Source: Thermomicrobiales bacterium (GTDB lineage: Bacteria > Chloroflexota > Chloroflexia > Thermomicrobiales > UBA6265). From it: a stretch of DNA of 64,000 nt. The notes beneath the pieces were generated by a model, which had not been told where the DNA came from, searched no databases, and worked only from the letters and a program-made list of their open reading frames with translations. Position numbers and translations under genes: made by a program. Shown here piece after piece: positions 1 through 64,000 of the stretch (position 1 is the first letter of the stretch; each line of letters begins with the position of its first letter). The DNA lies in NCBI GenBank assembly GCA_020432165.1, contig JAGQGU010000004.1, positions 62,001 to 126,000 of the forward strand, written 5' to 3'.

Positions 1-434
1 CCATTGTTGAAGATCCCACCAACGCGGATACATCGTTCCGCCGAAACGATGTTCGATTACGACTACTGCCACTGCTCGAGGAGATCGCACCGGGGTCGAC
101 CGGTGCGATCGCGCGATCGGCCGAGGTGGTGCAGCGTGATCGACGGATTCTGCATGATGCCATAGATGCCGCGTATCGGAGATGTCTTGGCGATGATGGC
201 ATCGTTCGTGATGCGCTCATGGACGAGACCCCTCAGATGCAGCCCGCGGTGGTGAGAAAATGGCTGATGGAAAGCGGGTTGGCTAACAATCTCTCTCAAG
301 ATCGGGTGGATGCGGTTGTGTCGTTGGTACGTCGTGGTCGTGGAAATGCGAAGATTGAACCAGGCGGGGGAGTAGTTGTGGTGCTCAGAGCCGGACTGCT
401 TCGGATTGAGATGTCGAATGGAAGCAAGGGGTAA
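1..434 (+). CDS. tilS: tRNA(Ile)-lysidine synthase, C-terminal part (cut by window edge)
   Basis: The reading frame is open from base 3 to the TAA at 432-434 and continues upstream of the window. TilS converts the wobble C34 of tRNA-Ile(CAU) to lysidine so that it reads AUA. The first visible residues contain the family pattern EDPTN followed by FRRNDVR and LLPLLEE, typical of the region after the N-type PP-loop ATPase domain. The rest is the poorly conserved C-terminal domain. The ATP-binding SGGxDS loop lies outside the window. The stop is followed after 3 bases by hpt; tilS-hpt is a common bacterial pair. Identification rests on the motif and this neighbour. Confidence 0.85.
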   Translation, partial: IVEDPTNADTSFRRNDVRLRLLPLLEEIAPGSTGAIARSAEVVQRDRRILHDAIDAAYRRCLGDDGIVRDALMDETPQMQPAVVRKWLMESGLANNLSQDRVDAVVSLVRRGRGNAKIEPGGGVVVVLRAGLLRIEMSNGSKG

Positions 435-437
435 CGG

Positions 438-1013
438 ATGGATAAGTCGCAGGGTGTGAGCCGAGTCCTTATCAGCGAGGAACAAATCGAGGCCGAGATT
501 GCCAGCATGGCCGCAGAACTCGATGCGGAGTATCAGGACGAGACACCGCTTGTGATCTGCGTGCTACGTGGTGCGGTGCCGTTCATGGCTGATCTGGTCA
601 AGGCGATGTCGGTACCGGTCGAGATGGATTTCATGGCCATCTCGAGTTATGGGAACTCCACCAAGAGTTCCGGCGTCGTGCGTATCCTCAAGGATTTGGA
701 TGAGGAGATCGAGAATCGCCGCCTGATCGTTGTCGAGGATATCGTCGATAGCGGTCTCACCCTGCAGTACCTGCTTGGGCATCTGGGTAGGCGCGGTCCG
801 AAGGATATCCGCGTAGTGGCGATGGTTAAGAAGGAGAAGCCAGACGCTATCGCGGTGCAGGTCGATCGCATCGGCTTTGTGGTACCGGACGAGTTTGTGG
901 TCGGCTACGGCCTCGACTATCGCGGCCAGTATCGCAATCTGCCGTATATCGGTGTGCTCGATCCCAGTGTTTATGCCGATGTGGATGATCCGGTCGACGA
1001 AACGGAGTACTAA
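438..1013 (+). CDS. hpt: Hypoxanthine phosphoribosyltransferase
   Basis: Purine salvage enzyme of the cytoplasm: it joins hypoxanthine or guanine to PRPP to give IMP or GMP. The 191-residue length is usual. The PRPP-binding motif VVEDIVDSG lies near residues 98-106 with its two acidic residues intact, and the substrate loop with LRGAVPF is at 43-49. The C-terminal GYGLDYRGQYRNLPYIG segment is typical of HPRT. The ATG has an AAGGGG ribosome site formed by the last codons of tilS, so the two are probably co-transcribed and translationally coupled. Nothing unusual is seen. Confidence 0.95.
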   Translation: MDKSQGVSRVLISEEQIEAEIASMAAELDAEYQDETPLVICVLRGAVPFMADLVKAMSVPVEMDFMAISSYGNSTKSSGVVRILKDLDEEIENRRLIVVEDIVDSGLTLQYLLGHLGRRGPKDIRVVAMVKKEKPDAIAVQVDRIGFVVPDEFVVGYGLDYRGQYRNLPYIGVLDPSVYADVDDPVDETEY

Positions 1014-1045
1014 CTCCGACCTCCACGGAATCAGGAGTCGGCCGT

Positions 1046-3742
1046 ATGAGAGAGACCCTAATCACGTCATATAAGTTCATGGTTCCAGGGAGGGAGCCGA
1101 GAATCCTCGCGCGCCCACGGTTGGCTCATCTTCTCGATAGCTTTAGCCCATTGCCCTGGACCACGGTGATAGCACCGAACGGTTATGGCAAAACCACCGT
1201 GGTTGCAGATTGGGCGCGTGAACGCTCACATCTGGTTTGGTATACGCTCGATGCCTCTGATGACGATCCCGATATCTTTCGGCGACGATTGACCCGGGCA
1301 CTTCATCCGGTGAGTCCTTCGCTTGGAGGTGCGCTGACTTCTACCCCTCTTGAGATCGTTCTTGATGTGCTGGGTGACTATGAGCGGGATATCACCATCG
1401 TCCTTGATGATGCCCACACCGCTAGTCGCAGTGAGGTGTGGGAAATCATCCAGTCGTTAGTCACGGCGGGGTCTCCCTGGGTCCATGTGGTGATTGTGGG
1501 GCAAACATCGCCTCGTCTTGATCTCGACTCGGCCAGGCTTCGCGGTCAACTTGGGGAAATTAGTATCGCCGATCTGGTGATGCATGAGGACGAAGCCCGG
1601 ACATTTCTGCGTCGTGGGGGTGACGGAGGCCTTGAACCCGATGAGGTGGAATCCATCGTCGCCACAGCGGACGGATGGATTGCCGGGCTCAAGATGGCGT
1701 TGCTTGGTCACCAGGGCAGACCGGGAGCGGGTGAGTGGATCGCCTGGGACTGGGGTCGTCCCTTTGTCGCTTCGTTCGAGCGGTTGGCTGAACAGTGGCC
1801 GGCATCCTTCCTGCACTTCATGGTGAGCACAGCACTGCCTTCGCGTGTTTGCGGAGATCTGATTGCCACCTTCGATCTGCCGTGGCTGGAAGGGAAGGAT
1901 CCCGATCTGGTTCTCCGGGATATCGGTGATGCAGGCCTTTTTCTGGTACCCATGGGTTCGCACGCTCACTGGTATCGATTCCAGGCGCTTTTCCGCGACG
2001 AACTGATTCAGAGAGCGTCGCGACTGCTCTCTGACGCGCAAGTTCAGGAGATATACATCCGGACTGCGCACTGGCATTCGCAGAACGGTGACATCGCTGA
2101 GGCTATTCATCATCTGTTATTGGCTGGTTGCCTGCATGAGGCCAGCGAACTGGTTCGCAGTGTTGGCCCCACAGCTCTCGCCCTGGATCAGTGGAGAGAT
2201 GTGGCGCAATGGCTTCAACAACTCGGTGCGAAGACCGTAGATGGGGATATCGATCTCCTCATTTGTCGCGCCTGGGTAGCTCAAATTGAGGGAAAGCATG
2301 AGATAGTGCGGAGCGCTATCGATAAGGCTCGTGCCAGTATCCAGCTCTCTCAGCTCAAGGATGATATCCCGCGGGTCGCACGCATCGAAAGCGAACTTGA
2401 CCTGATTGAAACGATGACATCGTTCCCTCATCTCTCTGGCGATATGCGAGCCAAAGCCTATGAGCGTGCTTTCACCGAGTTGCGCAACACAGGTTCTCTC
2501 GGTGAAATGCTCGCCACACAGTACTACCTCATGCATGTTGGGCAGGATAACCCTGAGGAGGCGAGACGACTTGCCGACAGCATCATCATTGCCAACGCCG
2601 ATAACGATGACAAGAGCGCCCAGATTCGGGTGCTGTGGGCTCGGATTGGGCAACTCTACGCCTACGGTTCCATCGGGGAGATGCATCAACTCCTGGATAT
2701 GAGTCAGGCCATTCTCACGCTGTCACAAGCGCTCGGTGCTGGGCGGCAGGTGGCGCATGGACACTTTTTGGTAGCCTCGGCGCTTTACGAGTTGGATCGT
2801 CTCGCAGAAGCGGAGGAGCATTTCAGGATCGCGTGGCAGATGCCGGAGGCCGGTATTCGGGTGTGGGTAGGAGCGGGATCAAGGCTCGCAAAAACACTCG
2901 ATGCCATGCAGCGCTTTGACGAGGCTGATGCACTCCTTCAGACGTGCCTGGATCGGTTGCTGGAGCGGCAGGCGACGGAATTCATTCGCTTCGTGCGCGT
3001 GATGGAAACGCGAATGCTATTCGGTCGCAACCAATCCTTCAAATCCTCCCAACTCGTGTGGGCGTTGGAGGAGATAGACCCTCAGTACGCGGCCACCGAG
3101 ATTGAGAACCCGATGTTTGCACGGGCTCTTGTACTCGCCGAGAGCGATTTGCCGGAGCATGCAGCAATTGCCGATCGGACGCTGGACGCACTGTTGGCCC
3201 ACCCAGATTGGCTGCACTGGCTGGGGAGTCGCATCCAGGTGAAGGTGCTCGAGGCGTATCGCTACTACCGACACCAGAACTACATCGAGGCATCTCGTCT
3301 GCTTGCTGAGGCGGTGGGGACAGCTGAGCGGGTAGGGTACCGACGGGTGCTGTGTGACCTTGGTGCGGGGATCGAAGCAATGCTGTTCTGGTTTCATGAC
3401 CAACATCGACATTGGCCCTATCTTGCAGATTTGGTCCAGCGTCTTCAGGCGAACCGTGTTGGTTTGGAACGTACTCAGCACCCTTCGCCAAAACCAAAGC
3501 CGTCAGTCAACGAGAGTGCCATTATCGCCAGTCTCTCCCGGCGGGAACGAGATGTGCTCGAAGGCCTTTGTAGACGCTATACGGATAAGGAGATCGCCGA
3601 ACTCCTCTCCATCTCGACAACAACGGTTAAGAGCCACACCCGTAGCATTTATCGCAAACTTGATGTGAATAATCGTCGCCAGGTGATCGCCAAGGTTGGG
3701 AGATATGATCTTCCTCCGATCAATCCATCTTCTCCGGATTAG
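1046..3742 (+). CDS. MalT-like large LuxR-family transcriptional regulator
   Basis: An 898-residue STAND-type ATPase regulator. Residues about 20-270 form an NTPase domain with Walker A APNGYGKTT at 43-51 and the acidic Walker B stretch ITIVLDDAH near 115-125. The middle, about 330-800, is helical and TPR-like, as in the MalT sensor region. The C-terminal LuxR helix-turn-helix begins with LSRRERDVLEGL and has SISTTTVKSHTRSIYRKL. MalT relatives bind an inducer and ATP, oligomerise and activate promoters. A GGAGT ribosome site precedes the ATG, 32 bases after hpt. Its target is unknown; a maltodextrin operon lies 48 kb away in this window, but no direct link is visible. Confidence 0.88.
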   Translation: MRETLITSYKFMVPGREPRILARPRLAHLLDSFSPLPWTTVIAPNGYGKTTVVADWARERSHLVWYTLDASDDDPDIFRRRLTRALHPVSPSLGGALTSTPLEIVLDVLGDYERDITIVLDDAHTASRSEVWEIIQSLVTAGSPWVHVVIVGQTSPRLDLDSARLRGQLGEISIADLVMHEDEARTFLRRGGDGGLEPDEVESIVATADGWIAGLKMALLGHQGRPGAGEWIAWDWGRPFVASFERLAEQWPASFLHFMVSTALPSRVCGDLIATFDLPWLEGKDPDLVLRDIGDAGLFLVPMGSHAHWYRFQALFRDELIQRASRLLSDAQVQEIYIRTAHWHSQNGDIAEAIHHLLLAGCLHEASELVRSVGPTALALDQWRDVAQWLQQLGAKTVDGDIDLLICRAWVAQIEGKHEIVRSAIDKARASIQLSQLKDDIPRVARIESELDLIETMTSFPHLSGDMRAKAYERAFTELRNTGSLGEMLATQYYLMHVGQDNPEEARRLADSIIIANADNDDKSAQIRVLWARIGQLYAYGSIGEMHQLLDMSQAILTLSQALGAGRQVAHGHFLVASALYELDRLAEAEEHFRIAWQMPEAGIRVWVGAGSRLAKTLDAMQRFDEADALLQTCLDRLLERQATEFIRFVRVMETRMLFGRNQSFKSSQLVWALEEIDPQYAATEIENPMFARALVLAESDLPEHAAIADRTLDALLAHPDWLHWLGSRIQVKVLEAYRYYRHQNYIEASRLLAEAVGTAERVGYRRVLCDLGAGIEAMLFWFHDQHRHWPYLADLVQRLQANRVGLERTQHPSPKPKPSVNESAIIASLSRRERDVLEGLCRRYTDKEIAELLSISTTTVKSHTRSIYRKLDVNNRRQVIAKVGRYDLPPINPSSPD

Positions 3743-3986
3743 TCCAGCTCTGACAAGCTAACTCCTCCATAATTCATCCGAATGTGGGTATGCCCCAGGT
3801 TCTGGTTCCTTCCAGACTATGGGATAGTTGCGATTCCCCGGAATCTGGTGTCCCGACGAAAAGTAGAGCCTTGCGGGAATCACGATGCTACATCGTTTTT
3901 GGTCCGCCATACACATTTCCTCGGATCGTTGGGTTGATGCAAGGTTTGGCCTGCTCGGCCGGATCCATGTACTACGGAAACTATCC

Positions 3987-4658
3987 ATGTTGGCGCTTAT
4001 TGGTGAGTTGCTTCCGCTCGCTGCTGCCATTGCTATCAGCCCATTGCCGATAATCGCGGCGATTCTCATGATCCTGTCGCCGCGGGCGAATGTGGTTGGC
4101 TCTGCCTTCCTCATTGGCTGGATCGCCGGTCTGGTTATCGCCACAGTGGTCTTCGCATTCCTGGGCACCGCTGCGAGCGATAGCGACCCGAATGCATCGA
4201 AGCCCGTCACCGGCACCATCATGCTGGTGTTGGGACTGGCTCTGATGTGGTTAGGCTGGCGGCAATGGCAGGCTCGTCCCAAGCCCGGGGAGACGGCGAA
4301 GCGCCCCGGGTGGATGGGGACTATAGACCAGATGAGTTTCACCTCGGCATTGGGGTTGGGGGCGTTTCTCTCTGGTCTGAACCTGAAGAACATGATGTAT
4401 GAGGCATCGGCCGGTGCGCTTATCGGCAAGGCCGATCTGGCTCTCCTGGAGACCGCTGTGGTGTTGCTTGTCTTCGTCGTGTTTGCGAGCCTGACGGTAG
4501 GAGGCCCGATCATTGCCTATAGCGTTGCTCCCGAGCGTTTTGCCGCGCCACTGGAATCCGCTCGTGTCTGGTTGGAGCAAAACAATGCCACGATCATGAC
4601 CGTGGTACTGACGCTGGTCGGTCTCAGTGTTGTTGGTAAGGGGCTCGGTAGTTTCTAG
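3987..4658 (+). CDS. GAP-family (Sap/DUF2910-like) integral membrane protein
   Basis: A 223-residue membrane protein with about six hydrophobic segments. The start at 3987 was chosen because the frame upstream is polar and the first transmembrane helix begins at once after this methionine. The pattern SPLPIIAAILMILSP near the N-terminus and the broken helix layout resemble the GAP family (Sap, sulfolipid-addressing protein in mycobacteria), which is thought to move small molecules or lipids across the membrane. The substrate here is unknown. The gene stands alone, 244 bases after the LuxR regulator; that upstream gap shows no clear feature. The family call is moderate; the membrane nature is clear. 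Confidence 0.7.
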   Translation: MLALIGELLPLAAAIAISPLPIIAAILMILSPRANVVGSAFLIGWIAGLVIATVVFAFLGTAASDSDPNASKPVTGTIMLVLGLALMWLGWRQWQARPKPGETAKRPGWMGTIDQMSFTSALGLGAFLSGLNLKNMMYEASAGALIGKADLALLETAVVLLVFVVFASLTVGGPIIAYSVAPERFAAPLESARVWLEQNNATIMTVVLTLVGLSVVGKGLGSF

Positions 4659-4801
4659 CGGGAGACTCGAGAAAATCACTATCACGAGAGTTGCCCTGTT
4701 CCCGACACTAGCAGCAGAAGTGATGCTTCCCGCAACCGAATATCGTTGATCCACGTTGATCTTGTAGCGTTCATGCCATGATTTGACGCAAGGAGGAGAC
4801 G

Positions 4802-6058
4802 ATGTTCAACCCACACGCCACCCGGAGAACGATTCTGAAATCAGCGATTGCCGGAGTGGCTATCGCCAGTGCCAGCAATGCCGTTGTTCATGCTGATCTA
4901 GCCGCGGCGCGACCATTTCCGCAGCATATTCGCTATACGTCTGGGGCAATCCTCCCGAACCATATCAGTCAGGAGGAGATGGATGCGGCGGTGAAGCGCC
5001 ATTACGATGCGTGGACGACCACCTACGTTCGTACCGATGGCGGAGTTGGCGCCTGGATCGACTATGACGAATCGGGCGCGACCGTCTCCGAGGCGATGGG
5101 TTTCGCGATGGTGCTGGCCGCATACATGGGGGACAAGACCAACTTCGATGCCTTCTACACTTATGTGAGAGCCCATCCAAGTGAAATCGGACCAAACCTT
5201 ATGGCCTGGAAGCAGGAACTCCAGGATGGAATGATGGTTGATGTAGAAGGGGCAGACTCCGCCACCGATGGTGATCTGGATATCGCCTATGGATTGCTGC
5301 TGGCGAATGCACAGTGGGGGTCCGATGGCGAGACGGATTATCTGTCTGGTGCCCTGGCGGTGATGCATGACACGCTGACCTATGTGGTCAATCCAGAGCT
5401 TTCCAGCCTTATGTGTGGCGATTGGTCGGGTGAGGAGAGCGCTCACTACACGCGCTCCTCGGATTTCATGACTGGCCATATGCTCGCCTTTGCCAAGGCA
5501 GATACTGAGAATGCTGCCGGCTGGGAAGCGATTCACGACACCATCACCCAGGCTGTGAACGATGTCTTTGTCAATGAAGGCGAGGGGAGCGGACTTATGC
5601 CTGACTTCCTCGAGCATACCGGCGAGCGCTGGCGACCGGTACCTGGCGAGTGGCTGGAGACCGAGCACGATGGCGATCTCTACTGGAACGCCTGCCGTAC
5701 TTCCTGGCGCACGGCCATGAGCTGGTTGACTGACGGCCGTGGGGACGTGCTCGGATCTCAGCAGGCCCTCTGTGCATGGATTCAGGACGCAACCGATGGC
5801 GATCCCCGGAACATCATGTCCGGCTACACGATTGTTACCGGCGAGCTTGGTCAGCCGATTGAGGATTACTCGGATCTCGCCTTTGTCGCACCGTTTGCTG
5901 TCAATGCCATGACTGGTGGTGAGAGTGCCCAGGAGTGGCTCAATACGCTATGGGACTCCATTACAGGCAAAGATTTCGAGGAAGTTTACTGGTACTTCGG
6001 CGATGCGATTCGTATGCACGTATTGCTAACGATTTCCGGGAACTGGTGGATACCCTAA
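4802..6058 (+). CDS. Secreted glycoside hydrolase family 8 (endo-beta-glucanase type)
   Basis: A 418-residue exported enzyme. The N-terminus TRRTILKSAIAGVAIASA is a twin-arginine-like signal. GH8 enzymes cut beta-1,4 glucans, chitosan or xylan with inversion. The family signature TVSEAMGFAMVLAAYMGD carries the likely acid catalyst E97, and ATDGDLDIAYGLLLANAQWG carries the conserved Asp cluster at D156-D160. The segment YWNACRTSWR matches the conserved region expected around the base Asp in many members, although here an Asn-Ala-Cys replaces the usual Asp-Ala-Ser, so the base is uncertain. A strong AAGGAGGAG site precedes the ATG. No cellulose-synthesis genes are nearby, so a degradative or scavenging role is likely. 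Confidence 0.85.
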   Translation: MFNPHATRRTILKSAIAGVAIASASNAVVHADLAAARPFPQHIRYTSGAILPNHISQEEMDAAVKRHYDAWTTTYVRTDGGVGAWIDYDESGATVSEAMGFAMVLAAYMGDKTNFDAFYTYVRAHPSEIGPNLMAWKQELQDGMMVDVEGADSATDGDLDIAYGLLLANAQWGSDGETDYLSGALAVMHDTLTYVVNPELSSLMCGDWSGEESAHYTRSSDFMTGHMLAFAKADTENAAGWEAIHDTITQAVNDVFVNEGEGSGLMPDFLEHTGERWRPVPGEWLETEHDGDLYWNACRTSWRTAMSWLTDGRGDVLGSQQALCAWIQDATDGDPRNIMSGYTIVTGELGQPIEDYSDLAFVAPFAVNAMTGGESAQEWLNTLWDSITGKDFEEVYWYFGDAIRMHVLLTISGNWWIP

Positions 6059-6069
6059 CCGAAAACGCG

Positions 6070-6096
6070 ACAACCGGCCCGAGTAAGGCCGGTTGT
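6070..6096. terminator. Bidirectional hairpin terminator between GH8 gene and tRNA-Ala
   Basis: A 10-bp perfect stem (6070-6079 with 6087-6096) and a 7-base loop lie 12 bases after the GH8 stop. Both strands run into short T-rich tracts, so the hairpin can end the GH8 transcript and the opposite tRNA-Ala transcript. Confidence 0.75.
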
Positions 6097-6106
6097 TTGT
6101 GCCATG

Positions 6107-6182
<76 letters not shown>

Positions 6183-6195
6183 GCAAGGCATGGTG

Positions 6196-6225
6196 AGTAT
6201 ATGTGAAACGGCCTACTACCGTCAA
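6196..6225 (-). promoter_or_regulatory. Sigma-70-type promoter for tRNA-Ala
   Basis: On the minus strand TTGACG (6225-6220) and TATACT (6201-6196) are separated by 18 bases, ending 13 bases before the tRNA. Other tRNA genes in this window have the same promoter form, which supports the call. Confidence 0.75.
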
Positions 6226-6246
6226 TCGGCACGGGCCGTTTCGGGG

Positions 6247-7251
6247 CTACATTACTTTGGTCGAGGCATTGATCGCATCGGTAACATTGCTGAGGGCGGC
6301 GGTGAGTCCCTGATAGCTTTGGATAAAATCCTGATTCCAGTCGAAAATCTGTCCGGCAGCTACTGCCGGGTGCAACTTCCAGCCGGGCATGGCCTTGATC
6401 TCTTCGTCGGTTAGGCGACCATCGTGGGTAGAAACGAATATGATGTCGGCAGGATAATTGCCCGCCACCTCATTGCTGATTTCGTGGAAGTAGATGCCCT
6501 GCTCGACATCTGGAGTAACGATGGTTAATCCCAGGTTGGTGAACATGTTGAGATCACCCCAGTCCGGTGGATTCACAATGTAGGTTTCATCCAATGCGAG
6601 ATAGACGAAGAGGGCTACCAGGTCGGTCTTGGCCACCGTTTCGGTGAACTCTGCGAGCGCCTTCTCATAGTCGGCTTTGGCCTGAATCATCTCTTCCGAG
6701 TCCAGTTCGGCACCAAGTGCACCAGCTAACTCAGCGAATCGCAACAGATTGACATCTGCCCGACCAGTGCCCGAAAGGGCGATGATGGGTGCGATTTTCA
6801 GGGTCGGCTCGACGAGCTCGGGCTCGATACTCCAGTACTCGCCGGGAACCTCCGGTGCCCAGGTAAGCGTCAGAATCAGGTCAGGTCCGATATTGACCGC
6901 AGGCTCCAGCTGGAATGGTTCGTTGACATTGCCTACCCGAGGGATATCGGTGCCGTCCACATTCCCACCGGCCGGGCCAAGCGAGCCATCTGCATTGATG
7001 CTCCATCCGAAGAGTCCGTCTGGCTTGATACCAAAGTCCCAGAGTGGAGCGGCAACATTGAGATCCATGAGGATGACTTCGGGAGGAGTATCAAGTGTTA
7101 CCGTAATTCCCTTGTCATCGGTAAAACTCCATTCCCCCTCGGTGTTCTGGGCAGAGCCCAGCTGCGACATGAGGGCAGCGGCACCCGTAGCGCCGATGAC
7201 GAACGTACGGCGGGCGAAGGTGTGGTCGGTAGTGTCCCTGAACAGATCCAT
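6247..7251 (-). CDS. Tat-exported siderophore-type ABC substrate-binding protein (paralogue 1)
   Basis: Predicted extracellular binding protein of the FecB/FhuD/BtuF class (334 residues). The start at 7251 was chosen because GAGGAGAAAG lies just upstream; an earlier in-frame ATG at 7278 lacks a site. The N-terminus has a twin-arginine motif RRTFVIG and a hydrophobic stretch ending near LGSAQN. The mature part begins with WSFTDDKGITVTLDTPP, the usual opening strand of this fold, followed by two lobes joined by a long helix. It is a diverged tandem copy of the next gene: both share APLWDFGI, GSLGxAGGN and WNQDFIxSYQG. No permease or ATPase gene is close. The ligand is unknown; iron-siderophore is a family guess. 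Confidence 0.85.
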   Translation of the reverse strand: MDLFRDTTDHTFARRTFVIGATGAAALMSQLGSAQNTEGEWSFTDDKGITVTLDTPPEVILMDLNVAAPLWDFGIKPDGLFGWSINADGSLGPAGGNVDGTDIPRVGNVNEPFQLEPAVNIGPDLILTLTWAPEVPGEYWSIEPELVEPTLKIAPIIALSGTGRADVNLLRFAELAGALGAELDSEEMIQAKADYEKALAEFTETVAKTDLVALFVYLALDETYIVNPPDWGDLNMFTNLGLTIVTPDVEQGIYFHEISNEVAGNYPADIIFVSTHDGRLTDEEIKAMPGWKLHPAVAAGQIFDWNQDFIQSYQGLTAALSNVTDAINASTKVM

Positions 7252-7318
7252 GACTCTTTCTCCTCTTCGATAGACCATCTCCGATTACTGGATCGAAACG
7301 ATCGCAATTCATTCCAAC

Positions 7319-8338
7319 TCAGGAGACTTTGGTAGATGTGGTGAGCGCGTCGGTAACGACATCGAATGCTGCTTTCATACCCTGATAGCTCAGGATGAAG
7401 TCCTGATTCCACGGGAAGATCTGACCCGCGACGGCTGCAGGATGCTCCTTCCAGCCTGGTGTGGTCAGCAACTCATCCCCGGCAATGGAGCCCGATCGTG
7501 TGGAGGTGAAGAGCATATCAACATCATAGGTGAGGGCGAGTTCGTTGCTGATGGTGAGCCAGTAGAGGCCACGATCGATCTCTGGATCGTAGGTGTTGAC
7601 ACCAAATGCCTGATACATGGAGATATCGGCCCAATCCGGCGGAGCCGCGATGTAGGATTCCGAATCGCCGATGTAGAGGAAGAGTGCCTTCAGGTCGGGT
7701 GCAGCTTCTGCTGCCGCCTTCAGCGCTGCTTCTGATTCTTCATACGCTGCCTTCGCGGCCACCAACTCTTCGGATTCGAGATCGGCGCCAAGCAAGCCCG
7801 CAAGCTCGATGACCTTGACGATATTCTCATCAGCACGCCCATAGACCGGGATGCTGACGATAGGAGCGATAGCCTTAACCTGATCGACGAGACCAGCTTC
7901 GGCATCGATGCTCCAGTATTCGGTCAGATCATCAGGAGTAAAGGCGAGGGTGACGATCAGATCCGGTTCGAGTGCGATCAACTCTTCCATCTTGATGGGT
8001 TCGTTGACATCGCCGGCGGTGGGAATCCCTTCGGGATCAATATTGCCGCCAGCATCTCCGAGCGAGCCATCCGCCTGCACGTTCCAGCCGAAGAGTCCAG
8101 CTGGTCTGATGCCGAAGTCCCAAAGCGGAGCCGCGGCATTCACATCCATAACGACTCGCTGCGGCGGAGCTTCCAACGACACGGTGATGCCTTTGGCGTC
8201 GGTGAAACTCCATATACCGGCCGGAGATGCCTCCGGAGAGGACTCCTGCGCCGTTGTGAATCGCGACATCAAGGCAGCGCTGGCGGCAGCGCCAAGGACG
8301 AATGAACGACGTGGCAGTGTACGTGATGAGATGGTCAT
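7319..8338 (-). CDS. Tat-exported siderophore-type ABC substrate-binding protein (paralogue 2)
   Basis: A 339-residue binding protein, paralogous to the downstream gene at 6247-7251 and separated from it by 67 bases. The signal has PRRSFVLGAAASAALMS, a Tat motif, with cleavage likely near TTAQES; the mature start is rich in Ser, Pro and Glu. The periplasmic-binding fold of the TroA/FecB type is indicated by WSFTDAKGITVSLEAPPQRV and by LIALEPDLIVTL. The pair probably arose by tandem duplication and may bind different chelates or be carried by the same importer. No transporter partner is present here, so it must use a permease and ATPase from elsewhere. The ligand is unknown. Confidence 0.85.
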   Translation of the reverse strand: MTISSRTLPRRSFVLGAAASAALMSRFTTAQESSPEASPAGIWSFTDAKGITVSLEAPPQRVVMDVNAAAPLWDFGIRPAGLFGWNVQADGSLGDAGGNIDPEGIPTAGDVNEPIKMEELIALEPDLIVTLAFTPDDLTEYWSIDAEAGLVDQVKAIAPIVSIPVYGRADENIVKVIELAGLLGADLESEELVAAKAAYEESEAALKAAAEAAPDLKALFLYIGDSESYIAAPPDWADISMYQAFGVNTYDPEIDRGLYWLTISNELALTYDVDMLFTSTRSGSIAGDELLTTPGWKEHPAAVAGQIFPWNQDFILSYQGMKAAFDVVTDALTTSTKVS

Positions 8339-8432
8339 GGATGAACTGACTCCCTGTAAATCGGAATAGGCGTGGAAGCGACGGACGAATATCCTATCGC
8401 TTTAGTCGGATTATGAAGGGGGTTGAAGGAGC

Positions 8433-8462
8433 GTGTCAAACATTCATCCGCGCTGCTATACT
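8433..8462 (+). promoter_or_regulatory. Probable promoter for tRNA-Arg
   Basis: GTGTCA (8433-8438) and TATACT (8457-8462) are spaced by 18 bases and end 17 bases before the tRNA. The -10 box is convincing, the -35 box is weak. Confidence 0.6.
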
Positions 8463-8479
8463 GCCTGCGGTGAAAACCT

Positions 8480-8555
8480 GCCCGCGTAGCTCAACGGATA
8501 GAGCGTCTGTCTTCGGAACAGAAGGTTGGGGGTTCGATTCCCTCCGCGGGTACCA
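8480..8555 (+). tRNA. tRNA-Arg (anticodon TCG), CCA encoded
   Basis: Complete cloverleaf: acceptor GCCCGCG pairs with CGCGGGT, D stem GCTC/GAGC, anticodon stem TCTGT/ACAGA with loop CTTCGGA (anticodon TCG), T-loop TTCGATT. CCA is encoded. It sits between the second and third binding-protein genes. Confidence 0.95.
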
Positions 8556-8730
8556 AGAACGAAACAACACGTTGGATAAACGGCCTCCTCTATCAGGTGG
8601 TCGTTATCTGTTTCTGGAAAATGTATCTCCTTCGGTGTATGGAGCATGCATTATCGTTGAGTAAATCCGATCCGATCAGTATGCTTTCGTATATGGCGGA
8701 CTGCCGACGAATGCGACTGAAGGAAGAACG

Positions 8731-9693
8731 ATGAATCGACGCAAGCTCCTGATCTCTACCATCGGTGGTGTAGCTGTGGCTGCCAATGCTGGTGCGCTCG
8801 TGGCCCAGACACCGGCGGCTACGCCTTCCGGAGAGACACGGGAGTTTACAGACTCCCGGGGTAACGTGCTGCAGATCCCGATAAACCCTCAGCGTGTACT
8901 TGCACTGGGTGAGGAGTTGCTTCTCGCGGATCTGCTGGAACTTGGTGTCAAACCTGCATCATCATCGGGCAACTATCCAGAGAAGTACGTGGGTATCGAT
9001 CCTGCATTGACTGAGGGCCTGACACCGTTTTCGATGTGGGAAATGGATATCGAAGACATCATCCTGGTGGAGCCGGATCTGGTATTGCTGCCGGAGAATT
9101 ACTATCCGTTTGCACCTGAAGCATTCGATACCATCGCGCAACTGGCCCCGTTGGTGACGCTTCCAACCACTACCGATTGGCGGAGCGACTTCCGTTTTAT
9201 CGCGTCGGTCTTCCAGCTGGATGAACTCGCCGAGGAGAAGATCGATGAGCTGGATGCTGACTTTGAGGCGACCAAGACTGATCTTGCTGTCGAGGGGCAG
9301 ACCGTATCGTTCGCTTCAATCTATCCTGGCGCAACCGATGTCACCCTTTGGCTTACTGATCAGGCACAGACCGTCAACGTCGCGGTCGCACTTGGGCTGG
9401 AGATCGTACCGGATGCGGCGGATTACCAGGTCGATCAGATTGGCCGGGTGTGGATCAGCTTCGAACGATCGAATGAGATTACTGGCGACACCTTGATCAT
9501 GCTCCAGAGCACAGATGGCCTGGCACCGGAAGAGGAGACCAGCTACGCCGAATATACCGCCAGCGAAGCCTGGCAGACGCTGCCCGCGGTGCAGAATGAT
9601 CGTGTCTTTGTGATCGAGCGTGTTGGCCACCCGGGTTTGGTGCCGGGACGACGCTCGTTGCTGGCCGAATACCGTCGCATTTTCGGCGCATAG
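8731..9693 (+). CDS. Tat-exported iron-siderophore-type ABC substrate-binding protein
   Basis: A 320-residue exported binding protein of the FecB class and only distantly related to the two paralogues on the other side of tRNA-Arg. The N-terminus NRRKLLISTIGGVAVAANAG is a Tat-like signal, with likely cleavage at ALVAQT. The first strand reads REFTDSRGNVLQIPINPQRV, followed by ALGEELLLADLLELGVKP, the classic pattern of siderophore-binding lipoproteins, although no lipobox Cys is present. The C-terminal lobe has the usual WQTLPAVQNDRVF. GAAGGAAG precedes the ATG. No permease or ATPase lies beside it. A terminator hairpin follows the stop. Confidence 0.87.
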   Translation: MNRRKLLISTIGGVAVAANAGALVAQTPAATPSGETREFTDSRGNVLQIPINPQRVLALGEELLLADLLELGVKPASSSGNYPEKYVGIDPALTEGLTPFSMWEMDIEDIILVEPDLVLLPENYYPFAPEAFDTIAQLAPLVTLPTTTDWRSDFRFIASVFQLDELAEEKIDELDADFEATKTDLAVEGQTVSFASIYPGATDVTLWLTDQAQTVNVAVALGLEIVPDAADYQVDQIGRVWISFERSNEITGDTLIMLQSTDGLAPEEETSYAEYTASEAWQTLPAVQNDRVFVIERVGHPGLVPGRRSLLAEYRRIFGA

Positions 9694-9719
9694 TGCTATC
9701 CGCAAATCGAACATAAGGG

Positions 9720-9747
9720 AGCCTCGATCACACGATCGGGGCTTTCT
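9720..9747 (+). terminator. Rho-independent terminator after binding-protein gene
   Basis: A 10-bp stem (9720-9729 with 9734-9743, one T-G pair) with a 4-base loop ends in TTTCT, 26 bases after the stop at 9693. Confidence 0.75.
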
Positions 9748-9855
9748 GCTGGAGAGGGGCTGCGGTACAATCCGACAGATGAGAGGTTGGGATTTGTGCC
9801 ACCTCTACGGTCAGAAGAATCCGTCTACACAACATATCCCATAGAGGAGTCATCC

Positions 9856-11031
9856 ATGCGTGCATGCATTCTATCGATCGGCTCAGAGCTCATGCTCGGG
9901 CAAATCACCGACACCAATGCATCGTGGTTGGCGCGGGATCTCGCCGATGCCGGTATCGATCTATTGCAGGTGACCCAGGTCGGTGATGACCGGGCACTCC
10001 TCCTTCGGGCGATGCAGAACTCACTGGAAATTGCCGATGTCGTTATCTGTAGCGGTGGTATCGGACCGACCGATGATGACCTCACGCGAGAGACGATCGC
10101 CGACCTGGTTGGGGAGACACCGGAAGTCGATCAGCAGCTTCTGGCTGATCTGCTGAAATTCTTCCATGATATGGGGCGCGTCATGCCCGAGCGGAACGCC
10201 AAGCAGGCGTGGATGATTCCGAGTGCGGAATCGATCCCGAATCCGATCGGTACCGCTCCGGGTTGGTTCGTCACAGTACCAGAAACCAGCGGCAAGATCA
10301 TTCTGACGATGCCCGGCGTCCCGCGGGAGATGTTCCGCATGTGGACCGAGCAAATGCGACCGCGCGTGCTCGCCCGTACCGAACGCCATATCATCGACAC
10401 GATTCAGATCAAGACGCTTGGCATCGGTGAATCCGATGCGGAGGATCGCATCCACGATCTGATTTTGGCTGGCGACCCGCAGGTGGCGACCTATGCCAAG
10501 GATGATGGTGTGCATATTCGCGTGACGGCATCTGGCACAGATGCGTCTGCCGTTCGCGCCGCCCGCGATGCGGTTCGCGATGTCATCTATGACCGACTGG
10601 GAGAGTTCATTTGGGGTGTCGATGAAGAGACGCTCGCGGGTGTGATCGGGAAATCTCTGCAGGGGCGGAATCTCAAGCTTGCTCTGCATGAAATCGGCAC
10701 TGGTGGCGCATTGGCTAGCCTGCTCAGCACCGATCCGGCATCGGCGACAAGCTTCGTGCGTGATGTGGTTGAACCCGCCGGTGCTGTTGTTGCCAGCAAC
10801 AACTTGCTATGGCCAGCATCTGATGACGCGATTCACGTCTCGATTCGCTTCGATGCTGATATCGATGAACAGGCGGTGAGTAGGGGCACGATGACAATGT
10901 CTATCGAGCACCCCACCTTTACCGAGCGGATGGAACGATCCTGGCAGGTGCGCGGGAGTATCGAGGATGTCCAGCGCCGCATCGGTCTGAACGCTGTCCA
11001 CGCGCTGCATTCACTGTTGGCTGGTTCGTAA
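9856..11031 (+). CDS. cinA: CinA-family protein with a degenerate C-terminal domain
   Basis: A 391-residue CinA homologue. The start at 9856 has GAGGAGT upstream; the frame further upstream is not conserved. Residues 1-170 are the COG1058 (MoaB/MogA-like) domain with GSELMLGQITDTNASWLA and SGGIGPTDDDLT. This domain acts as an ADP-ribose pyrophosphatase in characterised homologues. The C-terminal domain normally holds the nicotinamide-nucleotide deamidase motif ESxTGG; here the motif is E279-I-G-T-G-G and later conserved positions are poor, so deamidase activity is doubtful. The gene stands alone; the next genes run the other way. Confidence 0.88.
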   Translation: MRACILSIGSELMLGQITDTNASWLARDLADAGIDLLQVTQVGDDRALLLRAMQNSLEIADVVICSGGIGPTDDDLTRETIADLVGETPEVDQQLLADLLKFFHDMGRVMPERNAKQAWMIPSAESIPNPIGTAPGWFVTVPETSGKIILTMPGVPREMFRMWTEQMRPRVLARTERHIIDTIQIKTLGIGESDAEDRIHDLILAGDPQVATYAKDDGVHIRVTASGTDASAVRAARDAVRDVIYDRLGEFIWGVDEETLAGVIGKSLQGRNLKLALHEIGTGGALASLLSTDPASATSFVRDVVEPAGAVVASNNLLWPASDDAIHVSIRFDADIDEQAVSRGTMTMSIEHPTFTERMERSWQVRGSIEDVQRRIGLNAVHALHSLLAGS

Positions 11032-11049
11032 GCGCGGATTCTCCGGGGG

Positions 11050-11505
11050 TTACCCCTCGGAGCGCCAACTCGCCAACAACGCATGTTGCCGCGCCAGCAT
11101 CGCTTCCCGATCGGCGGGATAGTGATCATCCCAGCCGAGCAGGTGCAGCAATCCATGAGCGATCAGGAAATGGAGCTCGTTGGCTGTGCTCCAGCCAGCG
11201 TCGGCAGCATTCGCCGCGGCACGATCGACCGAGATCATGAGATCGCCACCGGCCTCGCTATCGCCCCAGACATCTTCCTCATCCGCATAGGGAAAGGTCA
11301 TGATATCGGTCGGTCCATCTATACCCATGTACTCGACATGGGCCGATTGCATGGTCGGATCGTCGACAAACTGAATGCCAATTTGCCATGGCTCCTCGAC
11401 CTCCTCCGTCTGCAGAATGTGAGTGATCAGCTGGTGAACACTATCGATCCCAAAATCGGCGGGTAGGGGAGCATCGATCTCGATCGTGACGATATGCTCG
11501 ATCAC
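11050..11505 (-). CDS. ybeY: Endoribonuclease YbeY (16S rRNA maturation)
   Basis: A 151-residue single-domain metalloprotein. YbeY is a zinc-dependent RNase needed for 16S rRNA 3' processing and ribosome quality control. The zinc motif H-x3-H-x5-H is seen as HGLLHLLGWDDH near residues 115-126, followed by DREAMLARQ as in the family. The DxMTFP motif reads TDIMTFPY. Its start overlaps the stop of yqeY by 4 bases, which indicates translational coupling in a three-gene operon with the HIT gene. Confidence 0.93.
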   Translation of the reverse strand: MIEHIVTIEIDAPLPADFGIDSVHQLITHILQTEEVEEPWQIGIQFVDDPTMQSAHVEYMGIDGPTDIMTFPYADEEDVWGDSEAGGDLMISVDRAAANAADAGWSTANELHFLIAHGLLHLLGWDDHYPADREAMLARQHALLASWRSEG

Positions 11506-11951
11506 AGGGCTGCCAGCGCGTCCTTAACGGCGGAGGACAGGCGACGTCCATCGACCCGACCATCGGCCTTCTTGTTCAGCAGTCCCATCACCTTGCCCAT
11601 GTCCTTCGGACCTGCGGCACCGGATTCGGCGATACCCTCTGCCACAAATCGGGCGAGTTCATCGTCGCTCATCTGCTGTGGCAGATAGCGCTCCAGCACC
11701 TTGAGTTGTCCGGCTTCCTTCTCGACCAAATCCTCGCGACCGCCAGCCTGGAACTGCTCGATGGAGTCCTGCCGCTGCTTCACCTGTTGGCGCAGAACCT
11801 TGAGTTCCTCTTCCGGCGTGAGATCACGACGTTCCTCGATTTCGGCATACTTGAAGGCGGAGATGATGTAGCGGAGGGCATCGCGCGTTTCGTTGTCGCG
11901 CGCCTTCATCGCTTCTTTCAGATCTGCTTGCATTTGTTCTCGTATGCTCAT
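11502..11951 (-). CDS. yqeY: YqeY / GatB-C-terminal-domain protein
   Basis: A 149-residue helical protein. The start at 11951 follows AAAGGAT and gives MSIREQMQADLKEAMKARD, the usual YqeY opening; the longer open frame upstream overlaps the HIT gene and was rejected. YqeY shares the helical C-terminal domain of the amidotransferase subunit GatB and probably interacts with tRNA, but its exact role is not settled. The family pattern VDGRRLSSAVKDAL closes the protein. It lies 4 bases after the HIT gene and overlaps ybeY. Confidence 0.9.
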   Translation of the reverse strand: MSIREQMQADLKEAMKARDNETRDALRYIISAFKYAEIEERRDLTPEEELKVLRQQVKQRQDSIEQFQAGGREDLVEKEAGQLKVLERYLPQQMSDDELARFVAEGIAESGAAGPKDMGKVMGLLNKKADGRVDGRRLSSAVKDALAAL

Positions 11952-11955
11952 TTCT

Positions 11956-12327
11956 CTATCCTTTGTTCTTTGTCGTAACAATGCCACCGAGTGGACCACC
12001 GCCGAGGAGGTGCACATGTAGGTGCATGACCTCCTGACCCGCACCGGCACCTGCGTTGGTCACCAGTCTGTATCCGGAATCCGCGACGCCAGCCGTCTGC
12101 GCCGCATGTTGAGCGACTTCCAGTATTTGCTGCCAGAGATTTCCATGTTCCGGGCCAAGATCGTTCGCGCTCACAACATGTTCCTTGGGTACGATCAGGA
12201 TGTGTACTGGAGCAACGGGTGCAATGTCGTTGAAAGCAACAACATTCTCACTCGTGGCCACGAACTCTGTATCAAATTCTCCGGCTGCGATCTTGCAGAA
12301 GATGCATGTTTCATCATAGGCTGACAT
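11956..12327 (-). CDS. HIT-family nucleotide hydrolase (HinT-like)
   Basis: A 123-residue histidine-triad protein. HinT-type enzymes cleave adenosine 5'-phosphoramidates and aminoacyl-adenylates. The triad is HLHVHLLGG near residues 101-109, and the N-terminus has CIFCKIAAGE, the usual paired-Cys opening. It is the first gene of the HIT-yqeY-ybeY operon; the ATG follows AGGAGCG. A 41-base divergent spacer separates it from mutM. Confidence 0.93.
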   Translation of the reverse strand: MSAYDETCIFCKIAAGEFDTEFVATSENVVAFNDIAPVAPVHILIVPKEHVVSANDLGPEHGNLWQQILEVAQHAAQTAGVADSGYRLVTNAGAGAGQEVMHLHVHLLGGGPLGGIVTTKNKG

Positions 12328-12368
12328 AGCGTCGCTCCTGATAGCGTCCGAATAACTATAGGAAGAGT

Positions 12369-13208
12369 ATGCCAGAGCTACCCGAGGTCGAAACAGTCAA
12401 ACGCTTGCTGGAACCGTTGATCGCTGGTCGCATCATCGAGTCAGTTTCTGTGAATCCCGATTTTCCATCGGTCCTTGCCGGACCAGATGGCGTCGATGCT
12501 GCCACCACACTGCCTGGATTGACGATTACTGGTATCAGCCGCCGTGGCAAATATATGCTACTAGCGCTTTCCGGAGGTTGGTATTTGATCGTGCATCTGC
12601 GTATGACTGGCAGGCTGCTGGTAATGGAGCACGATTCTCCGCCAGTGCGGTTCCAGCACGCGGTGATCACTCTGGATTCCGGCATGGACCTCCGCTTCGC
12701 TGACCAGCGGAAGTTTGGTCGTGTGCAACTGGCGACAGTTGATGAAGTGAAGTCACTGAATGCCCGACTTGGTGTCGAGCCATTGACGCTCGGATTCTCA
12801 CCCTATCGTCTGGAGCAACTCCTTTCGAGTCGGTCGGCTCCTGTTAAGGCGTTGTTGTTGAATCAGCATATCGTGGCTGGCCTTGGCAATATCTATGCGG
12901 ATGAAGCGCTTTACCGTGCCGGTATTCATCCACAGACACCGGGTGGGGAACTCAATCTCATTCAGATCACTGCACTGGTGGAGGCGATTAAGCACGTCCT
13001 TAAGCTGGCGATTCGGAATCAGGGCACGACGTTCAGCAGTTTCGAAAATCCGTATGGCGAAGCCGGTGGCAATGCCAGTTTCTTGCGCGTCTATGGCAAG
13101 GGCGGAAAGGGAGCACCGTGCCCGCGCTGCGGCGCTGAACTGGAGCGCATCATTGTTGGTGGACGCGGCACCAGCTTCTGCCCGCTCTGCCAGCCTCGCG
13201 AGGTATAG
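12369..13208 (+). CDS. mutM: Formamidopyrimidine-DNA glycosylase
   Basis: A 279-residue base-excision repair enzyme that removes 8-oxoguanine and formamidopyrimidines and nicks the abasic site. After the start Met, the mature end PELPEVETV gives the catalytic proline and glutamate. The helix-two-turn-helix region has LLNQHIVAGLGNIYADEAL. The C-terminal zinc finger is intact with Cys pairs in PCPRCG and FCPLCQ. The gene ends 25 bases before tRNA-Gly(CCC). Confidence 0.96.
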   Translation: MPELPEVETVKRLLEPLIAGRIIESVSVNPDFPSVLAGPDGVDAATTLPGLTITGISRRGKYMLLALSGGWYLIVHLRMTGRLLVMEHDSPPVRFQHAVITLDSGMDLRFADQRKFGRVQLATVDEVKSLNARLGVEPLTLGFSPYRLEQLLSSRSAPVKALLLNQHIVAGLGNIYADEALYRAGIHPQTPGGELNLIQITALVEAIKHVLKLAIRNQGTTFSSFENPYGEAGGNASFLRVYGKGGKGAPCPRCGAELERIIVGGRGTSFCPLCQPREV

Positions 13209-13233
13209 CGGTGCTATACTGTCGCCAATATAT

Positions 13234-13306
13234 GCGGAAGTAACTCAGTTGGTAGAGTACCTGCTTCCCAAGCAGGCTGTCGCGGGTTCGAGTCCCGTCT
13301 TCCGCT
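13234..13306 (+). tRNA. tRNA-Gly (anticodon CCC)
   Basis: Acceptor GCGGAAG pairs perfectly with CTTCCGC; anticodon stem CCTGC/GCAGG with loop TTCCCAA (anticodon CCC); T-loop TTCGAGT. The CCA is not encoded: the discriminator T is followed by CCCA. A TATACT box lies at 13215-13220. Confidence 0.94.
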
Positions 13307-13394
13307 CCCAGGGATCCAAAGTATCCCCCTCAGGAAAAGAAAAATGCATTCATCTACCTCGATACGGGATGAATAGCGGAAGCAGCCTGCGAGC

Positions 13395-13682
13395 CTATGG
13401 GAGATTGTGAGATTCAGAAGAACCCATGATGTCCTCAACTTCATCTGGCGCGGGCACAGGGGTGGTCAAATGGAAGCGAACTTCGTCTCCTGACTGCACA
13501 TCGAAGAGCTCAACTAACACAACTGCTCCCCTTGCGAACCAGGCTGTCATCTGCCAACGTTGAGACGCTTCCAAGATCAGATGATCGCTCGCGGCACTAG
13601 TGATCTTCCAGCCGAGGCGCAAACTCTCGTCTACAAACTCACTTCGCGAAATCGGCCACCTTCCCGGTTGCTCATTGTCCAT
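13395..13682 (-). CDS. Hypothetical protein, 95 residues
   Basis: A small soluble protein of unknown function. The ATG at 13682 follows GGAGA at a good distance; the TTG two codons upstream was rejected. The sequence has alternating strands and one helix (ITSAASDHLILEAS, TAWFARGAVVLVELFDV) and an acidic tail, with no signal or membrane segment. I do not recognise a family. It lies 84 bases after the phosphotransferase gene on the same strand and may be co-transcribed with it. Confidence 0.55.
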   Translation of the reverse strand: MDNEQPGRWPISRSEFVDESLRLGWKITSAASDHLILEASQRWQMTAWFARGAVVLVELFDVQSGDEVRFHLTTPVPAPDEVEDIMGSSESHNLP

Positions 13683-13766
13683 CAGCAATCTCCGAATGGT
13701 CCTGGTCGATCCATATTCGTCATCGTCCTTAAGTTCGGTCTGTCGGGAGGTGAATCATGGCAGTGA

Positions 13767-14687
13767 TTACTCCCTAGTCAGTTTGTCGAGCTTGTCGTAG
13801 AGGTCTCGCACATGCGACCAATCGGTCAGCAGGTGTAATGTATCAATGAGTAGATAGAGCTTTATGCGCTCTTCCTGGCGATCAAAGGCAAACATCTCTG
13901 GATAGTAGCGCCTGTACCAATCTTTGAGTTGCGCGTAGTCCTCAACGTTCGCATACTTCTCATCCTCTTCGCGCAGGTATTTGTGCGGCTCATCCATGAG
14001 CTTTTCTACAACGAAGAGAGGATAGTCGAGCGCGACCAGGTCCACACTCTCCAGGTCGGTTATCGCCAGAAGCTCAAACTTGTCATTCACCAGGAAATTG
14101 TCAAAGTGAATGTCCCAGTAGACCGGGTGGAGATCGCTATCTTCCAGACTGGATCGACTCCTCTCGACGGTTGTGCGGATCTTGCGTGCGTGGAGATCAG
14201 TCACGGTGCCTCGTGACAGTAGCATGCTGGAAAGAGAGGAAATGCGATCTTCAATGATCGTCTGCCAACTCTCCGAGGCCGTACCTATAGCGCTCGGATC
14301 GATTCGATTGATCTCGGCAAGCGTGGTGGAGATATCGCTGATGAGCTGCTCGCGTTGCTTGTCGGTCGCCATATGCCACCTGCTGCCGAGTGGCTGACCG
14401 TCGACAAACGTCGTGATGATATAACTGCGATCTTGCAGGCTCGTGCTGTCATGGTTTGCCACCAAACTCGGGCGACGAACTTCCAAGTCTGCCTGGAGCA
14501 ATGCGAGTTCTGTCTGGTAGTTCTTCGGATTCGTAGTGTTGAAGAGCTTGATGACGAGATTATCATTTAGTCGGTGAACTTCGTGGGTAAATCCCGCTCC
14601 GATTCTCGAATGTGAATGATATGAGATATTGTGCCGCGCGCAGATCTCCTCTATTGCTGGTGCCGTTAGGGTTGACTCTGTGTTCAT
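13767..14687 (-). CDS. APH-family phosphotransferase (small-molecule kinase type)
   Basis: A 306-residue aminoglycoside-phosphotransferase/choline-kinase fold protein. The start at 14687 (MNTESTL) is preferred to the longer frame. Visible elements are the N-lobe Lys in NLVIKLFN (K47), the hinge FVDGQPLG, the catalytic loop YWDIHFDNFLV with Asp192 and Asn197, and the metal-binding Asp211 in ITDLES. The usual first His of the HGD motif is Tyr-Trp here. Members phosphorylate antibiotics, choline, homoserine or sugars; nothing here tells which. It is divergent from the inositol operon across a 199-base gap. Confidence 0.75.
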   Translation of the reverse strand: MNTESTLTAPAIEEICARHNISYHSHSRIGAGFTHEVHRLNDNLVIKLFNTTNPKNYQTELALLQADLEVRRPSLVANHDSTSLQDRSYIITTFVDGQPLGSRWHMATDKQREQLISDISTTLAEINRIDPSAIGTASESWQTIIEDRISSLSSMLLSRGTVTDLHARKIRTTVERSRSSLEDSDLHPVYWDIHFDNFLVNDKFELLAITDLESVDLVALDYPLFVVEKLMDEPHKYLREEDEKYANVEDYAQLKDWYRRYYPEMFAFDRQEERIKLYLLIDTLHLLTDWSHVRDLYDKLDKLTRE

Positions 14688-14786
14688 TCGATCACACCCT
14701 CTCGTTGATCGTCTCGTTTCATGCTTCAGGGTGAGTGATAACATGATTCGGCCGTTCTGTTGCCGCCAAGGTCACGGATCAACTAC

Positions 14787-14804
14787 ATATTCCGTAAGAA
14801 ATAT
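14787..14804. promoter_or_regulatory. Imperfect palindrome upstream of the inositol-operon promoter
   Basis: An AT-rich imperfect inverted repeat (ATATT at the left, AATAT at the right, 18 bases overall) ends 6 bases before the -35 box of the iolE promoter. Its place and symmetry fit an operator, but no regulator gene is adjacent. Confidence 0.4.
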
Positions 14805-14810
14805 CGGCAA

Positions 14811-14839
14811 TTGACGGAACCCTTACCCCTTCATATGAT
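14811..14839 (+). promoter_or_regulatory. Promoter of the inositol operon
   Basis: TTGACG (14811-14816) and TATGAT (14834-14839) are separated by exactly 17 bases, placing transcription start about 40 bases before the iolE ATG. An AAGGTG ribosome site follows. Confidence 0.7.
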
Positions 14840-14886
14840 TCCTCTATTGATGTCCCGTTCGCCGCTATGACGAAGGTGCTTTTTGC

Positions 14887-15813
14887 ATGACCAATATCAA
14901 CGGAGCAACCAGTCATCTCCGTATCGCCACCTGTCCGGTTAACTGGAATAACAACGATATCCCGGGGTTCAAACCAGTAACGCCATTCCCGGAGATCCTC
15001 GATCGCATGCACGATGATGGCTATGCGGCGACGGAGTACGATGCATCGTTCGGTAATGATCCTGTACAGGTCTGCGCGCAGATGGATTCGCACGATCTCG
15101 TGCTGACCGGCAGCTACCAGTGGGTCGATTTCCTAACTCACGGTGCCGATGTTTCCGCCTACGAGAACCTGCGACCGACTCTGGCTTTGCTGGCCGAGCT
15201 CGGTTGCCGTCACCTCATCGTCTCGGATTCCCTGCGTCCACATCGGGTCGCATTGGCCGGGCGAGTTCCCGAAGATGGCTCGGAGTCGTTGGATGACGCC
15301 TCCTATGCCAGGATCGCTGCCGGAATCCATGCGGTTGCGACGATGGCTGCCGAGTACGGGATCAAGGTGCACTATCACAATCACGTCGGTTCCTGGATCG
15401 AGGCGCCACACGAGGTTGCAGCACTGCTCGCGCAGCTCGATACATCGTGCGCCGATCTCTGTTTCGATACGGGCCATTACGCCTACGGTGGCGGCAATCC
15501 AGCGCAGTTCATTCAGGACAACATCGCCAAAATCGGCTATCTGCATCTGAAGGATGTCGATACCGATGCTGTGGTCGCCGCCCGCGCCCGGGAGCTCACA
15601 TTCCTGGAGGCATTGCGGGAGTATGTCTTTTCTCCGATCGGTACCGGTTCCGCGGACATCCCCGCGATCCTGTCAGTGTTAGTCGAGAATGAATTCGACG
15701 GCTGGATTGTCGTCGAGCAGGACACCTGCGTCGGTGATCCCACGGAAACAGCACGACAAAATCTCGCCTTTATCGAGCACTGGCTCGAAAATCACCAGGC
15801 CATCGGGAGGTAA
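14887..15813 (+). CDS. iolE: Inosose dehydratase
   Basis: A 308-residue TIM-barrel protein of the IolE/xylose-isomerase-like family. IolE dehydrates scyllo-inosose to 3D-(3,5/4)-trihydroxycyclohexane-1,2-dione. The N-terminus RIATCPVNWNNNDIPG and the internal HYHNHVGSWIE, DLCFDTGHYAYGGG and YLHLKDVD place metal and substrate residues where the family has them. It opens a six-gene operon in which all spacings are at most 10 bases or overlaps. The order E-transketolase-G-B-D lacks the regulator and transporter often seen with iol genes. Confidence 0.92.
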   Translation: MTNINGATSHLRIATCPVNWNNNDIPGFKPVTPFPEILDRMHDDGYAATEYDASFGNDPVQVCAQMDSHDLVLTGSYQWVDFLTHGADVSAYENLRPTLALLAELGCRHLIVSDSLRPHRVALAGRVPEDGSESLDDASYARIAAGIHAVATMAAEYGIKVHYHNHVGSWIEAPHEVAALLAQLDTSCADLCFDTGHYAYGGGNPAQFIQDNIAKIGYLHLKDVDTDAVVAARARELTFLEALREYVFSPIGTGSADIPAILSVLVENEFDGWIVVEQDTCVGDPTETARQNLAFIEHWLENHQAIGR

Positions 15814-15816
15814 TAC

Positions 15817-16692
15817 ATGGCAACTGCATCCGCTCTCCAACGGGAGAGCAGATCGATTTCTGAACTTGAGGGATTGTCGCGACAGGCGCGGCGGCTCATC
15901 CTCGAGTCGGTGCACAAATCAGGAGCAGGGCACATTGGTGGCCCGCTCTCTGTGACTGATCTGCTCGTATCACTCTATTTCGCTGAGCTTCGGTTAGATC
16001 CAAACGATCCGGTCAACGAGCATCGGGACCGCATCATCCTCAGCAAGGGGCACTCCTCGATTGCGCTCTATACGGTGATGGCGCTTCGAGGTTATCTGCC
16101 AGTTGAGGAGCTGGCTACATTCGACCAGATCAACTCGCGCTTGCAGGGGCATCCCGATCTGACTGCGCTGCCTGGGCTGGATATGTCCACGGGTTCGCTG
16201 GGTCAGGGACTCTCCGCCGGTATCGGGATGGCGTTGGGTGCTCGCCTGAAGGGCGACGATTTCCACACCTGGGTGATTTTGGGTGACGGTGAAATTCAGG
16301 AAGGGCAGGTTTGGGAGGCCGCGTTCGTGGCTGCTCGCTACAAGCTCGCCAACCTGACGGCGATTGTCGATGCCAATGGCCTTCCCCAGTTCGGCTGGCC
16401 CGATCCATCTGGTCATACGCGTGAGACACCATTCGATGATCCGGCGGCCAAGTTCCGCGCGTTCGGCTGGAACGTGATCGAAGTGGATGGTCACGATCAC
16501 GCCGCATTGCTGGCAGCCTGGGCAGAAGCCAAGGCATATACAGATGGTCCGACCTGTGTGATTGCTCACACAGTAAAGGGCAAGGGTGTCTCCTTTATGG
16601 AAGGCAACTATCTTTGGCATGCGCAGGTGCCAACGCAGGATGACCTGGATAAGGCTGGGCTGGAGCTTGCGGATCCGGAGGAGCGGTCATGA
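15817..16692 (+). CDS. Transketolase, N-terminal (thiamine-binding) subunit
   Basis: The 291-residue first half of a split transketolase. It has GHIGGPLSVTDLLVSLYF, SKGHSSIALY, and the thiamine-diphosphate motif GDGEIQEGQVWEAA ending in DANGLPQFGW. Split transketolases move a two-carbon ketol group between ketoses and aldoses. It starts 3 bases after iolE and overlaps the second subunit by 4 bases. Its place inside an inositol operon is unusual and suggests a dedicated substrate rather than the pentose phosphate cycle. Family assignment is secure; substrate is inference. Confidence 0.93.
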   Translation: MATASALQRESRSISELEGLSRQARRLILESVHKSGAGHIGGPLSVTDLLVSLYFAELRLDPNDPVNEHRDRIILSKGHSSIALYTVMALRGYLPVEELATFDQINSRLQGHPDLTALPGLDMSTGSLGQGLSAGIGMALGARLKGDDFHTWVILGDGEIQEGQVWEAAFVAARYKLANLTAIVDANGLPQFGWPDPSGHTRETPFDDPAAKFRAFGWNVIEVDGHDHAALLAAWAEAKAYTDGPTCVIAHTVKGKGVSFMEGNYLWHAQVPTQDDLDKAGLELADPEERS

Positions 16693-17645
16693 GCGCAAAT
16701 GATGTGCAGATGAGAGAAGCATGGGGCCAGGGATTGGTTGATCTCGGTGCCCAATACCGCAATCTCGTGGTGCTGGATGGCGATCTCGCAAATTCCACCC
16801 GCGCCGATATGTTCCACACTGCCTATCCGGATCGATTCTTCGAGATGGGTATCGCCGAGCAGAACATGTTGGGTGTAGCGGCTGGTTTGGCCACCACCGG
16901 ATACATCCCCTGGATCAGTACCTTCGCCGCATTCCTGGCCAAGCGGGCGCTCGACCAGATTCGACTGGTCATTGCCCAGCCTGGGCTCAATGTAAAGATG
17001 GCTGGTTCGTATTCCGGCCTTCTCACGAGCAAGACGGGCAAGACCCATCAGTCGGTGGAGGATATCGCGGTCTTCCGGGCGATGCCGCACGTTGTCACGA
17101 TTGCTCCGGCCGATGCGGTCGAGCTGCGGTCGGCAATGGCAGCGATGATGGAGGATGAACGTCCGACCTACATCCGCATCACCCGCGATGCTGGGCCGGT
17201 CGTGGTTCCTGACGGATATGAGTTCGAGATCGGAAAAGCTGTGCTCCTGCGAGATGGTGCCGATATCGGTATCGTCAGCACCGGTGTGCAGACATCTCGG
17301 GCGCTTGCCGCTGCTGACTTGCTCGAAATCGCCGGTGTCTCTGCGTCCGTTCTCCACGTACCCACGATCAAGCCCATTGATGTCGATGCGATCGTCGCAC
17401 TTGCTGATCGCACCAATGGCATCGTGAGCGCGGAGGATCACTCGATCATCGGCGGTCTTGGCGGTGCCGTGGCGGAAGTTCTGGCCGAGCATCGACCAAC
17501 ACGTATGCGTCGCATCGGTATTCAGGATACCTTCGGTGAATCTGGACCAAACGATGCCCTGCTTGAGAAGTACGGATTGACTCCCAATCACATTGTTGAG
17601 GCCGTCAACGACCTCCTGGCTCTTACCTCGGTGACAACTCGATGA
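16689..17645 (+). CDS. Transketolase, C-terminal subunit
   Basis: The 318-residue partner of the preceding gene, with the pyrimidine-binding domain (MGIAEQNMLGVAAGLA, containing the Glu that activates thiamine), the HTGKT-like segment GKTHQSVEDIAVF, and the C-terminal transketolase domain (residues about 185-310). The ATGA overlap at each end (with the N subunit and with iolG) shows tight co-translation, which argues that the transketolase is part of inositol breakdown. See the finding on a possible kinase-free route. Confidence 0.93.
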   Translation: MSANDVQMREAWGQGLVDLGAQYRNLVVLDGDLANSTRADMFHTAYPDRFFEMGIAEQNMLGVAAGLATTGYIPWISTFAAFLAKRALDQIRLVIAQPGLNVKMAGSYSGLLTSKTGKTHQSVEDIAVFRAMPHVVTIAPADAVELRSAMAAMMEDERPTYIRITRDAGPVVVPDGYEFEIGKAVLLRDGADIGIVSTGVQTSRALAAADLLEIAGVSASVLHVPTIKPIDVDAIVALADRTNGIVSAEDHSIIGGLGGAVAEVLAEHRPTRMRRIGIQDTFGESGPNDALLEKYGLTPNHIVEAVNDLLALTSVTTR

Positions 17646-18673
17646 CCACACGACCACGTATTGCACTAATCGGTTGCGGCCGCATCGGCCAGGTGCACGC
17701 TCGCAATCTCGCTTCGTTGCGCGAACTCTGTGATTTCGCTATCGCTGCCGATTTTTTCCTTGAAGCAGCTGAGAAGACTGCGTCCGCATATGGCGTGCCC
17801 CGCGCGATGTCTGATGGTGAAGCAGCGATTGCTGATCCAGAGATCGATGCCGTCATCATCGCGTCTTCGACGGAGACGCATGCACCCTATATCGAACTTG
17901 CCTCGCACTATGGCAAAAGCATTTTCACTGAGAAGCCGATCGCTCTCGATCTGGACGCGACGGATCGGGCTTTGACTGCCGCCGATAGCGCTGGTGTGCG
18001 ATTACAGGTTGGTTTCCAACGCCGCTTTGATCCCGGTTATGTCGCCGCCAAAAACGCCATCCTGAATGGGGAATTAGGTGCGGTGGAGATGATTCACGAT
18101 GTCATGCGTGATCCTCAGCCACCACCAGCCGCCTATATCGCCCAATCCGGTGGTCTTTACCGCGATATGGCGATTCATAACTTCGATTCGGTGCGTTGGT
18201 TGATGGGAGAGGACCCGATCGAGATCTTCGTTATGGCCGGGGCGTTGTTTAGCGACGATATCCGCGCCGCCAACGATGTCGATACCAGCGTGGTCACGTT
18301 GCGCTTCCCCTCGGGCGCTATCGCGACAATCGAGAATAGCCGTCGCTCCGGCTTCGGCTATGACGTTCGCACTGAGATCTTTGGATCCGGTGGTGGCCTG
18401 ATGGTCGGTGAGTCACGCGATCTTCCGATTCGTCGCTATACATCCGCTGGCGTCATCGAGGATCATCAATACTTCTTCCTGGAGCGATTCCGCGATGCCT
18501 ACCGCCAGGAGATGATTTCCTTCCTGACCGCGATCGGAGAAGACGCAGCTGTGAGCGTGACGGGGGAGGACGGCCGCACGGCGCTGCGTCTCGCGATGGC
18601 GGCCGAGGAATCGCTGCGACAGGGGAGACCGGTTTCTCTCCTTCCTACGGAGGTGCTTCATGCCCAATCCTGA
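17642..18673 (+). CDS. iolG: Inositol 2-dehydrogenase (Gfo/Idh/MocA family)
   Basis: A 343-residue NAD-dependent dehydrogenase that oxidises myo-inositol to scyllo-inosose, the first step of the pathway. The Rossmann motif is IALIGCGRIGQVHARNL. The catalytic EKP is seen in FTEKPIALDLDAT, and the substrate region has QVGFQRRFDPGY and the DxxxH-type motif RDMAIHNFDSVRWL. It overlaps both neighbours. Gfo/Idh enzymes vary in substrate, but the operon fixes the likely role as IolG. Confidence 0.92.
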   Translation: MTTRPRIALIGCGRIGQVHARNLASLRELCDFAIAADFFLEAAEKTASAYGVPRAMSDGEAAIADPEIDAVIIASSTETHAPYIELASHYGKSIFTEKPIALDLDATDRALTAADSAGVRLQVGFQRRFDPGYVAAKNAILNGELGAVEMIHDVMRDPQPPPAAYIAQSGGLYRDMAIHNFDSVRWLMGEDPIEIFVMAGALFSDDIRAANDVDTSVVTLRFPSGAIATIENSRRSGFGYDVRTEIFGSGGGLMVGESRDLPIRRYTSAGVIEDHQYFFLERFRDAYRQEMISFLTAIGEDAAVSVTGEDGRTALRLAMAAEESLRQGRPVSLLPTEVLHAQS

Positions 18674-19550
18674 TGAAATGATCATCACATCCGCCACTCC
18701 GAATGGTTCGGGTCAGGTTCTGCAGGTTACGCCCGAGAGTGCTGGCTGGACTTATGTTGGATTAGCCGTGGAGCAGATCGCTCCCGGTGATAGTTGGGAG
18801 TTTGCTGCTCCAGACGACGAGATCTGCATCGTGCCGCTGCGTGGCAGCGCGGTGATCACATCTGACCATGGGGAATGGACCGTTTCCCGGTCCGGAACGA
18901 TGTTCGATGGCAAGCCGACATGCCTCTATTTGCCGGTGGGAAGTAGTTTTGCTGCCAGCAGTGAAGCAGGTGCTGAACTGGCCGTCACTTCGGCTCGCGC
19001 CGAGGTGACGTATCCGCCGAAACTCATCACACCAGATGAGATTGATGTGGAGATTCGCGGAGCGGGCAATGCAGCGCGTCAAATCAGCCACATCATCAAG
19101 CCCGGTTTCCCTGCCGACAAGTTGCTGGTCGTTGAAGTCTTCACACCGTCAGGCAATTGGTCCAGCTTCCCGCCGCACAAACACGATGTTAGTCGGATGC
19201 CGGAAGAAGCTATCCTCGAAGAGATTTACTACTACCGCATCAATCCGGATGATGGTTTCGCACTGCAGCGGCTCTATTTCGCGGATGGCTCGTTCGATCA
19301 TGCCTGGACGATCCACGACGGCGATCTATTGTTGGTGCCACAGGGATACCACGCCTTCGCCGTGGCGCACGGTTACACCGGCTACTATCTCAACATCCTG
19401 GCGGGGCCGGAAGAAGTGAGAACTATGCAGCCAGCTGACGATCCACGTTATGCCTGGGTGCGATCCACCTGGAACGATGACATGAACGATGGCTTGTCCT
19501 TCTGGCAGGACATCGACGACCGCATCAATGGGGATGCGGGTAAGAAGTAA
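18660..19550 (+). CDS. iolB: 5-deoxy-glucuronate isomerase
   Basis: A 296-residue double-cupin enzyme. IolB converts 5-deoxy-D-glucuronate to 5-dehydro-2-deoxy-D-gluconate. The C-terminal cupin has the metal motif region GNWSSFPPHKHD, then EEIYYYRINPDDGFALQRLY, and the HDGDLLLVPQGYH loop, all as in characterised IolB. The start has GGAGG upstream within the end of iolG, which it overlaps by 14 bases. Confidence 0.94.
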   Translation: MPNPDEMIITSATPNGSGQVLQVTPESAGWTYVGLAVEQIAPGDSWEFAAPDDEICIVPLRGSAVITSDHGEWTVSRSGTMFDGKPTCLYLPVGSSFAASSEAGAELAVTSARAEVTYPPKLITPDEIDVEIRGAGNAARQISHIIKPGFPADKLLVVEVFTPSGNWSSFPPHKHDVSRMPEEAILEEIYYYRINPDDGFALQRLYFADGSFDHAWTIHDGDLLLVPQGYHAFAVAHGYTGYYLNILAGPEEVRTMQPADDPRYAWVRSTWNDDMNDGLSFWQDIDDRINGDAGKK

Positions 19551-19560
19551 GGTTCACATC

Positions 19561-21435
19561 ATGGCAACCATCCGTGTTACCGCCGCTCAGGCGATCGTTC
19601 GTTACCTCTCCGCCCAGTACACCTCGCGTGATGGTGTGGAGCAGCCGCTCTTTGCGGGCATGTTCGGCATTTTCGGCCACGGAAATGTCACCGGTATCGG
19701 TCAGGCATTGGAGGAGTACAAGGATCTCCTGACCTATTACCGACCGCAGAACGAGCAGGCGATGGTTCACACCGCCGTCGCTTACGCCAAAATGAAGAAC
19801 CGCCTGCAGACATTCGCTTGCACCACCAGTGTTGGACCAGGTGCCACAAACATGGTCACCGGTGCAGCTCTCGCGACCGTAAATCGACTGCCAGTGTTGC
19901 TGTTGCCCGGCGATATCTTTGCCAATCGGCGACCGCATCCGGTATTGCAGCAGCTGGAGCAGCCATACTCGCAGGACATCAGCGTCAACGATGCCTTCCG
20001 CTCGGTCTCGCGCTATTTCGATCGTGTCTATCGACCGGAGCAGTTGCTATCGTCTTTGCCTGAGGCGATGCGTGTGCTGACCGATCCGGCAGAGACAGGT
20101 GCCGTTACCTTGGCGATGCCCGAGGATGTGCAGACTGAAGCCTACGACTTCCCGGAGGAATTCTTCGCCAAGCGCGTCTGGTATGTACGTCGACCATTGC
20201 CTGATGCCGATGCACTGGCCGAAGCGGCTCGTCTGATCGCTTCCGCTGAACGACCGTTGGTCATCAGCGGTGGCGGCACTATCTACTCCGACGCCAGCGA
20301 AGCGCTGGACGATTTCTCGAAGGCGCTTGGAGTACCAGTCTCTGAGACACAAGCCGGCAAAGGGGTTATCCCCTGGGATGAGCCGTGGAACGTCGGCCCA
20401 ATCGGGGGCAACGGCGGTATCGCTGCCAACCGTCTGGCGAACGACGCCGATCTCGTTATCGCGGTCGGAACCAGGTTGGGCGATTTCGCGACATCGTCGA
20501 AATCGGCATTCCAGAATCCGAAGGTTCGTTTTGTTGGCATCAATGTCACCGGTATGGATGCATACAAGATGGGCGCACTTTCGCTGATGGGTGATGCCCG
20601 CGCAACGCTGCAGGCGCTGCAAGAACTCGTGCTGGAAGAGGGTATCGATCGCGATGTCACTGCTTATGGCCAGGAAATCGCTTCCCTCAAGCAGGAATGG
20701 GATGCGCTGGTCGGCGATCAGCGCGCATTGAATCTCGCGGCAGAGACCACGCAGGCGCAGATCATCGGGCTGGTCAACGAGGCTGCTGGTCCGCAGGATA
20801 CCGTCGTTTGCGCTGCCGGTGGGATGCCGGGCGATCTGCTGAAGCTGTGGCGCACCGAGGACCCGAAGGGGTATCACGTTGAGTATGGCTTCTCCTGCAT
20901 GGGCTACGAGATCGCTGGTGGCCTTGGCGTGAAGATGGCGGCACCAGAGCGTGAGGTCTTCGTCATGGTTGGCGATGGCTCCTACCTCATGCTGCACACG
21001 GAGATTGTTACCGCCGTACAGGAAGGCATCAAGCTCATCATCGTGCTGGTGGATAACGGTGGTTTCCAGTGCATCCGCGGTTTGCAAATGGCATCGGGAT
21101 CGCCGTCGTTCGGAAACGAACTCCGCTTCCGCGATGAGGCAACTGACACACTAACCGGACCCTATGTACCAGTTGATTTCGTGAAGAACGCCGAATCTCT
21201 TGGCGCACGCGCCATAGCCGCCAACGGTCCGGATGAGTTCCGGCAGGCGCTGGAAGAGGCCAAGGCGGAGACCAGAACGACTATGGTCTATGTGCAGGTC
21301 AATCCGGACGAGCGTGTTCCGAACTACGAGGGCTGGTGGGATGTGCCCATCGCTGAGGTCAGCGAAGAGGCCTCCGTCAATGCGAAACGTGCCCAGTATG
21401 AGGACGATATTCGCAAGCAGCGCTGGTTCGGATAG
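19561..21435 (+). CDS. iolD: 3D-(3,5/4)-trihydroxycyclohexane-1,2-dione hydrolase
   Basis: A 624-residue thiamine-diphosphate enzyme that opens the inositol-derived ring to give 5-deoxy-glucuronate. It carries the acetolactate-synthase-like fold: FGIFGHGNVTGIGQALEE and the catalytic Glu in RPQNEQAMVH, the middle domain with ISGGGTIYSDASEAL, and the C-terminal thiamine motif VGDGSYLMLHTEI with DNGGFQCI. The start at 19561 is 10 bases after iolB; a longer frame overlapping iolB was rejected. It is the last gene of the operon and is followed by a terminator hairpin. Confidence 0.95.
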   Translation: MATIRVTAAQAIVRYLSAQYTSRDGVEQPLFAGMFGIFGHGNVTGIGQALEEYKDLLTYYRPQNEQAMVHTAVAYAKMKNRLQTFACTTSVGPGATNMVTGAALATVNRLPVLLLPGDIFANRRPHPVLQQLEQPYSQDISVNDAFRSVSRYFDRVYRPEQLLSSLPEAMRVLTDPAETGAVTLAMPEDVQTEAYDFPEEFFAKRVWYVRRPLPDADALAEAARLIASAERPLVISGGGTIYSDASEALDDFSKALGVPVSETQAGKGVIPWDEPWNVGPIGGNGGIAANRLANDADLVIAVGTRLGDFATSSKSAFQNPKVRFVGINVTGMDAYKMGALSLMGDARATLQALQELVLEEGIDRDVTAYGQEIASLKQEWDALVGDQRALNLAAETTQAQIIGLVNEAAGPQDTVVCAAGGMPGDLLKLWRTEDPKGYHVEYGFSCMGYEIAGGLGVKMAAPEREVFVMVGDGSYLMLHTEIVTAVQEGIKLIIVLVDNGGFQCIRGLQMASGSPSFGNELRFRDEATDTLTGPYVPVDFVKNAESLGARAIAANGPDEFRQALEEAKAETRTTMVYVQVNPDERVPNYEGWWDVPIAEVSEEASVNAKRAQYEDDIRKQRWFG

Positions 21436-21440
21436 AGCGC

Positions 21441-21475
21441 ACAGGGATCGCCCCTCAGGCGGTCCCTGTTTCGTT
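21441..21475 (+). terminator. Terminator of the inositol operon
   Basis: A 12-bp stem (21441-21452 with 21458-21469, two G-T pairs) with a 5-base loop is followed by TTCGTTTGT, 5 bases after the iolD stop. The convergent comEC stop codon lies inside the hairpin. Confidence 0.75.
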
Positions 21476-22915
21476 TGTAGGGTTGGGCAAACGTCGCAGC
21501 CAGCGATCGCTTTCGCCGCTAATCAGCCATATCCACAGGGCTATCGGAATCCAGAGGATGAAAGCGGCGAGTGGTGTGAGCTCATCCATGCGGATCGATC
21601 CTGCCAACGGTAGGAGGGTGAGTTGGTGCACTGTGTCCAGTGCAAGGTTCAGCACGACGGTGGGGATGATCGCCACGAACGGAGCCACAAAGGGCAGGAA
21701 TACCGCCACAATCGCGAAGAGGTAGCAGAGTGGAAACGCGATATCCATGATCGGATTCAGAAGTACGTTGGCTGCCACGGTTATCGGTGACCAACTGCCA
21801 AATGTCATCAGAATCAATGGCATCGTGGCAAACGAAGCGACTACTGATGCACGCGCGATCTGCCATGCGGCTCCCCGCAGGCTGTGGCTCAGCTCTGTTG
21901 GCAACGTCAGACAGATCGCCATTGAGGCAATGGCTGAGAGCCAGTAGCCGACCGTTTGCACCACCCATGGATTCCAGAGTGCCATCGCTCCCAATGTCAG
22001 GGAGAGAATGGTGATGGGATCAGGTCGACGACTGACGTGGCGTCCCAATACCATCAATGTCGCGAAGATCGCCGCTCGCAGAGCCGGCGGTTCCAGTCCG
22101 ACGAAGATGGCATAGCTCCAGACAACGAGGATGAGGATCGCATGGAAACTCGTTCTCCCTCGTGGAGAGTGTGGTTGGTACCACATGCTCAAAAACCCGA
22201 TGATCAGCGCCACATTCTGACCACTGACTGCGGTGACATGGCTCGTGCCGGTCTCGAGGAAGTCGGCTTCGGCCTGATCGGATAGCGCTGAGTCATCACC
22301 GGTGATGATGCCAGTTGCCAATGCGCCTGCGTCTCCCGGAATGTATTGCTGAATTCGATCTACCACCGCCTGGTTTGCGCTGGCCATCCACTGCCATTGC
22401 GAGAGCGCCGGAGAAACAACCGACGCTTTCCAGGAGATCGCGGAACCAATAGCCCGCTGCGATTCGACATAGTTGCGGTAACCGGGAGTGAGTGCCGTGA
22501 GATCGTCGAAGCGCCAATCAACATGGATTGTCGCGCCACGAGCAACCGGTGGATCCTGGGCCGGTACGTAAACAATCACTCGACCAGTAGCAGGGATACA
22601 TTGCTCTTCAATGCAAACCTCACTCAGTTCCATTACCAGACGCTGACCATTGGCGGATGGTCGAGGAAACTCTGCTATTCTGCCAGTCGCGCTGGTAGAG
22701 GCCTTGATGGAGGTCACATCTATTGATAACTGCGCCTGCGGGGAGCGCCAGGCACCAATGGCAGCGATGATGATGCATGCGACAACAAGTGCTGTTTGCC
22801 AGCGACGCTCGATTATGGCAATGGTGGAGAGCGTTGCTATTACCAGCAGCAACGCCGGCCAACCGAACCAGACACCGGCTAACGCGGCCAAACCCAGGGC
22901 AATCCCGTTAGTCAC
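21455..22915 (-). CDS. comEC: ComEC/Rec2-type competence protein lacking the C-terminal hydrolase domain
   Basis: A 486-residue polytopic membrane protein. The GTG start overlaps the end of comEA. It has N-terminal helices, an OB-like extracellular domain (about 65-175) and the competence domain with GIITGDDSALSDQAEADFLETG and THVTAVSGQNVALI-type signature (here TSHVTAVSGQN) near 195-240. ComEC forms the channel for single-stranded DNA in transformation. Many homologues continue into a metallo-beta-lactamase domain of about 250 residues; here the protein ends after the last helix. With comEA it forms a minimal uptake operon. Confidence 0.9.
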   Translation of the reverse strand: MTNGIALGLAALAGVWFGWPALLLVIATLSTIAIIERRWQTALVVACIIIAAIGAWRSPQAQLSIDVTSIKASTSATGRIAEFPRPSANGQRLVMELSEVCIEEQCIPATGRVIVYVPAQDPPVARGATIHVDWRFDDLTALTPGYRNYVESQRAIGSAISWKASVVSPALSQWQWMASANQAVVDRIQQYIPGDAGALATGIITGDDSALSDQAEADFLETGTSHVTAVSGQNVALIIGFLSMWYQPHSPRGRTSFHAILILVVWSYAIFVGLEPPALRAAIFATLMVLGRHVSRRPDPITILSLTLGAMALWNPWVVQTVGYWLSAIASMAICLTLPTELSHSLRGAAWQIARASVVASFATMPLILMTFGSWSPITVAANVLLNPIMDIAFPLCYLFAIVAVFLPFVAPFVAIIPTVVLNLALDTVHQLTLLPLAGSIRMDELTPLAAFILWIPIALWIWLISGESDRWLRRLPNPTNETGTA

Positions 22916-23483
22916 CGCCGCTCACCGTGATGAGATTCCGGATGGCATCGACGGTCGCAGTCGATATCCCGTCCACCTTCGTCAAGTCATCAATAGTCTG
23001 AAACGGCCCATTAGTTTCGCGGTAGGCGATGATGCGACCGGCCGTGACCTCGCCGATTCCCGGTAGGCTCATCAGTTCGGTGGCACTGGCGGTGTTGATG
23101 TTGATCAACCCTGACTGATCAGATGAGCCGGCTGGAGATTGCGTAGGGATGGTGATCATCTGCCCATCGTTGACGCGACTGGCGAGATTGATAAGCGACT
23201 TGTCTGCATCGCCACTGAGACCACCAGAGGCGTCGATGGCATCAACCAGCCGAGCTCCCGGTTCGAGATAGACGACACCCGGAGTGGAAATTGCGCCCCT
23301 CATATCGACGGCTATTTGAGCATTCGGAGTTGCCAGAAAGGTGATCTGCGGTGAACGTTGCCAATCGATGATGACAAAGGTGAAGAATGTTGCCAGGGAG
23401 ATGATTGCCACCAGTCCGAGCACCCAGAGAGCGCTCTTCTTCCATAGATCGGCAGTGGGTGTCTTGGGTGAAGCCGGCGGCAT
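22908..23483 (-). CDS. comEA: ComEA-type DNA receptor with SLBB and helix-hairpin-helix domains
   Basis: A 191-residue anchored protein. Residues about 17-41 form one membrane helix (LWVLGLVAIISLATFFTFVI); 55-110 resemble an SLBB domain (VDMRGAISTPGVVYLEPGAR, DAIDASGG); 125-190 are the double helix-hairpin-helix domain beginning INTASATELMSLPGIG. ComEA binds double-stranded DNA outside the membrane and passes it to ComEC. It overlaps comEC by 8 bases. Confidence 0.93.
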   Translation of the reverse strand: MPPASPKTPTADLWKKSALWVLGLVAIISLATFFTFVIIDWQRSPQITFLATPNAQIAVDMRGAISTPGVVYLEPGARLVDAIDASGGLSGDADKSLINLASRVNDGQMITIPTQSPAGSSDQSGLININTASATELMSLPGIGEVTAGRIIAYRETNGPFQTIDDLTKVDGISTATVDAIRNLITVSGGD

Positions 23484-23644
23484 TATGTGTCACCGGTGGG
23501 CACACGAAACAAAGCATGTCTGTCCGACTGTTGCACTGTCGTCTCATCCCCATGAACTCACTGCTGACAATGTCAGAACTCTAGAGTTGGGGCAAGGTTG
23601 CTGTCAACAGGAGGGGTGAGGAGTGGGGGAATGATGAAACAAAA

Positions 23645-23669
23645 AGACCCAACCGGTTAGGCTGGGTCT
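23645..23669 (-). terminator. Terminator of the tRNA-Thr/tRNA-Leu transcript
   Basis: On the minus strand a 7-bp stem extended by two pairs after one mismatch is followed by five T residues, directly after tRNA-Leu. Confidence 0.8.
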
Positions 23670-23670
23670 G

Positions 23671-23756
23671 TGGTGCCGAAGGAGAGATTTGAACTCTCAC
23701 GGGGTTACCCCCACTACGCCCTGAACGTAGCGCGTCTGCCGTTTCGCCACTTCGGC
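23671..23756 (-). tRNA. tRNA-Leu (anticodon CAG), CCA encoded
   Basis: An 86-base class II tRNA with a long variable arm (GGGG/CCCC). Anticodon stem CTACG/CGTAG with loop TTCAGGG gives anticodon CAG. The 3' CCA is encoded. It is transcribed after tRNA-Thr. Confidence 0.95.
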
Positions 23757-23775
23757 TTGAAGTGTTGTGAAGTAT

Positions 23776-23851
23776 TGGAGCCGAACGTCGGACTCGAACC
23801 GACGACCTGCTGTTTACGAAACAGCTGCTCTACCGACTGAGCTAGTTCGGC
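23776..23851 (-). tRNA. tRNA-Thr (anticodon CGT), CCA encoded
   Basis: Acceptor GCCGAAC with GTTCGGC, anticodon stem GCTGT/ACAGC with loop TTCGTAA (anticodon CGT), T-loop TTCGAGT, encoded CCA. It is the first of two co-transcribed tRNA genes. Confidence 0.95.
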
Positions 23852-23876
23852 AGCACCTTCTTCACAAGGCCGCGTC

Positions 23877-23905
23877 AGTATACCAAATCCGGTAAGTGCT
23901 GCCAA
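23877..23905 (-). promoter_or_regulatory. Promoter of the tRNA-Thr/tRNA-Leu operon
   Basis: On the minus strand TTGGCA (23905-23900) and TATACT (23882-23877) are separated by 17 bases, 26 bases before tRNA-Thr. Confidence 0.75.
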
Positions 23906-23998
23906 GCTCCTCACCGACGCAACGGTGGTATTGTACATTCTCAATCGGCGTTTGCACAGGGCGAACGAGCATCGAAATTGCTGCCACGGATATTCTTC

Positions 23999-24628
23999 AT
24001 GAGCCAACCAAACCGACCACAGAAACCTGTACGCAAACCACCCGCAAGGGAGACCAATCGGCTCTCTGTCGTCTATATCGGTATTGCCATGCTGGTCGTC
24101 TTTGCATTGATCCTGACGGCGCTCAACACAGTGAACTGGGGTGGTCTGTTCGACGATAAGGAGGAGCCGACACCTGATTACGGCGTCGATTCGATCGCCG
24201 CACAACAGACGATTGTGGCGGAGAATCCCGATGACGTGGCGGAACACGCCCTGCTGGCATCCATGTTGGCAAGCAGCGGCCGTATCGATGAAGCGATTCC
24301 GGAGTATGAGAAAGCTCTGACCCTTGATCCGGCGGATACGGATGTCCGGCTCGATTTCGCGCGGAGCTTGCAGAACAATGGCAAACCACTTGATGCCGAG
24401 GCACAGTTTCTGAAAGTGTTGGATATGGAGCCAGATAACTACACCGCTCACTACTATTTGGCGCGACTCTATCTCGATTCCTTCCCAACGAAGAGAGACG
24501 AGGCGATTGCACACCTCGAGCAAGTGACCGAAATCGCACCCGACTCCTTCCTGGCCGAACAGGCGACGACGCTATTGGAGACTCTGCAGCGCGCGACTCC
24601 GATAGCTTCACCGCTTGCCACACCATAG
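23999..24628 (+). CDS. Membrane-anchored TPR protein
   Basis: A 209-residue protein with one N-terminal membrane helix (LSVVYIGIAMLVVFALILTAL, split here only for length) after a basic, proline-rich head, so the rest probably faces outside. Residues about 75-200 hold three tetratricopeptide repeats, recognisable from ALLASMLASSGRIDEAIPEY, YEKALTLDPADTDVRLDFA and YLARLYLDSF. TPR proteins are scaffolds; no partner is evident. The start at 23999 (MSQPNRPQ) is chosen over an upstream TTG. The stop lies one base before the LexA box of ruvB. Confidence 0.75.
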   Translation: MSQPNRPQKPVRKPPARETNRLSVVYIGIAMLVVFALILTALNTVNWGGLFDDKEEPTPDYGVDSIAAQQTIVAENPDDVAEHALLASMLASSGRIDEAIPEYEKALTLDPADTDVRLDFARSLQNNGKPLDAEAQFLKVLDMEPDNYTAHYYLARLYLDSFPTKRDEAIAHLEQVTEIAPDSFLAEQATTLLETLQRATPIASPLATP

Positions 24629-24629
24629 C

Positions 24630-24641
24630 GAACAGATGTTC
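24630..24641. promoter_or_regulatory. LexA (SOS) box upstream of ruvB
   Basis: A match to the Gram-positive LexA half sites GAAC-N4-GTTC, flanked by C and G as in the best boxes (CGAAC...GTTCG). It lies where a -35 element would be relative to the TATACT box at 24653-24658, so bound LexA would block ruvB. Confidence 0.75.
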
Positions 24642-24652
24642 GTGTCCTGCGG

Positions 24653-24658
24653 TATACT
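24653..24658 (+). promoter_or_regulatory. -10 box of the ruvB promoter
   Basis: TATACT lies only 7 bases before the first ruvB ATG. If used, the transcript would start at or very near that ATG (leaderless), or translation would begin at the second ATG at 24704. Confidence 0.5.
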
Positions 24659-24664
24659 GCTTTT

Positions 24665-25768
24665 ATGAGCGACGCACCGCGGCCGAAGGGTCGCCTTTCC
24701 ACCATGTCAGCCAATTCCGCCGATTCTGGACGCATTGTTTCGCCCAAGATTCGTGAAGATGATGACCCCGCCAGCGATCGATCATTGCGACCGCGGACAC
24801 TGGCCGAGTACGTCGGGCAGGATCGGGTCAAGACCAATCTCGATATCTTCATTCAGGCGGCTCGGAAACGAAATGAACCGCTGGATCACGTTCTTTTCTA
24901 CGGTCCGCCGGGGTTGGGCAAGACGACTCTGGCCCAGATTGTCGCCGCCGAGATGGGGGTGAATCTCCGCGTCACCAGCGGTCCGGCAATTGAGCGGCAG
25001 GGGGATCTGGTTTCGATTCTCACCAATCTTCAGCCAGGAGATGTGCTCTTTATCGACGAGATTCACCGCTTGAATCGCTTGGTGGAGGAAGTGCTCTATC
25101 CAGCGATGGAGGATTTCTCGGTCGATATCATCGTCGGCAAAGGCCCTGCTGCCCGCACGATGCGGATTCCTCTACCGCGGTTCACGCTCGTCGGTGCGAC
25201 CACACGCCTGGCACTTCTCACCGGACCACTTCGCGATCGTTTTGGTGCGGTTATGCGGCTTGAGTTTTACGACGATGCCTCCATGGAGCAGATCATCCAA
25301 CGGTCTTCGTCAATTCTCGGCGTGGATCTCGATCCCGCTGGCGCGAAGGCTCTTTCCAGTCGAGCGCGTGGGACACCTCGTATCGCGAATCGCTTGCTGC
25401 GACGTGTGCGCGATGTCGCCCAGGTGCAGGGAAGTGGTGTGGTCACGGAGTTGATCACGAACGAAGCACTTACCTTGCTTGAGATCGATCATCTTGGCCT
25501 CGACGATACGGATCGTCGTATCCTCGAAACGGTCATTGACAAGTTTGATGGTGGTCCGGTTGGTATCGATACCCTCGCAGCCGCGACGGCTGAGGAGTCC
25601 GATACGATCATGGATGTCTACGAACCCTTCTTGATCCAGCTTGGATTTCTGCAGCGAACTCCGCGTGGTCGCGTCGCGACACGTCGTGCATATGAGCACT
25701 TGAATCGACCCTACGATGCCCGCCCAACCGGTGTGATGCAGCATTCGTTGTTCCAGGAGCCAGAGTGA
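24665..25768 (+). CDS. ruvB: Holliday junction branch migration ATPase RuvB
   Basis: A 367-residue hexameric AAA+ motor that drives branch migration with RuvA during recombinational repair. Walker [10 protein letters not shown] is at 80-88, Walker B FIDEIHR follows, sensor 1 VGATTR, arginine finger in GPLRDRFG, and the C-terminal winged-helix domain ends [17 protein letters not shown] second ATG at 24704 (MSANSADSG) is an alternative start with a length closer to other RuvBs. ruvA and ruvC are not here. An SOS box upstream fits the known LexA control of ruv genes. Confidence 0.96.
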
Positions 25769-26823
25769 CCTCCAACCAATCCGGCAAGCTCGCCATTGCC
25801 GATTTCGATTATCACCTTCCTCACGAACGAATCGCCCAGGAACCTCTTGAGGATCGAGCAGCCAGCAAGTTGATGGTGCTCCATCGCGATTCGGGTGCGG
25901 TTGATCACCGCACCTTCCGGGATCTACCTCAGTTGTTGCAGCCCGGAGATCTGCTTGTTGCCAACGATTCGCGGGTGATTCCAGCGCGATTGCTGGGGCA
26001 CCGGGAATCGGGGGGAGCGGTAGAGGTCCTGCTGCTGCGACCCGATCTCGATGGCACCTGGCTGGCACTCGCCAAACCGGTGAAGCGACTCAAGACCGGT
26101 GAAGTGCTGCATATACCAGGTCGGGATGGCACGATCCAAGCTGGTGTAACACTGCTGGAGAAGCGTGCTGAAGGTCAGGTGATTGTTCGCCTCAGTGATG
26201 AGCTGCAGCAGCATCTGGATCGCTTTGGTCACGTTCCCTTGCCTCCCTACATTGATCATCAGCTTGAGGATGAATCCCGCTACCAAACCGTGTATGCCCA
26301 TGAATCCGGATCGGCTGCTGCCCCCACAGCCGGTTTGCACTTTACCGACGATGTGCTGACAGCACTGACCGCGCGCGGTATTGGCTTTGCCACCGTAACG
26401 CTGCATGTCGGACTCGATACCTTCCGACCCGTCTCGGCCGAATACGCCGAGGATCACGAGATTCATAGCGAATGGTGCTCGGTCCCGCAAGAGACATGGG
26501 ACAAGATTCAGCAGACCAGGGCTCTCGGTGGACGTATCGTCGCGGTTGGCACCACGAGTGCACGCACGCTGGAGTCGCTCGGTCAGCGTGTGAAGGCGGG
26601 GGAGCCCGGCGCATTTGACGCTTTCACGCGCATCTATATCACCCCTGGATACGAGTGGACCATGGTCGATATTCTGCTAACCAACTTTCACTTGCCAAAA
26701 TCGACGCTTTTGCTGATGATCAGTTCATTGGCCGGTCGAGAAAATGTACTGGCAGCCTATCAGGAGGCGATTGCGCATGAATATCGCTTCTTCTCCTTTG
26801 GCGATGCCATGCTGATTGTGTGA
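25765..26823 (+). CDS. queA: S-adenosylmethionine:tRNA ribosyltransferase-isomerase
   Basis: A 352-residue enzyme of queuosine synthesis. It adds the cyclopentane-type ring from SAM to preQ1 in the wobble position of GUN tRNAs. Motifs include [13 protein letters not shown] at the start, [10 protein letters not shown] and [23 protein letters not shown], and the end [19 protein letters not shown] (split only for length). The GTG start overlaps the ruvB stop by 4 bases; ruvB-queA is a common pair. Confidence 0.96.
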
Positions 26824-26829
26824 GGAATC

Positions 26830-27441
26830 ATGAGCGATTATCCCGAACTGAACGGTAAAACGCGTGAAGACGCCTGGAATGTGATTACCGAGTGGATCCA
26901 GAGCGACAGCTTGCGCAAACACGTCCTTTCCGTCGAGACGGCTATGCGTGCCTATGCCGAGAAGCTGGGTCAACCAGTGGAAGCCTGGGGAATGCTGGGA
27001 CTGCTGCACGATTTCGACTTCGAGCGCTACCCGGATTTGGAACAGCATACCAAGGTGGGTTCGGCCTATCTGCGCGAGAACGGCTGGCCGGAATGGCTGG
27101 CAGACGGGCTACTGGCTCATGGCCTGGACGATTCGTATCCGCGTCTTACCGATTATGATCGCGCGCTCTTTGCCGTAGATGAGTTGACCGGCTTTGTTTC
27201 CGCGGTCGCACTGGTACGACCATCGAAAGCGGTCGCCGATGTGAAGGTCAGCTCCGTCACCAAGAAGCTCAAGGACAAGGCGTTCGCGGCGGCAATCCAC
27301 CGCGATGAACTCCGCCAGGGGGCAGAGGAGTTCGGTGTCGACTTCAACGAACACATAGGGTTTATCATTGAGGCGATGACTGCCAACGCCGAAGCACTCG
27401 GATTGGCGGGTATTCCCGAGAGTCAGGAATCTGACTCCTGA
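26830..27441 (+). CDS. HD-domain hydrolase, function unknown
   Basis: A 203-residue HD-superfamily protein. Metal ligands are visible as the N-terminal His in LRKHVLSVETAM, the HD pair in GLLHDFDFERYPD, and a later His in LLAHGLDD followed by ALFAVDELTG. HD proteins act as phosphohydrolases on nucleotides or similar esters. It begins 6 bases after queA and is probably in the ruvB operon. The substrate cannot be told from sequence. Confidence 0.8.
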   Translation: MSDYPELNGKTREDAWNVITEWIQSDSLRKHVLSVETAMRAYAEKLGQPVEAWGMLGLLHDFDFERYPDLEQHTKVGSAYLRENGWPEWLADGLLAHGLDDSYPRLTDYDRALFAVDELTGFVSAVALVRPSKAVADVKVSSVTKKLKDKAFAAAIHRDELRQGAEEFGVDFNEHIGFIIEAMTANAEALGLAGIPESQESDS

Positions 27442-27485
27442 CGTATCTCAGTGGCGATGTGGCCGCTGAATCAGAAAGGTTAAGC

Positions 27486-28010
27486 ATGGCTGCGAAGCAG
27501 TGGTCCAAGCCGTTCGAGAATTCGCTCGAAGAAGGCAAGACCTACAAGGCGAATCTGGAAACGAGTCACGGCACGATGGTCGTGGAGTTCTACGTGAGCG
27601 ATGCGCCAAACACGGTCAACAATTTCGTGAATCTGGTGAAGGAAGGGTATTACGACAATACGCCATTCCACCGCATCATCAAGGGATTCATGCTGCAGGG
27701 TGGTGATCCTACCGGTACCGGTATGGGTGGCCCGGGTTACAAGTTCGCCGATGAGAAGGTGTTGCGTCCATACACCAAGGGCACCATCGCCATGGCGAAT
27801 GCTGGTCCGAACACGAACGGCAGCCAGTTCTTCATCATGCATGCCGATTACCCGCTACCGCCGAACTACACCATCTTTGGCAAGGTTGTGGAAGGCACCG
27901 ATGTGATCGACACCATCGCGAATGTGCCGGTCGGTCGCAGCCGCAGTGGCGAGAATTCTGCTCCGCTTGAACCAGTTGTGCTGGTGAAGGCGACGGTTAC
28001 GGAAGAGTAA
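27486..28010 (+). CDS. Cyclophilin-type peptidyl-prolyl isomerase
   Basis: A 174-residue cytoplasmic cyclophilin. The start at 27486 follows AGAAAGGTTAAGC. Conserved residues are seen in FHRIIKGFMLQGGDPTGTGMG, the GPNTNGSQFFI core, and FGKVVEGTDVID. It lacks a signal peptide. It is the last gene before a strong hairpin terminator, 44 bases after the HD gene. Confidence 0.93.
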   Translation: MAAKQWSKPFENSLEEGKTYKANLETSHGTMVVEFYVSDAPNTVNNFVNLVKEGYYDNTPFHRIIKGFMLQGGDPTGTGMGGPGYKFADEKVLRPYTKGTIAMANAGPNTNGSQFFIMHADYPLPPNYTIFGKVVEGTDVIDTIANVPVGRSRSGENSAPLEPVVLVKATVTEE

Positions 28011-28035
28011 TCGTCCGCATCCAAACGCGTTGATT

Positions 28036-28069
28036 AAAGGGCTCCGGAATCATACTCACGGAGCCCTTT
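28036..28069. terminator. Bidirectional terminator between cyclophilin and SOS-type operon
   Basis: An 11-bp perfect stem (28036-28046 with 28059-28069) has AAA on the left arm and TTT on the right, so both convergent transcripts read into it. Confidence 0.85.
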
Positions 28070-28076
28070 GTCGTAT

Positions 28077-28274
28077 CTATGCGGCTTCAAGATCGGATTG
28101 ATATGCCTGCTCGTACTCTTCCAGCAGCTTGAGCCAGTATTGGACGTGACTGCCTGTTGGCTTGCCGGCGGCTTCAAGCTGGCGGATGATGCGATCGCCA
28201 TGTTCGAGTCTCTGCTCCAACTGGCTGATGAAATCCAGATCAGTTCGCTGCTGAGAATGCTTGATCACGTACAT
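28077..28274 (-). CDS. Small coiled-coil protein in the LexA-controlled operon
   Basis: A 65-residue, charged, helical protein (MYVIKHSQQRTDLDFI, then SQLEQRLEHGDRIIRQLEAA and HVQYWLKLLEEYEQAY) with heptad-like spacing, so a short coiled coil is likely. I do not recognise a family. It begins 12 bases after the Rad52-like gene, shares its promoter and ends just before the terminator. It may therefore be an SOS-induced accessory or regulatory peptide; this is inferred only from context. Confidence 0.65.
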   Translation of the reverse strand: MYVIKHSQQRTDLDFISQLEQRLEHGDRIIRQLEAAGKPTGSHVQYWLKLLEEYEQAYQSDLEAA

Positions 28275-28286
28275 AGTTGTTCCTTT

Positions 28287-28847
28287 CTAGGATGCCTGAG
28301 AGGCGACGGGACGACGGGCTTCCAGAAGATCAATGATGCCGCTGGCCTGGCGCTTGTTCATGCGATCGAATGGACCTCCGGTATGCTGCTGCACCAGCTG
28401 ATTCAGTGTTGAAGGATCCATCTTCATCTCCACCGCAATCTTCTTAATGCGGGCTACCTGTGGCGGCGTGGCCATATCCCCACTGATTGGTGCCGGACGC
28501 TGAGGTGGAGTCTCTTCGCTCACCGAATCGTCGATATCGTACGAACCGGAAGCGCCATAGCCGAGTGCTACCAGTGCACGACCGATTGCCTTGGTTTCCG
28601 CTTTCTCGATGTAGTTCTCAAAGTTCGCTTCGGTCTCGCTGCCCCAGCCAGTCGCAACACCACCCTCAGGTAGCTCGACGCGAGCACGCATCACGGCGCG
28701 GCCATGCTCGTGACTCACCAGCTCGCTTTCGAGCCTTGCATCTGGATGCTCAGACCGCATCCAGGCGATTCGCCACTTTACTTCCAGATAATCCTGTCCC
28801 TTGACTTTGCTGAGGTAGGCATTGGGATCGAAAACTTGTTGTGCCAT
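28287..28847 (-). CDS. Rad52/ERF-like single-strand annealing protein (probable)
   Basis: A 186-residue protein. The core motif ENYIEKAETKAIGRALVALGYG resembles the helix-strand signature of Rad52/ERF/DdrA-type annealing proteins, which usually reads AETKAxGRALAxxGYG (the segment given spans positions about 75-96). A flexible linker (about 97-120) leads to a C-terminal helical domain, ATPPQVARIKKIAVEMKM to RQASGIIDLLEARR, like those on phage annealing and ssDNA-binding proteins. The gene has a strong GGAGGT ribosome site and a promoter with two LexA boxes, which independently points to DNA repair. Family call is moderate because the N-terminal domain is divergent. Confidence 0.6.
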   Translation of the reverse strand: MAQQVFDPNAYLSKVKGQDYLEVKWRIAWMRSEHPDARLESELVSHEHGRAVMRARVELPEGGVATGWGSETEANFENYIEKAETKAIGRALVALGYGASGSYDIDDSVSEETPPQRPAPISGDMATPPQVARIKKIAVEMKMDPSTLNQLVQQHTGGPFDRMNKRQASGIIDLLEARRPVASQAS

Positions 28848-28867
28848 GTGAACCTCCAGATGTATCA

Positions 28868-28879
28868 GAACATGTGTTC
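28868..28879. promoter_or_regulatory. LexA box 2, downstream of the -10 box
   Basis: GAAC-N4-GTTC match with spacer ATGT, centred about ten bases downstream of the expected transcription start of the Rad52-like operon and 30 bases (about three helical turns) from the other box. Confidence 0.8.
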
Positions 28880-28891
28880 GTATCTATGGAG

Positions 28892-28921
28892 ATTATAGAA
28901 CACCCGTTCTATTTGTGTCAA
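28892..28921 (-). promoter_or_regulatory. Consensus sigma-70 promoter of the Rad52-like operon with an embedded LexA box
   Basis: On the minus strand TTGACA (28921-28916) and TATAAT (28897-28892) are both perfect, with an 18-base spacer. The spacer contains a full GAAC-N4-GTTC LexA box at 28898-28909. A promoter this strong with an operator inside it is the standard layout for tight repression and strong SOS induction. Confidence 0.88.
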
Positions 28922-29086
28922 TACCCTGCCTAAAAGGCGTAGTTGGGTGTTGACTCGATGCGAAATGATGGAGTTCGTGCGACAATACGGAAAGATTGTG
29001 CTGACTGTACGTCGGTGGCGTATTTCTGGATATGATGGCTGGTTGCGTATCGCACCAGATTTTGACCTAGTGAAGCGAGGTGACCC

Positions 29087-30226
29087 GTGAAGGTTTCATG
29101 CCTTCAGGAACAACTACAGCGTGGCCTCAGTCGCGTAAGCCGTGCTGTATCGACGCGATCAACCCTGCCGGTGCTGAGTAATGTGTTGCTCTCCACTGAT
29201 CGTGGGCGATTGCGCATTGCCGCTACCGACATGGCGGTGGGTGTCACCACGTGGATCGATGCTGTGATTGAGGAGGAGGGTGCACTCACGGTTGATGCCC
29301 GCCTGCTGGGTGAGTTCGTGAACACACTTCCGGCCGGCGATGTCTCGCTGACCTCCGATTCCGTACGCATGAGCATGACCGTCCAGTCCGGCCGTGATAA
29401 AGCCACGATCAACGGTCTCGATGCCGACGATTTTCCGGTGCTGCCATCCGTCTCTGGCGATGGTTTCACCGTGGATATCAATGGCCAGCGCTTGCGTGAG
29501 GCTATCACCATGGTCGAGTTCTCGGCCGCTACAGATGAAAGCCGACCAGTGCTTGCCGGCGTCCTCACGCGCTTTGACGGTGATACGATGACGCTCGCCT
29601 CGGCTGACGGTTTCCGTATGGCCGTGATCGATCAGCCACTGGAGACACCGGTGGATGGTCGCCACGATTTCATCGTGCCGGCGCGCGCTTATCGCGAGTT
29701 TGCACGCATCATCGGTGATTTCGATGAACCAGTGCGTCTTAGCCTTACGGCCAATCGTTCGCAGCTGGTGGCGCGCGTAGGTGATACCGAGTGGGTCAGC
29801 AGTCTTATAGACGGCACCTTCCCTGATGTGAAGCAGATCGTGCCGAAGGAGACCAGCACACGTATCGATCTGGGGCGAGAATCCCTTCTGCAGGCAGTGC
29901 GCCGCAGCAGCTTTTTTGCCCGCGAGAATAACGATGTGGTCTATCTCACCATCCAGCCAGGTGCCGATGAGTTGACGCCCGGTAGCGTAGAGATTAGCGC
30001 CACAGCCGCTGAGCGCGGGAATAGCCAGAGTTATGTCGATGCGAGTGTGACCGGTACGGAAATGCGCGTGGCCTTCAATAGCCATTACCTCACCGATGTC
30101 CTCGCGGTTCTGCGGACCGGGCAGGTCATGATTGGCCTGAATGGACCAAATGCCGCCGGGATCATTCGTGCCAGCGATCACCAAAACTGTACGCACGTGA
30201 TCATGCCGATGGTTATTGGCGGATAG
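29087..30226 (+). CDS. dnaN: DNA polymerase III sliding clamp (beta subunit)
   Basis: A 379-residue clamp with the three repeated beta-clamp domains. Typical pieces are RAVSTRSTLPVLSNVLLS and ATDMAVGV at the start, DDFPVLP, DESRPVLAGV and ADGFRMAV in the middle, and the terminal NCTHVIMPMVI for the canonical YxVMPM(R/K)L. The GTG start has GCGAGGTGA upstream. It is followed by recF as in the classic dnaA-dnaN-recF order, but dnaA is not upstream here. The 240 bases before it hold the opposite promoter and no clear DnaA boxes. Confidence 0.95.
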   Translation: MKVSCLQEQLQRGLSRVSRAVSTRSTLPVLSNVLLSTDRGRLRIAATDMAVGVTTWIDAVIEEEGALTVDARLLGEFVNTLPAGDVSLTSDSVRMSMTVQSGRDKATINGLDADDFPVLPSVSGDGFTVDINGQRLREAITMVEFSAATDESRPVLAGVLTRFDGDTMTLASADGFRMAVIDQPLETPVDGRHDFIVPARAYREFARIIGDFDEPVRLSLTANRSQLVARVGDTEWVSSLIDGTFPDVKQIVPKETSTRIDLGRESLLQAVRRSSFFARENNDVVYLTIQPGADELTPGSVEISATAAERGNSQSYVDASVTGTEMRVAFNSHYLTDVLAVLRTGQVMIGLNGPNAAGIIRASDHQNCTHVIMPMVIGG

Positions 30227-30239
30227 GCATTCGGAGCGA

Positions 30240-31421
30240 ATGCACGTCTCGAAAATCACGCTCGATCAATTTCGACGATACGACCATCTCGGCATGGATA
30301 TCCCCGAGGCCGGGCTTCGGATCGTCGGACGCAATGCTTCCGGGAAGACCAGCTTTCTGGAAGCATTGTTGTTGTTGGCTACAACCAAATCACCGCGAGT
30401 CAGTACCGAACGAGAACTGATTCGTTGGGGTAGTGGTGTGGATTACGGCCTGCAACCATATGCACGTATCTCCGCCAGAGTTCATACTGCGAATGGTGAG
30501 CATACGTTGGAGATTCGCCTGGAGGCGTCCGCCGCCAGCGATTCCGTTACGCGCAAAACCTGCCTGCTGGATGGCAAGAGCGTGCGGGCCGCAACACTTG
30601 TCGGTGTGCTCAAGGTTGTCGAATTCTCTCCGGAAGATGTTCAGCTTGTTACCGGACCACCTGCGGATAGACGACGGCAACTTGATATCCTCATCTCCCA
30701 AATCGATCGTCACTACATGCAGAGCAGCAGTCGGTATCAGAAGGTATTGACGCAGCGTAATGGTCTGCTCAAGGCATTTCAGCGTGATGGTGTGAGCTGG
30801 CGGAGCATTCCGGCAGTTGAGCAACTCTCGTTCTGGGACGATGAGTTGGCATTGCATGGTGCTCGTATCGTGGCCAAACGGGTTGAGGTTATCACGGCAC
30901 TGACCGAACGGGTGCAACATTGGTCGCGGGAGTTGTTGCGCGATCATCAGATGTCGTTGACTCTGACCTCCGGTATACCGCACGTTGATCGCTTGCTGAC
31001 CGTCCGTGGTGATGCGCCGGATCTGGAATCACACATTCGCGATACGTTCGCGCGGGAGTTGGAATCGGCAAGGCAGGAAGACTTCCGTCGCGGTGTGACC
31101 TCGATTGGACCACAGAGGGACGACATCACCATGACGATCGATGATCGGTCTCTGGCGGCCTATGGATCGCGAGGACAGCAGCGGCTCGGCGTCATTGCGC
31201 TCAAATTGAGCGAGGCCGATGTGATCCGTCAGCTCACCGGTGAGTTACCGGTCCTGCTGCTTGACGATGCTCTGAGCGAGCTTGATGAGCATCATAGTGC
31301 CTGGCTGCTGGAGAGTCTGGCTGCAGGTGACCGCCAACTGCTCCTTACATCGGCAGTCGATAGCACGCTGGATCGATCCGAACTGGCGCACCTGGAAGTG
31401 ATGTCACTCGAAGGCGATTGA
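30240..31421 (+). CDS. recF: DNA replication and repair protein RecF
   Basis: A 393-residue SMC-like ABC ATPase that loads RecA at gaps with RecO and RecR. Walker A GRNASGKTS is at 30-38, the ABC signature is SRGQQRLGVIALKLSE, and Walker B is PVLLLDDALSELD. The start at 30240 has CGGAGCG upstream; a TTG at 30216 overlapping dnaN is less likely. It lies 13 bases after dnaN. Confidence 0.94.
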   Translation: MHVSKITLDQFRRYDHLGMDIPEAGLRIVGRNASGKTSFLEALLLLATTKSPRVSTERELIRWGSGVDYGLQPYARISARVHTANGEHTLEIRLEASAASDSVTRKTCLLDGKSVRAATLVGVLKVVEFSPEDVQLVTGPPADRRRQLDILISQIDRHYMQSSSRYQKVLTQRNGLLKAFQRDGVSWRSIPAVEQLSFWDDELALHGARIVAKRVEVITALTERVQHWSRELLRDHQMSLTLTSGIPHVDRLLTVRGDAPDLESHIRDTFARELESARQEDFRRGVTSIGPQRDDITMTIDDRSLAAYGSRGQQRLGVIALKLSEADVIRQLTGELPVLLLDDALSELDEHHSAWLLESLAAGDRQLLLTSAVDSTLDRSELAHLEVMSLEGD

Positions 31422-31434
31422 TCCCATATCTCCC

Positions 31435-31463
31435 TTGTCAGTAAGGGAGTGGTGCGGTAGTAT
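31435..31463 (+). promoter_or_regulatory. Promoter of tRNA-Glu
   Basis: TTGTCA (31435-31440) and TAGTAT (31458-31463) with a 17-base spacer, ending 18 bases before the tRNA. Confidence 0.78.
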
Positions 31464-31481
31464 TCCTTTCGTTGCGCAAGC

Positions 31482-31558
31482 GGCCCGTTCGTCTAGCGGC
31501 CTAGGACACCGCCCTCTCAAGGCGGAGATCAGGGGTTCGAATCCCCTACGGGCTACCA
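31482..31558 (+). tRNA. tRNA-Glu (anticodon CTC), CCA encoded
   Basis: Acceptor GGCCCGT with ACGGGCT (one G-U), anticodon stem CCGCC/GGCGG with loop CTCTCAA (anticodon CTC), T-loop TTCGAAT, encoded CCA. Confidence 0.95.
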
Positions 31559-31563
31559 ACGTA

Positions 31564-31603
31564 AATCGCCGGTGGAGAGAATCCACCGGCGATTCTTACT
31601 TTT
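31564..31603 (+). terminator. Terminator of tRNA-Glu
   Basis: A 13-bp perfect stem (31564-31576 with 31582-31594), 5-base loop, followed by CTTACTTTT. The next 236 bases before the folD stop hold only a 5-bp hairpin near 31620 and no gene that I can support. Confidence 0.88.
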
Positions 31604-31839
31604 CCCGGTTAACGAGACAGTCCCAGAGGGACCTGGTTATCAACGTGTGTGCAACCGTAGCAATACAACGCCCCGCAACGTGTAGAGCTCGTGCCGCGCA
31701 CCGCGCGAAACAGTCGGGAAGTGAATAAAGCCCCGCAGCGATACTCACACACCATTCCGAGCGTGAAGACTCAACCAGTCCACCAGGGACTGTACGTACA
31801 TTCTATACGTGATGCATTACAGGTGTCAAAGTAGATGCG

Positions 31840-32844
31840 TTAGTCCTGCAACTGAATCGGTTCCAGAAACTCAGAAATATCCGGAAGTGGGCATTGCAGC
31901 ATTGCCTCCAGCTCCTGCAGGGCATCGAGTGTGCCCTCAAGTTGGGCGAAGCCTGCCGCCAGCACATTCCGCGCCAGCACCATTGCCGTGACCGGTCCGG
32001 TTCCTCCCGGAGTCGGGGTTATGGCAGAGGCGATACCCTCCAGGCTGGCAATATCCGAATCGCCAACCACTTTGCCGTCTGCTGTCACATTTACGCCGAA
32101 GTCCAGCACCAGCGCACCCTTGCGCACCATCCTGCCGGTAACAAGTCCGGGTTTGCCCGCAGCGACACAAACGATCTCCGCGCGTCGCAAGTGCTGTGAC
32201 AGGTTCTTTGTCTTGCTGTGGCAGAGAGTCACCGTTGCATTCGCGTGCGACAGCATGGTCGAGAGCGGTCGCCCCACGACATTGCTACGTCCGACCACCG
32301 CGACGTTGGCCCCACAGAGATCGACACCGTAATAACGGAGGAGCTCGAGTCCACCTGCTGGCGTGCTCGGCTTCAGACTCGGCAGCCCCAGGTGGAGTCG
32401 GCCTGCATTGACCGGGCTAATGCCATCAACATCCTTGAGCGGCGAGATGTTCTCCAGCACCACATGAGGATCCAGATGCTTTGGTAATGGCATCAGCACG
32501 AGGATGCCAGTCACGTCCGGATCGTTGTTGAGCGCCTGAATGGCTCTGGCCAATTGGCTATTCGTGGTTTCTGTCGGTAGTTCCACCTTGCGGTGAGCGA
32601 TCTCCACCTTCTTAAAGGTGCGTTCAATCGAGGCACGATACGCCAATGCTGCGGCATCGCTGCCAACCAGGAGCGTTGCCAACGTCGGGCTTGTACCGCT
32701 CTGATCCTCAAAAAGCGTCTTCGCCGAAGCAATCGTCTGCCGAAGCATCTTTGCTGGCTCTGCACCACGCAACACTCGAGTCTGAATTTCGGTCAAGATG
32801 GGGATTCCTTCCGGAGGAGCCGACAGTGGCTTCGACACACGCAT
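31840..32844 (-). CDS. folD: FolD-like methylene-tetrahydrofolate dehydrogenase/cyclohydrolase homologue with altered active site
   Basis: A 334-residue FolD-fold protein. FolD normally makes 10-formyl-THF from 5,10-methylene-THF in two steps. The NADP domain is intact (VVGRSNVVGRPLS, TPTPGGTGPVTAMVLARN) and KDVDG keeps the conserved Asp (D138). However, the catalytic lysine of the YxxxK motif is Ile73 (AYRASIERTF) and the glutamine of the VQLPLP motif is Leu117 (ILVLMPLP). The N- and C-terminal extensions make it about 45 residues longer than usual. Cyclohydrolase activity is therefore doubtful. It is a single gene with a TATACT box upstream at 32863-32858. Confidence 0.85.
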   Translation of the reverse strand: MRVSKPLSAPPEGIPILTEIQTRVLRGAEPAKMLRQTIASAKTLFEDQSGTSPTLATLLVGSDAAALAYRASIERTFKKVEIAHRKVELPTETTNSQLARAIQALNNDPDVTGILVLMPLPKHLDPHVVLENISPLKDVDGISPVNAGRLHLGLPSLKPSTPAGGLELLRYYGVDLCGANVAVVGRSNVVGRPLSTMLSHANATVTLCHSKTKNLSQHLRRAEIVCVAAGKPGLVTGRMVRKGALVLDFGVNVTADGKVVGDSDIASLEGIASAITPTPGGTGPVTAMVLARNVLAAGFAQLEGTLDALQELEAMLQCPLPDISEFLEPIQLQD

Positions 32845-33198
32845 CGTGTCTTCCGCAAGTATACCAACCCCTGACAGGCTTCAGAACGGCAGAAACATGG
32901 TGATATGGGGCAGATGCCCCACCTTTACGCGACACCTATCCCCGATAATGCCAGCATGACGACAGTAACCGCCAGTGAATCTGCACTCCGCCGAATCCGC
33001 CCCGGGAAATGACATGAAAGGGGAGTTTTGGACAGCGAGACTGCCATTTCTGTGAATAGTACGTACACAGCTATTGACATGGTGGCAACAGGCCTGTACT
33101 ATCGATTCATCGTCAGTGATCGAGCGTGACCAATCGGCAATTCGGTCAACTGAACCAAAAATAGTCATGCCGGTTTGGCACATGAAGGCGGGGATGAG
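32845..33198. other. Intergenic region between folD and the Xre regulator
   Basis: A 354-base divergent spacer. It holds the folD -10 box, a 7-bp inverted repeat TGGGGCA-GA-TGCCCCA at 32906-32921, and the strong Xre promoter at 33074-33102 flanked by ATAGTAC (33056-33062) and its inverse GTACTAT (33096-33102). No additional coding sequence was recognised. Confidence 0.6.
33074..33102 (+). promoter_or_regulatory. Strong promoter of the Xre regulator gene
   Basis: Perfect TTGACA (33074-33079) and TACTAT (33097-33102) with a 17-base spacer. The -10 box is half of an ATAGTAC/GTACTAT inverted repeat spanning the promoter, which would suit autoregulation. The leader would be about 90 bases. Confidence 0.75.
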
Positions 33199-33600
33199 AT
33201 GCAGAGTAGTGATCAGTTCGGAAGTGCACTGAAGCGATTCCGTGAGGCGCGTCGAGTGAGCCAGAGCAAACTGGCCGAGCGCGCCGGTTTCGACCACAGC
33301 TATGTGAGCCGTCTCGAGAGTGGCGCTCGCACACCAACCCGTGACGCGGTGCAGCAGCTTGCGGAAGCGCTGGAGCTTGATCGCTTGCAGCAGGATGAGT
33401 TGTTGGCCTCGGCTGGCTTCCTGCCGCAGGAAGTTTCCAGCTTGCTCTCCAGTGAGCCGGAGATTACGGATGTATTGGCGCTCCTGCAGAATACCTCCAT
33501 GCCAGAGGATTATCGCCAGACCATGCGTCAGGTTCTGCGCGTCATCGCTGACCAGGCTCGCCTGGTCCTTAAGGAAAGCGACCGCGTTTCGGTAGCCTAG
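33199..33600 (+). CDS. Xre-family helix-turn-helix regulator
   Basis: A 133-residue DNA-binding protein. Residues about 8-65 form the Cro/CI-type HTH (LKRFREARRVSQSKLAERAG, FDHSYVSRLESGARTPTRDA), followed by a short helical tail with LQQDELLASAGFLPQEV that is common in Chloroflexota and actinobacterial regulators and probably mediates dimerisation. The start at 33199 has GGGGATGAG upstream. No target is apparent besides its own palindromic promoter; dnaE follows after 137 bases. Confidence 0.85.
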   Translation: MQSSDQFGSALKRFREARRVSQSKLAERAGFDHSYVSRLESGARTPTRDAVQQLAEALELDRLQQDELLASAGFLPQEVSSLLSSEPEITDVLALLQNTSMPEDYRQTMRQVLRVIADQARLVLKESDRVSVA

Positions 33601-33737
33601 GTTTATATCGCGAAGTAACTCGCGGTTGCGTATCCCCGCACGCTCGCCGCGAGTTTTGAAACACGGCATACTTGGCTCCGACGCCCCAAACAGGGTGTAT
33701 CTCGGAGCCAACGCGTCTTAAAGAGAGATTCCCCGCA

Positions 33738-36700
33738 ATGTCAGAGTTTGCCCATCTGCACCTCCACACCGAGTACTCGCTGCTGGATGGCATGGGACGT
33801 ATTCAGGATTACGTCAGTTCCGCCCAGCAGATGGGTATGCAGCACATGGCCGTGACTGATCACGGTGTGATGTATGGCGCCATGGACTGGTACAAGGCCG
33901 CAACCAAGGCTGGCATCCACCCGATTGTGGGTATGGAAGCCTATATGGCCGAGGGAAGTGCACGCGAAAACAATCGCAAGATGTACCACCTGCTGTTGTT
34001 GGCCGAGAACAACACCGGATACCACAACCTGATCAAGCTTGCGAGCGAAGCGTCGCTAAAGGGTTTCTACTATCGGCCTCGTGTCGATCTGGATATGTTG
34101 CAGCAGTTTGGCGAGGGTATCATCGCCACTTCGGCATGCCTTGGTGGTCCTGTGGCCAACAATTTCCTCAATCATCAGCCAGACAAGGCATATCACTATG
34201 CGGGTGCGCTCTCCGAGATCTTCGGGAAGGAGCGCTTCTTCATCGAGATTCAGGATCACGGTCTTTCCGAGCAGCATATGACCAACGGTCTGATGATCGA
34301 GATGGCGAAGAAGTACGAACTTCCGCTCGTCGCTACCAATGATGTTCACTACTGCAACAAGCACGACGCACCGGCCCAGGACATTCTCATGTGCGTCAGT
34401 ACCGGCAAGACGGTGCACGATCACGGTCGACTCAAGCACGAGACCGATGAGTTCTACCTTAAGAGCCCGGACGAAATGGCGCGGCTTTTCCCCGATCATG
34501 CGCAAGCGTTGCAGAATACCATTCGCATTGCCGAAATGTGCAATGTGAATCTGGAGTTTGGCGGTTATCAGCTACCTGAATTTGCGACGCCAGATGGCAG
34601 TAGTTCCGAAGACTATCTCCGCCGTCTCTGCACCGAAGGTGTCATGCAAAAATACGGCAGTCTGGATGGTCAGATCGGTGAGCGCCTGGACTATGAGCTG
34701 GGCGTGATTGCCAACATGGGTTTCACCAACTACTTCCTCATCGTTTGGGACTTTGTTGCGTTCGCCAAACGCAATGGCATTCTCGTTGGACCTGGCCGTG
34801 GCTCGGCGGCAAGCAGCATCGTCACTTATTCACTCGATATCACTGGTCTCGATCCGCTCAAGCACAACCTTATGTTCGAGCGTTTCCTGAATCCCAGCCG
34901 CATCTCCATGCCAGATATCGATATCGATTTTGCCGATGATCGTCGCGGCGAGGTGATCGACTACGTCGTGCAGAAGTACGGCGATGATCGTGTGGCCGGT
35001 ATCGCGACATTCGGAACGCTCAAGGCAAAGGCGGCGATCAAGGACTGTGCTCGCGCGATGGGATACGCCGTGAGCGAGAGCGATCGCATCGCCAAGCTAA
35101 TCCCGGCCGATGTCGGCACCACTATCGATAGCGCGATGGAGAGCGTGCAGGAGCTTGCGGCCGCCTACAAGAACGAACCAGCGGTCAAGGAACTCATCGA
35201 TACAGCCAAGAAGGTGGAAGGGCTCAATCGCCACCCGGGCAAGCACGCTGCTGGTGTGGTGATTAGTCGCGATCCTTTGGTGGAGCACGTGCCGCTCCAG
35301 CTCACTGGCAAGGGTCGCACTGATGTCACTACCCAATGGACGCAGGGGCATCTGGAGGATCTCGGTCTCCTGAAGATGGACTTCCTCGGGTTAAAGACGC
35401 TCACGGTGCTTGGCCGTGCTGTGAATCTGGCCCGGGCAGCCGGTGCTGATATCACGATGGATACGATTCCGCTGGAGGATGAAGGTTCGTTTGAGCTTCT
35501 GCGTCGTGGTGACACCTTCGGCGTCTTCCAGCTGGAAGGTGGCATGACCACCCGCATGACGATTGATGTTCAGCCAGAAAGCTTCGATGACATTATTGCG
35601 CTTATGGCATTGATTCGACCGGGACCGATGGAACTGGCCCCAGACTATATCGGTCGTAAGCACGGCCGTCTGTCCATCGAATATCCGCATCCTTCGCTCG
35701 AAGATGTGCTGAAAGAGACATACGGTGTCGCGCTCTACCAGGAACAGGTGATGCTTATCGCCAATGTTCTGGCGGGATTTTCCATGGCCGAAGCCGATGG
35801 CTTGCGCAAGGCGATGGGCAAGAAGCTCCCGGCCGTTATGGCCGAGTACAAGGGGCGATTCGTTGAAGGCGCCGCTGGCAAGGGTGTTTCCGCTAAGGAT
35901 GCCAACGCCGTCTGGGACATGATCGAAAAGTTTGCCGGGTATGGATTCGTGAAGAGTCACTCGGCGGCCTATGGAGTTATTGCTGCCCAAACCGCGTATA
36001 TGAAGGCGCATTATCCCGCGCAGTTCATGGCCGCACTCATGAGCACAGAAATCGAATCGTCGGAAAAGACGGTTGTCAATGTCGGGGAGTGCGTCAAGGC
36101 CGGTATCCCTGTGTTGCCACCGGATATCAACAGAAGTGATATCGATTTCACCGTAGAGTTCGATGCCCAGGGCAAACCTGCCGTACGGTTCGGGTTGGCA
36201 GCGGTGAAGGGTGTTGGCAAGCATGCGCTGGAAAGTGTGATTGAGGCACGCAGCGAACGCGAGGATCACCATTTCCCCACGCTCGATGCGGTCTGCGATG
36301 CCATTGACTGGAACTCCGGCAACAAGAAACTCATCGAGAGCCTGGTTAAGGCGGGCGTGATGGACGAATACGGACATCGTGCACAGGTGCTTGTGGGCAT
36401 GGAACAACTCGCAGGTGCGGCGCAAAAGCGTCAGCGTGCTCGCAGCCGCGGTCAGATGGACATGTTTGGTGCGCTCATCGCTGACACCAGCGAGGAAGAG
36501 ATGGGCACCGTGCTACCAGTCGTTGCGGAGGCCGATCAGAAGCAGATTCTGGAATGGGAGAAGGAAGTGCTGGGACTTTATCTCAGCAGTCATCCATTGA
36601 CAGAAGTAGTTGGCACCGATTTGCCCGGTGGGTTCAATCGCCTCAATCAGGTCAAAGGTATGCACTCCGGTCAGACCTCCCGCGTGGTGGGAATGATCAA

Positions 36701-37193
36701 GACCGTGCGCAGGGTGATCACCAAAACCAACAAGACCATGGCAGTGCTGGAAGTGGAAGATCTCACCGGCAGTATGGAGGTGGTGGTTTTCCCCAAGAAG
36801 TACGACGAGTTTGCATCGCTGCTGAATCCCGATGCCATTTTGGTTATCGAAGCCAAGGTAGAAGAACGTAACGATCAGGTGCAGTTGATTCTGGAGACGT
36901 TGAGCGATCGCATACCCGGCAAGATCGACAAGGTAATCGAGAAGGATGCGGTCATTATCCAGTTTCCGTTACGCGGAGAACATTGGGAGGATGTCTCGCT
37001 GCTCCAGAAGATCGATCTGATTACGCAGGAGTTCGAGGGGGATCATCCGCTGGAACTGGCTGTGCAGATATGCGGGTCCATCCGGATGTTCAGGTCACGT
37101 TCCCGTAGAGTCGAATGGTCACCCTCGTTTATCGGTGCGATCGAGAATGCCGTGGGCAAGGAATCGGTCCGGATTCGGGTCATGCAGCCTTAG
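33738..37193 (+). CDS. dnaE: DNA polymerase III alpha subunit
   Basis: The 1151-residue replicative polymerase. Domains in order: PHP domain (HLHLHTEYSLLDGMG at the start, with GMEAYMAEG), the C-family polymerase core with GPGRGSAASSIVTYSL and the catalytic PDIDIDFADDRRGEVIDYV, the fingers with FGVFQLEGGMT, helix-hairpin-helix near RFGLAAVKGVGKHALESV, and the OB domain with TKTNKTMAVLEVEDLTGSMEVVVFP (positions about 990-1030). Clamp-binding and tau-binding tails are plausible but divergent. The start at 33738 follows AAGAGAGA; the open frame before it is not conserved. Confidence 0.96.
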   Translation: MSEFAHLHLHTEYSLLDGMGRIQDYVSSAQQMGMQHMAVTDHGVMYGAMDWYKAATKAGIHPIVGMEAYMAEGSARENNRKMYHLLLLAENNTGYHNLIKLASEASLKGFYYRPRVDLDMLQQFGEGIIATSACLGGPVANNFLNHQPDKAYHYAGALSEIFGKERFFIEIQDHGLSEQHMTNGLMIEMAKKYELPLVATNDVHYCNKHDAPAQDILMCVSTGKTVHDHGRLKHETDEFYLKSPDEMARLFPDHAQALQNTIRIAEMCNVNLEFGGYQLPEFATPDGSSSEDYLRRLCTEGVMQKYGSLDGQIGERLDYELGVIANMGFTNYFLIVWDFVAFAKRNGILVGPGRGSAASSIVTYSLDITGLDPLKHNLMFERFLNPSRISMPDIDIDFADDRRGEVIDYVVQKYGDDRVAGIATFGTLKAKAAIKDCARAMGYAVSESDRIAKLIPADVGTTIDSAMESVQELAAAYKNEPAVKELIDTAKKVEGLNRHPGKHAAGVVISRDPLVEHVPLQLTGKGRTDVTTQWTQGHLEDLGLLKMDFLGLKTLTVLGRAVNLARAAGADITMDTIPLEDEGSFELLRRGDTFGVFQLEGGMTTRMTIDVQPESFDDIIALMALIRPGPMELAPDYIGRKHGRLSIEYPHPSLEDVLKETYGVALYQEQVMLIANVLAGFSMAEADGLRKAMGKKLPAVMAEYKGRFVEGAAGKGVSAKDANAVWDMIEKFAGYGFVKSHSAAYGVIAAQTAYMKAHYPAQFMAALMSTEIESSEKTVVNVGECVKAGIPVLPPDINRSDIDFTVEFDAQGKPAVRFGLAAVKGVGKHALESVIEARSEREDHHFPTLDAVCDAIDWNSGNKKLIESLVKAGVMDEYGHRAQVLVGMEQLAGAAQKRQRARSRGQMDMFGALIADTSEEEMGTVLPVVAEADQKQILEWEKEVLGLYLSSHPLTEVVGTDLPGGFNRLNQVKGMHSGQTSRVVGMIKTVRRVITKTNKTMAVLEVEDLTGSMEVVVFPKKYDEFASLLNPDAILVIEAKVEERNDQVQLILETLSDRIPGKIDKVIEKDAVIIQFPLRGEHWEDVSLLQKIDLITQEFEGDHPLELAVQICGSIRMFRSRSRRVEWSPSFIGAIENAVGKESVRIRVMQP

Positions 37194-37236
37194 GCGACAT
37201 ATCCCACAATCGGAAAACCGATGATCGCTGCTGACT

Positions 37237-38478
37237 TCAGGAGAGGGTTGCGATGTGTCGCTGCACGGCTCGATGCGCGGCAGCAGATTCACGCGTGGTG
37301 AGGATGATCAGCACATCGTTCGGACGCAGTGCCTTAAATGCGCGATTGATCGCACGACGTTCAGTCGGCAGGCTGCTCAGTAGAGGTGGGTAGGGGTTAC
37401 TGGCGAGTCCGCGTTTGAAGTTGTTGATGCGCTCTTCTTCTTGATCGCCATGCACCACAATCGCGCCTCGGTAGCGACCGAGTGCGCGTCCGACTTCATA
37501 CACCTCATCTGCCTCGATCCAGCCGAGGTCGCCAACGACGGTGATTTGTCGGCGTTCCGCCCCCGGATTCAGCACCTTCAGCACGTCCTTGAGGATCCAC
37601 GCTGGTGCCAGTTGATCGATCACAGCGCGAGCATCGTGATACTCGTACATGTTCATCGACGCAGGCAGAATATCCCAGGCTGCCCGGAACCGTCGGAACG
37701 AACGCTGAATGGATGGTAGGTCCACACCAATGGCATGAAGCATGCCCAAAGCGAGCAGCAGATTCTTGACGTTGAAATCGGCTTCTCCACTAAAGGTGAT
37801 GGGATATTCACGGACATGACCGAAGCGCTGCGCGCCGGATTTCGCGCCGATCCAGATATATCCGTTCTCCACCCAGGCTCCTGACCCACCATCGTCCAGA
37901 TGCTGCCGGATAAAGGGTGACTCGAGCGATTGCGAGACCAGAATCAGGGTAGCGGAGCTTTCGGCCAGAATCTCGGTAGAAAGATAGTCGTCAGCATTGG
38001 CGACGAGGATGCCGCCAAGGTTTGTAGCTGCCGCGAGTTTGTACGTACCATCAAGGCCGATGAGCGTGCGCGTGGAGTTGGAACTTATCTCGTTCGTGAG
38101 GCCGGTGTGCACGGTCACCGGGTACATTTGCTCGGGAAGTCCGGCCACATTTACCGCCGCCCAATCGAGTTCCTGCAGGCAGATGTCGATGCTTCCTTCA
38201 GCCAGGCGACCCATCGCCCGACCCCAGCCCGCAAGTTCGGCGCGTTGATGACGTCCATCGATCTGCACTCCCAGATCGGTCCATGTCGCGATCTGAAACC
38301 GCAGCGATTGCAGAACCGATTCGACCAGTCGCAGCACCGTGCTTTTGCCACGTGTACCGGCGAAGCCGATCAACGGCAACAAGCCAACTCGTTCCACATC
38401 CGATTGCCACTGCCGCACGGTCGGATAGCAGAAATCTATCTCTTCGCGATCGTAGAGGATATCCGGTGTGAGAATCAC
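37237..38478 (-). CDS. Stand-alone Mur-ligase-type amide ligase (cyanophycin-synthetase/PgsB-like)
   Basis: A 413-residue protein with the Mur ligase fold. P-loop GTRGKST is at 41-47 (like PgsB and CphA rather than MurC-F), followed by LRLVESVLQSLRFQIATWTD, a THTxxTNE-like patch TVHTGLTNEISSN, the central NVKNLLLALGMLHAIGVDL, and a C-terminal domain with ITVVGDLGWIEADEVYEVGRAL. This layout resembles the Mur half of cyanophycin synthetase without the ATP-grasp half. It would ligate an amino acid to a carboxylate using ATP, but the substrate is unknown. Its start overlaps rdgB by 4 bases in the glmS-tatD-rdgB operon. Confidence 0.7.
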   Translation of the reverse strand: MILTPDILYDREEIDFCYPTVRQWQSDVERVGLLPLIGFAGTRGKSTVLRLVESVLQSLRFQIATWTDLGVQIDGRHQRAELAGWGRAMGRLAEGSIDICLQELDWAAVNVAGLPEQMYPVTVHTGLTNEISSNSTRTLIGLDGTYKLAAATNLGGILVANADDYLSTEILAESSATLILVSQSLESPFIRQHLDDGGSGAWVENGYIWIGAKSGAQRFGHVREYPITFSGEADFNVKNLLLALGMLHAIGVDLPSIQRSFRRFRAAWDILPASMNMYEYHDARAVIDQLAPAWILKDVLKVLNPGAERRQITVVGDLGWIEADEVYEVGRALGRYRGAIVVHGDQEEERINNFKRGLASNPYPPLLSSLPTERRAINRAFKALRPNDVLIILTTRESAAAHRAVQRHIATLS

Positions 38479-39080
38479 GGCATTGATTCCAACCAGGCAC
38501 GGAGTGCCGGAATCGCTTGCCGCATCGCCGAACCACGGTGACTGACCGTATTCTTGGTATCTGAGTCCAGCTCTGCCATCCGCTTTCCATCTGGTAACAC
38601 GAAGAGGGGATCATACCCGAAGCCGTGATCACCCCGAGGTTCATAGGCTATCGCACCATCGCATCGACCCTCAAAGATCATCTGCTCTCCGTTAGCCGTA
38701 ACGATCGCGATGGCGCTGTGAAAGTGCGCGGTGCGTTCCGCTGCCGGGATATTCGCCAGAGCAGTCAGGAGTTTCGCATTGTTGTCGGCATCAGTGGCAT
38801 CCTCGCCGGCATAGCGGGCGGAGTAGATGCCTGGCGCACCATCAAGCGCATCAACCACCAGGCCACTGTCATCACCGATGACCGTGAGGCCAGTTTGCTC
38901 GTGACCCGCCTCTGCCTTGAGCATCGCGTTCTCGGCGAATGTCAGTCCGGTCTCCTCCGGCATGACGATGCTCAACTCACTGGCAGATTTTACTTGGGCT
39001 ACTCCTTCAAGCAGCCGCTGGAGTTCGGCGATTTTGCCCTTGTTTGAGCTAGCGAGGACAACGATGTGATTAGTGATCAT
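38475..39080 (-). CDS. rdgB: XTP/dITP diphosphatase (RdgB/HAM1)
   Basis: A 201-residue housecleaning enzyme that hydrolyses dITP and XTP to keep deaminated purines out of DNA. It shows the substrate motif LASSNKGKIAELQRLL, then TFAENAMLKAEAG, DDSGLVVDALDGAPGIYSARYAG (positions about 68-90), the FGYDPLF motif and KNTVSHRGSAM. It overlaps tatD by 11 bases and the Mur-like gene by 4. Confidence 0.95.
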   Translation of the reverse strand: MITNHIVVLASSNKGKIAELQRLLEGVAQVKSASELSIVMPEETGLTFAENAMLKAEAGHEQTGLTVIGDDSGLVVDALDGAPGIYSARYAGEDATDADNNAKLLTALANIPAAERTAHFHSAIAIVTANGEQMIFEGRCDGAIAYEPRGDHGFGYDPLFVLPDGKRMAELDSDTKNTVSHRGSAMRQAIPALRAWLESMP

Positions 39081-39873
39081 GATTCAATCCAAAGAGTCGT
39101 TCTGCGTTCGCGGTTGTTTGAGTCGCCAAAGCATCGGGCGTGGTATCAAAATATTCCGCCATCATCGTGGCGATAGTCACCACGTGTTTCGGCTGGTTTC
39201 GACGATCTTTTTGTCGCGCAGGTACCAGGTAGGGCGAATCCGTCTCCAACAACATACGATCAAGAGGCACTCGTGCCAGTTGCATACGAAGCCCGTCCGA
39301 CTTCTGCCTGGTAGCGAGACCTCCCACACCGACATAGCTTCCTGAAGACAACACAAAGTCCATCAACTTCTCCGTACCATCGAAGGAATGGAAGACTAAT
39401 GATGGCAAGGTTGGCTCCACGGCGAGGATATCGAGAAGCTCGTCCTCGGCGTCCCGCATGTGGATGATGAGGGGTACATCAAGCTCTGCCGCCAACCGGA
39501 GTTGCCCACGGAATGCAGGAGCTTGCACCTCGTAAGGTGCATTATCCCGATAGAAATCGAGACCTGCCTCGCCGATTGCAACTGCGCCTGACTCTTGCAG
39601 AAGATTGCGCAGCTGCATCTCCACGTCCGCATTCCACAGCGGGGCTTCGGCGGGATGCACTCCGAGCGTGAGATACATCCCACGATGGGATCCGACGAAC
39701 GTGATCGCCTCATCCCATCGTCTCGGATCGTATCCAATCAACAACCAACGGTTCACATTCGCGGCCACACTTGCTGCCAGGACGGCATCGATATCGTGCG
39801 CGAACTGTCGATCATCCAGGTGGCAATGTGTATCAATCATCGGCGGCAATGCCGATGGTGCAGCATCTATCAT
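39070..39873 (-). CDS. tatD: TatD-family metal-dependent hydrolase
   Basis: A 267-residue TIM-barrel amidohydrolase-fold nuclease. Metal ligands are in DTHCHLDD, the Glu in AIGEAGLDFYRD, IIHMRDAEDELL, FHSFDGT and the final ETDSPYLVP. TatD proteins act as 3'-5' DNases or general hydrolases. A second in-frame ATG at 39840 (MIDTHCHLDD) is an equally usual start. It follows glmS by 21 bases and overlaps rdgB. Confidence 0.93.
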   Translation of the reverse strand: MIDAAPSALPPMIDTHCHLDDRQFAHDIDAVLAASVAANVNRWLLIGYDPRRWDEAITFVGSHRGMYLTLGVHPAEAPLWNADVEMQLRNLLQESGAVAIGEAGLDFYRDNAPYEVQAPAFRGQLRLAAELDVPLIIHMRDAEDELLDILAVEPTLPSLVFHSFDGTEKLMDFVLSSGSYVGVGGLATRQKSDGLRMQLARVPLDRMLLETDSPYLVPARQKDRRNQPKHVVTIATMMAEYFDTTPDALATQTTANAERLFGLNHDH

Positions 39874-39894
39874 GAGGCGATTGTACTATCCCTC

Positions 39895-41634
39895 TCAGCG
39901 CACTGTGACACTCTTGGCAAGATTGCGGGGGAAGTCTGGATCCACACCCCGTGCAATGGCGACGTGATATGCCAACTTTTGCATCGCTGCCAAATGAACC
40001 AGACTCGCCAACGAAGTGGTCGATTCTACCGCGATGACCTCAGAGCAATCACGCTGTTCAAACTCTCCGACACCGATCACGTATCCACCGCGACTCTTGA
40101 CTTCCGCCGCGGCGATTCGTGCTGCTCGTAGCTCTTCGGACGAGGTGGCTATCACCAGACACGGCAGCCCAGATTGAACTAGCGCCAGCGGACCATGCTT
40201 AAGTTCGCCCGTGATAAACGCCTCGGCGTGCAGGTACGATCCCTCCTTGATCTTCAGGGCCGCCTCTTGTGCCACCGCGCGGCCAGCATCCTTGCCGAGC
40301 ACGATCATGGAAGGATGCCTCGCGATCTCGTAGGCGATGCGGCTGATCGCCTCACTGCGAAGCACCGCATCCAGATCGTTTGCCAGCCGGGAGAAATCGA
40401 CACTGCGCTCACCTCGCAGCCAGGCGGCTGTCTGGTATATGCGCAAGGCCATGGCCATAAACGATTTTGTTGCCAATACGCTGCGTTCCACACCCGCCTT
40501 GATACCGACCACAGTCTCCGCCATATTCGCGATCGTGCTGGTCTCGGTATTGATGATGGTGGCCGTGTTTGCACCCCAGCGGATGGCATGCTGCATCGCA
40601 TCAACAACATCGGCAGTCTCACCGCTTTGGGTCAGAGCAATCACGAGTGTGTCTGTGCCGAGGTTGCGAGTGTGCTCACTCACTTCCGACGCAGGTACGA
40701 CATCAATCCAGGCATCGCAGGCATCCTGTAGCCAGGTCGCACCGAGATTGGCGGCATAGTAAGCAGAACCGCAGCCGGTAAGAATGATGTGCTTGTGGTG
40801 GCCAATGGCCTCCGCCAACGGCCCGACATCGTTGAACTTGTCCTCGAGATCGCGCACCACCTCAACCTGATCGTGGATTTCCTTAATGGTGAAGTGCGGA
40901 AAATCTCCGCGACTGGAGGAGAGTTCTTCGGGAGTCGGCTCCCAGGAGATGGAGATCTCGGAACCGGCGTAGACATCGACGAGTTGGGCTGAGCTTTGCG
41001 TAAGCACTACCAGGTGATGATCGGGAATAACCGCGATCTCGTGCGAGCTGCGCGCGCAGGCGAGCGGATCGGATGCCAGCTCCCAGCCGTCGGTCCTGCG
41101 GCCCAATCGTAGTGGGGATCGCGCGGTGACAGCGACCATCATATTGCTCACACAATCCATGGCGAGAATCGCTGAACTTCCTTCCAGCATGAGGAACGTT
41201 GTGCGAACAGACTCAGTGAATGACTGGCCATGTTCCATGTGATAGCGAATAAGGTGAGGAACAATTTCTGAGTCAGTCTCTGATCGGAAGGAAACATGGA
41301 TCAGGTAGTCGATTTTGAGTTGCTCAGCATTCTCAATCACACCATTGTGGACAACGGCGATACGACCATCCGTATCGATGTGTGGGTGAGCATTCGCATC
41401 GGTGACACCACCATGGGTCGCCCAACGCGTATGGCCAATGGCGATGGATGCTACCTGATCGGCCTGTAACTCGGCAGGAACACGACCGGTCTGCTTCAGG
41501 AGCGATACTTCACTGCCGATGTCCCAGCCAATACCCCAGCTATCGTAGCCGCGATACTCCATGATCCTCAGCGCGTTTGCCACCAGTGGTACCACTTGTG
41601 TCGGTTGACCAACGTACCCAAAGACACCGCACAT
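39895..41634 (-). CDS. glmS: Glutamine-fructose-6-phosphate aminotransferase (isomerising)
   Basis: A 579-residue enzyme making glucosamine-6-phosphate, the entry to cell-wall amino sugars. The mature N-terminus CGVFGYVG gives the catalytic Cys after Met removal; the start at 41634 follows GGAGGAGA. The glutaminase domain has YRGYDSWGI, GHTRWATHG and HNGVIENA. The two SIS domains carry TGCGSAYYAANLGATW and LTQSGETADVVDA. The end PDFPRNLAKSVTV is the family signature. No glmS ribozyme was recognised upstream. Confidence 0.96.
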   Translation of the reverse strand: MCGVFGYVGQPTQVVPLVANALRIMEYRGYDSWGIGWDIGSEVSLLKQTGRVPAELQADQVASIAIGHTRWATHGGVTDANAHPHIDTDGRIAVVHNGVIENAEQLKIDYLIHVSFRSETDSEIVPHLIRYHMEHGQSFTESVRTTFLMLEGSSAILAMDCVSNMMVAVTARSPLRLGRRTDGWELASDPLACARSSHEIAVIPDHHLVVLTQSSAQLVDVYAGSEISISWEPTPEELSSSRGDFPHFTIKEIHDQVEVVRDLEDKFNDVGPLAEAIGHHKHIILTGCGSAYYAANLGATWLQDACDAWIDVVPASEVSEHTRNLGTDTLVIALTQSGETADVVDAMQHAIRWGANTATIINTETSTIANMAETVVGIKAGVERSVLATKSFMAMALRIYQTAAWLRGERSVDFSRLANDLDAVLRSEAISRIAYEIARHPSMIVLGKDAGRAVAQEAALKIKEGSYLHAEAFITGELKHGPLALVQSGLPCLVIATSSEELRAARIAAAEVKSRGGYVIGVGEFEQRDCSEVIAVESTTSLASLVHLAAMQKLAYHVAIARGVDPDFPRNLAKSVTVR

Positions 41635-42061
41635 ACCCAATCTCCTCCGGCAAGGGCGCGTACGCCAGTAGCAGCCATGCGTTGAACGCAATGACAGAAA
41701 ACGGTGTACGCAACAACAAATTGTTCAGTGGTGAATCTGCAGAGGAGTAGGGCAGTGCCCTGTTGCACATTGATGTCGATTTGTCGGACCGTTACCGATC
41801 CGGTTTGACCACATCATTACGACCGTGCCGCCGGGGGATCATCCGCCGAGTTTTTCGATAAATCCCCGCCTCGTCAACCTGAAGGTCAGGTCCTGGCGCT
41901 GTAAAAGAATAACGGTTCCCCGCCTCTTCACCTTTCACAAGCGTACAAGGGTGTACGACCATAATGCAAGGACCGCAAATCACCGTATACTTACGGAAGC
42001 TACAGGGCATAAACGCGCCCGGCTGATGCATGCCTGCAACCATTCCCACGTGGAGAGAGAA
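41635..42061. other. Intergenic region between glmS and purB
   Basis: A 427-base divergent region without a supportable gene. Near glmS it holds only its ribosome site. Near purB it holds a hairpin CGTACA-AGGG-TGTACG at 41942-41957, which would sit upstream of the -35 position of a possible -10 box TATACT at 41986-41991. No riboswitch pattern was recognised. The frame ahead of purB is open but its sequence is not protein-like. Confidence 0.5.
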
Positions 42062-43351
42062 TTGATCGAGCGCTATACACGTCCTGAGATGGGTGCCATC
42101 TGGTCTCAGGATCACAAGATCCAGCAATGGCTGGCCGTCGAGATCGCTGTTTGTGAGGCCTGGGCTCGTCGTGGACGGATTCCTGAAGAGGCAATGATCG
42201 CGATCCGCGGTGCCAGCTGTGATCTGGAACGCATGTTGGAGATCGAGAAAGAGACCGATCACGACCTGATCTCCTTCTTGCGCGCCACTGGCGAGACCGT
42301 TGGCGACGCCTCTCGCTTCATCCATCTTGGCCTGACCTCATCCGATGTTGTCGATACTGGTTTGGCAATGCAGGCGCGGGATGCTGCCGATTTGCTGCTT
42401 CGCGATCTCGATGAGATGATCGATGTCGTTGGCCGTAAATCACTGGAACACAAGGACACAATCACAATCGGGCGGTCGCACGGTATGCAGGCGGAACCGA
42501 CCACGTTTGGGCTCAAGTTGTTGGTCTGGTACGACGAATTGCGCCGTCAACGCGAACGCCTCGTTATGGCGCGCGACCAAATTTCCGTCGGTCAGATCTC
42601 GGGCGCCGTGGGCACGCACGCCCATGTTTCGCTGGAGCTCGAAGAGGAAGTGTGTGCCGATCTCGATCTCGGGATCGAGTACGTAAGCACCCAGGTAATC
42701 CAGCGCGATCGCCATGCCTTCTTCCTGTCGGTGCTGGCAGTGATTGCCTCCACCCTGGAGAAGATGACCGTTGAGGTGCGTCACCTGCAGCGGAGTGAGG
42801 TGGCTGAGGCTGAAGAGGCGTTTGGTGAAGGTAATCAGGGTAGTTCGGCCATGCCTCACAAACGCAATCCCCACGAATCAGAGCGTATCGCTGGTCTGGC
42901 GCGACTCGTCCGCGCCAATGCGATCGTTGGCTTCGAGAACGTTCCTCTCTGGCATGAGCGTGATATCAGTCACAGCTCGGCTGAGCGGGTTATCTTCCCG
43001 GATGCGTGCATTGTGCTTGATTTCATGCTGCATGAAACCACCGAGATCATTGATGGCCTCGTCGTCTATCCGGAGAAGATGCTCGCCAATCTCAACATGA
43101 GCGGCGGCCTCATCTTCAGCCAGCGTATCCTGCTGGCTCTGGTCGATGGCGGTATGGATCGGCAGGAAGCATATCGTCTTGTGCAACGTCATGCGCACGC
43201 CCACGATGATCGTACCTTCCGTGAACGGATCGAAGCCGACACGGAAGTGCAGGCCCGTGTTTCCGCCGAAGCGATCGAATCTGCGTTCGATCCATGGGAT
43301 CAGCTGCAGAATGTCGATGCCACCTTCCGCCGTGTGGGATTGATAGCCTGA
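42062..43351 (+). CDS. purB: Adenylosuccinate lyase
   Basis: A 429-residue fumarase/aspartase-superfamily enzyme acting twice in purine synthesis (SAICAR to AICAR, adenylosuccinate to AMP). The TTG start at 42062 is chosen because it gives the canonical opening (M)IERYTRPEMGAIW and has GGAGAGAGA directly upstream; the ATG at 42026 has no site. Signature SSAMPHKRNPHESERI is intact, as are TSSDVVDTGLA and the catalytic His region GRSHGMQAEPTTFG. It opens purB-purC-purS-purQ. Confidence 0.95.
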   Translation: MIERYTRPEMGAIWSQDHKIQQWLAVEIAVCEAWARRGRIPEEAMIAIRGASCDLERMLEIEKETDHDLISFLRATGETVGDASRFIHLGLTSSDVVDTGLAMQARDAADLLLRDLDEMIDVVGRKSLEHKDTITIGRSHGMQAEPTTFGLKLLVWYDELRRQRERLVMARDQISVGQISGAVGTHAHVSLELEEEVCADLDLGIEYVSTQVIQRDRHAFFLSVLAVIASTLEKMTVEVRHLQRSEVAEAEEAFGEGNQGSSAMPHKRNPHESERIAGLARLVRANAIVGFENVPLWHERDISHSSAERVIFPDACIVLDFMLHETTEIIDGLVVYPEKMLANLNMSGGLIFSQRILLALVDGGMDRQEAYRLVQRHAHAHDDRTFRERIEADTEVQARVSAEAIESAFDPWDQLQNVDATFRRVGLIA

Positions 43352-44226
43352 TGAATCTCACCAACTATCCGCTCATCCGGCAGGGGAAGGTCCGCGATAT
43401 CTATGATGCGGGCGACAATCTGCTGTTGGTCGCGACCGATCGTCTTTCGGCCTTCGATGTCATCTTGCCGACACCGGTGGATGGCAAGGGCAAGTTGTTG
43501 ACGCAGTTAAGCGTCTTCTGGTTCGAGAAGACTGGACATATCCTCCCGAATCATCTTGTCGGCACCGATATCAGTGCTCTGGATGTCAGCGATGACGAGG
43601 CCGCCTGGCTGGACGGACGCACAATGATCGCGCGCAGGGCCGATCGTATCGATATCGAGTGTGTTGTCCGCGGCTATCTCGCTGGTAGTGGCTATAAGGA
43701 GTATGTCGCCGACGGCACGCTTGCAGGCGAACCTCTGCCAGCAGGATTGCAACGCGCCGACCAGCTACCCGAGCCACGTTTTACCCCCGCCATCAAGAAC
43801 GACGATGGGCATGATGAGAATGTCAGTCGTGCTCGTATGGCCGAGATCGTAGGACAAGATCTCGCTGATCAACTGGAAGCCATGAGTCTGGATATCTACC
43901 GCTTCGCGCGAGATCTCGCCGCGAGTGCTGGCATCGTCCTGGCAGATACCAAGTTCGAATTTGGCTATATCGATGGGCAACTTTCGTTGATCGATGAGGT
44001 GCTGACACCCGATAGCTCTCGCTACTGGGAGGCAGCCAGTGTGGTACCTGGCACCGAGCCAGAGAGTTTTGACAAGCAGATCGTGCGTAACTGGTTGGAA
44101 ACACTGGACTGGAACAAAACTGCGCCGGGACCCGAAATCCCGGAGGAAATCGTTGCGCGCACCATTGCATGCTATCACGAAGTCTATGATCGGCTGATCG
44201 CAGCCGGAAAGGATATCACTGCATGA
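43351..44226 (+). CDS. purC: Phosphoribosylaminoimidazole-succinocarboxamide synthase
   Basis: A 291-residue SAICAR synthetase of the longer (eukaryote/actinobacteria-like) type. Motifs: GKVRDIYD, LLLVATDRLSAFDV, VVRGYLAGSGYKEY, ADTKFEFGYIDGQLSLIDEVLTPDSSRYW (positions about 195-223). It joins CAIR with aspartate using ATP. The ATG overlaps the purB stop by one base. Confidence 0.95.
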   Translation: MNLTNYPLIRQGKVRDIYDAGDNLLLVATDRLSAFDVILPTPVDGKGKLLTQLSVFWFEKTGHILPNHLVGTDISALDVSDDEAAWLDGRTMIARRADRIDIECVVRGYLAGSGYKEYVADGTLAGEPLPAGLQRADQLPEPRFTPAIKNDDGHDENVSRARMAEIVGQDLADQLEAMSLDIYRFARDLAASAGIVLADTKFEFGYIDGQLSLIDEVLTPDSSRYWEAASVVPGTEPESFDKQIVRNWLETLDWNKTAPGPEIPEEIVARTIACYHEVYDRLIAAGKDITA

Positions 44227-44477
44227 AGACGTTTACGGTCGAAGCCGAGATCATGCCGAAACGCGGCGTGAACGATCCCCAGGGGGAATCGGTGCTGAGC
44301 GGTTTGAAACTCCTTGGATTTGATGGTGCCAGCAAAGTGCGGGTCGGCAAGTTGATTCGATTCCTGGTTTCCGCCGAATCGATTGACGCCGCGCGCGCAG
44401 AAGCCACCGAGATGTGCGAGAAGTTGCTCGCCAATCCGGTGATCGAGGAATACGAACTCAACATCGCCGAGGCCTAG
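44223..44477 (+). CDS. purS: FGAM synthetase small subunit PurS
   Basis: An 84-residue subunit that bridges PurL and PurQ in the multi-protein FGAM synthetase. It shows the opening VEAEIMPKRGVNDPQGE, then the VRVGKLIRF strand and LLANPVIEEYEL end as in known PurS. It overlaps purC by 4 bases. The large subunit purL is not in the window. Confidence 0.93.
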   Translation: MKTFTVEAEIMPKRGVNDPQGESVLSGLKLLGFDGASKVRVGKLIRFLVSAESIDAARAEATEMCEKLLANPVIEEYELNIAEA

Positions 44478-44486
44478 GAGGCACAT

Positions 44487-45179
44487 ATGCACGTTGGTGT
44501 TATCTCGTTTCCCGGAAGCAATGGTGATCACGATGCCCTCGCCAATCTCGAGAGCGATCTTGGCGTTACCGTTCGCCGCGTCGATTACCGCGAAACAACG
44601 TTGGCTGGACTTGATGCGGTGGTATTGCCAGGCGGATTTAGCTATGGCGACGCCCTAAGATGCGGAGCGATCGCACGCTTTGCTCCGGTCATGACCGAGT
44701 TGCAGAAGGCTGCCGCCAATGGCATGCCGATCCTCGGCATTTGCAACGGTTTCCAGGTGCTTTGTGAGGCGCACCTGCTTCCTGGCGCGCTGCTGCGTAA
44801 CAAGACATTGAAGTTCCATTGCTATCGCACGCACATCAAGTTTGAGAATGTCGATACTCCATGGACCAACGACCTGCAGAAGGATGAAGTGCTGCTACTG
44901 CCGATTGCGCACGGCGAAGGTTCATACTTCATCGATGCAGAGAATTTGGCGAGACTGGAAGGCAATGGTCAGGTCGTGGCTCGCTACTGCGATGCCGATG
45001 GTGTCGTGACCGAAGCCGAGAACGGCTCGGTGAATGCTATTGCCTCGGTGTGCAACGAAGCTGGTAATGTGGTGGGACTCATGCCGCATCCCGAGCGCGC
45101 GACGAGCGAGCTTACCGGGGGAGCGGATGGACTCAAGATGCTGAAATCGCTGCTGAATGTGCAGTCGGTTCGTTCATAA
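44487..45179 (+). CDS. purQ: FGAM synthetase glutaminase subunit PurQ
   Basis: A 230-residue class I glutamine amidotransferase supplying ammonia to PurL. Cys nucleophile in LGICNGFQVL; oxyanion PGGFSYGD; His-Glu dyad in GLMPHPERAT. AGGAGG precedes the ATG, 9 bases after purS. Confidence 0.95.
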   Translation: MHVGVISFPGSNGDHDALANLESDLGVTVRRVDYRETTLAGLDAVVLPGGFSYGDALRCGAIARFAPVMTELQKAAANGMPILGICNGFQVLCEAHLLPGALLRNKTLKFHCYRTHIKFENVDTPWTNDLQKDEVLLLPIAHGEGSYFIDAENLARLEGNGQVVARYCDADGVVTEAENGSVNAIASVCNEAGNVVGLMPHPERATSELTGGADGLKMLKSLLNVQSVRS

Positions 45180-45191
45180 GGAGAAATCACT

Positions 45192-46712
45192 GTGTCGAAA
45201 GAGAAGTTTGATGCGCTCTTCGCGTATACCCAAACACTCGTGGATCTGCAGGGTATCGGCGGTGTCGCTGGCTGGGATATGCAGACGCATATGCCGCCGA
45301 AGGGTGCTGCTGTTCGCGGTGAGCGCCTCGCCACGCTGACATCGATCGTGCACGAGATGGCGACAAGAAAAGAGTTGGGCGATCTCATCGCCGCCTCCGA
45401 GGACTATGCTCGTTCCCAAGGCGAAGAGAGCTTCGAGTTTGCCAACTGGCGAGAGACTGATCGCCAATACAAGAAGGCAACTGTAATCCCGACCGAGATG
45501 GCCGCGGAGATCAGTCGCGCCGGCTCGCAGGGACACGTCGCCTGGATGGCCGCGCGTAAGAACAACGATTACGCCAGCTTCAAGCCATTCCTGCAGAAGA
45601 ATATTGAGCTCGTGCATAAGGTTGTTGAGCTTAGTCGACCGCTCTTCCCGAATGTCGAGGACGACTATGACATCCTGCTGGATGACTACGAGCACGGCAT
45701 GAAGACCAGCGATGTCGCTGAGGTCTTCGATGTCTTCAAGGCTGGTGCCAAACCGCTCGTGGAGAAGGTTGCTGCTCATGCGGGTGACGGTCGCGATGCC
45801 GCCACCTTCAAGCACTTCCCGCAAGCGACACAGGATGCGCTCGTGCGTGAAGTGGCCAAACAGGTTGGCTTCAACGACGATGAATGGGATCTGACAACCA
45901 CAGCTCATCCGTTTGAGCATTCGATGTCGATTCACGATATCCGCATCACTACCAAATTCGATGAGAACTTCTTCAATCCCAGCTTCTTCGGCACACTGCA
46001 TGAATTTGGCCATGGACTCTACGAGAACCAGATCGACGACAGGTACGAGCGCACTATGCTCGGCCACGGCGTTTCGCTCGCCTGGCACGAGAGCCAGAGT
46101 CGATCGCTCGAGAATCTGGTCGGACGCAGTCTGCCGTTCTGGAAGTGGGCGACACCGGTCGTGCAGAAGCACTTCCCGGAGCAGTTCGCTGGTATGAGTG
46201 CCGAGGATATCTATCGCGCGGTGAACGTGATGGGTCCGAGCCTGATTCGTATCGAAGCCGATGAGCTGACCTACAACTATCACATCATCATTCGCTTCGA
46301 GCTGGAGCGCGCGCTGCTCTCTGGTGAAGTAACCGTAGATACCCTGCCCGAAGCATGGAACGCCAAGTACAAGGAGTATCTCGGAGTCGACGTTCCAAGC
46401 GACAGCGATGGCGTGCTGCAGGATGTGCACTGGAGTGGCGGTTCGTTCGGATACTTCTCCACCTATGCCTTGGGCAATATGCTCGGCGCGATGCTGTGGA
46501 AGCGCGTTACGGCCGAGCTACCGGGCCTGGAGGATGAGTTCGCAGCCGGTGAGTTCGGCAGCCTCCGCGCATGGTTGCGTGAGAACATCCATCAGTACGG
46601 ATCGCATTACACGCCAAACGATCTGCTCTTCAAGGTGCTGGGCACCCGCAAGCTTGATGCGCAGCCGCAGCTTGACTATCTCACCGCTAAGGTGAACGAG
46701 CTTTACGGCTAA
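45192..46712 (+). CDS. Carboxypeptidase M32 (Taq type)
   Basis: A 506-residue zinc metallocarboxypeptidase that trims broad-specificity C-terminal residues. The zinc motif is LHEFGHGLYE (HExxH), with the family patterns DIRITTKFDENFFNPSFFG, HGVSLAWHESQSRSLENLV and IRIEADELTYNYHIIIRFELE (given in part). The GTG start has AAGGAG upstream, 12 bases after purQ, so it may be co-transcribed with the purine genes. No signal peptide; it is cytoplasmic. Confidence 0.94.
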   Translation: MSKEKFDALFAYTQTLVDLQGIGGVAGWDMQTHMPPKGAAVRGERLATLTSIVHEMATRKELGDLIAASEDYARSQGEESFEFANWRETDRQYKKATVIPTEMAAEISRAGSQGHVAWMAARKNNDYASFKPFLQKNIELVHKVVELSRPLFPNVEDDYDILLDDYEHGMKTSDVAEVFDVFKAGAKPLVEKVAAHAGDGRDAATFKHFPQATQDALVREVAKQVGFNDDEWDLTTTAHPFEHSMSIHDIRITTKFDENFFNPSFFGTLHEFGHGLYENQIDDRYERTMLGHGVSLAWHESQSRSLENLVGRSLPFWKWATPVVQKHFPEQFAGMSAEDIYRAVNVMGPSLIRIEADELTYNYHIIIRFELERALLSGEVTVDTLPEAWNAKYKEYLGVDVPSDSDGVLQDVHWSGGSFGYFSTYALGNMLGAMLWKRVTAELPGLEDEFAAGEFGSLRAWLRENIHQYGSHYTPNDLLFKVLGTRKLDAQPQLDYLTAKVNELYG

Positions 46713-46751
46713 TTAGAGCCGGTTCCGGATGTACTGACACACGCACGGACT

Positions 46752-46820
46752 GGTAGCGGGGCAGTGCGAAGCGGCGAACGCCCTTATCTGCCCCAAGGGG
46801 AGCTTGTCTCCCCTGCTACC
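46752..46820. ncRNA. Predicted three-way-junction RNA or repeat element
   Basis: A 69-base element 39 bases after the carboxypeptidase stop. Outer stem GGTAGC (46752-46757) with GCTACC (46815-46820); arm 1 GGGGCAG (46758-46764) with CTGCCCC (46788-46794), itself holding a small GGC/GCC hairpin; arm 2 GGGGAG (46797-46802) with CTCCCC (46808-46813). All paired bases are Watson-Crick. Junction linkers are 0, 2 and 1 bases. It could be a structured 3' RNA or a small DNA repeat; I recognise no family. Confidence 0.5.
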
Positions 46821-46865
46821 GATCTTGTATATGACAACACATAGCGAATCCGCTGTAGAAACAGA

Positions 46866-46900
46866 AGGGCCTCTACCCGGTGAGGGTAGGGGCCCTTTTC
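46866..46900. terminator. Bidirectional terminator after the purine/carboxypeptidase operon
   Basis: A long stem AAGGGCC-T-CTACCC against GGGTAG-G-GGCCCTT (one T-G pair) with a GGTGA loop, followed by TTCG on the plus strand and by a short T tract on the minus strand. It lies between converging genes. Confidence 0.8.
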
Positions 46901-46909
46901 GTATTAGGC

Positions 46910-47326
46910 CTACTGTTTCCGAAGATGATAGGTGAGGGCCATGGCGATGCATTCGCGCAATTCGGCAACCGGCAAGGTCTCTACATCCTCAAAGATGAGC
47001 GCGCGATTCCCTTCGTAATGAAAAACGTCGCCAAACGCTTCTCTGAACCGATCAACAAGGTTTGTGGTGCAGATGAAATACATCGCGAATCGGCCCCGAT
47101 CATTCTCCTTTGTGGCATCAATGCGTATGGTGCTTCCCGTACGCGGTTTTGTGAGGAAGCTGGGCTGTCCCCACTTGAGCCCTTCGTTGATCGGCCCAAC
47201 TTCGGGAGTATTCTGAGCAACCTCGAACACCAATGCCCGTAGACGCAGCAACCCCGCCAGGGTCGCTTCGTCATACGACTCATACACTGATCTCACTGAT
47301 TCGGGGAACTCAGAATCACTGGTCAT
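46910..47326 (-). CDS. DUF1801 (YdhG-like) protein
   Basis: A 138-residue soluble protein with the DUF1801 pattern: a helical start, ETPxVGxxxExLKWGQPSFLT-like segment (here VGPINEGLKWGQPSFLT), STIRID, RFAMYFICTTNLVDRF and EGNRALIF. Relatives include Bacillus YdhG-type proteins involved in iron homeostasis, but no biochemical role is firm. It lies 27 bases downstream of the dehydrogenase gene on the same strand. Confidence 0.8.
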   Translation of the reverse strand: MTSDSEFPESVRSVYESYDEATLAGLLRLRALVFEVAQNTPEVGPINEGLKWGQPSFLTKPRTGSTIRIDATKENDRGRFAMYFICTTNLVDRFREAFGDVFHYEGNRALIFEDVETLPVAELRECIAMALTYHLRKQ

Positions 47327-47353
47327 GGCGAGCCTTTGTGCGAAACATCCACG

Positions 47354-48247
47354 TTAGCTGATTTTGATACCAGCGCCGTCTTCCAACGGAATCACGATGG
47401 CAGTCATATCGTTTGGCCCAAAGCCATCGTTGCTGGTGCGATCGTAGAGATCGAAGGCGGCCGATGTCACACCCAGAGGCAGTCCTGAATCACGTGCGGC
47501 ATCCATCACGATGCCGAGATCCTTGCGAATCAGATCAACGGGCGTAGCAGGTTTGAAGTCGCGTTCGATGATCAACGGTATCCCGCGATCCAACATGCGA
47601 CTGCCACCGAAGCTGGTGCTGATGACTTCCAGAATCTTTTGTGGTGAAGCACCTGCACTGGCACCAAAGAGGAGACCTTCCGCCACCGCGGCCATATTCA
47701 CGCCACAAAGCAACTGGTTCACCAGCTTCATTGCCGTGCCAGCGCCGGAGGGGCCGAGGTGATGGACATTACCACCGATAACCTGCAACACAGGTAACAC
47801 CTGATTGTATACAGATTCGTCACCACCGACCATGACGGTGAGTGAGGCAGCCACGGCGCCTGGCACACCACCAGAGACCGGCGAGTCAAGGAAGCTGGCG
47901 GACTTGGCCACGGCCAACTCGGCAATCTCGCGCATGAGGGCGATATCGTTGGTGCTGGTATCGATCAGCACTTGACCCGGTCGAGCATTATCGATGAGGC
48001 CACCATTGCCGAGATAAACATCGCGCACACTTTGTTGATTGGTGAGACTACTGAGAATGATATCTGCTTGCGCTGCGACATCGGCCAGAGATGTTGCTGC
48101 GGTGGCTCCAGCGCTCGCAGCTTCGGCCAGCGATTCCGGTGATCGATTGAAGGCGACCACTGTATAACCCGCGGCGAGAAGATTGCGCGTCATCGGCAAT
48201 CCCATTTTGCCGGTGCCAACGAAGCCGATCACAGGAAGTGTGGACAT
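47354..48247 (-). CDS. NAD(P)-dependent beta-hydroxyacid dehydrogenase (HIBADH family)
   Basis: A 297-residue enzyme of the 3-hydroxyisobutyrate/tartronate-semialdehyde reductase family. Rossmann motif GFVGTGKMGLPMTRNL, substrate motif DSPVSGGVPGAVAASLTVMVGG (positions about 126-147), catalytic Lys in GTAMKLVNQLL and the helix GSRMLDRG. Such enzymes reduce or oxidise short hydroxyacids; the exact substrate cannot be assigned. No pathway neighbours fix the role. Confidence 0.88.
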   Translation of the reverse strand: MSTLPVIGFVGTGKMGLPMTRNLLAAGYTVVAFNRSPESLAEAASAGATAATSLADVAAQADIILSSLTNQQSVRDVYLGNGGLIDNARPGQVLIDTSTNDIALMREIAELAVAKSASFLDSPVSGGVPGAVAASLTVMVGGDESVYNQVLPVLQVIGGNVHHLGPSGAGTAMKLVNQLLCGVNMAAVAEGLLFGASAGASPQKILEVISTSFGGSRMLDRGIPLIIERDFKPATPVDLIRKDLGIVMDAARDSGLPLGVTSAAFDLYDRTSNDGFGPNDMTAIVIPLEDGAGIKIS

Positions 48248-48408
48248 GGAGAACTCCTTGAGAATAATCGAACGATTGCTGGATTGATCGTATCAGGGAT
48301 TTCCGCGCTGTGGCAGCCCGGTATTCGGGTTCATCCCTCTTTGCGCACAACGCAACTTATCCGCAAACGATTTGCCTCCCTGCGCAATGGAACCGAATCG
48401 CTCTGACC

Positions 48409-49074
48409 CTATTCCCGCACATCAAGACCAAAGAGTCGCGCCAGATAGATGGCTTGATCGCTACTCACAATCACTTTGGTGAGCTGGTCTGGAGCGATAC
48501 GTATATCTTCGATGATCGCGCGCCGCAGATCGCTGCCAGTGATATTGGCGGTCGAAAAATCCGCACCAGTCAGATTGCTGCCCTCGAGGATTGTCCCCGG
48601 CATGTTGGTGCCATTGAAGAACGCGCCGCGAAGATCACACTGCTCAAAGCGCACACCCTTTAGTTTGGCATTCTGCAGCTGCATCATCTCCATTCGTGAT
48701 TGTGTGAACGACACCTTGCTCATGACCGCGTTGTTCAGTCTGGCGCCGGTGAATCGGGAGTCGCTGATTCGCAGATCCCGCCAGCCGGCGTTCTCAATAT
48801 CCGCATTCGCTGCATCGACAGTCCGCAGCTCGCATCTCGTCAAGCGCAGATTGGGACAATCGCCTACGTGCACACGTTCGATGAGACTCCCCTCGATCAC
48901 AATGAACCGGCCGGCAATGGCGGAATCATCGGTGATATGAGCCGCGTCGATTTCCGTCTCGTCCCCCACCACACCTTCATGTGTATACAATGTCCCAAGT
49001 GCAATCGATCGCTTGCTCTTCTGATGCACGTCTCGCCTTTCCTGCCCGTTGTTGCCGCGTGTCAGGTCAACCAT
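48409..49074 (-). CDS. Pentapeptide-repeat protein
   Basis: A 221-residue protein whose residues about 90-195 are a right-handed beta-helix of pentapeptide repeats, for example AGWRD-LRISD-SRFTG-ARLNN-AVMSK and FEQCD-LRGAF-FNGTN. Some members mimic DNA and protect gyrase; most have unknown roles. There is no signal peptide. The polar N-terminal 40 residues are unlike the repeats. It is divergent from dhaK. Confidence 0.85.
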   Translation of the reverse strand: MVDLTRGNNGQERRDVHQKSKRSIALGTLYTHEGVVGDETEIDAAHITDDSAIAGRFIVIEGSLIERVHVGDCPNLRLTRCELRTVDAANADIENAGWRDLRISDSRFTGARLNNAVMSKVSFTQSRMEMMQLQNAKLKGVRFEQCDLRGAFFNGTNMPGTILEGSNLTGADFSTANITGSDLRRAIIEDIRIAPDQLTKVIVSSDQAIYLARLFGLDVRE

Positions 49075-49167
49075 AGGCTAAACTACCTACCGGTAAACAA
49101 TACTTGTTATGAGGGTCGACGATCCCCGCCCGACTATGGAAATGATCGCTAATCACAGGATGCAGTT

Positions 49168-50166
49168 GTGAAGAAGCTCATCAATGCCCCTGAGAATTAC
49201 GTGACCGAGATGCTGGAGGGCCTGGTGGCGTGTCATCCATCCCTCACTATCTGCGGCGATTCACAGCGTGTCGTGCGCCGATCCGCCGAGAATACTCCCG
49301 GCAAGGTTGGCATCGTATCTGGGGGTGGATCGGGTCATCTACCACTCTTCACGGGCTATGTGGGCCAGGGATTCATTGATGCCTGTGCCATTGGTAACGT
49401 GTTCGAAGGTCCTGCCATTGATAGCTGTGTCGATGCTATTAACGCTGCGGATAGTGGCCAGGGGGTTCTTCTCCTCTTCGGCAACTATGGCGGCGACCGC
49501 ATGAACTTCGAGATGGCTTCCGAGCTTGTTGCGATGGACGATATCGTTACGGCAACGGTGCTTGGGAACGACGATGTCGCCAGCGCGTCTCCGGAGGAAG
49601 CCTCCAAACGGCGAGGTGTGGCTGGGCTCATCTATGCCTACAAGATCGCCGGTGCCAAGGCCGAGCAACTGGCGACACTGGAGGAAGTTGCCCGTGTGGC
49701 GCAGAAGGCGGTAGATGCAACCAGAAGCATCGGCATCGCTCTCGCACCATGCCGACTGCCCTCCTCGACCGAGCCTAACTTCCAGATTCATGACAACGAG
49801 ATGGAAATGGGCATGGGCATTCATGGCGAGCCGGGATTGTGGCGATCGGAACTGAAATCCGCCGATGAGACAGTGGCAGAGATGCTGAACCTGATTCTGG
49901 CCGACCTCCCTCTTGCTGCGGGAGATCGTGTATCAGTGCTTCTCAATGGACTGGGAGCCACGCCTCTGGAGGAGCTCTTCATCCTCTTCCGCCGCGCCAA
50001 CCAATTGCTGGCTGATCGTGGAGTTGAGGTGGTGGCACCCATCGTTGGGAATATGGCGACATCTATGGAAATGGCCGGGGCGTCGCTCTCTATCCTCAAG
50101 CTGGATGATGAACTCGAAGCATTGCTTACGGCACCCGGCGTATGCCCATTTTGGAGAGTTGGCTAA
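49168..50166 (+). CDS. dhaK: Dihydroxyacetone-kinase-type subunit DhaK (possible other keto-sugar substrate)
   Basis: A 332-residue substrate-binding subunit. The His that covalently binds the keto substrate is H219 in GIHGEPG; VSGGGSGHLPLFTGYVG is the phosphate-pocket loop. The segment normally reading NYTGDxMNF is NYGGDRMNF here (residues 106-114). The GTG start has CAGGATG upstream. It is coupled to dhaL by a TAATG overlap. No PTS subunit DhaM is present, so the phosphate donor and the exact ketose (dihydroxyacetone or a tetrulose) are open. Confidence 0.88.
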   Translation: MKKLINAPENYVTEMLEGLVACHPSLTICGDSQRVVRRSAENTPGKVGIVSGGGSGHLPLFTGYVGQGFIDACAIGNVFEGPAIDSCVDAINAADSGQGVLLLFGNYGGDRMNFEMASELVAMDDIVTATVLGNDDVASASPEEASKRRGVAGLIYAYKIAGAKAEQLATLEEVARVAQKAVDATRSIGIALAPCRLPSSTEPNFQIHDNEMEMGMGIHGEPGLWRSELKSADETVAEMLNLILADLPLAAGDRVSVLLNGLGATPLEELFILFRRANQLLADRGVEVVAPIVGNMATSMEMAGASLSILKLDDELEALLTAPGVCPFWRVG

Positions 50167-50759
50167 TGTCACTTACCGCTGCAGATCTTTCGCTGGCCGT
50201 TGATCACCTCGCCAGCAAACTTGAAGAGTTGGAGCCCGTGCTCAATAGCGCCGACTCCCGGCTGGGTGATGGCGATACCGGCACTATGCTGGCCAGAATG
50301 GGACGAGGATTGGCTGATGTCGACCTTGAATCCACCGATGATCTGGGTGCGGCGTTCATGCTCTTGACCAAGGCGACGCTGGCATCGACGGGATCAAGCC
50401 TGGGCACGCTTATTGGCACTGCGTTTATGACCTTTGCCAAGACGACTAAAGGCAAATCCGAGATCGAGTGGTCGGAGGTCTTCGCCATGGTGGATGATGC
50501 TGTGGTTGCCATGAGCGCCAGGGGGAAGTCAGCCGTTGGCGACAAAACGATTCTCGATAGCCTGAATGCCATTGCCAGATCGACCGAATCGGCGACAGAT
50601 CGAGACGAGTTTGTTACCCAGGCACGATCAGGAGCACAGACAGCACTGGACGAACTGCGGGATCAGCCGTGCCAAATCGGACGCGCGCGAATGTACAAAG
50701 AGCAGAGCATTGGTATGGACGACCCTGGCATGCTTGCGATTGCACTCATTCTGAAATAG
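50166..50759 (+). CDS. dhaL: Dihydroxyacetone-kinase-type subunit DhaL
   Basis: A 197-residue nucleotide-binding subunit. The Mg-ATP/ADP site is seen as LNSADSRLGDGDTGTMLARMG, abbreviated here to its DSRLGDGDTG core near residues 32-41, and later GSSLGTLIGTAF and KSAVGDKTILDSL (the GDKTxxD motif). Together with DhaK it phosphorylates a short keto-sugar. Its last 14 bases overlap the convergent glycosylase gene. Confidence 0.9.
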   Translation: MSLTAADLSLAVDHLASKLEELEPVLNSADSRLGDGDTGTMLARMGRGLADVDLESTDDLGAAFMLLTKATLASTGSSLGTLIGTAFMTFAKTTKGKSEIEWSEVFAMVDDAVVAMSARGKSAVGDKTILDSLNAIARSTESATDRDEFVTQARSGAQTALDELRDQPCQIGRARMYKEQSIGMDDPGMLAIALILK

Positions 50760-51576
50760 GCGTATCACCGATATACCAACCGCATCCGAGCAGGTTCGTC
50801 CACAAGAGTCGGGCGGCTATTGCTCGTTGTGGTCGCCATTGCTCGGAGAGTTTGTCGAGATCTCGCATGGTCATACTGGCATCGTTGTAGGCGATCTTCG
50901 CTGCGCGCAAAAGCGCGACGTCTCCCGAGGGATAGACATCGTCGTGTCCCAGACCCCATAGCAACACGCTGGCACTGGTCCACTTCCCTACCATAGGCAG
51001 CTTGTGTAGCTCGATCATCCAGCCATCGATATCGTCCGCTTCGGGACTGGGGATGTTTCCGCGCGCCATCTCAGTGGCTACCGACTTTAGTCCTTCGGCG
51101 CGCTTTGTGGTGAGCCCACTCGACCGCAACAGTTCCACCGACGCATCGGCGATATCCTGAGCGGTTGGAAGGGAACGAAAAATTCGTCCTTCCGCCTCAA
51201 TCTCCGGCGAGAAAGCTTCACACAATCGCCGCTGAAATGCGGCGGCGCTATGCAGACTCACCGCCTGCGCGGTGATCGCGCTGAAGAGTCCCTCCCACAT
51301 CCCTCCGTCGGTGAGTGGTCGCAGGTGTGGGAATTGCTGGGACAACGCCGCGATGACGGGATCGGTGAAGTCTGTGTGCGCAACGTTGGTGTGCAGCCAA
51401 CGCGAATCATCTCGGCCATCGAGTTCCACTATTCCGTCGCCATCAGCAACGAGAACGCGGCGATCGATGATGGTGCGATGGAGTGAACCGGTGTGCATCC
51501 ATCGGATTGGCCCGGATGATTGCCGCAGCAACTCCAGATTATGCAAATCTTGGGCGATACCAGAATCAGTCGACAA
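50746..51576 (-). CDS. AlkA-like DNA-3-methyladenine glycosylase
   Basis: A 276-residue HhH-GPD base-excision glycosylase. The helix-hairpin-helix LPMVGKWTSASVLL is followed by the catalytic Asp in VYPSGDVALLRAAK. The N-terminal 110 residues resemble the TBP-like AlkA domain. It removes alkylated purines. The start is a TTG at 51576, as no ATG or GTG lies in a sensible place; the ribosome site is weak, so the start is uncertain. It converges on dhaL. Confidence 0.85.
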   Translation of the reverse strand: MSTDSGIAQDLHNLELLRQSSGPIRWMHTGSLHRTIIDRRVLVADGDGIVELDGRDDSRWLHTNVAHTDFTDPVIAALSQQFPHLRPLTDGGMWEGLFSAITAQAVSLHSAAAFQRRLCEAFSPEIEAEGRIFRSLPTAQDIADASVELLRSSGLTTKRAEGLKSVATEMARGNIPSPEADDIDGWMIELHKLPMVGKWTSASVLLWGLGHDDVYPSGDVALLRAAKIAYNDASMTMRDLDKLSEQWRPQRAIAARLLWTNLLGCGWYIGDTPISE

Positions 51577-51682
51577 GAGGGATTTTCCCTAATAGATCAC
51601 GATAGACTGCATACACTATAGTTGTGTCACGCGATGGTGCCAATCTATTCGCCATCAAGCAGGTATATGAAAGGGTCTCAAG

Positions 51683-53035
51683 ATGTCTTTCAAGAACGAT
51701 CCGGTTTCTCGTCGCACAGCACTCAAGTACGCCGGTGCTCTTGGTGTTGCGGCTGGGGCAGCGGCCCAGTTGCGGGCCGCATCGGCACAAGATGCTACAC
51801 CGGAGGCAACAGCAGTAGAGTATCCGGCTCCCACCGCCTACACGCCGGCTGGTCCTCAGGTGGAGAAGCTGGTGTTGTGGACGCGATCCAGCCCGGATTC
51901 CTCCCCGAACGAGTTCAATGCTCTCCAGGAAGTGGCCGCCAAATACACCGAGTACACTGGCACCGCCGTTGAGTTGGTGACTGTACCGGATGGTGATTTC
52001 CGCAGTCGTTTGAGCCTGGCTGCTCCTGGTGGTGACGGCCCGGACATCTTCGGTCCTGTGGCCCACGATTGGATTGGTGAAGTCGCGCTGCAGGGTATCG
52101 CCGCGCCATTCACCACCGATGATCTGGTCGGTTTCGAGGATATCCCGCAATCGACCATTGATGCTGTCACCTACAACGGCCAGATGTACGGCTATCCGCT
52201 CATGTCTGAGTCGCTCATCCTCTTCCACAACAACGATATTGTGGCTGAAGCCCCGGCCACCTGGGATGATCTGGTCACCAAGGCAACGGAAGCCACCCAC
52301 GACGATGTCTATGGCTTCGGCTTCCAGGCCGTGGAGCCATACTACCTGGGCGCATTCTTCCATGGCTTCGGTAGCTACATCTTCAAGAACAACGATGGCA
52401 CGCTGGATTATGACGATATCGGACTGAACAACGAAGGTGGCGTGGAAGCCGCCAAGTTCGTCCGTGATATGGTCGCCAACCAGGTTCCTCCGATCCCGGA
52501 AGACGTGCTTGATCAGCCGAACGCTGGTGGTTTCCTTGATGGAATCGAGGATGCTGGCCTGCTCGGTATGCGCATCAATGGTCCGTGGCGCGAGCCAGGT
52601 CTGCAGACCGCAGGCGTGAACTACGGTGTCGCCAAGCTGCCGACCCTGCCAAATGGCAATCCTCTGCAGCCCTTCTCCGGTATTCAGGTAATGGAGATGA
52701 ACGCCTTTGGTGAGCAGCAGGATGCCGCCAAGGATCTCATCAACTACTTCGGCTCTTCCGAAGCTGTGGCCATTCTGGTCGCTGGCTTCAACAAGCCGCC
52801 GGTACACATGTCCCTGCGCGATGCCGCGGTGGAAGTGAATCCGAATCTGGCGGTGGTGATGGACCAGGTGGTGGATGCTGTGCCGATGCCGAACATCCCA
52901 CAGATGGCGCAGGTATGGACACCATGGGGCGATGCCGTGCTTGGTATCGTTTCGGGTAACGTCAGCGATGACGAAGTCCAGTCCATGCTGGATACAGCGG
53001 TGGAGCAGATCAAGGCGAATATCGCGGCGAACTAG
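51683..53035 (+). CDS. Tat-exported maltodextrin-type ABC substrate-binding protein
   Basis: A 450-residue family 1 solute-binding protein. The signal SRRTALKYAGALGVAAGAAA is a Tat signal, with a Thr/Glu/Ala-rich mature end. The fold is shown by KLVLWTRSSPD, AAPGGDGPDIFGPVAHDWIGE, YGYPLMSESLILFHNND and NAGGFLDGIEDA with GMRINGPW. The two permease genes and two GH13 enzymes that follow point to maltodextrins as ligand. GAAAGGG precedes the ATG. A strong hairpin after the stop separates it from the permeases. Confidence 0.9.
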   Translation: MSFKNDPVSRRTALKYAGALGVAAGAAAQLRAASAQDATPEATAVEYPAPTAYTPAGPQVEKLVLWTRSSPDSSPNEFNALQEVAAKYTEYTGTAVELVTVPDGDFRSRLSLAAPGGDGPDIFGPVAHDWIGEVALQGIAAPFTTDDLVGFEDIPQSTIDAVTYNGQMYGYPLMSESLILFHNNDIVAEAPATWDDLVTKATEATHDDVYGFGFQAVEPYYLGAFFHGFGSYIFKNNDGTLDYDDIGLNNEGGVEAAKFVRDMVANQVPPIPEDVLDQPNAGGFLDGIEDAGLLGMRINGPWREPGLQTAGVNYGVAKLPTLPNGNPLQPFSGIQVMEMNAFGEQQDAAKDLINYFGSSEAVAILVAGFNKPPVHMSLRDAAVEVNPNLAVVMDQVVDAVPMPNIPQMAQVWTPWGDAVLGIVSGNVSDDEVQSMLDTAVEQIKANIAAN

Positions 53036-53064
53036 CTTCGACGTTCACAGTTAGCACTCGGAAC

Positions 53065-53092
53065 GCCGGGGAGGGATGGTCACCTCCCCGGC
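53065..53092 (+). promoter_or_regulatory. Intercistronic hairpin between binding protein and permeases
   Basis: A perfect 10-bp GC-rich stem (53065-53074 with 53083-53092) with an 8-base loop, no T-run. Such hairpins protect the upstream mRNA and keep the binding protein more abundant than the permeases, as in malE-malF of enteric bacteria. Confidence 0.7.
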
Positions 53093-53128
53093 TTCGGGAA
53101 TTCATGACGATTATGCCGGGAGGAGAAG

Positions 53129-54094
53129 ATGCAGCAGGCTCATCAATCTGTGGCAGGTTCGGGATTCGTTGAACCGCCGCCACAGGAGAAACGTTTCACC
53201 TGGCCCACCGCCTACTGGTATCTTTTGCCAGTGGCACTCTCGGCCCTCGTCTTTACCATCGGGCCTTTCTTCTACACCTTCTACATCTCCTTCACCAACT
53301 ACCATCGCGTTTTTCGAGCTCGCGATTACGATTGGGTCGGGCTCGAAAACTACCGGCGAGCGCTTTCTTCTGGTGGCGAACTCTTTCCGGTGCTTGGCTG
53401 GACCTTTGCGTTCATGTTCATCAGTACCGCACTCAACGTTTTTGGCGGTCTGATTCTTGCGCTCCTCCTCAACAACAAAGAGCTTCATGAGCGCAATATC
53501 TATCGCACTCTCTTGATCATTCCATGGGCGCTACCGGGCATCCTCACCATTCAGGTGTGGTCCGGTCTTTTTGGTTTGTCTGGTCCCTTTAATCTCATTC
53601 TCGAGAACATGGGCTTTGAGCGCGTCCGCTGGCTCATGGAGGAACAGCCCGCCAGAGCGGCCCTGCTGATAGCCAACTTCTGGTTGAGTTATCCCTTCTT
53701 CATGACAGTGGGTCTGGCGGCGTTGCAAGCCATTCCGCGTGATCTCTATGAGGTCGCCGATCTCGATGGGGCCGGTTCTTCGCAGATCTTCCGCGATATC
53801 ACCTGGCCCTTCCTGATTGCTTCGGTCACTCCCCTCCTCATCACGCAGCTCGCTTTTCAGTTCAACAATGCTGGACTCATCATCTTGCTTACCAACGGCA
53901 ATCCGCAAGCCTATCCTGGTGCACGGTATGGTGTCACCGACACGCTCGCAAGCTTCTCCTACAAACTGATTAACGGTCAGGGCAATGGTGACATGGGCTA
54001 TGCGGCCGCATATGGTGTCTTCACCTTCCTCATCATCGCGACCTTCACGTTGCTGAGTTCCAAAGTGACCAATGCATTCAAGGAGGCAAACTAA
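53129..54094 (+). CDS. Maltodextrin-type ABC permease (MalF-like)
   Basis: A 321-residue inner-membrane permease with six or more helices (WYLLPVALSALVFTIGPFF, TFAFMFISTALNVFGGLILALLL in part). The EAA loop that contacts the ATPase reads PRDLYEVADLDGAGSSQIF near residues 208-226. The start at 53129 follows GGGAGGAGAAG. It is joined to the next permease by a one-base stop-start overlap. No ATPase gene is in the operon. Confidence 0.9.
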   Translation: MQQAHQSVAGSGFVEPPPQEKRFTWPTAYWYLLPVALSALVFTIGPFFYTFYISFTNYHRVFRARDYDWVGLENYRRALSSGGELFPVLGWTFAFMFISTALNVFGGLILALLLNNKELHERNIYRTLLIIPWALPGILTIQVWSGLFGLSGPFNLILENMGFERVRWLMEEQPARAALLIANFWLSYPFFMTVGLAALQAIPRDLYEVADLDGAGSSQIFRDITWPFLIASVTPLLITQLAFQFNNAGLIILLTNGNPQAYPGARYGVTDTLASFSYKLINGQGNGDMGYAAAYGVFTFLIIATFTLLSSKVTNAFKEAN

Positions 54095-55032
54095 TGGCTG
54101 GTATTTCCACGGTTAGTAGCGCTCCTGTTAATGCCCAGGTAGCTACCAAGAAAGCATTTGTCGAATCCGAGCTGCAGAAGACGGACTGGCGTCACAGCGC
54201 CAAATTCCAGAGTTCACTGCGCACATGGCTGATCCGTATCATCATCTGGATCGTGTTGATCGTCGTCATGTTTCCGGTCGTCTACGTGGTGATGACAAGC
54301 TTCAAGGGTGACGGTAAGGGACTTAACTCCCAAACACTCTTCCCCCGCGAATATACGCTCGATCTCTATCGGCAGCTGTTACGGCCGGGATCGAACTTCC
54401 TGCGCTGGGTGCAGAACTCGCTCATCATGGGTGTGACCGCGGGCGCATTGCAGGTCATCTTCTCCACATTTGGTGGATACGCCTTCAGTCGCATGAAGTT
54501 TGCCGGGCGGAAGCATGGCATCCTCTTCTTGCTGATTATCCAGATGCTGCCAATCAACATGCAGGCCGTGGCGTATTACAAGATGCTCGGCGCGGTTGGT
54601 CTCACCAACACTCGCATGGGAATTATCCTGATCTTTGGTCTTGGTGGTTCGGCACTCTCGGTGTGGTTGATGAAGAACTTCATCGATTCCATTCCACGCG
54701 ATCTGGATGAGGCATCGTACCTGGATGGTGGTACCCAGTGGACTACATTCTGGCGTGTCATCTTCCCGCTCGTGCAGCCAATGTTGGTGGCTCAGTTTAT
54801 CTTCGGCTTTATCGGTGTTTACAACGAGTATGTGCTCACCAGTATCCTCATTTTCGATGATCGCCTCTATCCGTTGGGCGTTGGTGTACGCACATTCAGT
54901 ACCGCCGTCAGCACATCGTGGACGCTCTTCTGTGCGGCCGCTGTGCTCGGGTCAGTGCCGATTCTCATTATCTTCTTCGCAGCCCAGCGCTTCCTGGTGG
55001 AAGGTCTCACACGCGGCGCGGTGAAGGGCTAA
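54094..55032 (+). CDS. Maltodextrin-type ABC permease (MalG-like)
   Basis: A 312-residue permease with a basic 45-residue cytoplasmic head and six helices. The EAA loop is PRDLDEASYLDGGTQWTTFW. It forms the heterodimeric channel with the preceding protein. The segment GVYNEYVLTSILIF and the end RFLVEGLTRGAVKG are typical of MalG relatives. Confidence 0.9.
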   Translation: MAGISTVSSAPVNAQVATKKAFVESELQKTDWRHSAKFQSSLRTWLIRIIIWIVLIVVMFPVVYVVMTSFKGDGKGLNSQTLFPREYTLDLYRQLLRPGSNFLRWVQNSLIMGVTAGALQVIFSTFGGYAFSRMKFAGRKHGILFLLIIQMLPINMQAVAYYKMLGAVGLTNTRMGIILIFGLGGSALSVWLMKNFIDSIPRDLDEASYLDGGTQWTTFWRVIFPLVQPMLVAQFIFGFIGVYNEYVLTSILIFDDRLYPLGVGVRTFSTAVSTSWTLFCAAAVLGSVPILIIFFAAQRFLVEGLTRGAVKG

Positions 55033-55049
55033 TAGCGCGAAAGGTTCGC

Positions 55050-56534
55050 ATGACGACTGAGATGAACAATCACCCCCGGTTCCCTCTGGAACCGGGTAAG
55101 GTGACCGCCCCAACGTGGGTAAAAGACGCCGTTTTCTACCAGATTTTTTCGGATCGATTCGCGAAATCTGCACGCGTCAACAAGCCAGCGGGTCTTGAGG
55201 ATTGGGATACCGATCCCACCACTTTCGGCTATAAGGGTGGTGACCTTCTCGGAGTGGCAGAACATCTGGACTACATTCAGGAACTTGGTATCAATGCGCT
55301 CTACCTGAATCCGATCTTTCAGAGTGCCAGCAATCACCGCTATCACACCCACGATTACTTCCGCATCGATCCTCTCTTGGGAGGAGATGCCGCCTTCGAT
55401 GAGATGTTGGCGGCTTGTCATGAGCGCGGTATTCGCGTGGTGCTGGATGGCGTGTTCAATCACGCCAGTCGTGGTTTTTTTCAGTTCAACGATGTGCTGG
55501 AGAATGGTGAATCGTCACCGTGGCGCGACTGGTTTGTCTTCGAGAAGTTCCCGCCAAACGCCTATGATCACGGCAAAAAGCCCGAATATCAGGCGTGGTA
55601 CGGCCTGCATGCGCTTCCGAAGTTCAATACCGACAATCCGGAAGTGCGCGAATTTATCATGCAAGTCGGCGAATATTGGCTGCGCAAAGGAATAGATGGC
55701 TGGCGTCTGGATGTGCCGCATGAGATCACCACACCGGGTTTCTGGGAGGAGTTCCGGATACGGTGTCGTACGATCAATCCCGAATGCTATATCACTGGTG
55801 AGATCTGGGATCCTGCACCCGAGTTTCTGCGTGGCGATCAGTTCGACTCGGTCATGAACTATGTCTTCACTGAAGCTGTGCTGGGGTTCGTGGGTCGTGG
55901 TCACATCGTGAAAGAACACCAGGAAGATCGTGGCTACAATCCGTGGCCAGGTTTCACCGGCAAGGAGTATGCCGATCGTATTGACAAGCTCCTGGCACTC
56001 TACGACTGGAATGTAACGAACGCCCAGATGAATTTGCTGGACTCGCACGACACACCGCGGGCATTAACGCTGATGAGCGATGATGTGCGCAGCCTGGAAC
56101 TTGGCTATTTGCTGCTCCTCACCTACCCAGGCGCTCCCAGCATCTACTATGGCTCCGAGATCGGCGTTGATGGTGGTATGCCGGATAAATGGGCCCGACG
56201 AACGATGCCCTGGAGCAAACCGGATACATGGAACACCTACCTACTGAGTAATGTGAAGAGCCTGGTGTCCCTTCGTCATGCGCATCCCGCGTTGCGAGAT
56301 GGCGATTATCAGGGCCTCTGGGCTTCGGCAATGAGCTACGCCTTCCTTCGATCTCACCATGACGGTACATATATCATCGCCGTCAATACTGGGGCCGAGC
56401 GTGATACCGCTCCACTTGCGGTCCAACAGGCGACCGAACTCCTCTTTGCCATTGGTGATGCCGAGATGACTACCTCGGGTGAACTCGCGCTCGGAGCGCA
56501 GTCCGCTGGTATCTGGAAGGTGATGAATGGATAG
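55050..56534 (+). CDS. Cytoplasmic GH13 alpha-glucosidase/cyclomaltodextrinase-like enzyme
   Basis: A 494-residue GH13 enzyme without signal peptide. The start at 55050 follows GCGAAAGG; a longer frame overlapping the permease was rejected. Conserved regions: I DGVFNH, II GWRLDVPHE with the nucleophile Asp, III YITGEIWD with the acid Glu, IV LLDSHDTPR. The opening WVKDAVFYQIFSDRFA and the lack of an N-terminal CBM34 domain suggest a neopullulanase/cyclomaltodextrinase relative that degrades imported maltodextrins. It overlaps the next GH13 gene by 8 bases. Confidence 0.9.
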   Translation: MTTEMNNHPRFPLEPGKVTAPTWVKDAVFYQIFSDRFAKSARVNKPAGLEDWDTDPTTFGYKGGDLLGVAEHLDYIQELGINALYLNPIFQSASNHRYHTHDYFRIDPLLGGDAAFDEMLAACHERGIRVVLDGVFNHASRGFFQFNDVLENGESSPWRDWFVFEKFPPNAYDHGKKPEYQAWYGLHALPKFNTDNPEVREFIMQVGEYWLRKGIDGWRLDVPHEITTPGFWEEFRIRCRTINPECYITGEIWDPAPEFLRGDQFDSVMNYVFTEAVLGFVGRGHIVKEHQEDRGYNPWPGFTGKEYADRIDKLLALYDWNVTNAQMNLLDSHDTPRALTLMSDDVRSLELGYLLLLTYPGAPSIYYGSEIGVDGGMPDKWARRTMPWSKPDTWNTYLLSNVKSLVSLRHAHPALRDGDYQGLWASAMSYAFLRSHHDGTYIIAVNTGAERDTAPLAVQQATELLFAIGDAEMTTSGELALGAQSAGIWKVMNG

Positions 56535-58305
56535 CAGGGTCACCGGCGACTTTATCTTCGGCACACTCGGCACGGACGAACTCCGTCTCGCGCATGAGAA
56601 AGGTCGGCTACGACATCTCTGGCATGGATCGCGAGTCTCTCCTCCAGATCCGCGGCCGGGCGACGAGGTTACCTTTACCGTCACGGTTGGTGTCCAACTG
56701 AGTGTGTCATCGATTGAGATACTGTTGACGCGTAATGGTTCTCGTCCAACAGAATTGGCTGAAAGCGTCGCCTGCAAGCGGCAATCGGTGGAATGGAGCA
56801 CGATCGCCTGGGGATATGTGGAAACCTGGACTGCCACGATGCCTGCCGAGCAGGAGGAACTGTGGCGATACCAGATCAGGGCTATCACACCAAATGGAAA
56901 AACGATCTGGGCTGATGTGCACGAGTTCACCGGTGAACCGGGTCTCTTTGCCCTCTCTATAGATACTGCGAGGGAACCTTCCTGGCTTGGCAATGCAGTC
57001 ATCTATCAGGTCTTTGTCGATCGTTTCGCTCGCGATCATGGCCAAATGTTCGAACTACAACCCACGCTGAACGACATTTGGGGCGGTACACTACGGGGCG
57101 TGATAGAGCATTTGGACTATATCCAGCAGCTCGGCGCGAATGCCATCTGGCTTTCACCCATCTTCCCCTCCCCGACGCATCATGGTTACGATATCACGGA
57201 CTACATGGCCATTGAGCCGCGACTGGGAAGTATCGAGGATTTCGATGAGCTGGTTGCGGCGGCACATGCGCGCGGCATCCGTATCATCCTCGATTTTGTG
57301 GCCAGCCACTGCTCGAATCTCCACCCGGTCTTTCAGCGTGCACTCACAGACCCTCAGGCATCGGAGCGTGACTACTTCATCTTCAATAAAGATGGCTCCT
57401 ACGAGAGTTTCTTCGGCGTCGAATCAATGCCGCGTATCAATGGCGATAGCGAGCCAGCATTGGATTGGTTGCTGGAGGCAACCGATTTCTGGCTGGATCG
57501 GGGTGTGGATGGCTTCCGTCTCGATTATGCGATCGGCCAGAGCTTACAGTTCTGGACTCTGTTCAAGCTTCACGTGCAGCAGCGGAACCCGCAATTCGCA
57601 CTGATAGCGGAAGCGGTTGATAGTGCCGAGACTCTCCGATCCTATCGCGGACGACTGGATGGTGTGCTCGACTTTCTCTTTCTGGAGAAGGTGCGGTCAT
57701 TCATTGGCTTTGAGGAATCGAGCGCGGCCGAGTTCTGGAGATTTTGCGATCGTCACATGCAATGGTTTACCGACGGACCTCGTCCGGTAACCTTCCTCGA
57801 TAACCATGATATGAATCGACTCCTCTGGATCGTGCAGGGTGATACCCGCAAGCTCAAGATCGCCGCGCTGGTGCAGTTCACTCTCCCCTCGCCTGCTGTT
57901 ATCTACTACGGTACCGAGGTTGGTCTCAGCCAATGGCATGATCTCGAGTTTCCCGATGGTTCGCGACGAATGGAAGAGAGTCGCACACCAATGTTGTGGG
58001 GTGCTGATCAGGACCGGGATCTGCTGGATTTCTACCGATCCCTTCTTTTCTGGCGAAAGAAGTTCAGCATCGATCAACTCGAGGCAAGGTTGGTTCACGC
58101 GGGTGATGATGGCACACTTGTCTACACGATCGGTCCGTGGCTGGTTGTGATCAACCGTGGTGGTGAGCCTGCCGATATCGCCCTGGACGAGCCTGGATCG
58201 ATATGGCTTGCTCTCGGAACGGATCGAGACGTGCAACTACAGGGCAATCTGATTTCGCTGCCTCCATACAGCGGGGCAATACTTGCCAATCAACTTGCCC
58301 GTTAG
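56527..58305 (+). CDS. GH13 neopullulanase/maltogenic-amylase-like enzyme with N-terminal domain
   Basis: A 592-residue cytoplasmic GH13 enzyme. Residues 1-130 look like a beta-sandwich (CBM34-like), then the barrel starts with LGNAVIYQVFVDRFARD. Region I is DFVASHCS, with Ser where Asn is usual; region II DGFRLDYA gives the nucleophile; region III is LIAEAVDS; region IV FLDNHDMNR. A C-terminal beta domain ends the protein. Together with the preceding enzyme it should cut maltodextrins to glucose and maltose. The altered region I may shift specificity. Confidence 0.88.
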   Translation: MDSRVTGDFIFGTLGTDELRLAHEKGRLRHLWHGSRVSPPDPRPGDEVTFTVTVGVQLSVSSIEILLTRNGSRPTELAESVACKRQSVEWSTIAWGYVETWTATMPAEQEELWRYQIRAITPNGKTIWADVHEFTGEPGLFALSIDTAREPSWLGNAVIYQVFVDRFARDHGQMFELQPTLNDIWGGTLRGVIEHLDYIQQLGANAIWLSPIFPSPTHHGYDITDYMAIEPRLGSIEDFDELVAAAHARGIRIILDFVASHCSNLHPVFQRALTDPQASERDYFIFNKDGSYESFFGVESMPRINGDSEPALDWLLEATDFWLDRGVDGFRLDYAIGQSLQFWTLFKLHVQQRNPQFALIAEAVDSAETLRSYRGRLDGVLDFLFLEKVRSFIGFEESSAAEFWRFCDRHMQWFTDGPRPVTFLDNHDMNRLLWIVQGDTRKLKIAALVQFTLPSPAVIYYGTEVGLSQWHDLEFPDGSRRMEESRTPMLWGADQDRDLLDFYRSLLFWRKKFSIDQLEARLVHAGDDGTLVYTIGPWLVVINRGGEPADIALDEPGSIWLALGTDRDVQLQGNLISLPPYSGAILANQLAR

Positions 58306-58314
58306 GACAGATCT

Positions 58315-59115
58315 GTGAAATCCGCCAGCGTCTACATTTGGTCAAACTCGGATATCGGTGATTCCGGGCTGGAGTCGCTCAGACCGTTGCTTGCGCACAT
58401 GAGTGGCCACGTCGCCATTCTGCCGAGCAATATGGAGCATGACGATGCCAGAGCTCAGGGCGTTGCCGGGATGCTTCCAGACGACGCTACGGCGCACATC
58501 AAGGTGCCGATGACCGGAACAGCCGCGCGTCGTGCTTTTCTCACGCCGAGTGTCCTCGGACACTGGATTGACCGACCGGTGCTCGCCGCGGACGCTACCA
58601 TGAGTGCGGTTACACTGCCGCAGGATATCGCCCAGGCAAGCCATCGCATTGTGGTGCTAACCGTGGATGAATGGTATCGCCCCGGACCGTTTATCCTGGA
58701 TCTGCCAGCGCGATTCATTCACCCACGGCAACGTATGCGCCTGTTGGCGAGCAGTGAGCGTGGGGCCGTGGCGGCCGAAGTGGCAAGCGCATTCGTCTAC
58801 GATCTCTGCGTGATCGTTCATATTGACGTTGATGAAGGCCGACAGATGGTGATCGCGACGACGGATGCCATTGCGGCCGAGCTTATGGCTCTGGCACTAA
58901 GTGAGCTTGCTACGGGTGTTCCGCGCGGGTTTACCGGTCCGTGGGAGGATCTTGTCGTGCAGCGAGCGACCGAGCTTGAGTTGGGCGTTGTATTACCACA
59001 ACAAATCAGGCTCATCGTTGGCGGTGCCGCTGCCAATGACCCCTGGAGCATGGGCATGATAGAGCATGTACGAATGCGGTTGGGCATACCCAAACACATT
59101 GCCAATCTTCCGTAA
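58315..59115 (+). CDS. Unknown protein at the end of the maltodextrin operon
   Basis: A 266-residue soluble protein that I do not recognise. It starts with GTG 9 bases after the GH13 gene and is very probably co-transcribed. The sequence alternates strands and helices, with VYIWSNSDIGDSGLESLRPLL at the start (quoted in part as a recognisable anchor), IVVLTVDEWYRPGPF in the middle and DPWSMGMIEHVRMRLGIP at the end; the last is strongly hydrophobic-aromatic and looks like a conserved site. No signal, no membrane helix, no P-loop. A role in sugar metabolism or its control is only inferred from position. Confidence 0.7.
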   Translation: MKSASVYIWSNSDIGDSGLESLRPLLAHMSGHVAILPSNMEHDDARAQGVAGMLPDDATAHIKVPMTGTAARRAFLTPSVLGHWIDRPVLAADATMSAVTLPQDIAQASHRIVVLTVDEWYRPGPFILDLPARFIHPRQRMRLLASSERGAVAAEVASAFVYDLCVIVHIDVDEGRQMVIATTDAIAAELMALALSELATGVPRGFTGPWEDLVVQRATELELGVVLPQQIRLIVGGAAANDPWSMGMIEHVRMRLGIPKHIANLP

Positions 59116-59212
59116 GTGCCGCTATCATATGAGAAATGCGGTATACAGTTCTCACTGATGAGTCTCGTACCCTGACCTGGATGCTTCCGTCGTGACGAAT
59201 GGGGACCTGACA

Positions 59213-59308
59213 ATGAAGAAGATATTCGATGCCATCCGCGAATGGCTGGAGCGTATCTCTCCCACTCCCAAACCCGTGCCTGTACGGGTGCCGGTTCGCA
59301 AGCGCTAA
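59213..59308 (+). CDS. Predicted 31-residue small protein
   Basis: ATG at 59213 to TAA at 59306-59308, with GGGGA 9 bases upstream. The first 15 residues, MKKIFDAIREWLERI, form an amphipathic helix; the rest is a Pro/Val/Arg tail with a repeated PVPVRVPVRKR pattern. It lies 6 bases before the phospholipase gene, so it may be a membrane-associated microprotein translated from the same mRNA. Short length makes it uncertain. Confidence 0.5.
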   Translation: MKKIFDAIREWLERISPTPKPVPVRVPVRKR

Positions 59309-59314
59309 TATTTC

Positions 59315-60373
59315 GTGAAATTCAAACCACTTTGGTTGCTACTCGGTGTTGTGTTGATCGTAGCAACCACGGTGGCTGTGCAATTTCTTCCCCTCCGGTT
59401 ATCACGTGACGAGCGTTGTGTCCGAAACCTTTCCACGACAACTGCAGTCACCTCCGTATTCGTTCAGCCGGACGATGGGTACGCTCCAGTGCTCAATGAG
59501 ATCACGAACGCTCGTTGCACGATCGACATCAACATGTATTTGCTTTCGGACGATGTCATCATTGGGGCACTGGCTGATGCGGAAGAGCGCGGCGTCGATG
59601 TTCGCGTCATCCTGGAGCGCAATCCCTTCAATACCTATGGCAGCCAGAACGATGTCTTCGTACAACTCGAAGGACTAGGCGCCGAGGTGATCTGGTCGTC
59701 TGGGCAGTTTCAGTACAGCCACGCCAAGTATATGATCGTCGACAATCAGGTACTGGTGGTCACCAATCAGAATTTTACGGGTGCGGGATTCAACAGCAAT
59801 CGGGAATTCGGTATTGTCACGACCGATCCTGCTTTCGTTGCGCAGGCAAATGCTGTCTTTCTGGCCGATTGGCTGCGGGAGGATGCTGTGGTCGGGATAA
59901 CTAGTCTGATCGTGAGCCCGGTCAATGCACGGGCACGTATCATCGAGCTTATCAACGGTGCTGAGGAGAGCGTTTGGCTCTACGCGGAGGTTCTACGAGA
60001 CGAGCAGTTTACACAGGCTCTGGACGATGCTGCTGATCGTGGGGTTGATGTGCGCGTGATCGTCAATCCATCCACGGATGATGAGGATGTCCCCTACTTT
60101 CTGGATGCCTTTGATCATGGTGTTCAGATTCGGGTGCAGGAGAAGCCGTATGTACACGCCAAGCTCATCATCGTCGATGGAACGAAGGCGCTCGTCGGCT
60201 CGCAAAACTATAGTTACACCTCGCTCGATCGGAATCGGGAGATTGGGATGATCGTTGACGACGCCGATTCGATCACGAGGCTGACGGATGTTTATCTTTC
60301 CGATTGGGTGCGGGCATATCCAGTTGATTCCGTCGCGATTTCCTGTATAGGTTCAGAGACATATGACCCCTGA
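59315..60373 (+). CDS. Phospholipase-D-like protein, C-terminus rewritten by an IS
   Basis: A 352-residue protein with an N-terminal hydrophobic segment (PLWLLLGVVLIVATTVAV) that acts as signal or anchor, so the enzyme faces outside. Two PLD domains each carry an HKD motif: HAKYMIVDNQ with TNQNFT, and HAKLIIVDGT with GSQNYS. The HxKx4D residues are intact in both. PLD-family enzymes cut or transfer phosphodiesters in lipids or nucleic acids. The last ten codons, from 60344, lie inside the IS left end, so the natural C-terminus has been replaced. Start GTG at 59315. Confidence 0.88.
   Translation: MKFKPLWLLLGVVLIVATTVAVQFLPLRLSRDERCVRNLSTTTAVTSVFVQPDDGYAPVLNEITNARCTIDINMYLLSDDVIIGALADAEERGVDVRVILERNPFNTYGSQNDVFVQLEGLGAEVIWSSGQFQYSHAKYMIVDNQVLVVTNQNFTGAGFNSNREFGIVTTDPAFVAQANAVFLADWLREDAVVGITSLIVSPVNARARIIELINGAEESVWLYAEVLRDEQFTQALDDAADRGVDVRVIVNPSTDDEDVPYFLDAFDHGVQIRVQEKPYVHAKLIIVDGTKALVGSQNYSYTSLDRNREIGMIVDDADSITRLTDVYLSDWVRAYPVDSVAISCIGSETYDP
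60339..60343. repeat. Target-site duplication, left copy
   Basis: TTTCC directly before the left IS end; an identical TTTCC follows the right end. Confidence 0.85.
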
Positions 60374-61480
60374 GGTGGGCAGCAAAAGAGGTGGCCATTC
60401 TCGTACGATGAGTGTGTTGCATTCACGTAGGAGAAAAGGACACCTCTATGCGCAAGTTTATCAGGACAAGCGGGTATCGGACCCACATGGCGGTTCCCAA
60501 GTGGATGCAGCGGGTGACAACCGCACTCCCACCGAGGTTTTCCGATGAAGGCCGGATGCGGCTGCACTGGGTCGATTTCTCCCACCAGCAGGGGGTGACC
60601 ATGGCCGCCGCGGCGGCCATGGTCAGCGAGCGCACGATCAAGCGGTGGCGGCAGGCGCTGCGGCTGCACGGACTCCAGGGACTGGAACCCACATCTCGGG
60701 CACCGAAGCGGCATCGTGGCCCGCAGTGGACACCATCTGACGTTGAGGCGGTTCGGGTCGCGCGCAACAGTGAAGAGGGGCGTGGCAAGAGCAAGATCAT
60801 CATTCAGGATCTGGTGGCCGCAACCGGACGCATCCTGTCGGTCTCAACTGTTGGTCGTATTCTGGCGTACCTGAAACACCGGAGACGCATCCGGGAGCCC
60901 CACCGGATCGTGACGCGCCAGGTTCGGAATCCGCGCCCACACGGTATCCGTCGCCCGAAAGGCACACCACCGCCTACCCAGCCCGGTGATCTGATCCAGA
61001 TCGATACCGTCCATCTCCGTCCGCTCCCGGGGGTGGAACTCCGCCAGTTCTCGGCCATCGATGTTGTCACCCGCATCACGGTGACCGATGTTCGAACCAC
61101 CGCCACTGCCCGGACGGCACGAGATCACCTCATCTTCCTGATCGAGAGTCTGCCCTTCCCGGTACGGACGATTCAGGTCGATGGGGGATCGGAGTTCATG
61201 GGTGAGTTTGAAGCTGCCTGTCAGGCGCGTGGGATTATCCTGCACGTGCTCCCACCACGGTCACCCAAGCTCAATGGTCGGGTGGAGCGCTTCAATCGCA
61301 CGACGCGAGAGGAGTTTTGGGCGTGGTATGAGGGGACAACCGACCTCCCCACAGTTCGGAAGGCCCTCCATCGCTGGACCAGCCGCTACAATGCCATCAG
61401 GAAGCACGCATCGCTCGGCTATGTTACCCCGCTCGATTTCCTGCGATCCCTCCAGGGGTCATAAGTGCTGAACCTCTACA
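60344..61480 (+). mobile_element. IS481-family-type insertion sequence, 1137 bp, intact
   Basis: Ends are TGT...ACA. The imperfect terminal inverted repeats share TGTA(T/G)AGGTTCAG and, five bases further in, TATGACCCCTG (left 60344-60372, right 61453-61480). A single DDE transposase fills the element. A 5-bp duplication TTTCC flanks it. Intact ends, direct repeats and an uninterrupted transposase suggest recent movement. Confidence 0.88.
60448..61464 (+). CDS. IS481-type DDE transposase
   Basis: A 338-residue transposase. The start at 60448 follows GGAGAAAAGGA. Residues about 45-75 form a helix-turn-helix (AAAAMVSERTIKRWRQALRL). The integrase core shows the three acids: D in LIQIDTVHLRP, D in IQVDGGSEFMGEF, and E in PKLNGRVERFNRTTREEF. 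The C-terminal RYNAIRKHASLGYVTPLDFL is typical of IS481/IS3 relatives. Its stop lies inside the right inverted repeat. Confidence 0.92.
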   Translation: MRKFIRTSGYRTHMAVPKWMQRVTTALPPRFSDEGRMRLHWVDFSHQQGVTMAAAAAMVSERTIKRWRQALRLHGLQGLEPTSRAPKRHRGPQWTPSDVEAVRVARNSEEGRGKSKIIIQDLVAATGRILSVSTVGRILAYLKHRRRIREPHRIVTRQVRNPRPHGIRRPKGTPPPTQPGDLIQIDTVHLRPLPGVELRQFSAIDVVTRITVTDVRTTATARTARDHLIFLIESLPFPVRTIQVDGGSEFMGEFEAACQARGIILHVLPPRSPKLNGRVERFNRTTREEFWAWYEGTTDLPTVRKALHRWTSRYNAIRKHASLGYVTPLDFLRSLQGS

Positions 61481-61485
61481 TTTCC
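61481..61485. repeat. Target-site duplication, right copy
   Basis: TTTCC immediately after the right IS end, matching the left copy; the -35 box of the tRNA-Gln promoter starts at the next base. Confidence 0.85.
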
Positions 61486-61514
61486 TTGACGCATCGGGTG
61501 GTGATTGGTAGTAT
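61486..61514 (+). promoter_or_regulatory. Promoter of tRNA-Gln
   Basis: TTGACG (61486-61491) and TAGTAT (61509-61514) with a 17-base spacer, ending 13 bases before the tRNA. The IS inserted immediately upstream and left both boxes whole. Confidence 0.78.
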
Positions 61515-61527
61515 TGCCTCTGGCCGA

Positions 61528-61601
<74 letters not shown>

Positions 61602-61616
61602 CGATAAACTAGCAGG

Positions 61617-61640
61617 AAGCCGCCCGAGGGCGGCTTTCTT
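61617..61640 (+). terminator. Terminator of tRNA-Gln
   Basis: An 8-bp stem (61617-61624 with 61629-61636) and CGAG loop followed by TCTT, 15 bases after the tRNA. Confidence 0.78.
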
Positions 61641-61663
61641 GTACCTTGGTCAAGGTTGACGAA

Positions 61664-61700
61664 TCTATGACATTCTGTCTTCCAGGCAGAATGTCATAGA
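61664..61700. repeat. 14-bp perfect inverted repeat resembling the tRNA-Gly(TCC) anticodon arm
   Basis: Arms 61664-61677 and 61687-61700 pair perfectly; with one T-G pair the loop becomes CTTCCAG. The stretch 61674-61695 matches the sense strand of the nearby tRNA-Gly(TCC) anticodon arm and variable loop at 20 of 22 positions. No T-run follows on either strand, so it is not a standard terminator. Confidence 0.8.
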
Positions 61701-61789
61701 AAGAGCGATTCAAGGGCTGCTGGCAAAAGCCAGATCACCCATCACTAGATCAAATGGGGTGCTGCAAATCGTTGATTTGGTGGGCTTGG

Positions 61790-61862
61790 AGCGGGAGACG
61801 GGACTCGAACCCGCGACATTCTGCTTGGAAGGCAGACTCTCTACCAACTGAGATACTCCCGC
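61790..61862 (-). tRNA. tRNA-Gly (anticodon TCC)
   Basis: On the minus strand acceptor GCGGGAG with CTCCCGC, anticodon stem TCTGC/GCAGA with loop CTTCCAA (anticodon TCC), T-loop TTCGAGT. A full CCA is not encoded (TCC follows). Confidence 0.95.
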
Positions 61863-61877
61863 ATGGCAACGATGTGT

Positions 61878-61906
61878 ATTGTACGATAGTGCCCACATAT
61901 CGACAA
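61878..61906 (-). promoter_or_regulatory. Promoter of tRNA-Gly(TCC)
   Basis: On the minus strand TTGTCG (61906-61901) and TACAAT (61883-61878) with a 17-base spacer, ending 15 bases before the tRNA. Confidence 0.75.
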
Positions 61907-61925
61907 TCTGGCAAATATCGTTGCT

Positions 61926-63119
61926 TTAGGACCAGGCGTGCTGGATTTTTGCGGCGGCGTGTACGATCTGCTCCATTGTTTCGTCATCACGTAACAGCAG
62001 CGTTTGCGGTATCCACACGGTGCTACGTGCTGCTGCTTCGGCCTGGGGAACCGGTGTAACGGCATCGTCTCCGAAGCGCGCTTTCACCACGTCCCGAATC
62101 GCTTTCTGGTAGTTCAGCGGTTCGTAACCAGCGCTGCAGGCAACACCCTCGGCAGCAAAGGCATTCAGGAAATCACCTAGTCCCCTGCCACCAAACTTGC
62201 CGGCATCATAACGGAACTGATAGAGATGCCAGGAGCAGGCCGTGGCACGGTTATCGATCTTGATTGGTGTCAGTCCCGGAATCTCACCTAACCCGGCAGT
62301 CAGGATCTCGGCACTTCTCTGTCGCCGCCGCATCTGCCCTGGCAAGCGCTCGAGCTGCGCGAGCAGGATCGCTCCCTGCCACTCGGTCATACGGAAGTTG
62401 GTACCCGGAGTACTGTGCTCGAACAAACCTCCATCAGGATGGCGACCGCAATTGTGAATCGACCAGATGCGCTCGTAGAATGCCTGATCATTGGTGATGA
62501 CGATACCTCCCTCCCCTGCTGTGATGTTCTTGCTCTCCTGAAAGCTGAAGGCTCCACAGACACCGATCGATCCGACTGGTTGTCCATTCCAGGCCGATCC
62601 CCACGCTTGACAGGCATCTTCCAACACCGGAACGCCATATCGATTGCCGATTTCGATAATCGCATCGAGATCACACGGATTCCCGCCCACATGCACCGGC
62701 ACGATCGCTTTTGTCCGTGCGGTGAGGTCTTCTTCTACCTTGAATGGATCGATACAGTTGCTGGCAGCATCAATATCGACGAAGACTGGTTTGGCACCCA
62801 CGGATATCGCCGCGGTGGCGGTCGCGATAAACGTATAGCTGGTGGTGATGATCTCATCGCCAGGTCCGATCCCAAGGGCTTGCAGCGCAGCCTCCAGTGC
62901 CAATGTCCCACTGGGGACACTCACGCCATATATTGCACCCTGGAAGGCTGAAAACCTCTGACTGAACTCCTGCACCATATCGCCACTGAGTTCGCTCCAA
63001 TGGCCGCTGTGCAGCACCTTCAGGAGCAGTTCTTCCTCACGTTCGCCATGGATTGGCCATTCCACCGGACCGGATGTCACCGTGGGGTTGCCACCATCAA
63101 TCACGATTCTTTCAGGCAT
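61926..63119 (-). CDS. DegT/DnrJ/EryC1/StrS-family aminotransferase
   Basis: A 397-residue PLP-dependent enzyme, of the type that transaminates keto-sugars or keto-cyclitols. The Schiff-base Lys is K197 in FSFQESKNITAGEGG; the PLP-contacting DACQAWG is at 168-174; SGTLALEAALQALGIGPGDEI binds the cofactor phosphate (residues 70-90). The start at 63119 follows GAGGAGAAG. Family members act in amino-sugar or cyclitol (for example scyllo-inosose) transamination; no partner genes are nearby, so the substrate is unknown. Confidence 0.9.
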   Translation of the reverse strand: MPERIVIDGGNPTVTSGPVEWPIHGEREEELLLKVLHSGHWSELSGDMVQEFSQRFSAFQGAIYGVSVPSGTLALEAALQALGIGPGDEIITTSYTFIATATAAISVGAKPVFVDIDAASNCIDPFKVEEDLTARTKAIVPVHVGGNPCDLDAIIEIGNRYGVPVLEDACQAWGSAWNGQPVGSIGVCGAFSFQESKNITAGEGGIVITNDQAFYERIWSIHNCGRHPDGGLFEHSTPGTNFRMTEWQGAILLAQLERLPGQMRRRQRSAEILTAGLGEIPGLTPIKIDNRATACSWHLYQFRYDAGKFGGRGLGDFLNAFAAEGVACSAGYEPLNYQKAIRDVVKARFGDDAVTPVPQAEAAARSTVWIPQTLLLRDDETMEQIVHAAAKIQHAWS

Positions 63120-63329
63120 GGTCTTCTCCTCTTCTCTGCTCATTCATGCTGGATCCTTCAGTTGATGCTAGTTGGCAACGGTTGGTTGTCAAGATGGAAT
63201 CATTGGATGCGTGTCGGCATCCTCCATTCGCATAGCAACGACGTTTAGGTTCCGACCAATTCGCGCTACCATTCCCATAATGAGCCGTGCGGCGAAACAA
63301 TCACGATTTTCACAATGAGGTGGTATGTG

Positions 63330-64000
63330 ATGCAACAGATATTTGTGGACTCGCCCGAGAGCGATGCCTGGTTTGCAGCGATTGCGTCCGTCACTGAAGA
63401 CGAGAAGAATCGCATCCAGATTCCTGATCCAGCATCATGGCGAGCATGGCTGGAGTATGTCGAGATCCCTGAGGAGGATATCGATCTCGTCATTGCTACC
63501 ACTCCCGCTTCGGGATCGGAGCTCTACGATACGCTGCAGCGAGGGGCTGCCTATCTTCTCAAATACACCGATTCTCTGGAGCGCCCAGCCCCCTTCGCCA
63601 CATTGGCGGATTTCAACGACCCCGAGACGCGCTATTTCTATGTCCAACTCCTCACGGCCTGCTTGCCATTCGCACGTGCTCACCTGGAGAGCCGAGGGAT
63701 TCCCGAGGAGATCATTCAGGCCACTCTCGCCGACCTCGGTCGCAATGTCCGCGTGCACCGCAAACGCGAGGGCGTGGGTGGACTCGGTGTGATGTGGTGG
63801 CTCATGCTCCACTTCCGCGGCATGATCTTCCAACTCGGGCGACTACAGTTCGAGCGGCAGATTGCCGATGAGGAACTTGTGCAATCGATGCGTGAGCATG
63901 GATATAGCATCACCGAACCGCTGCACGCGCTCTCCGTGCATATTCCGGACTTTATGGGGCCGATGGATGATGCTGCGTGCGAAGACTCTATCCGTCAGGC
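63330..64000 (+). CDS. Acyltransferase with GNAT-like C-terminal domain, start (cut by window edge)
   Basis: The frame is open from the ATG at 63330 (GAGGTGG upstream; another ATG at 63315 has no site) to the end of the window, 223 codons. The sequence ATLADLGRNVRVHRKREG with GLGVMWWLMLHFRGMIFQLGRLQFER (quoted in part, residues about 130-175) is the hallmark of two-domain acyltransferases with NAT_N and GNAT_C domains found in Firmicutes and Chloroflexota. The acceptor is unknown. The 3' part lies beyond the window. Confidence 0.72.
   Translation, partial: MQQIFVDSPESDAWFAAIASVTEDEKNRIQIPDPASWRAWLEYVEIPEEDIDLVIATTPASGSELYDTLQRGAAYLLKYTDSLERPAPFATLADFNDPETRYFYVQLLTACLPFARAHLESRGIPEEIIQATLADLGRNVRVHRKREGVGGLGVMWWLMLHFRGMIFQLGRLQFERQIADEELVQSMREHGYSITEPLHALSVHIPDFMGPMDDAACEDSIRQ

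Follow-up and report, generated by a model that had tools for sequence, protein, structure and literature searches.

A Chloroflexota/Thermomicrobiota bacterium carries a six-gene inositol operon whose specialised split transketolase likely replaces both IolC and IolJ, an activity that is inferred. The operon lies in a 64,000-nt stretch of DNA, referred to here as the window. Because the same gene set recurs in draft genomes labelled as several phyla, it is probable that these genes encode an undescribed route from inositol to xylulose-5-phosphate and a four-carbon acid aldehyde, for which there are no biochemical or growth data.

The operon and its split transketolase

The genes iolE, tktN, tktC, iolG, iolB and iolD form a single tight unit (14887-21435, + strand), with +3, -4, -4, -14 and +10 bases between successive genes. 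The initial annotation had described the inositol genes and the split transketolase as one operon, and the open frames and family assignments confirm this. The features are:

14811..14839, + strand: promoter-like site (TTGACG, 17 nt, TATGAT) 5´ of iolE, 10/12 consensus matches
14887..15813, + strand: iolE, 2-keto-myo-inositol (inosose) dehydratase; TIGR04379 182 bits (cut-off 290), PF01261
15817..16692, + strand: tktN, transketolase N-subunit (thiamine diphosphate-binding domain); PF00456 177.8 bits
16689..17645, + strand: tktC, transketolase C-subunit (pyrimidine-binding and C-terminal domains); PF02779, PF02780
17010..17048, + strand: altered active-site loop YSGLLTSKTGKTH, TktC residues 108-120; gapless alignment to HDSIAVGEDGPTH
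17642..18673, + strand: iolG, inositol 2-dehydrogenase; TIGR04380 385 bits (cut-off 355)
18660..19550, + strand: iolB, 5-deoxy-glucuronate isomerase; TIGR04378 309.5 bits (cut-off 205)
19561..21435, + strand: iolD, trihydroxycyclohexane-1,2-dione acylhydrolase; TIGR04377 926.7 bits (cut-off 715)
21441..21469, + strand: intrinsic-terminator-like hairpin at the end of the unit, 12 pairs (8 GC), tail TTCGTTTGTA

IolG, IolB and IolD all pass the NCBIfam equivalog cut-offs, as required for a Bacillus-type pathway. IolE scores below the TIGR04379 cut-off, yet its best solved relatives are the IolE proteins 9zmu and 3cny, and we accepted it as the fourth enzyme on the basis of these nearest solved proteins and its membership in the operon. 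Together, IolG, IolE, IolD and IolB are known to end at 5-dehydro-2-deoxy-D-gluconate (DKG). The iolD frame opens at 19489 and the TIGR04377 profile begins at residue 29 of this long ORF; the true start is likely the ATG at 19561, giving the 10-base gap to iolB. The terminator-like hairpin has a T-rich tail and starts 5 bases 3´ of iolD. Regional numbers of such promoter-like and hairpin sites were not above chance, and only their placement is apt.

The best NCBIfam match for TktN is PRK05899.2-5 transketolase (positions 9-283), while TktC has its best solved relative in the C-chain of 6yaj, the Carboxydothermus split transketolase (profile E 5e-110). TktN His39, His79, His112 and His268 as well as TktC His120 align with histidines of the full-length transketolase of the same genome, so that the thiamine diphosphate domain and the catalytic histidines of a transketolase are present (PF00456, PF02779, PF02780 and the alignment). 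The equivalents of the phosphate-binding residues R358, S385 and R520, assigned to E. coli numbering by reading alignments, are also kept (TktC R9, S36 and R166) and are present in the aligned C-subunits with few exceptions at S36. The substrate loop departs from the canonical form, which has H461 and D469 and is represented by HDSIAVGEDGPTH of the genome's own full-length enzyme. By E. coli TktA numbering, Tyr108 stands for His461, Lys115 for Glu468, Thr116 for Asp469 and Lys118 for Pro471, such that the canonical H...EDGPTH reads Y...KTGKTH (H461Y, D469T, P471K among the changes). The alignment revealed the altered loop to be common to the clade of iol-linked transketolases, and when the motif columns are left out of the tree, the canonical Asp is lost in a single change. 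Because the genome encodes a separate full-length housekeeping transketolase (on contig C87), the split enzyme is an extra, operon-bound transketolase.

Missing enzymes and recurrence in other genomes

The initial annotation had noted the absence of iolC, iolJ and iolA and had regarded iolC and iolJ elsewhere in the genome under the same control as grounds for rejecting a kinase-free pathway. We searched all 105 contigs of the genome (3.2 Mb, 98.3% complete), and by family cut-offs the absences hold. No IolC was found over the cut-off and none at E<=1e-40; the genome has nine PfkB matches, with a best IolC-model score of 130 among those classified (cut-off 300). IolA/MMSDH was likewise not detected over its cut-off anywhere in the genome (the best of four aldehyde dehydrogenases scored 346 versus 448.5), nor was a DUF2090 aldolase domain. 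There is no ordinary IolJ, since the sole PF01116 match in the genome scores 45.6 bits and lies in a 489-aa frame. We dropped the absence of IolJ as a discriminating sign, however, as several IolC-positive genomes also lack PF01116.

A survey of further genomes, as the initial annotation had proposed, revealed that the linkage between split transketolase and iol genes recurs (L106, L107, L108, L109, L113, L067, L259, L143, L147, L153, L129 and L157) in MAGs labelled Chloroflexota/Thermomicrobiota, Deinococcota, Verrucomicrobiota, Bacillota and Pseudomonadota. Because most loci are MAGs, these phylum labels carry a binning risk. L067, a seven-gene run (tktN-tktC-iolG-iolB-iolD-iolG-iolE) without iolC, is from a 2-contig, 99% complete genome. 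An ABC transporter of 54-67% identity flanks both L108 and the Deinococcota operons. On the transketolase tree, iol linkage required 8 changes, at least 6 of them on well-supported branches, compared to 14.2 when shuffled. The close enzyme relatives L110, L111, L112 and L114 do not adjoin iol genes. The L122 group (Gemmatimonadota/Latescibacterota), with TPR proteins and a PF02615 dehydrogenase as neighbours, was set aside as having no readable pathway. A search of a plasmid collection for cultured carriers gave only split transketolases of 40-47% identity.

No IolC over the cut-off was detected in the genomes with an iol-linked split transketolase. Among 80 IolB-positive genomes of the phylum, IolC was over the cut-off in 25 and altered-type TktC (counted at >=430 bits) was present in 13, with no genome having both (0/80; hypergeometric 0.0046). 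Given that 42/80 have neither, this mutual exclusion is only modest evidence. In further genomes with the altered-type transketolase, IolC was over the cut-off in 1/21, and that one is without the full tkt-iol operon. Weighing against the proposal, one genome (G313) has an IolC-like gene (260.9 bits) near its own iolB and tkt genes.

Predicted route and alternative explanations

Based on the family assignments, IolG, IolE, IolD and IolB would convert myo-inositol to DKG. Viewed from C6, DKG is a 1-hydroxy-2-ketose with D-threo C3/C4, the donor stereochemistry claimed in the initial annotation, which proved right when the derivation was repeated by hand. As a carboxylate isostere, DKG also resembles xylulose-5-phosphate (CH2-COO- in place of CH2-OPO3), and the 2-hydroxy analogue of DKG, 5-ketogluconate, was reported to be a donor for E. 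coli transketolase, giving tartaric semialdehyde (PMC12016104). We infer that the split transketolase uses DKG as the ketol donor, cutting between ketose C2 and C3. The C2 unit would pass to an aldose phosphate, for which the most likely, again inferred, is glyceraldehyde-3-phosphate, yielding xylulose-5-phosphate and leaving (R)-3-hydroxy-4-oxobutanoate (malate semialdehyde). Activation would cost no ATP, and IolA would not be needed because no malonate semialdehyde arises.

Judging from related loci, malate semialdehyde may be oxidised to D-malate, and in genomes that encode a TIGR02089 enzyme the D-malate may be decarboxylated to pyruvate; carnitine catabolism is known to run from malic semialdehyde through D-malate to pyruvate (PMC11353897). 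The Deinococcota operons L143 and L147 comprise transporter genes, iolD, iolE, a TIGR02089 tartrate/D-malate dehydrogenase (499 and 502 bits, cut-off 470), tktN, tktC, iolG and iolB. By family assignment, the presence of this enzyme inside two related operons matches the predicted D-malate product and supports the route. L116, a related Chloroflexota locus, has a TIGR02089 gene (541.7 bits) together with a succinate-semialdehyde-type dehydrogenase gene, divergent from tktN-tktC. The PF00180 gene after tktC in L129 was discarded as a D-malate step, being LeuB over the cut-off. At the genome level, enrichment of TIGR02089 with the transketolase was not clear (9/21 versus 7/25). The window's genome has no TIGR02089 enzyme, its PF00180 members being only LeuB- and IDH-type. 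The initial annotation had also proposed a search for a malate-semialdehyde dehydrogenase; none was assignable in this genome, where three aldehyde dehydrogenases examined have no informative neighbours and one has no close solved relative at E<=1e-140.

DKG might still be phosphorylated and cleaved by an unrecognised PfkB kinase and aldolase encoded elsewhere, with the split transketolase as an auxiliary triose/pentose phosphate isozyme. The PfkB-family matches include a fructokinase-like protein (L005, the 130-bit match to the IolC model) and a KDG-kinase-like protein (L007), and unrecognised aldolases do exist, because some IolC-positive genomes of the phylum are also without PF01116. We nevertheless consider this explanation unlikely, as no PfkB kinase lies inside the operon, a housekeeping transketolase is already available, and a generic isozyme leaves unexplained the repeated iol linkage, the lost canonical residues in the linked clade and TIGR02089 in related operons.

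It is also conceivable that the true donor is a carboxylate-ended ketose other than DKG, in an operon for a related cyclitol or uronate with the Iol enzymes in a side role. The altered-loop family does have other substrates, since it is found at many non-iol loci with different neighbours (Gemmatimonadota, Acidimicrobiia, Salinicoccus). For the iol-linked loci, however, the joint recurrence of iolG, iolE, iolD and iolB, with DKG as the known endpoint, and the transporter shared by L108 and the Deinococcota operons make this quite improbable. That the transketolase merely sits inside an iol operon by chance or through an assembly artefact is hardly credible; while the window is one MAG contig and close relatives also occur away from iol genes, this is contradicted by the 4-base overlaps and by the recurrence of these genes in separately assembled genomes, among them the 2-contig genome and MAGs labelled as other phyla. 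The replacement of kinase and aldolase by transketolase, as proposed in the initial annotation, is supported by the recurrence, the absence of IolC, the loop change, TIGR02089 in relatives and the 5-ketogluconate precedent, and remains an inference with no activity shown.

If correct, replacement by transketolase would give inositol catabolism a different key step, without ATP activation, aldolase or malonate semialdehyde, and feed directly into the pentose phosphate pool and a C4 acid. It predicts DKG-dependent formation of xylulose-5-phosphate and of D- rather than L-malate. A transketolase clade defined by its active-site signature would also gain a natural substrate, and pathway calls would be corrected for genomes scored inositol-negative through missing iolC. 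Tartaric acid production would benefit from a natural enzyme that forms a C4 semialdehyde from a 5-keto acid. More speculatively, and with less than even confidence, the TGKTH split transketolases may be a family for carboxylate-ketoses, taking DKG where they are linked to iol genes and different keto-acids at other loci. They would pass C2 units to pentose phosphates and release C4 semialdehyde acids that end as D-malate or tartrate, to be used by dehydrogenases of the TIGR02089 type. Among several undescribed kinase-free routes for sugar acids, the one from inositol would then merely be the easiest to recognise.

Comparison with known systems

The first four steps, to DKG, are like those of the Bacillus-type myo-inositol pathway (IolG, IolE, IolD, IolB, IolC, IolJ, IolA), whereas the window operon has a split transketolase and no kinase, aldolase or malonate-semialdehyde dehydrogenase. 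As for the Thermotoga-type alternative (IolM, IolN, IolO), for which no models were searched, the window operon has all four upper Bacillus-type enzymes. We found no description of transketolase-based inositol catabolism or of such a malate semialdehyde route in the open-licence literature.

The proposed route would be a carboxylate counterpart to that of the sulfo-transketolase SqwGH (PMC11659671, PMC9594981). SqwGH is likewise reported to have two subunits, to use an unphosphorylated ketose with a terminal anion and to pass C2 units to the pentose phosphate pool. Its substrate is 6-deoxy-6-sulfofructose from sulfoquinovose degradation rather than the inositol-derived carboxylate predicted here. 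No sulfosugar genes were found beside the window transketolase, the operon partners all being iol genes.

In the cleavage reported for E. coli transketolase (PMC12016104), the donor 5-ketogluconate is identical to DKG except for its 2-hydroxyl, and the tartaric semialdehyde formed is the hydroxy analogue of the predicted malate semialdehyde. There, activity was raised by engineering a housekeeping enzyme (R358I/H461S/R520Q), in contrast to the natural dedicated operon described here. Carnitine catabolism (PMC11353897) shares the predicted lower half, with carnitine rather than, if we are right, inositol as the source of the aldehyde, though the window's genome lacks TIGR02089. Finally, the Carboxydothermus hydrogenoformans split transketolase (6yaj, 6yak; PMC7661550) has the same two-subunit architecture but keeps a canonical EDGASHQ loop, where the window enzyme has KTGKTHQ.

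Gene order and gene content of the source genome

The six genes that the initial annotation had read as one tight unit were all found, densely packed in the order iolE-tktN-tktC-iolG-iolB-iolD, where tktN and tktC encode the N- and C-subunits of a split transketolase. The flanking genes run in the opposite direction.

13767-14744, opposite to the operon: APH-like kinase, operon flank
14887-15813, operon direction: iolE
15817-16692, operon direction: tktN
16689-17645, operon direction: tktC
17642-18673, operon direction: iolG
18660-19550, operon direction: iolB
19561 (likely start) to 21435, operon direction: iolD, in a frame that opens at 19489, within iolB
21455-22915, opposite to the operon: ComEC-like protein, operon flank

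The iolD start was placed at 19561 because the match to the NCBIfam profile starts only at residue 29 of the long frame and this ATG leaves a 10-base gap to iolB. A promoter-like site lies 5´ of iolE, and 5 bases 3´ of iolD there is a strong hairpin with a T-rich tail. Since the regional frequency of such sites was no higher than in shuffles, they are suggestive by position only. Elsewhere in the window, a transport permease gene with two alpha-amylase-family genes behind it (54094-58305) forms a cluster for alpha-glucan or oligosaccharide use, and a DNA polymerase III beta subunit gene is followed by a RecF/SMC-type gene (29087-31421), a pairing frequent near replication origins.

The absence of iolC, iolJ and iolA, noted initially for the window, extended to the source assembly (3.2 Mb, 105 contigs, 98.3% complete). 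In this genome no PfkB protein came near the model for the kinase IolC, none of the four aldehyde dehydrogenases passed the IolA (MMSDH) cut-off, no DUF2090 aldolase domain was found, and the single class II aldolase match was weak and within a 489-aa frame. A full-length transketolase is encoded on a different contig, and the split enzyme is therefore not the housekeeping one.

Recurrence of the linkage and its relation to IolC

A survey for the same linkage in other genomes, proposed in the initial annotation, found split transketolase and iol genes together across several labelled phyla. IolB was detected in 109 of 400 genomes of Chloroflexota/Thermomicrobiota, for which 60 neighbourhoods were retrieved; further loci came from a profile search of genome contigs with a TktC alignment. 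Transketolase pairs of the altered type, in which the TktC loop is TGKTH-like, were observed with at least two iol genes in Chloroflexota/Thermomicrobiota (loci L106, L107, L108, L109 and L113, and L067, L259, L096 and L065 from the phylum survey), in Thermaceae MAGs of the Deinococcota (L143, L147), in Verrucomicrobiota (L153) and in genomes labelled Pseudomonadota (L129) and Bacillota (L157). L067, from a genome of 2 contigs that is 99% complete, carries the uninterrupted run tktN-tktC-iolG-iolB-iolD-iolG-iolE. Most of the other loci are from MAGs, with a binning risk for phylum labels; gene order within a contig is independent of the label.

Among 80 IolB-positive genomes of the phylum, IolC exceeded its cut-off in 25 and TktC reached at least 430 bits against the A1 profile in 13, with zero overlap (hypergeometric 0.0046). 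This mutual exclusion is modest evidence: related genomes do not count as independent cases, and 42 of the 80 carry neither protein by these thresholds, so that the phylum may also harbour further variants of inositol breakdown or put IolB to other uses. IolC was over the cut-off in one of 21 further genomes with the altered transketolase, that of L156, which is without a full tkt-iol operon. There (7261-17633), a transaldolase-family gene lies upstream of tktN-tktC and an iolB-like gene downstream, with a strong IolC elsewhere in the genome. Genome G313 is a mixed case, in which a 260.9-bit IolC-like gene adjoins one iolB, ~6 kb from tktN-tktC-iolG-iolB.

The altered transketolase also occurs without iol genes. 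In Acidimicrobiia-type loci (L133, L134, L137, L140, L144, L146, L148; loop TGKTHL), it is surrounded by genes for a small cupin protein, an SDR dehydrogenase and a metallo-beta-lactamase-fold protein. L137 and L146 additionally hold a gene nearest to a tartrate/D-malate dehydrogenase query. The Acidimicrobiia-type loci possibly represent another sugar-acid route. Five near-identical loci (L122, L123, L124, L126, L174), in which the genes adjoin a PF02615 dehydrogenase and TPR proteins, are divided in their labels between Gemmatimonadota and Latescibacterota, a split that points to a binning or naming problem or else to very recent transfer. In Salinicoccus sp. YB14-2 (L136:4415-16182), a TRAP transporter, tktN-tktC, an iron-type alcohol dehydrogenase and an aldehyde dehydrogenase form one run; as a named strain, it could serve for experiments on the wider family.

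Active site and downstream genes

The window TktC segment HDSIAVGEDGPTH matches YSGLLTSKTGKTH of the genome's own full-length transketolase in a gapless alignment. In E. coli TktA numbering the changes are H461Y, E468K, D469T and P471K, while H473 (His120) is retained, as are Arg9, Ser36 and Arg166 at the R358, S385 and R520 positions (equivalence read off alignments) and the catalytic histidines of TktN. H461 is associated with substrate phosphate. Loss of two acidic residues and gain of a lysine beside the substrate would, by inference from sequence, fit a carboxylate-ended donor. In the E. coli enzyme, D469T is known to alter specificity (PMC3657141).

In a tree computed without the motif columns, one branch separates canonical EDGxSHQ-type split transketolases from the altered type, with the Asp loss a single change. 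To explain the iol-linked label the tree needs 8 changes, of which at least 6 fall on starred branches, versus 14.2 when the label is shuffled. The linkage has therefore been gained or lost several times, and hitch-hiking is unlikely.

In L143 and L147, a PF00180 gene sits between iolE and tktN; its product scores 499.4 and 502.1, respectively, above the cut-off of 470.4 for the tartrate dehydrogenase model TIGR02089, and its closest solved protein is the tartrate dehydrogenase/decarboxylase 3flk. Members of this type are known to act on D-malate. In L116, genes for a TIGR02089 protein (541.7 bits) and for a dehydrogenase of the succinate-semialdehyde type are divergent from tktN-tktC, with no iol genes on the contig. 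The transporter genes ahead of iolD in L143 share 54-67% identity with genes that, in the window's relative L108, are divergent from the operon. PF00180 proteins of the source genome are only LeuB- and IDH-type, leaving the last pathway steps unassigned there. MMSDH-like aldehyde dehydrogenases near altered-type or AGATH-type transketolase genes (L138, L148, L164, L065) may oxidise the C4 semialdehyde in those lineages.

Proposed reaction and known systems

IolB converts 5-deoxy-D-glucuronate to 5-dehydro-2-deoxy-D-gluconate (DKG), a ketose with the C3 hydroxyl left and the C4 hydroxyl right (D-threo, like xylulose and fructose), followed by CH2 and COO-. Worked by hand from established structures, DKG has CH2-COO- where xylulose-5-phosphate has CH2-O-PO3. 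Cleavage by transketolase between C2 and C3 would leave CHO-CH(OH)-CH2-COO-, hydroxyl right, and oxidation of this aldehyde would give D-malate; the transfer balances (C6 + C3 = C5 + C4). The sequence data establish the operon, the missing genes, the recurrence, the loop signature and, in two related operons, a TIGR02089 gene. We consider it likely that the window's transketolase acts on DKG; DKG as donor, the identity of the acceptor, and malate semialdehyde and D-malate as products are inferred.

No description of an inositol route using transketolase on DKG was found in a literature search that left subscription journals mostly outside. The solved Carboxydothermus split transketolase has a canonical loop, unlike that of the window. 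The E. coli transketolase is reported to yield tartaric semialdehyde from the donor 5-ketogluconate, which differs from DKG by an added 2-hydroxyl group, and its R358I/H461S/R520Q variant is better on this substrate (PMC12016104). In carnitine catabolism, conversion of malic semialdehyde to D-malate and of D-malate to pyruvate has been demonstrated; the enzymes are a DmlA orthologue and a dehydrogenase for which succinate-semialdehyde dehydrogenase served as the model (PMC11353897). What would be new here is the undescribed joining of already known parts, the upper inositol steps and ketol-transfer chemistry.
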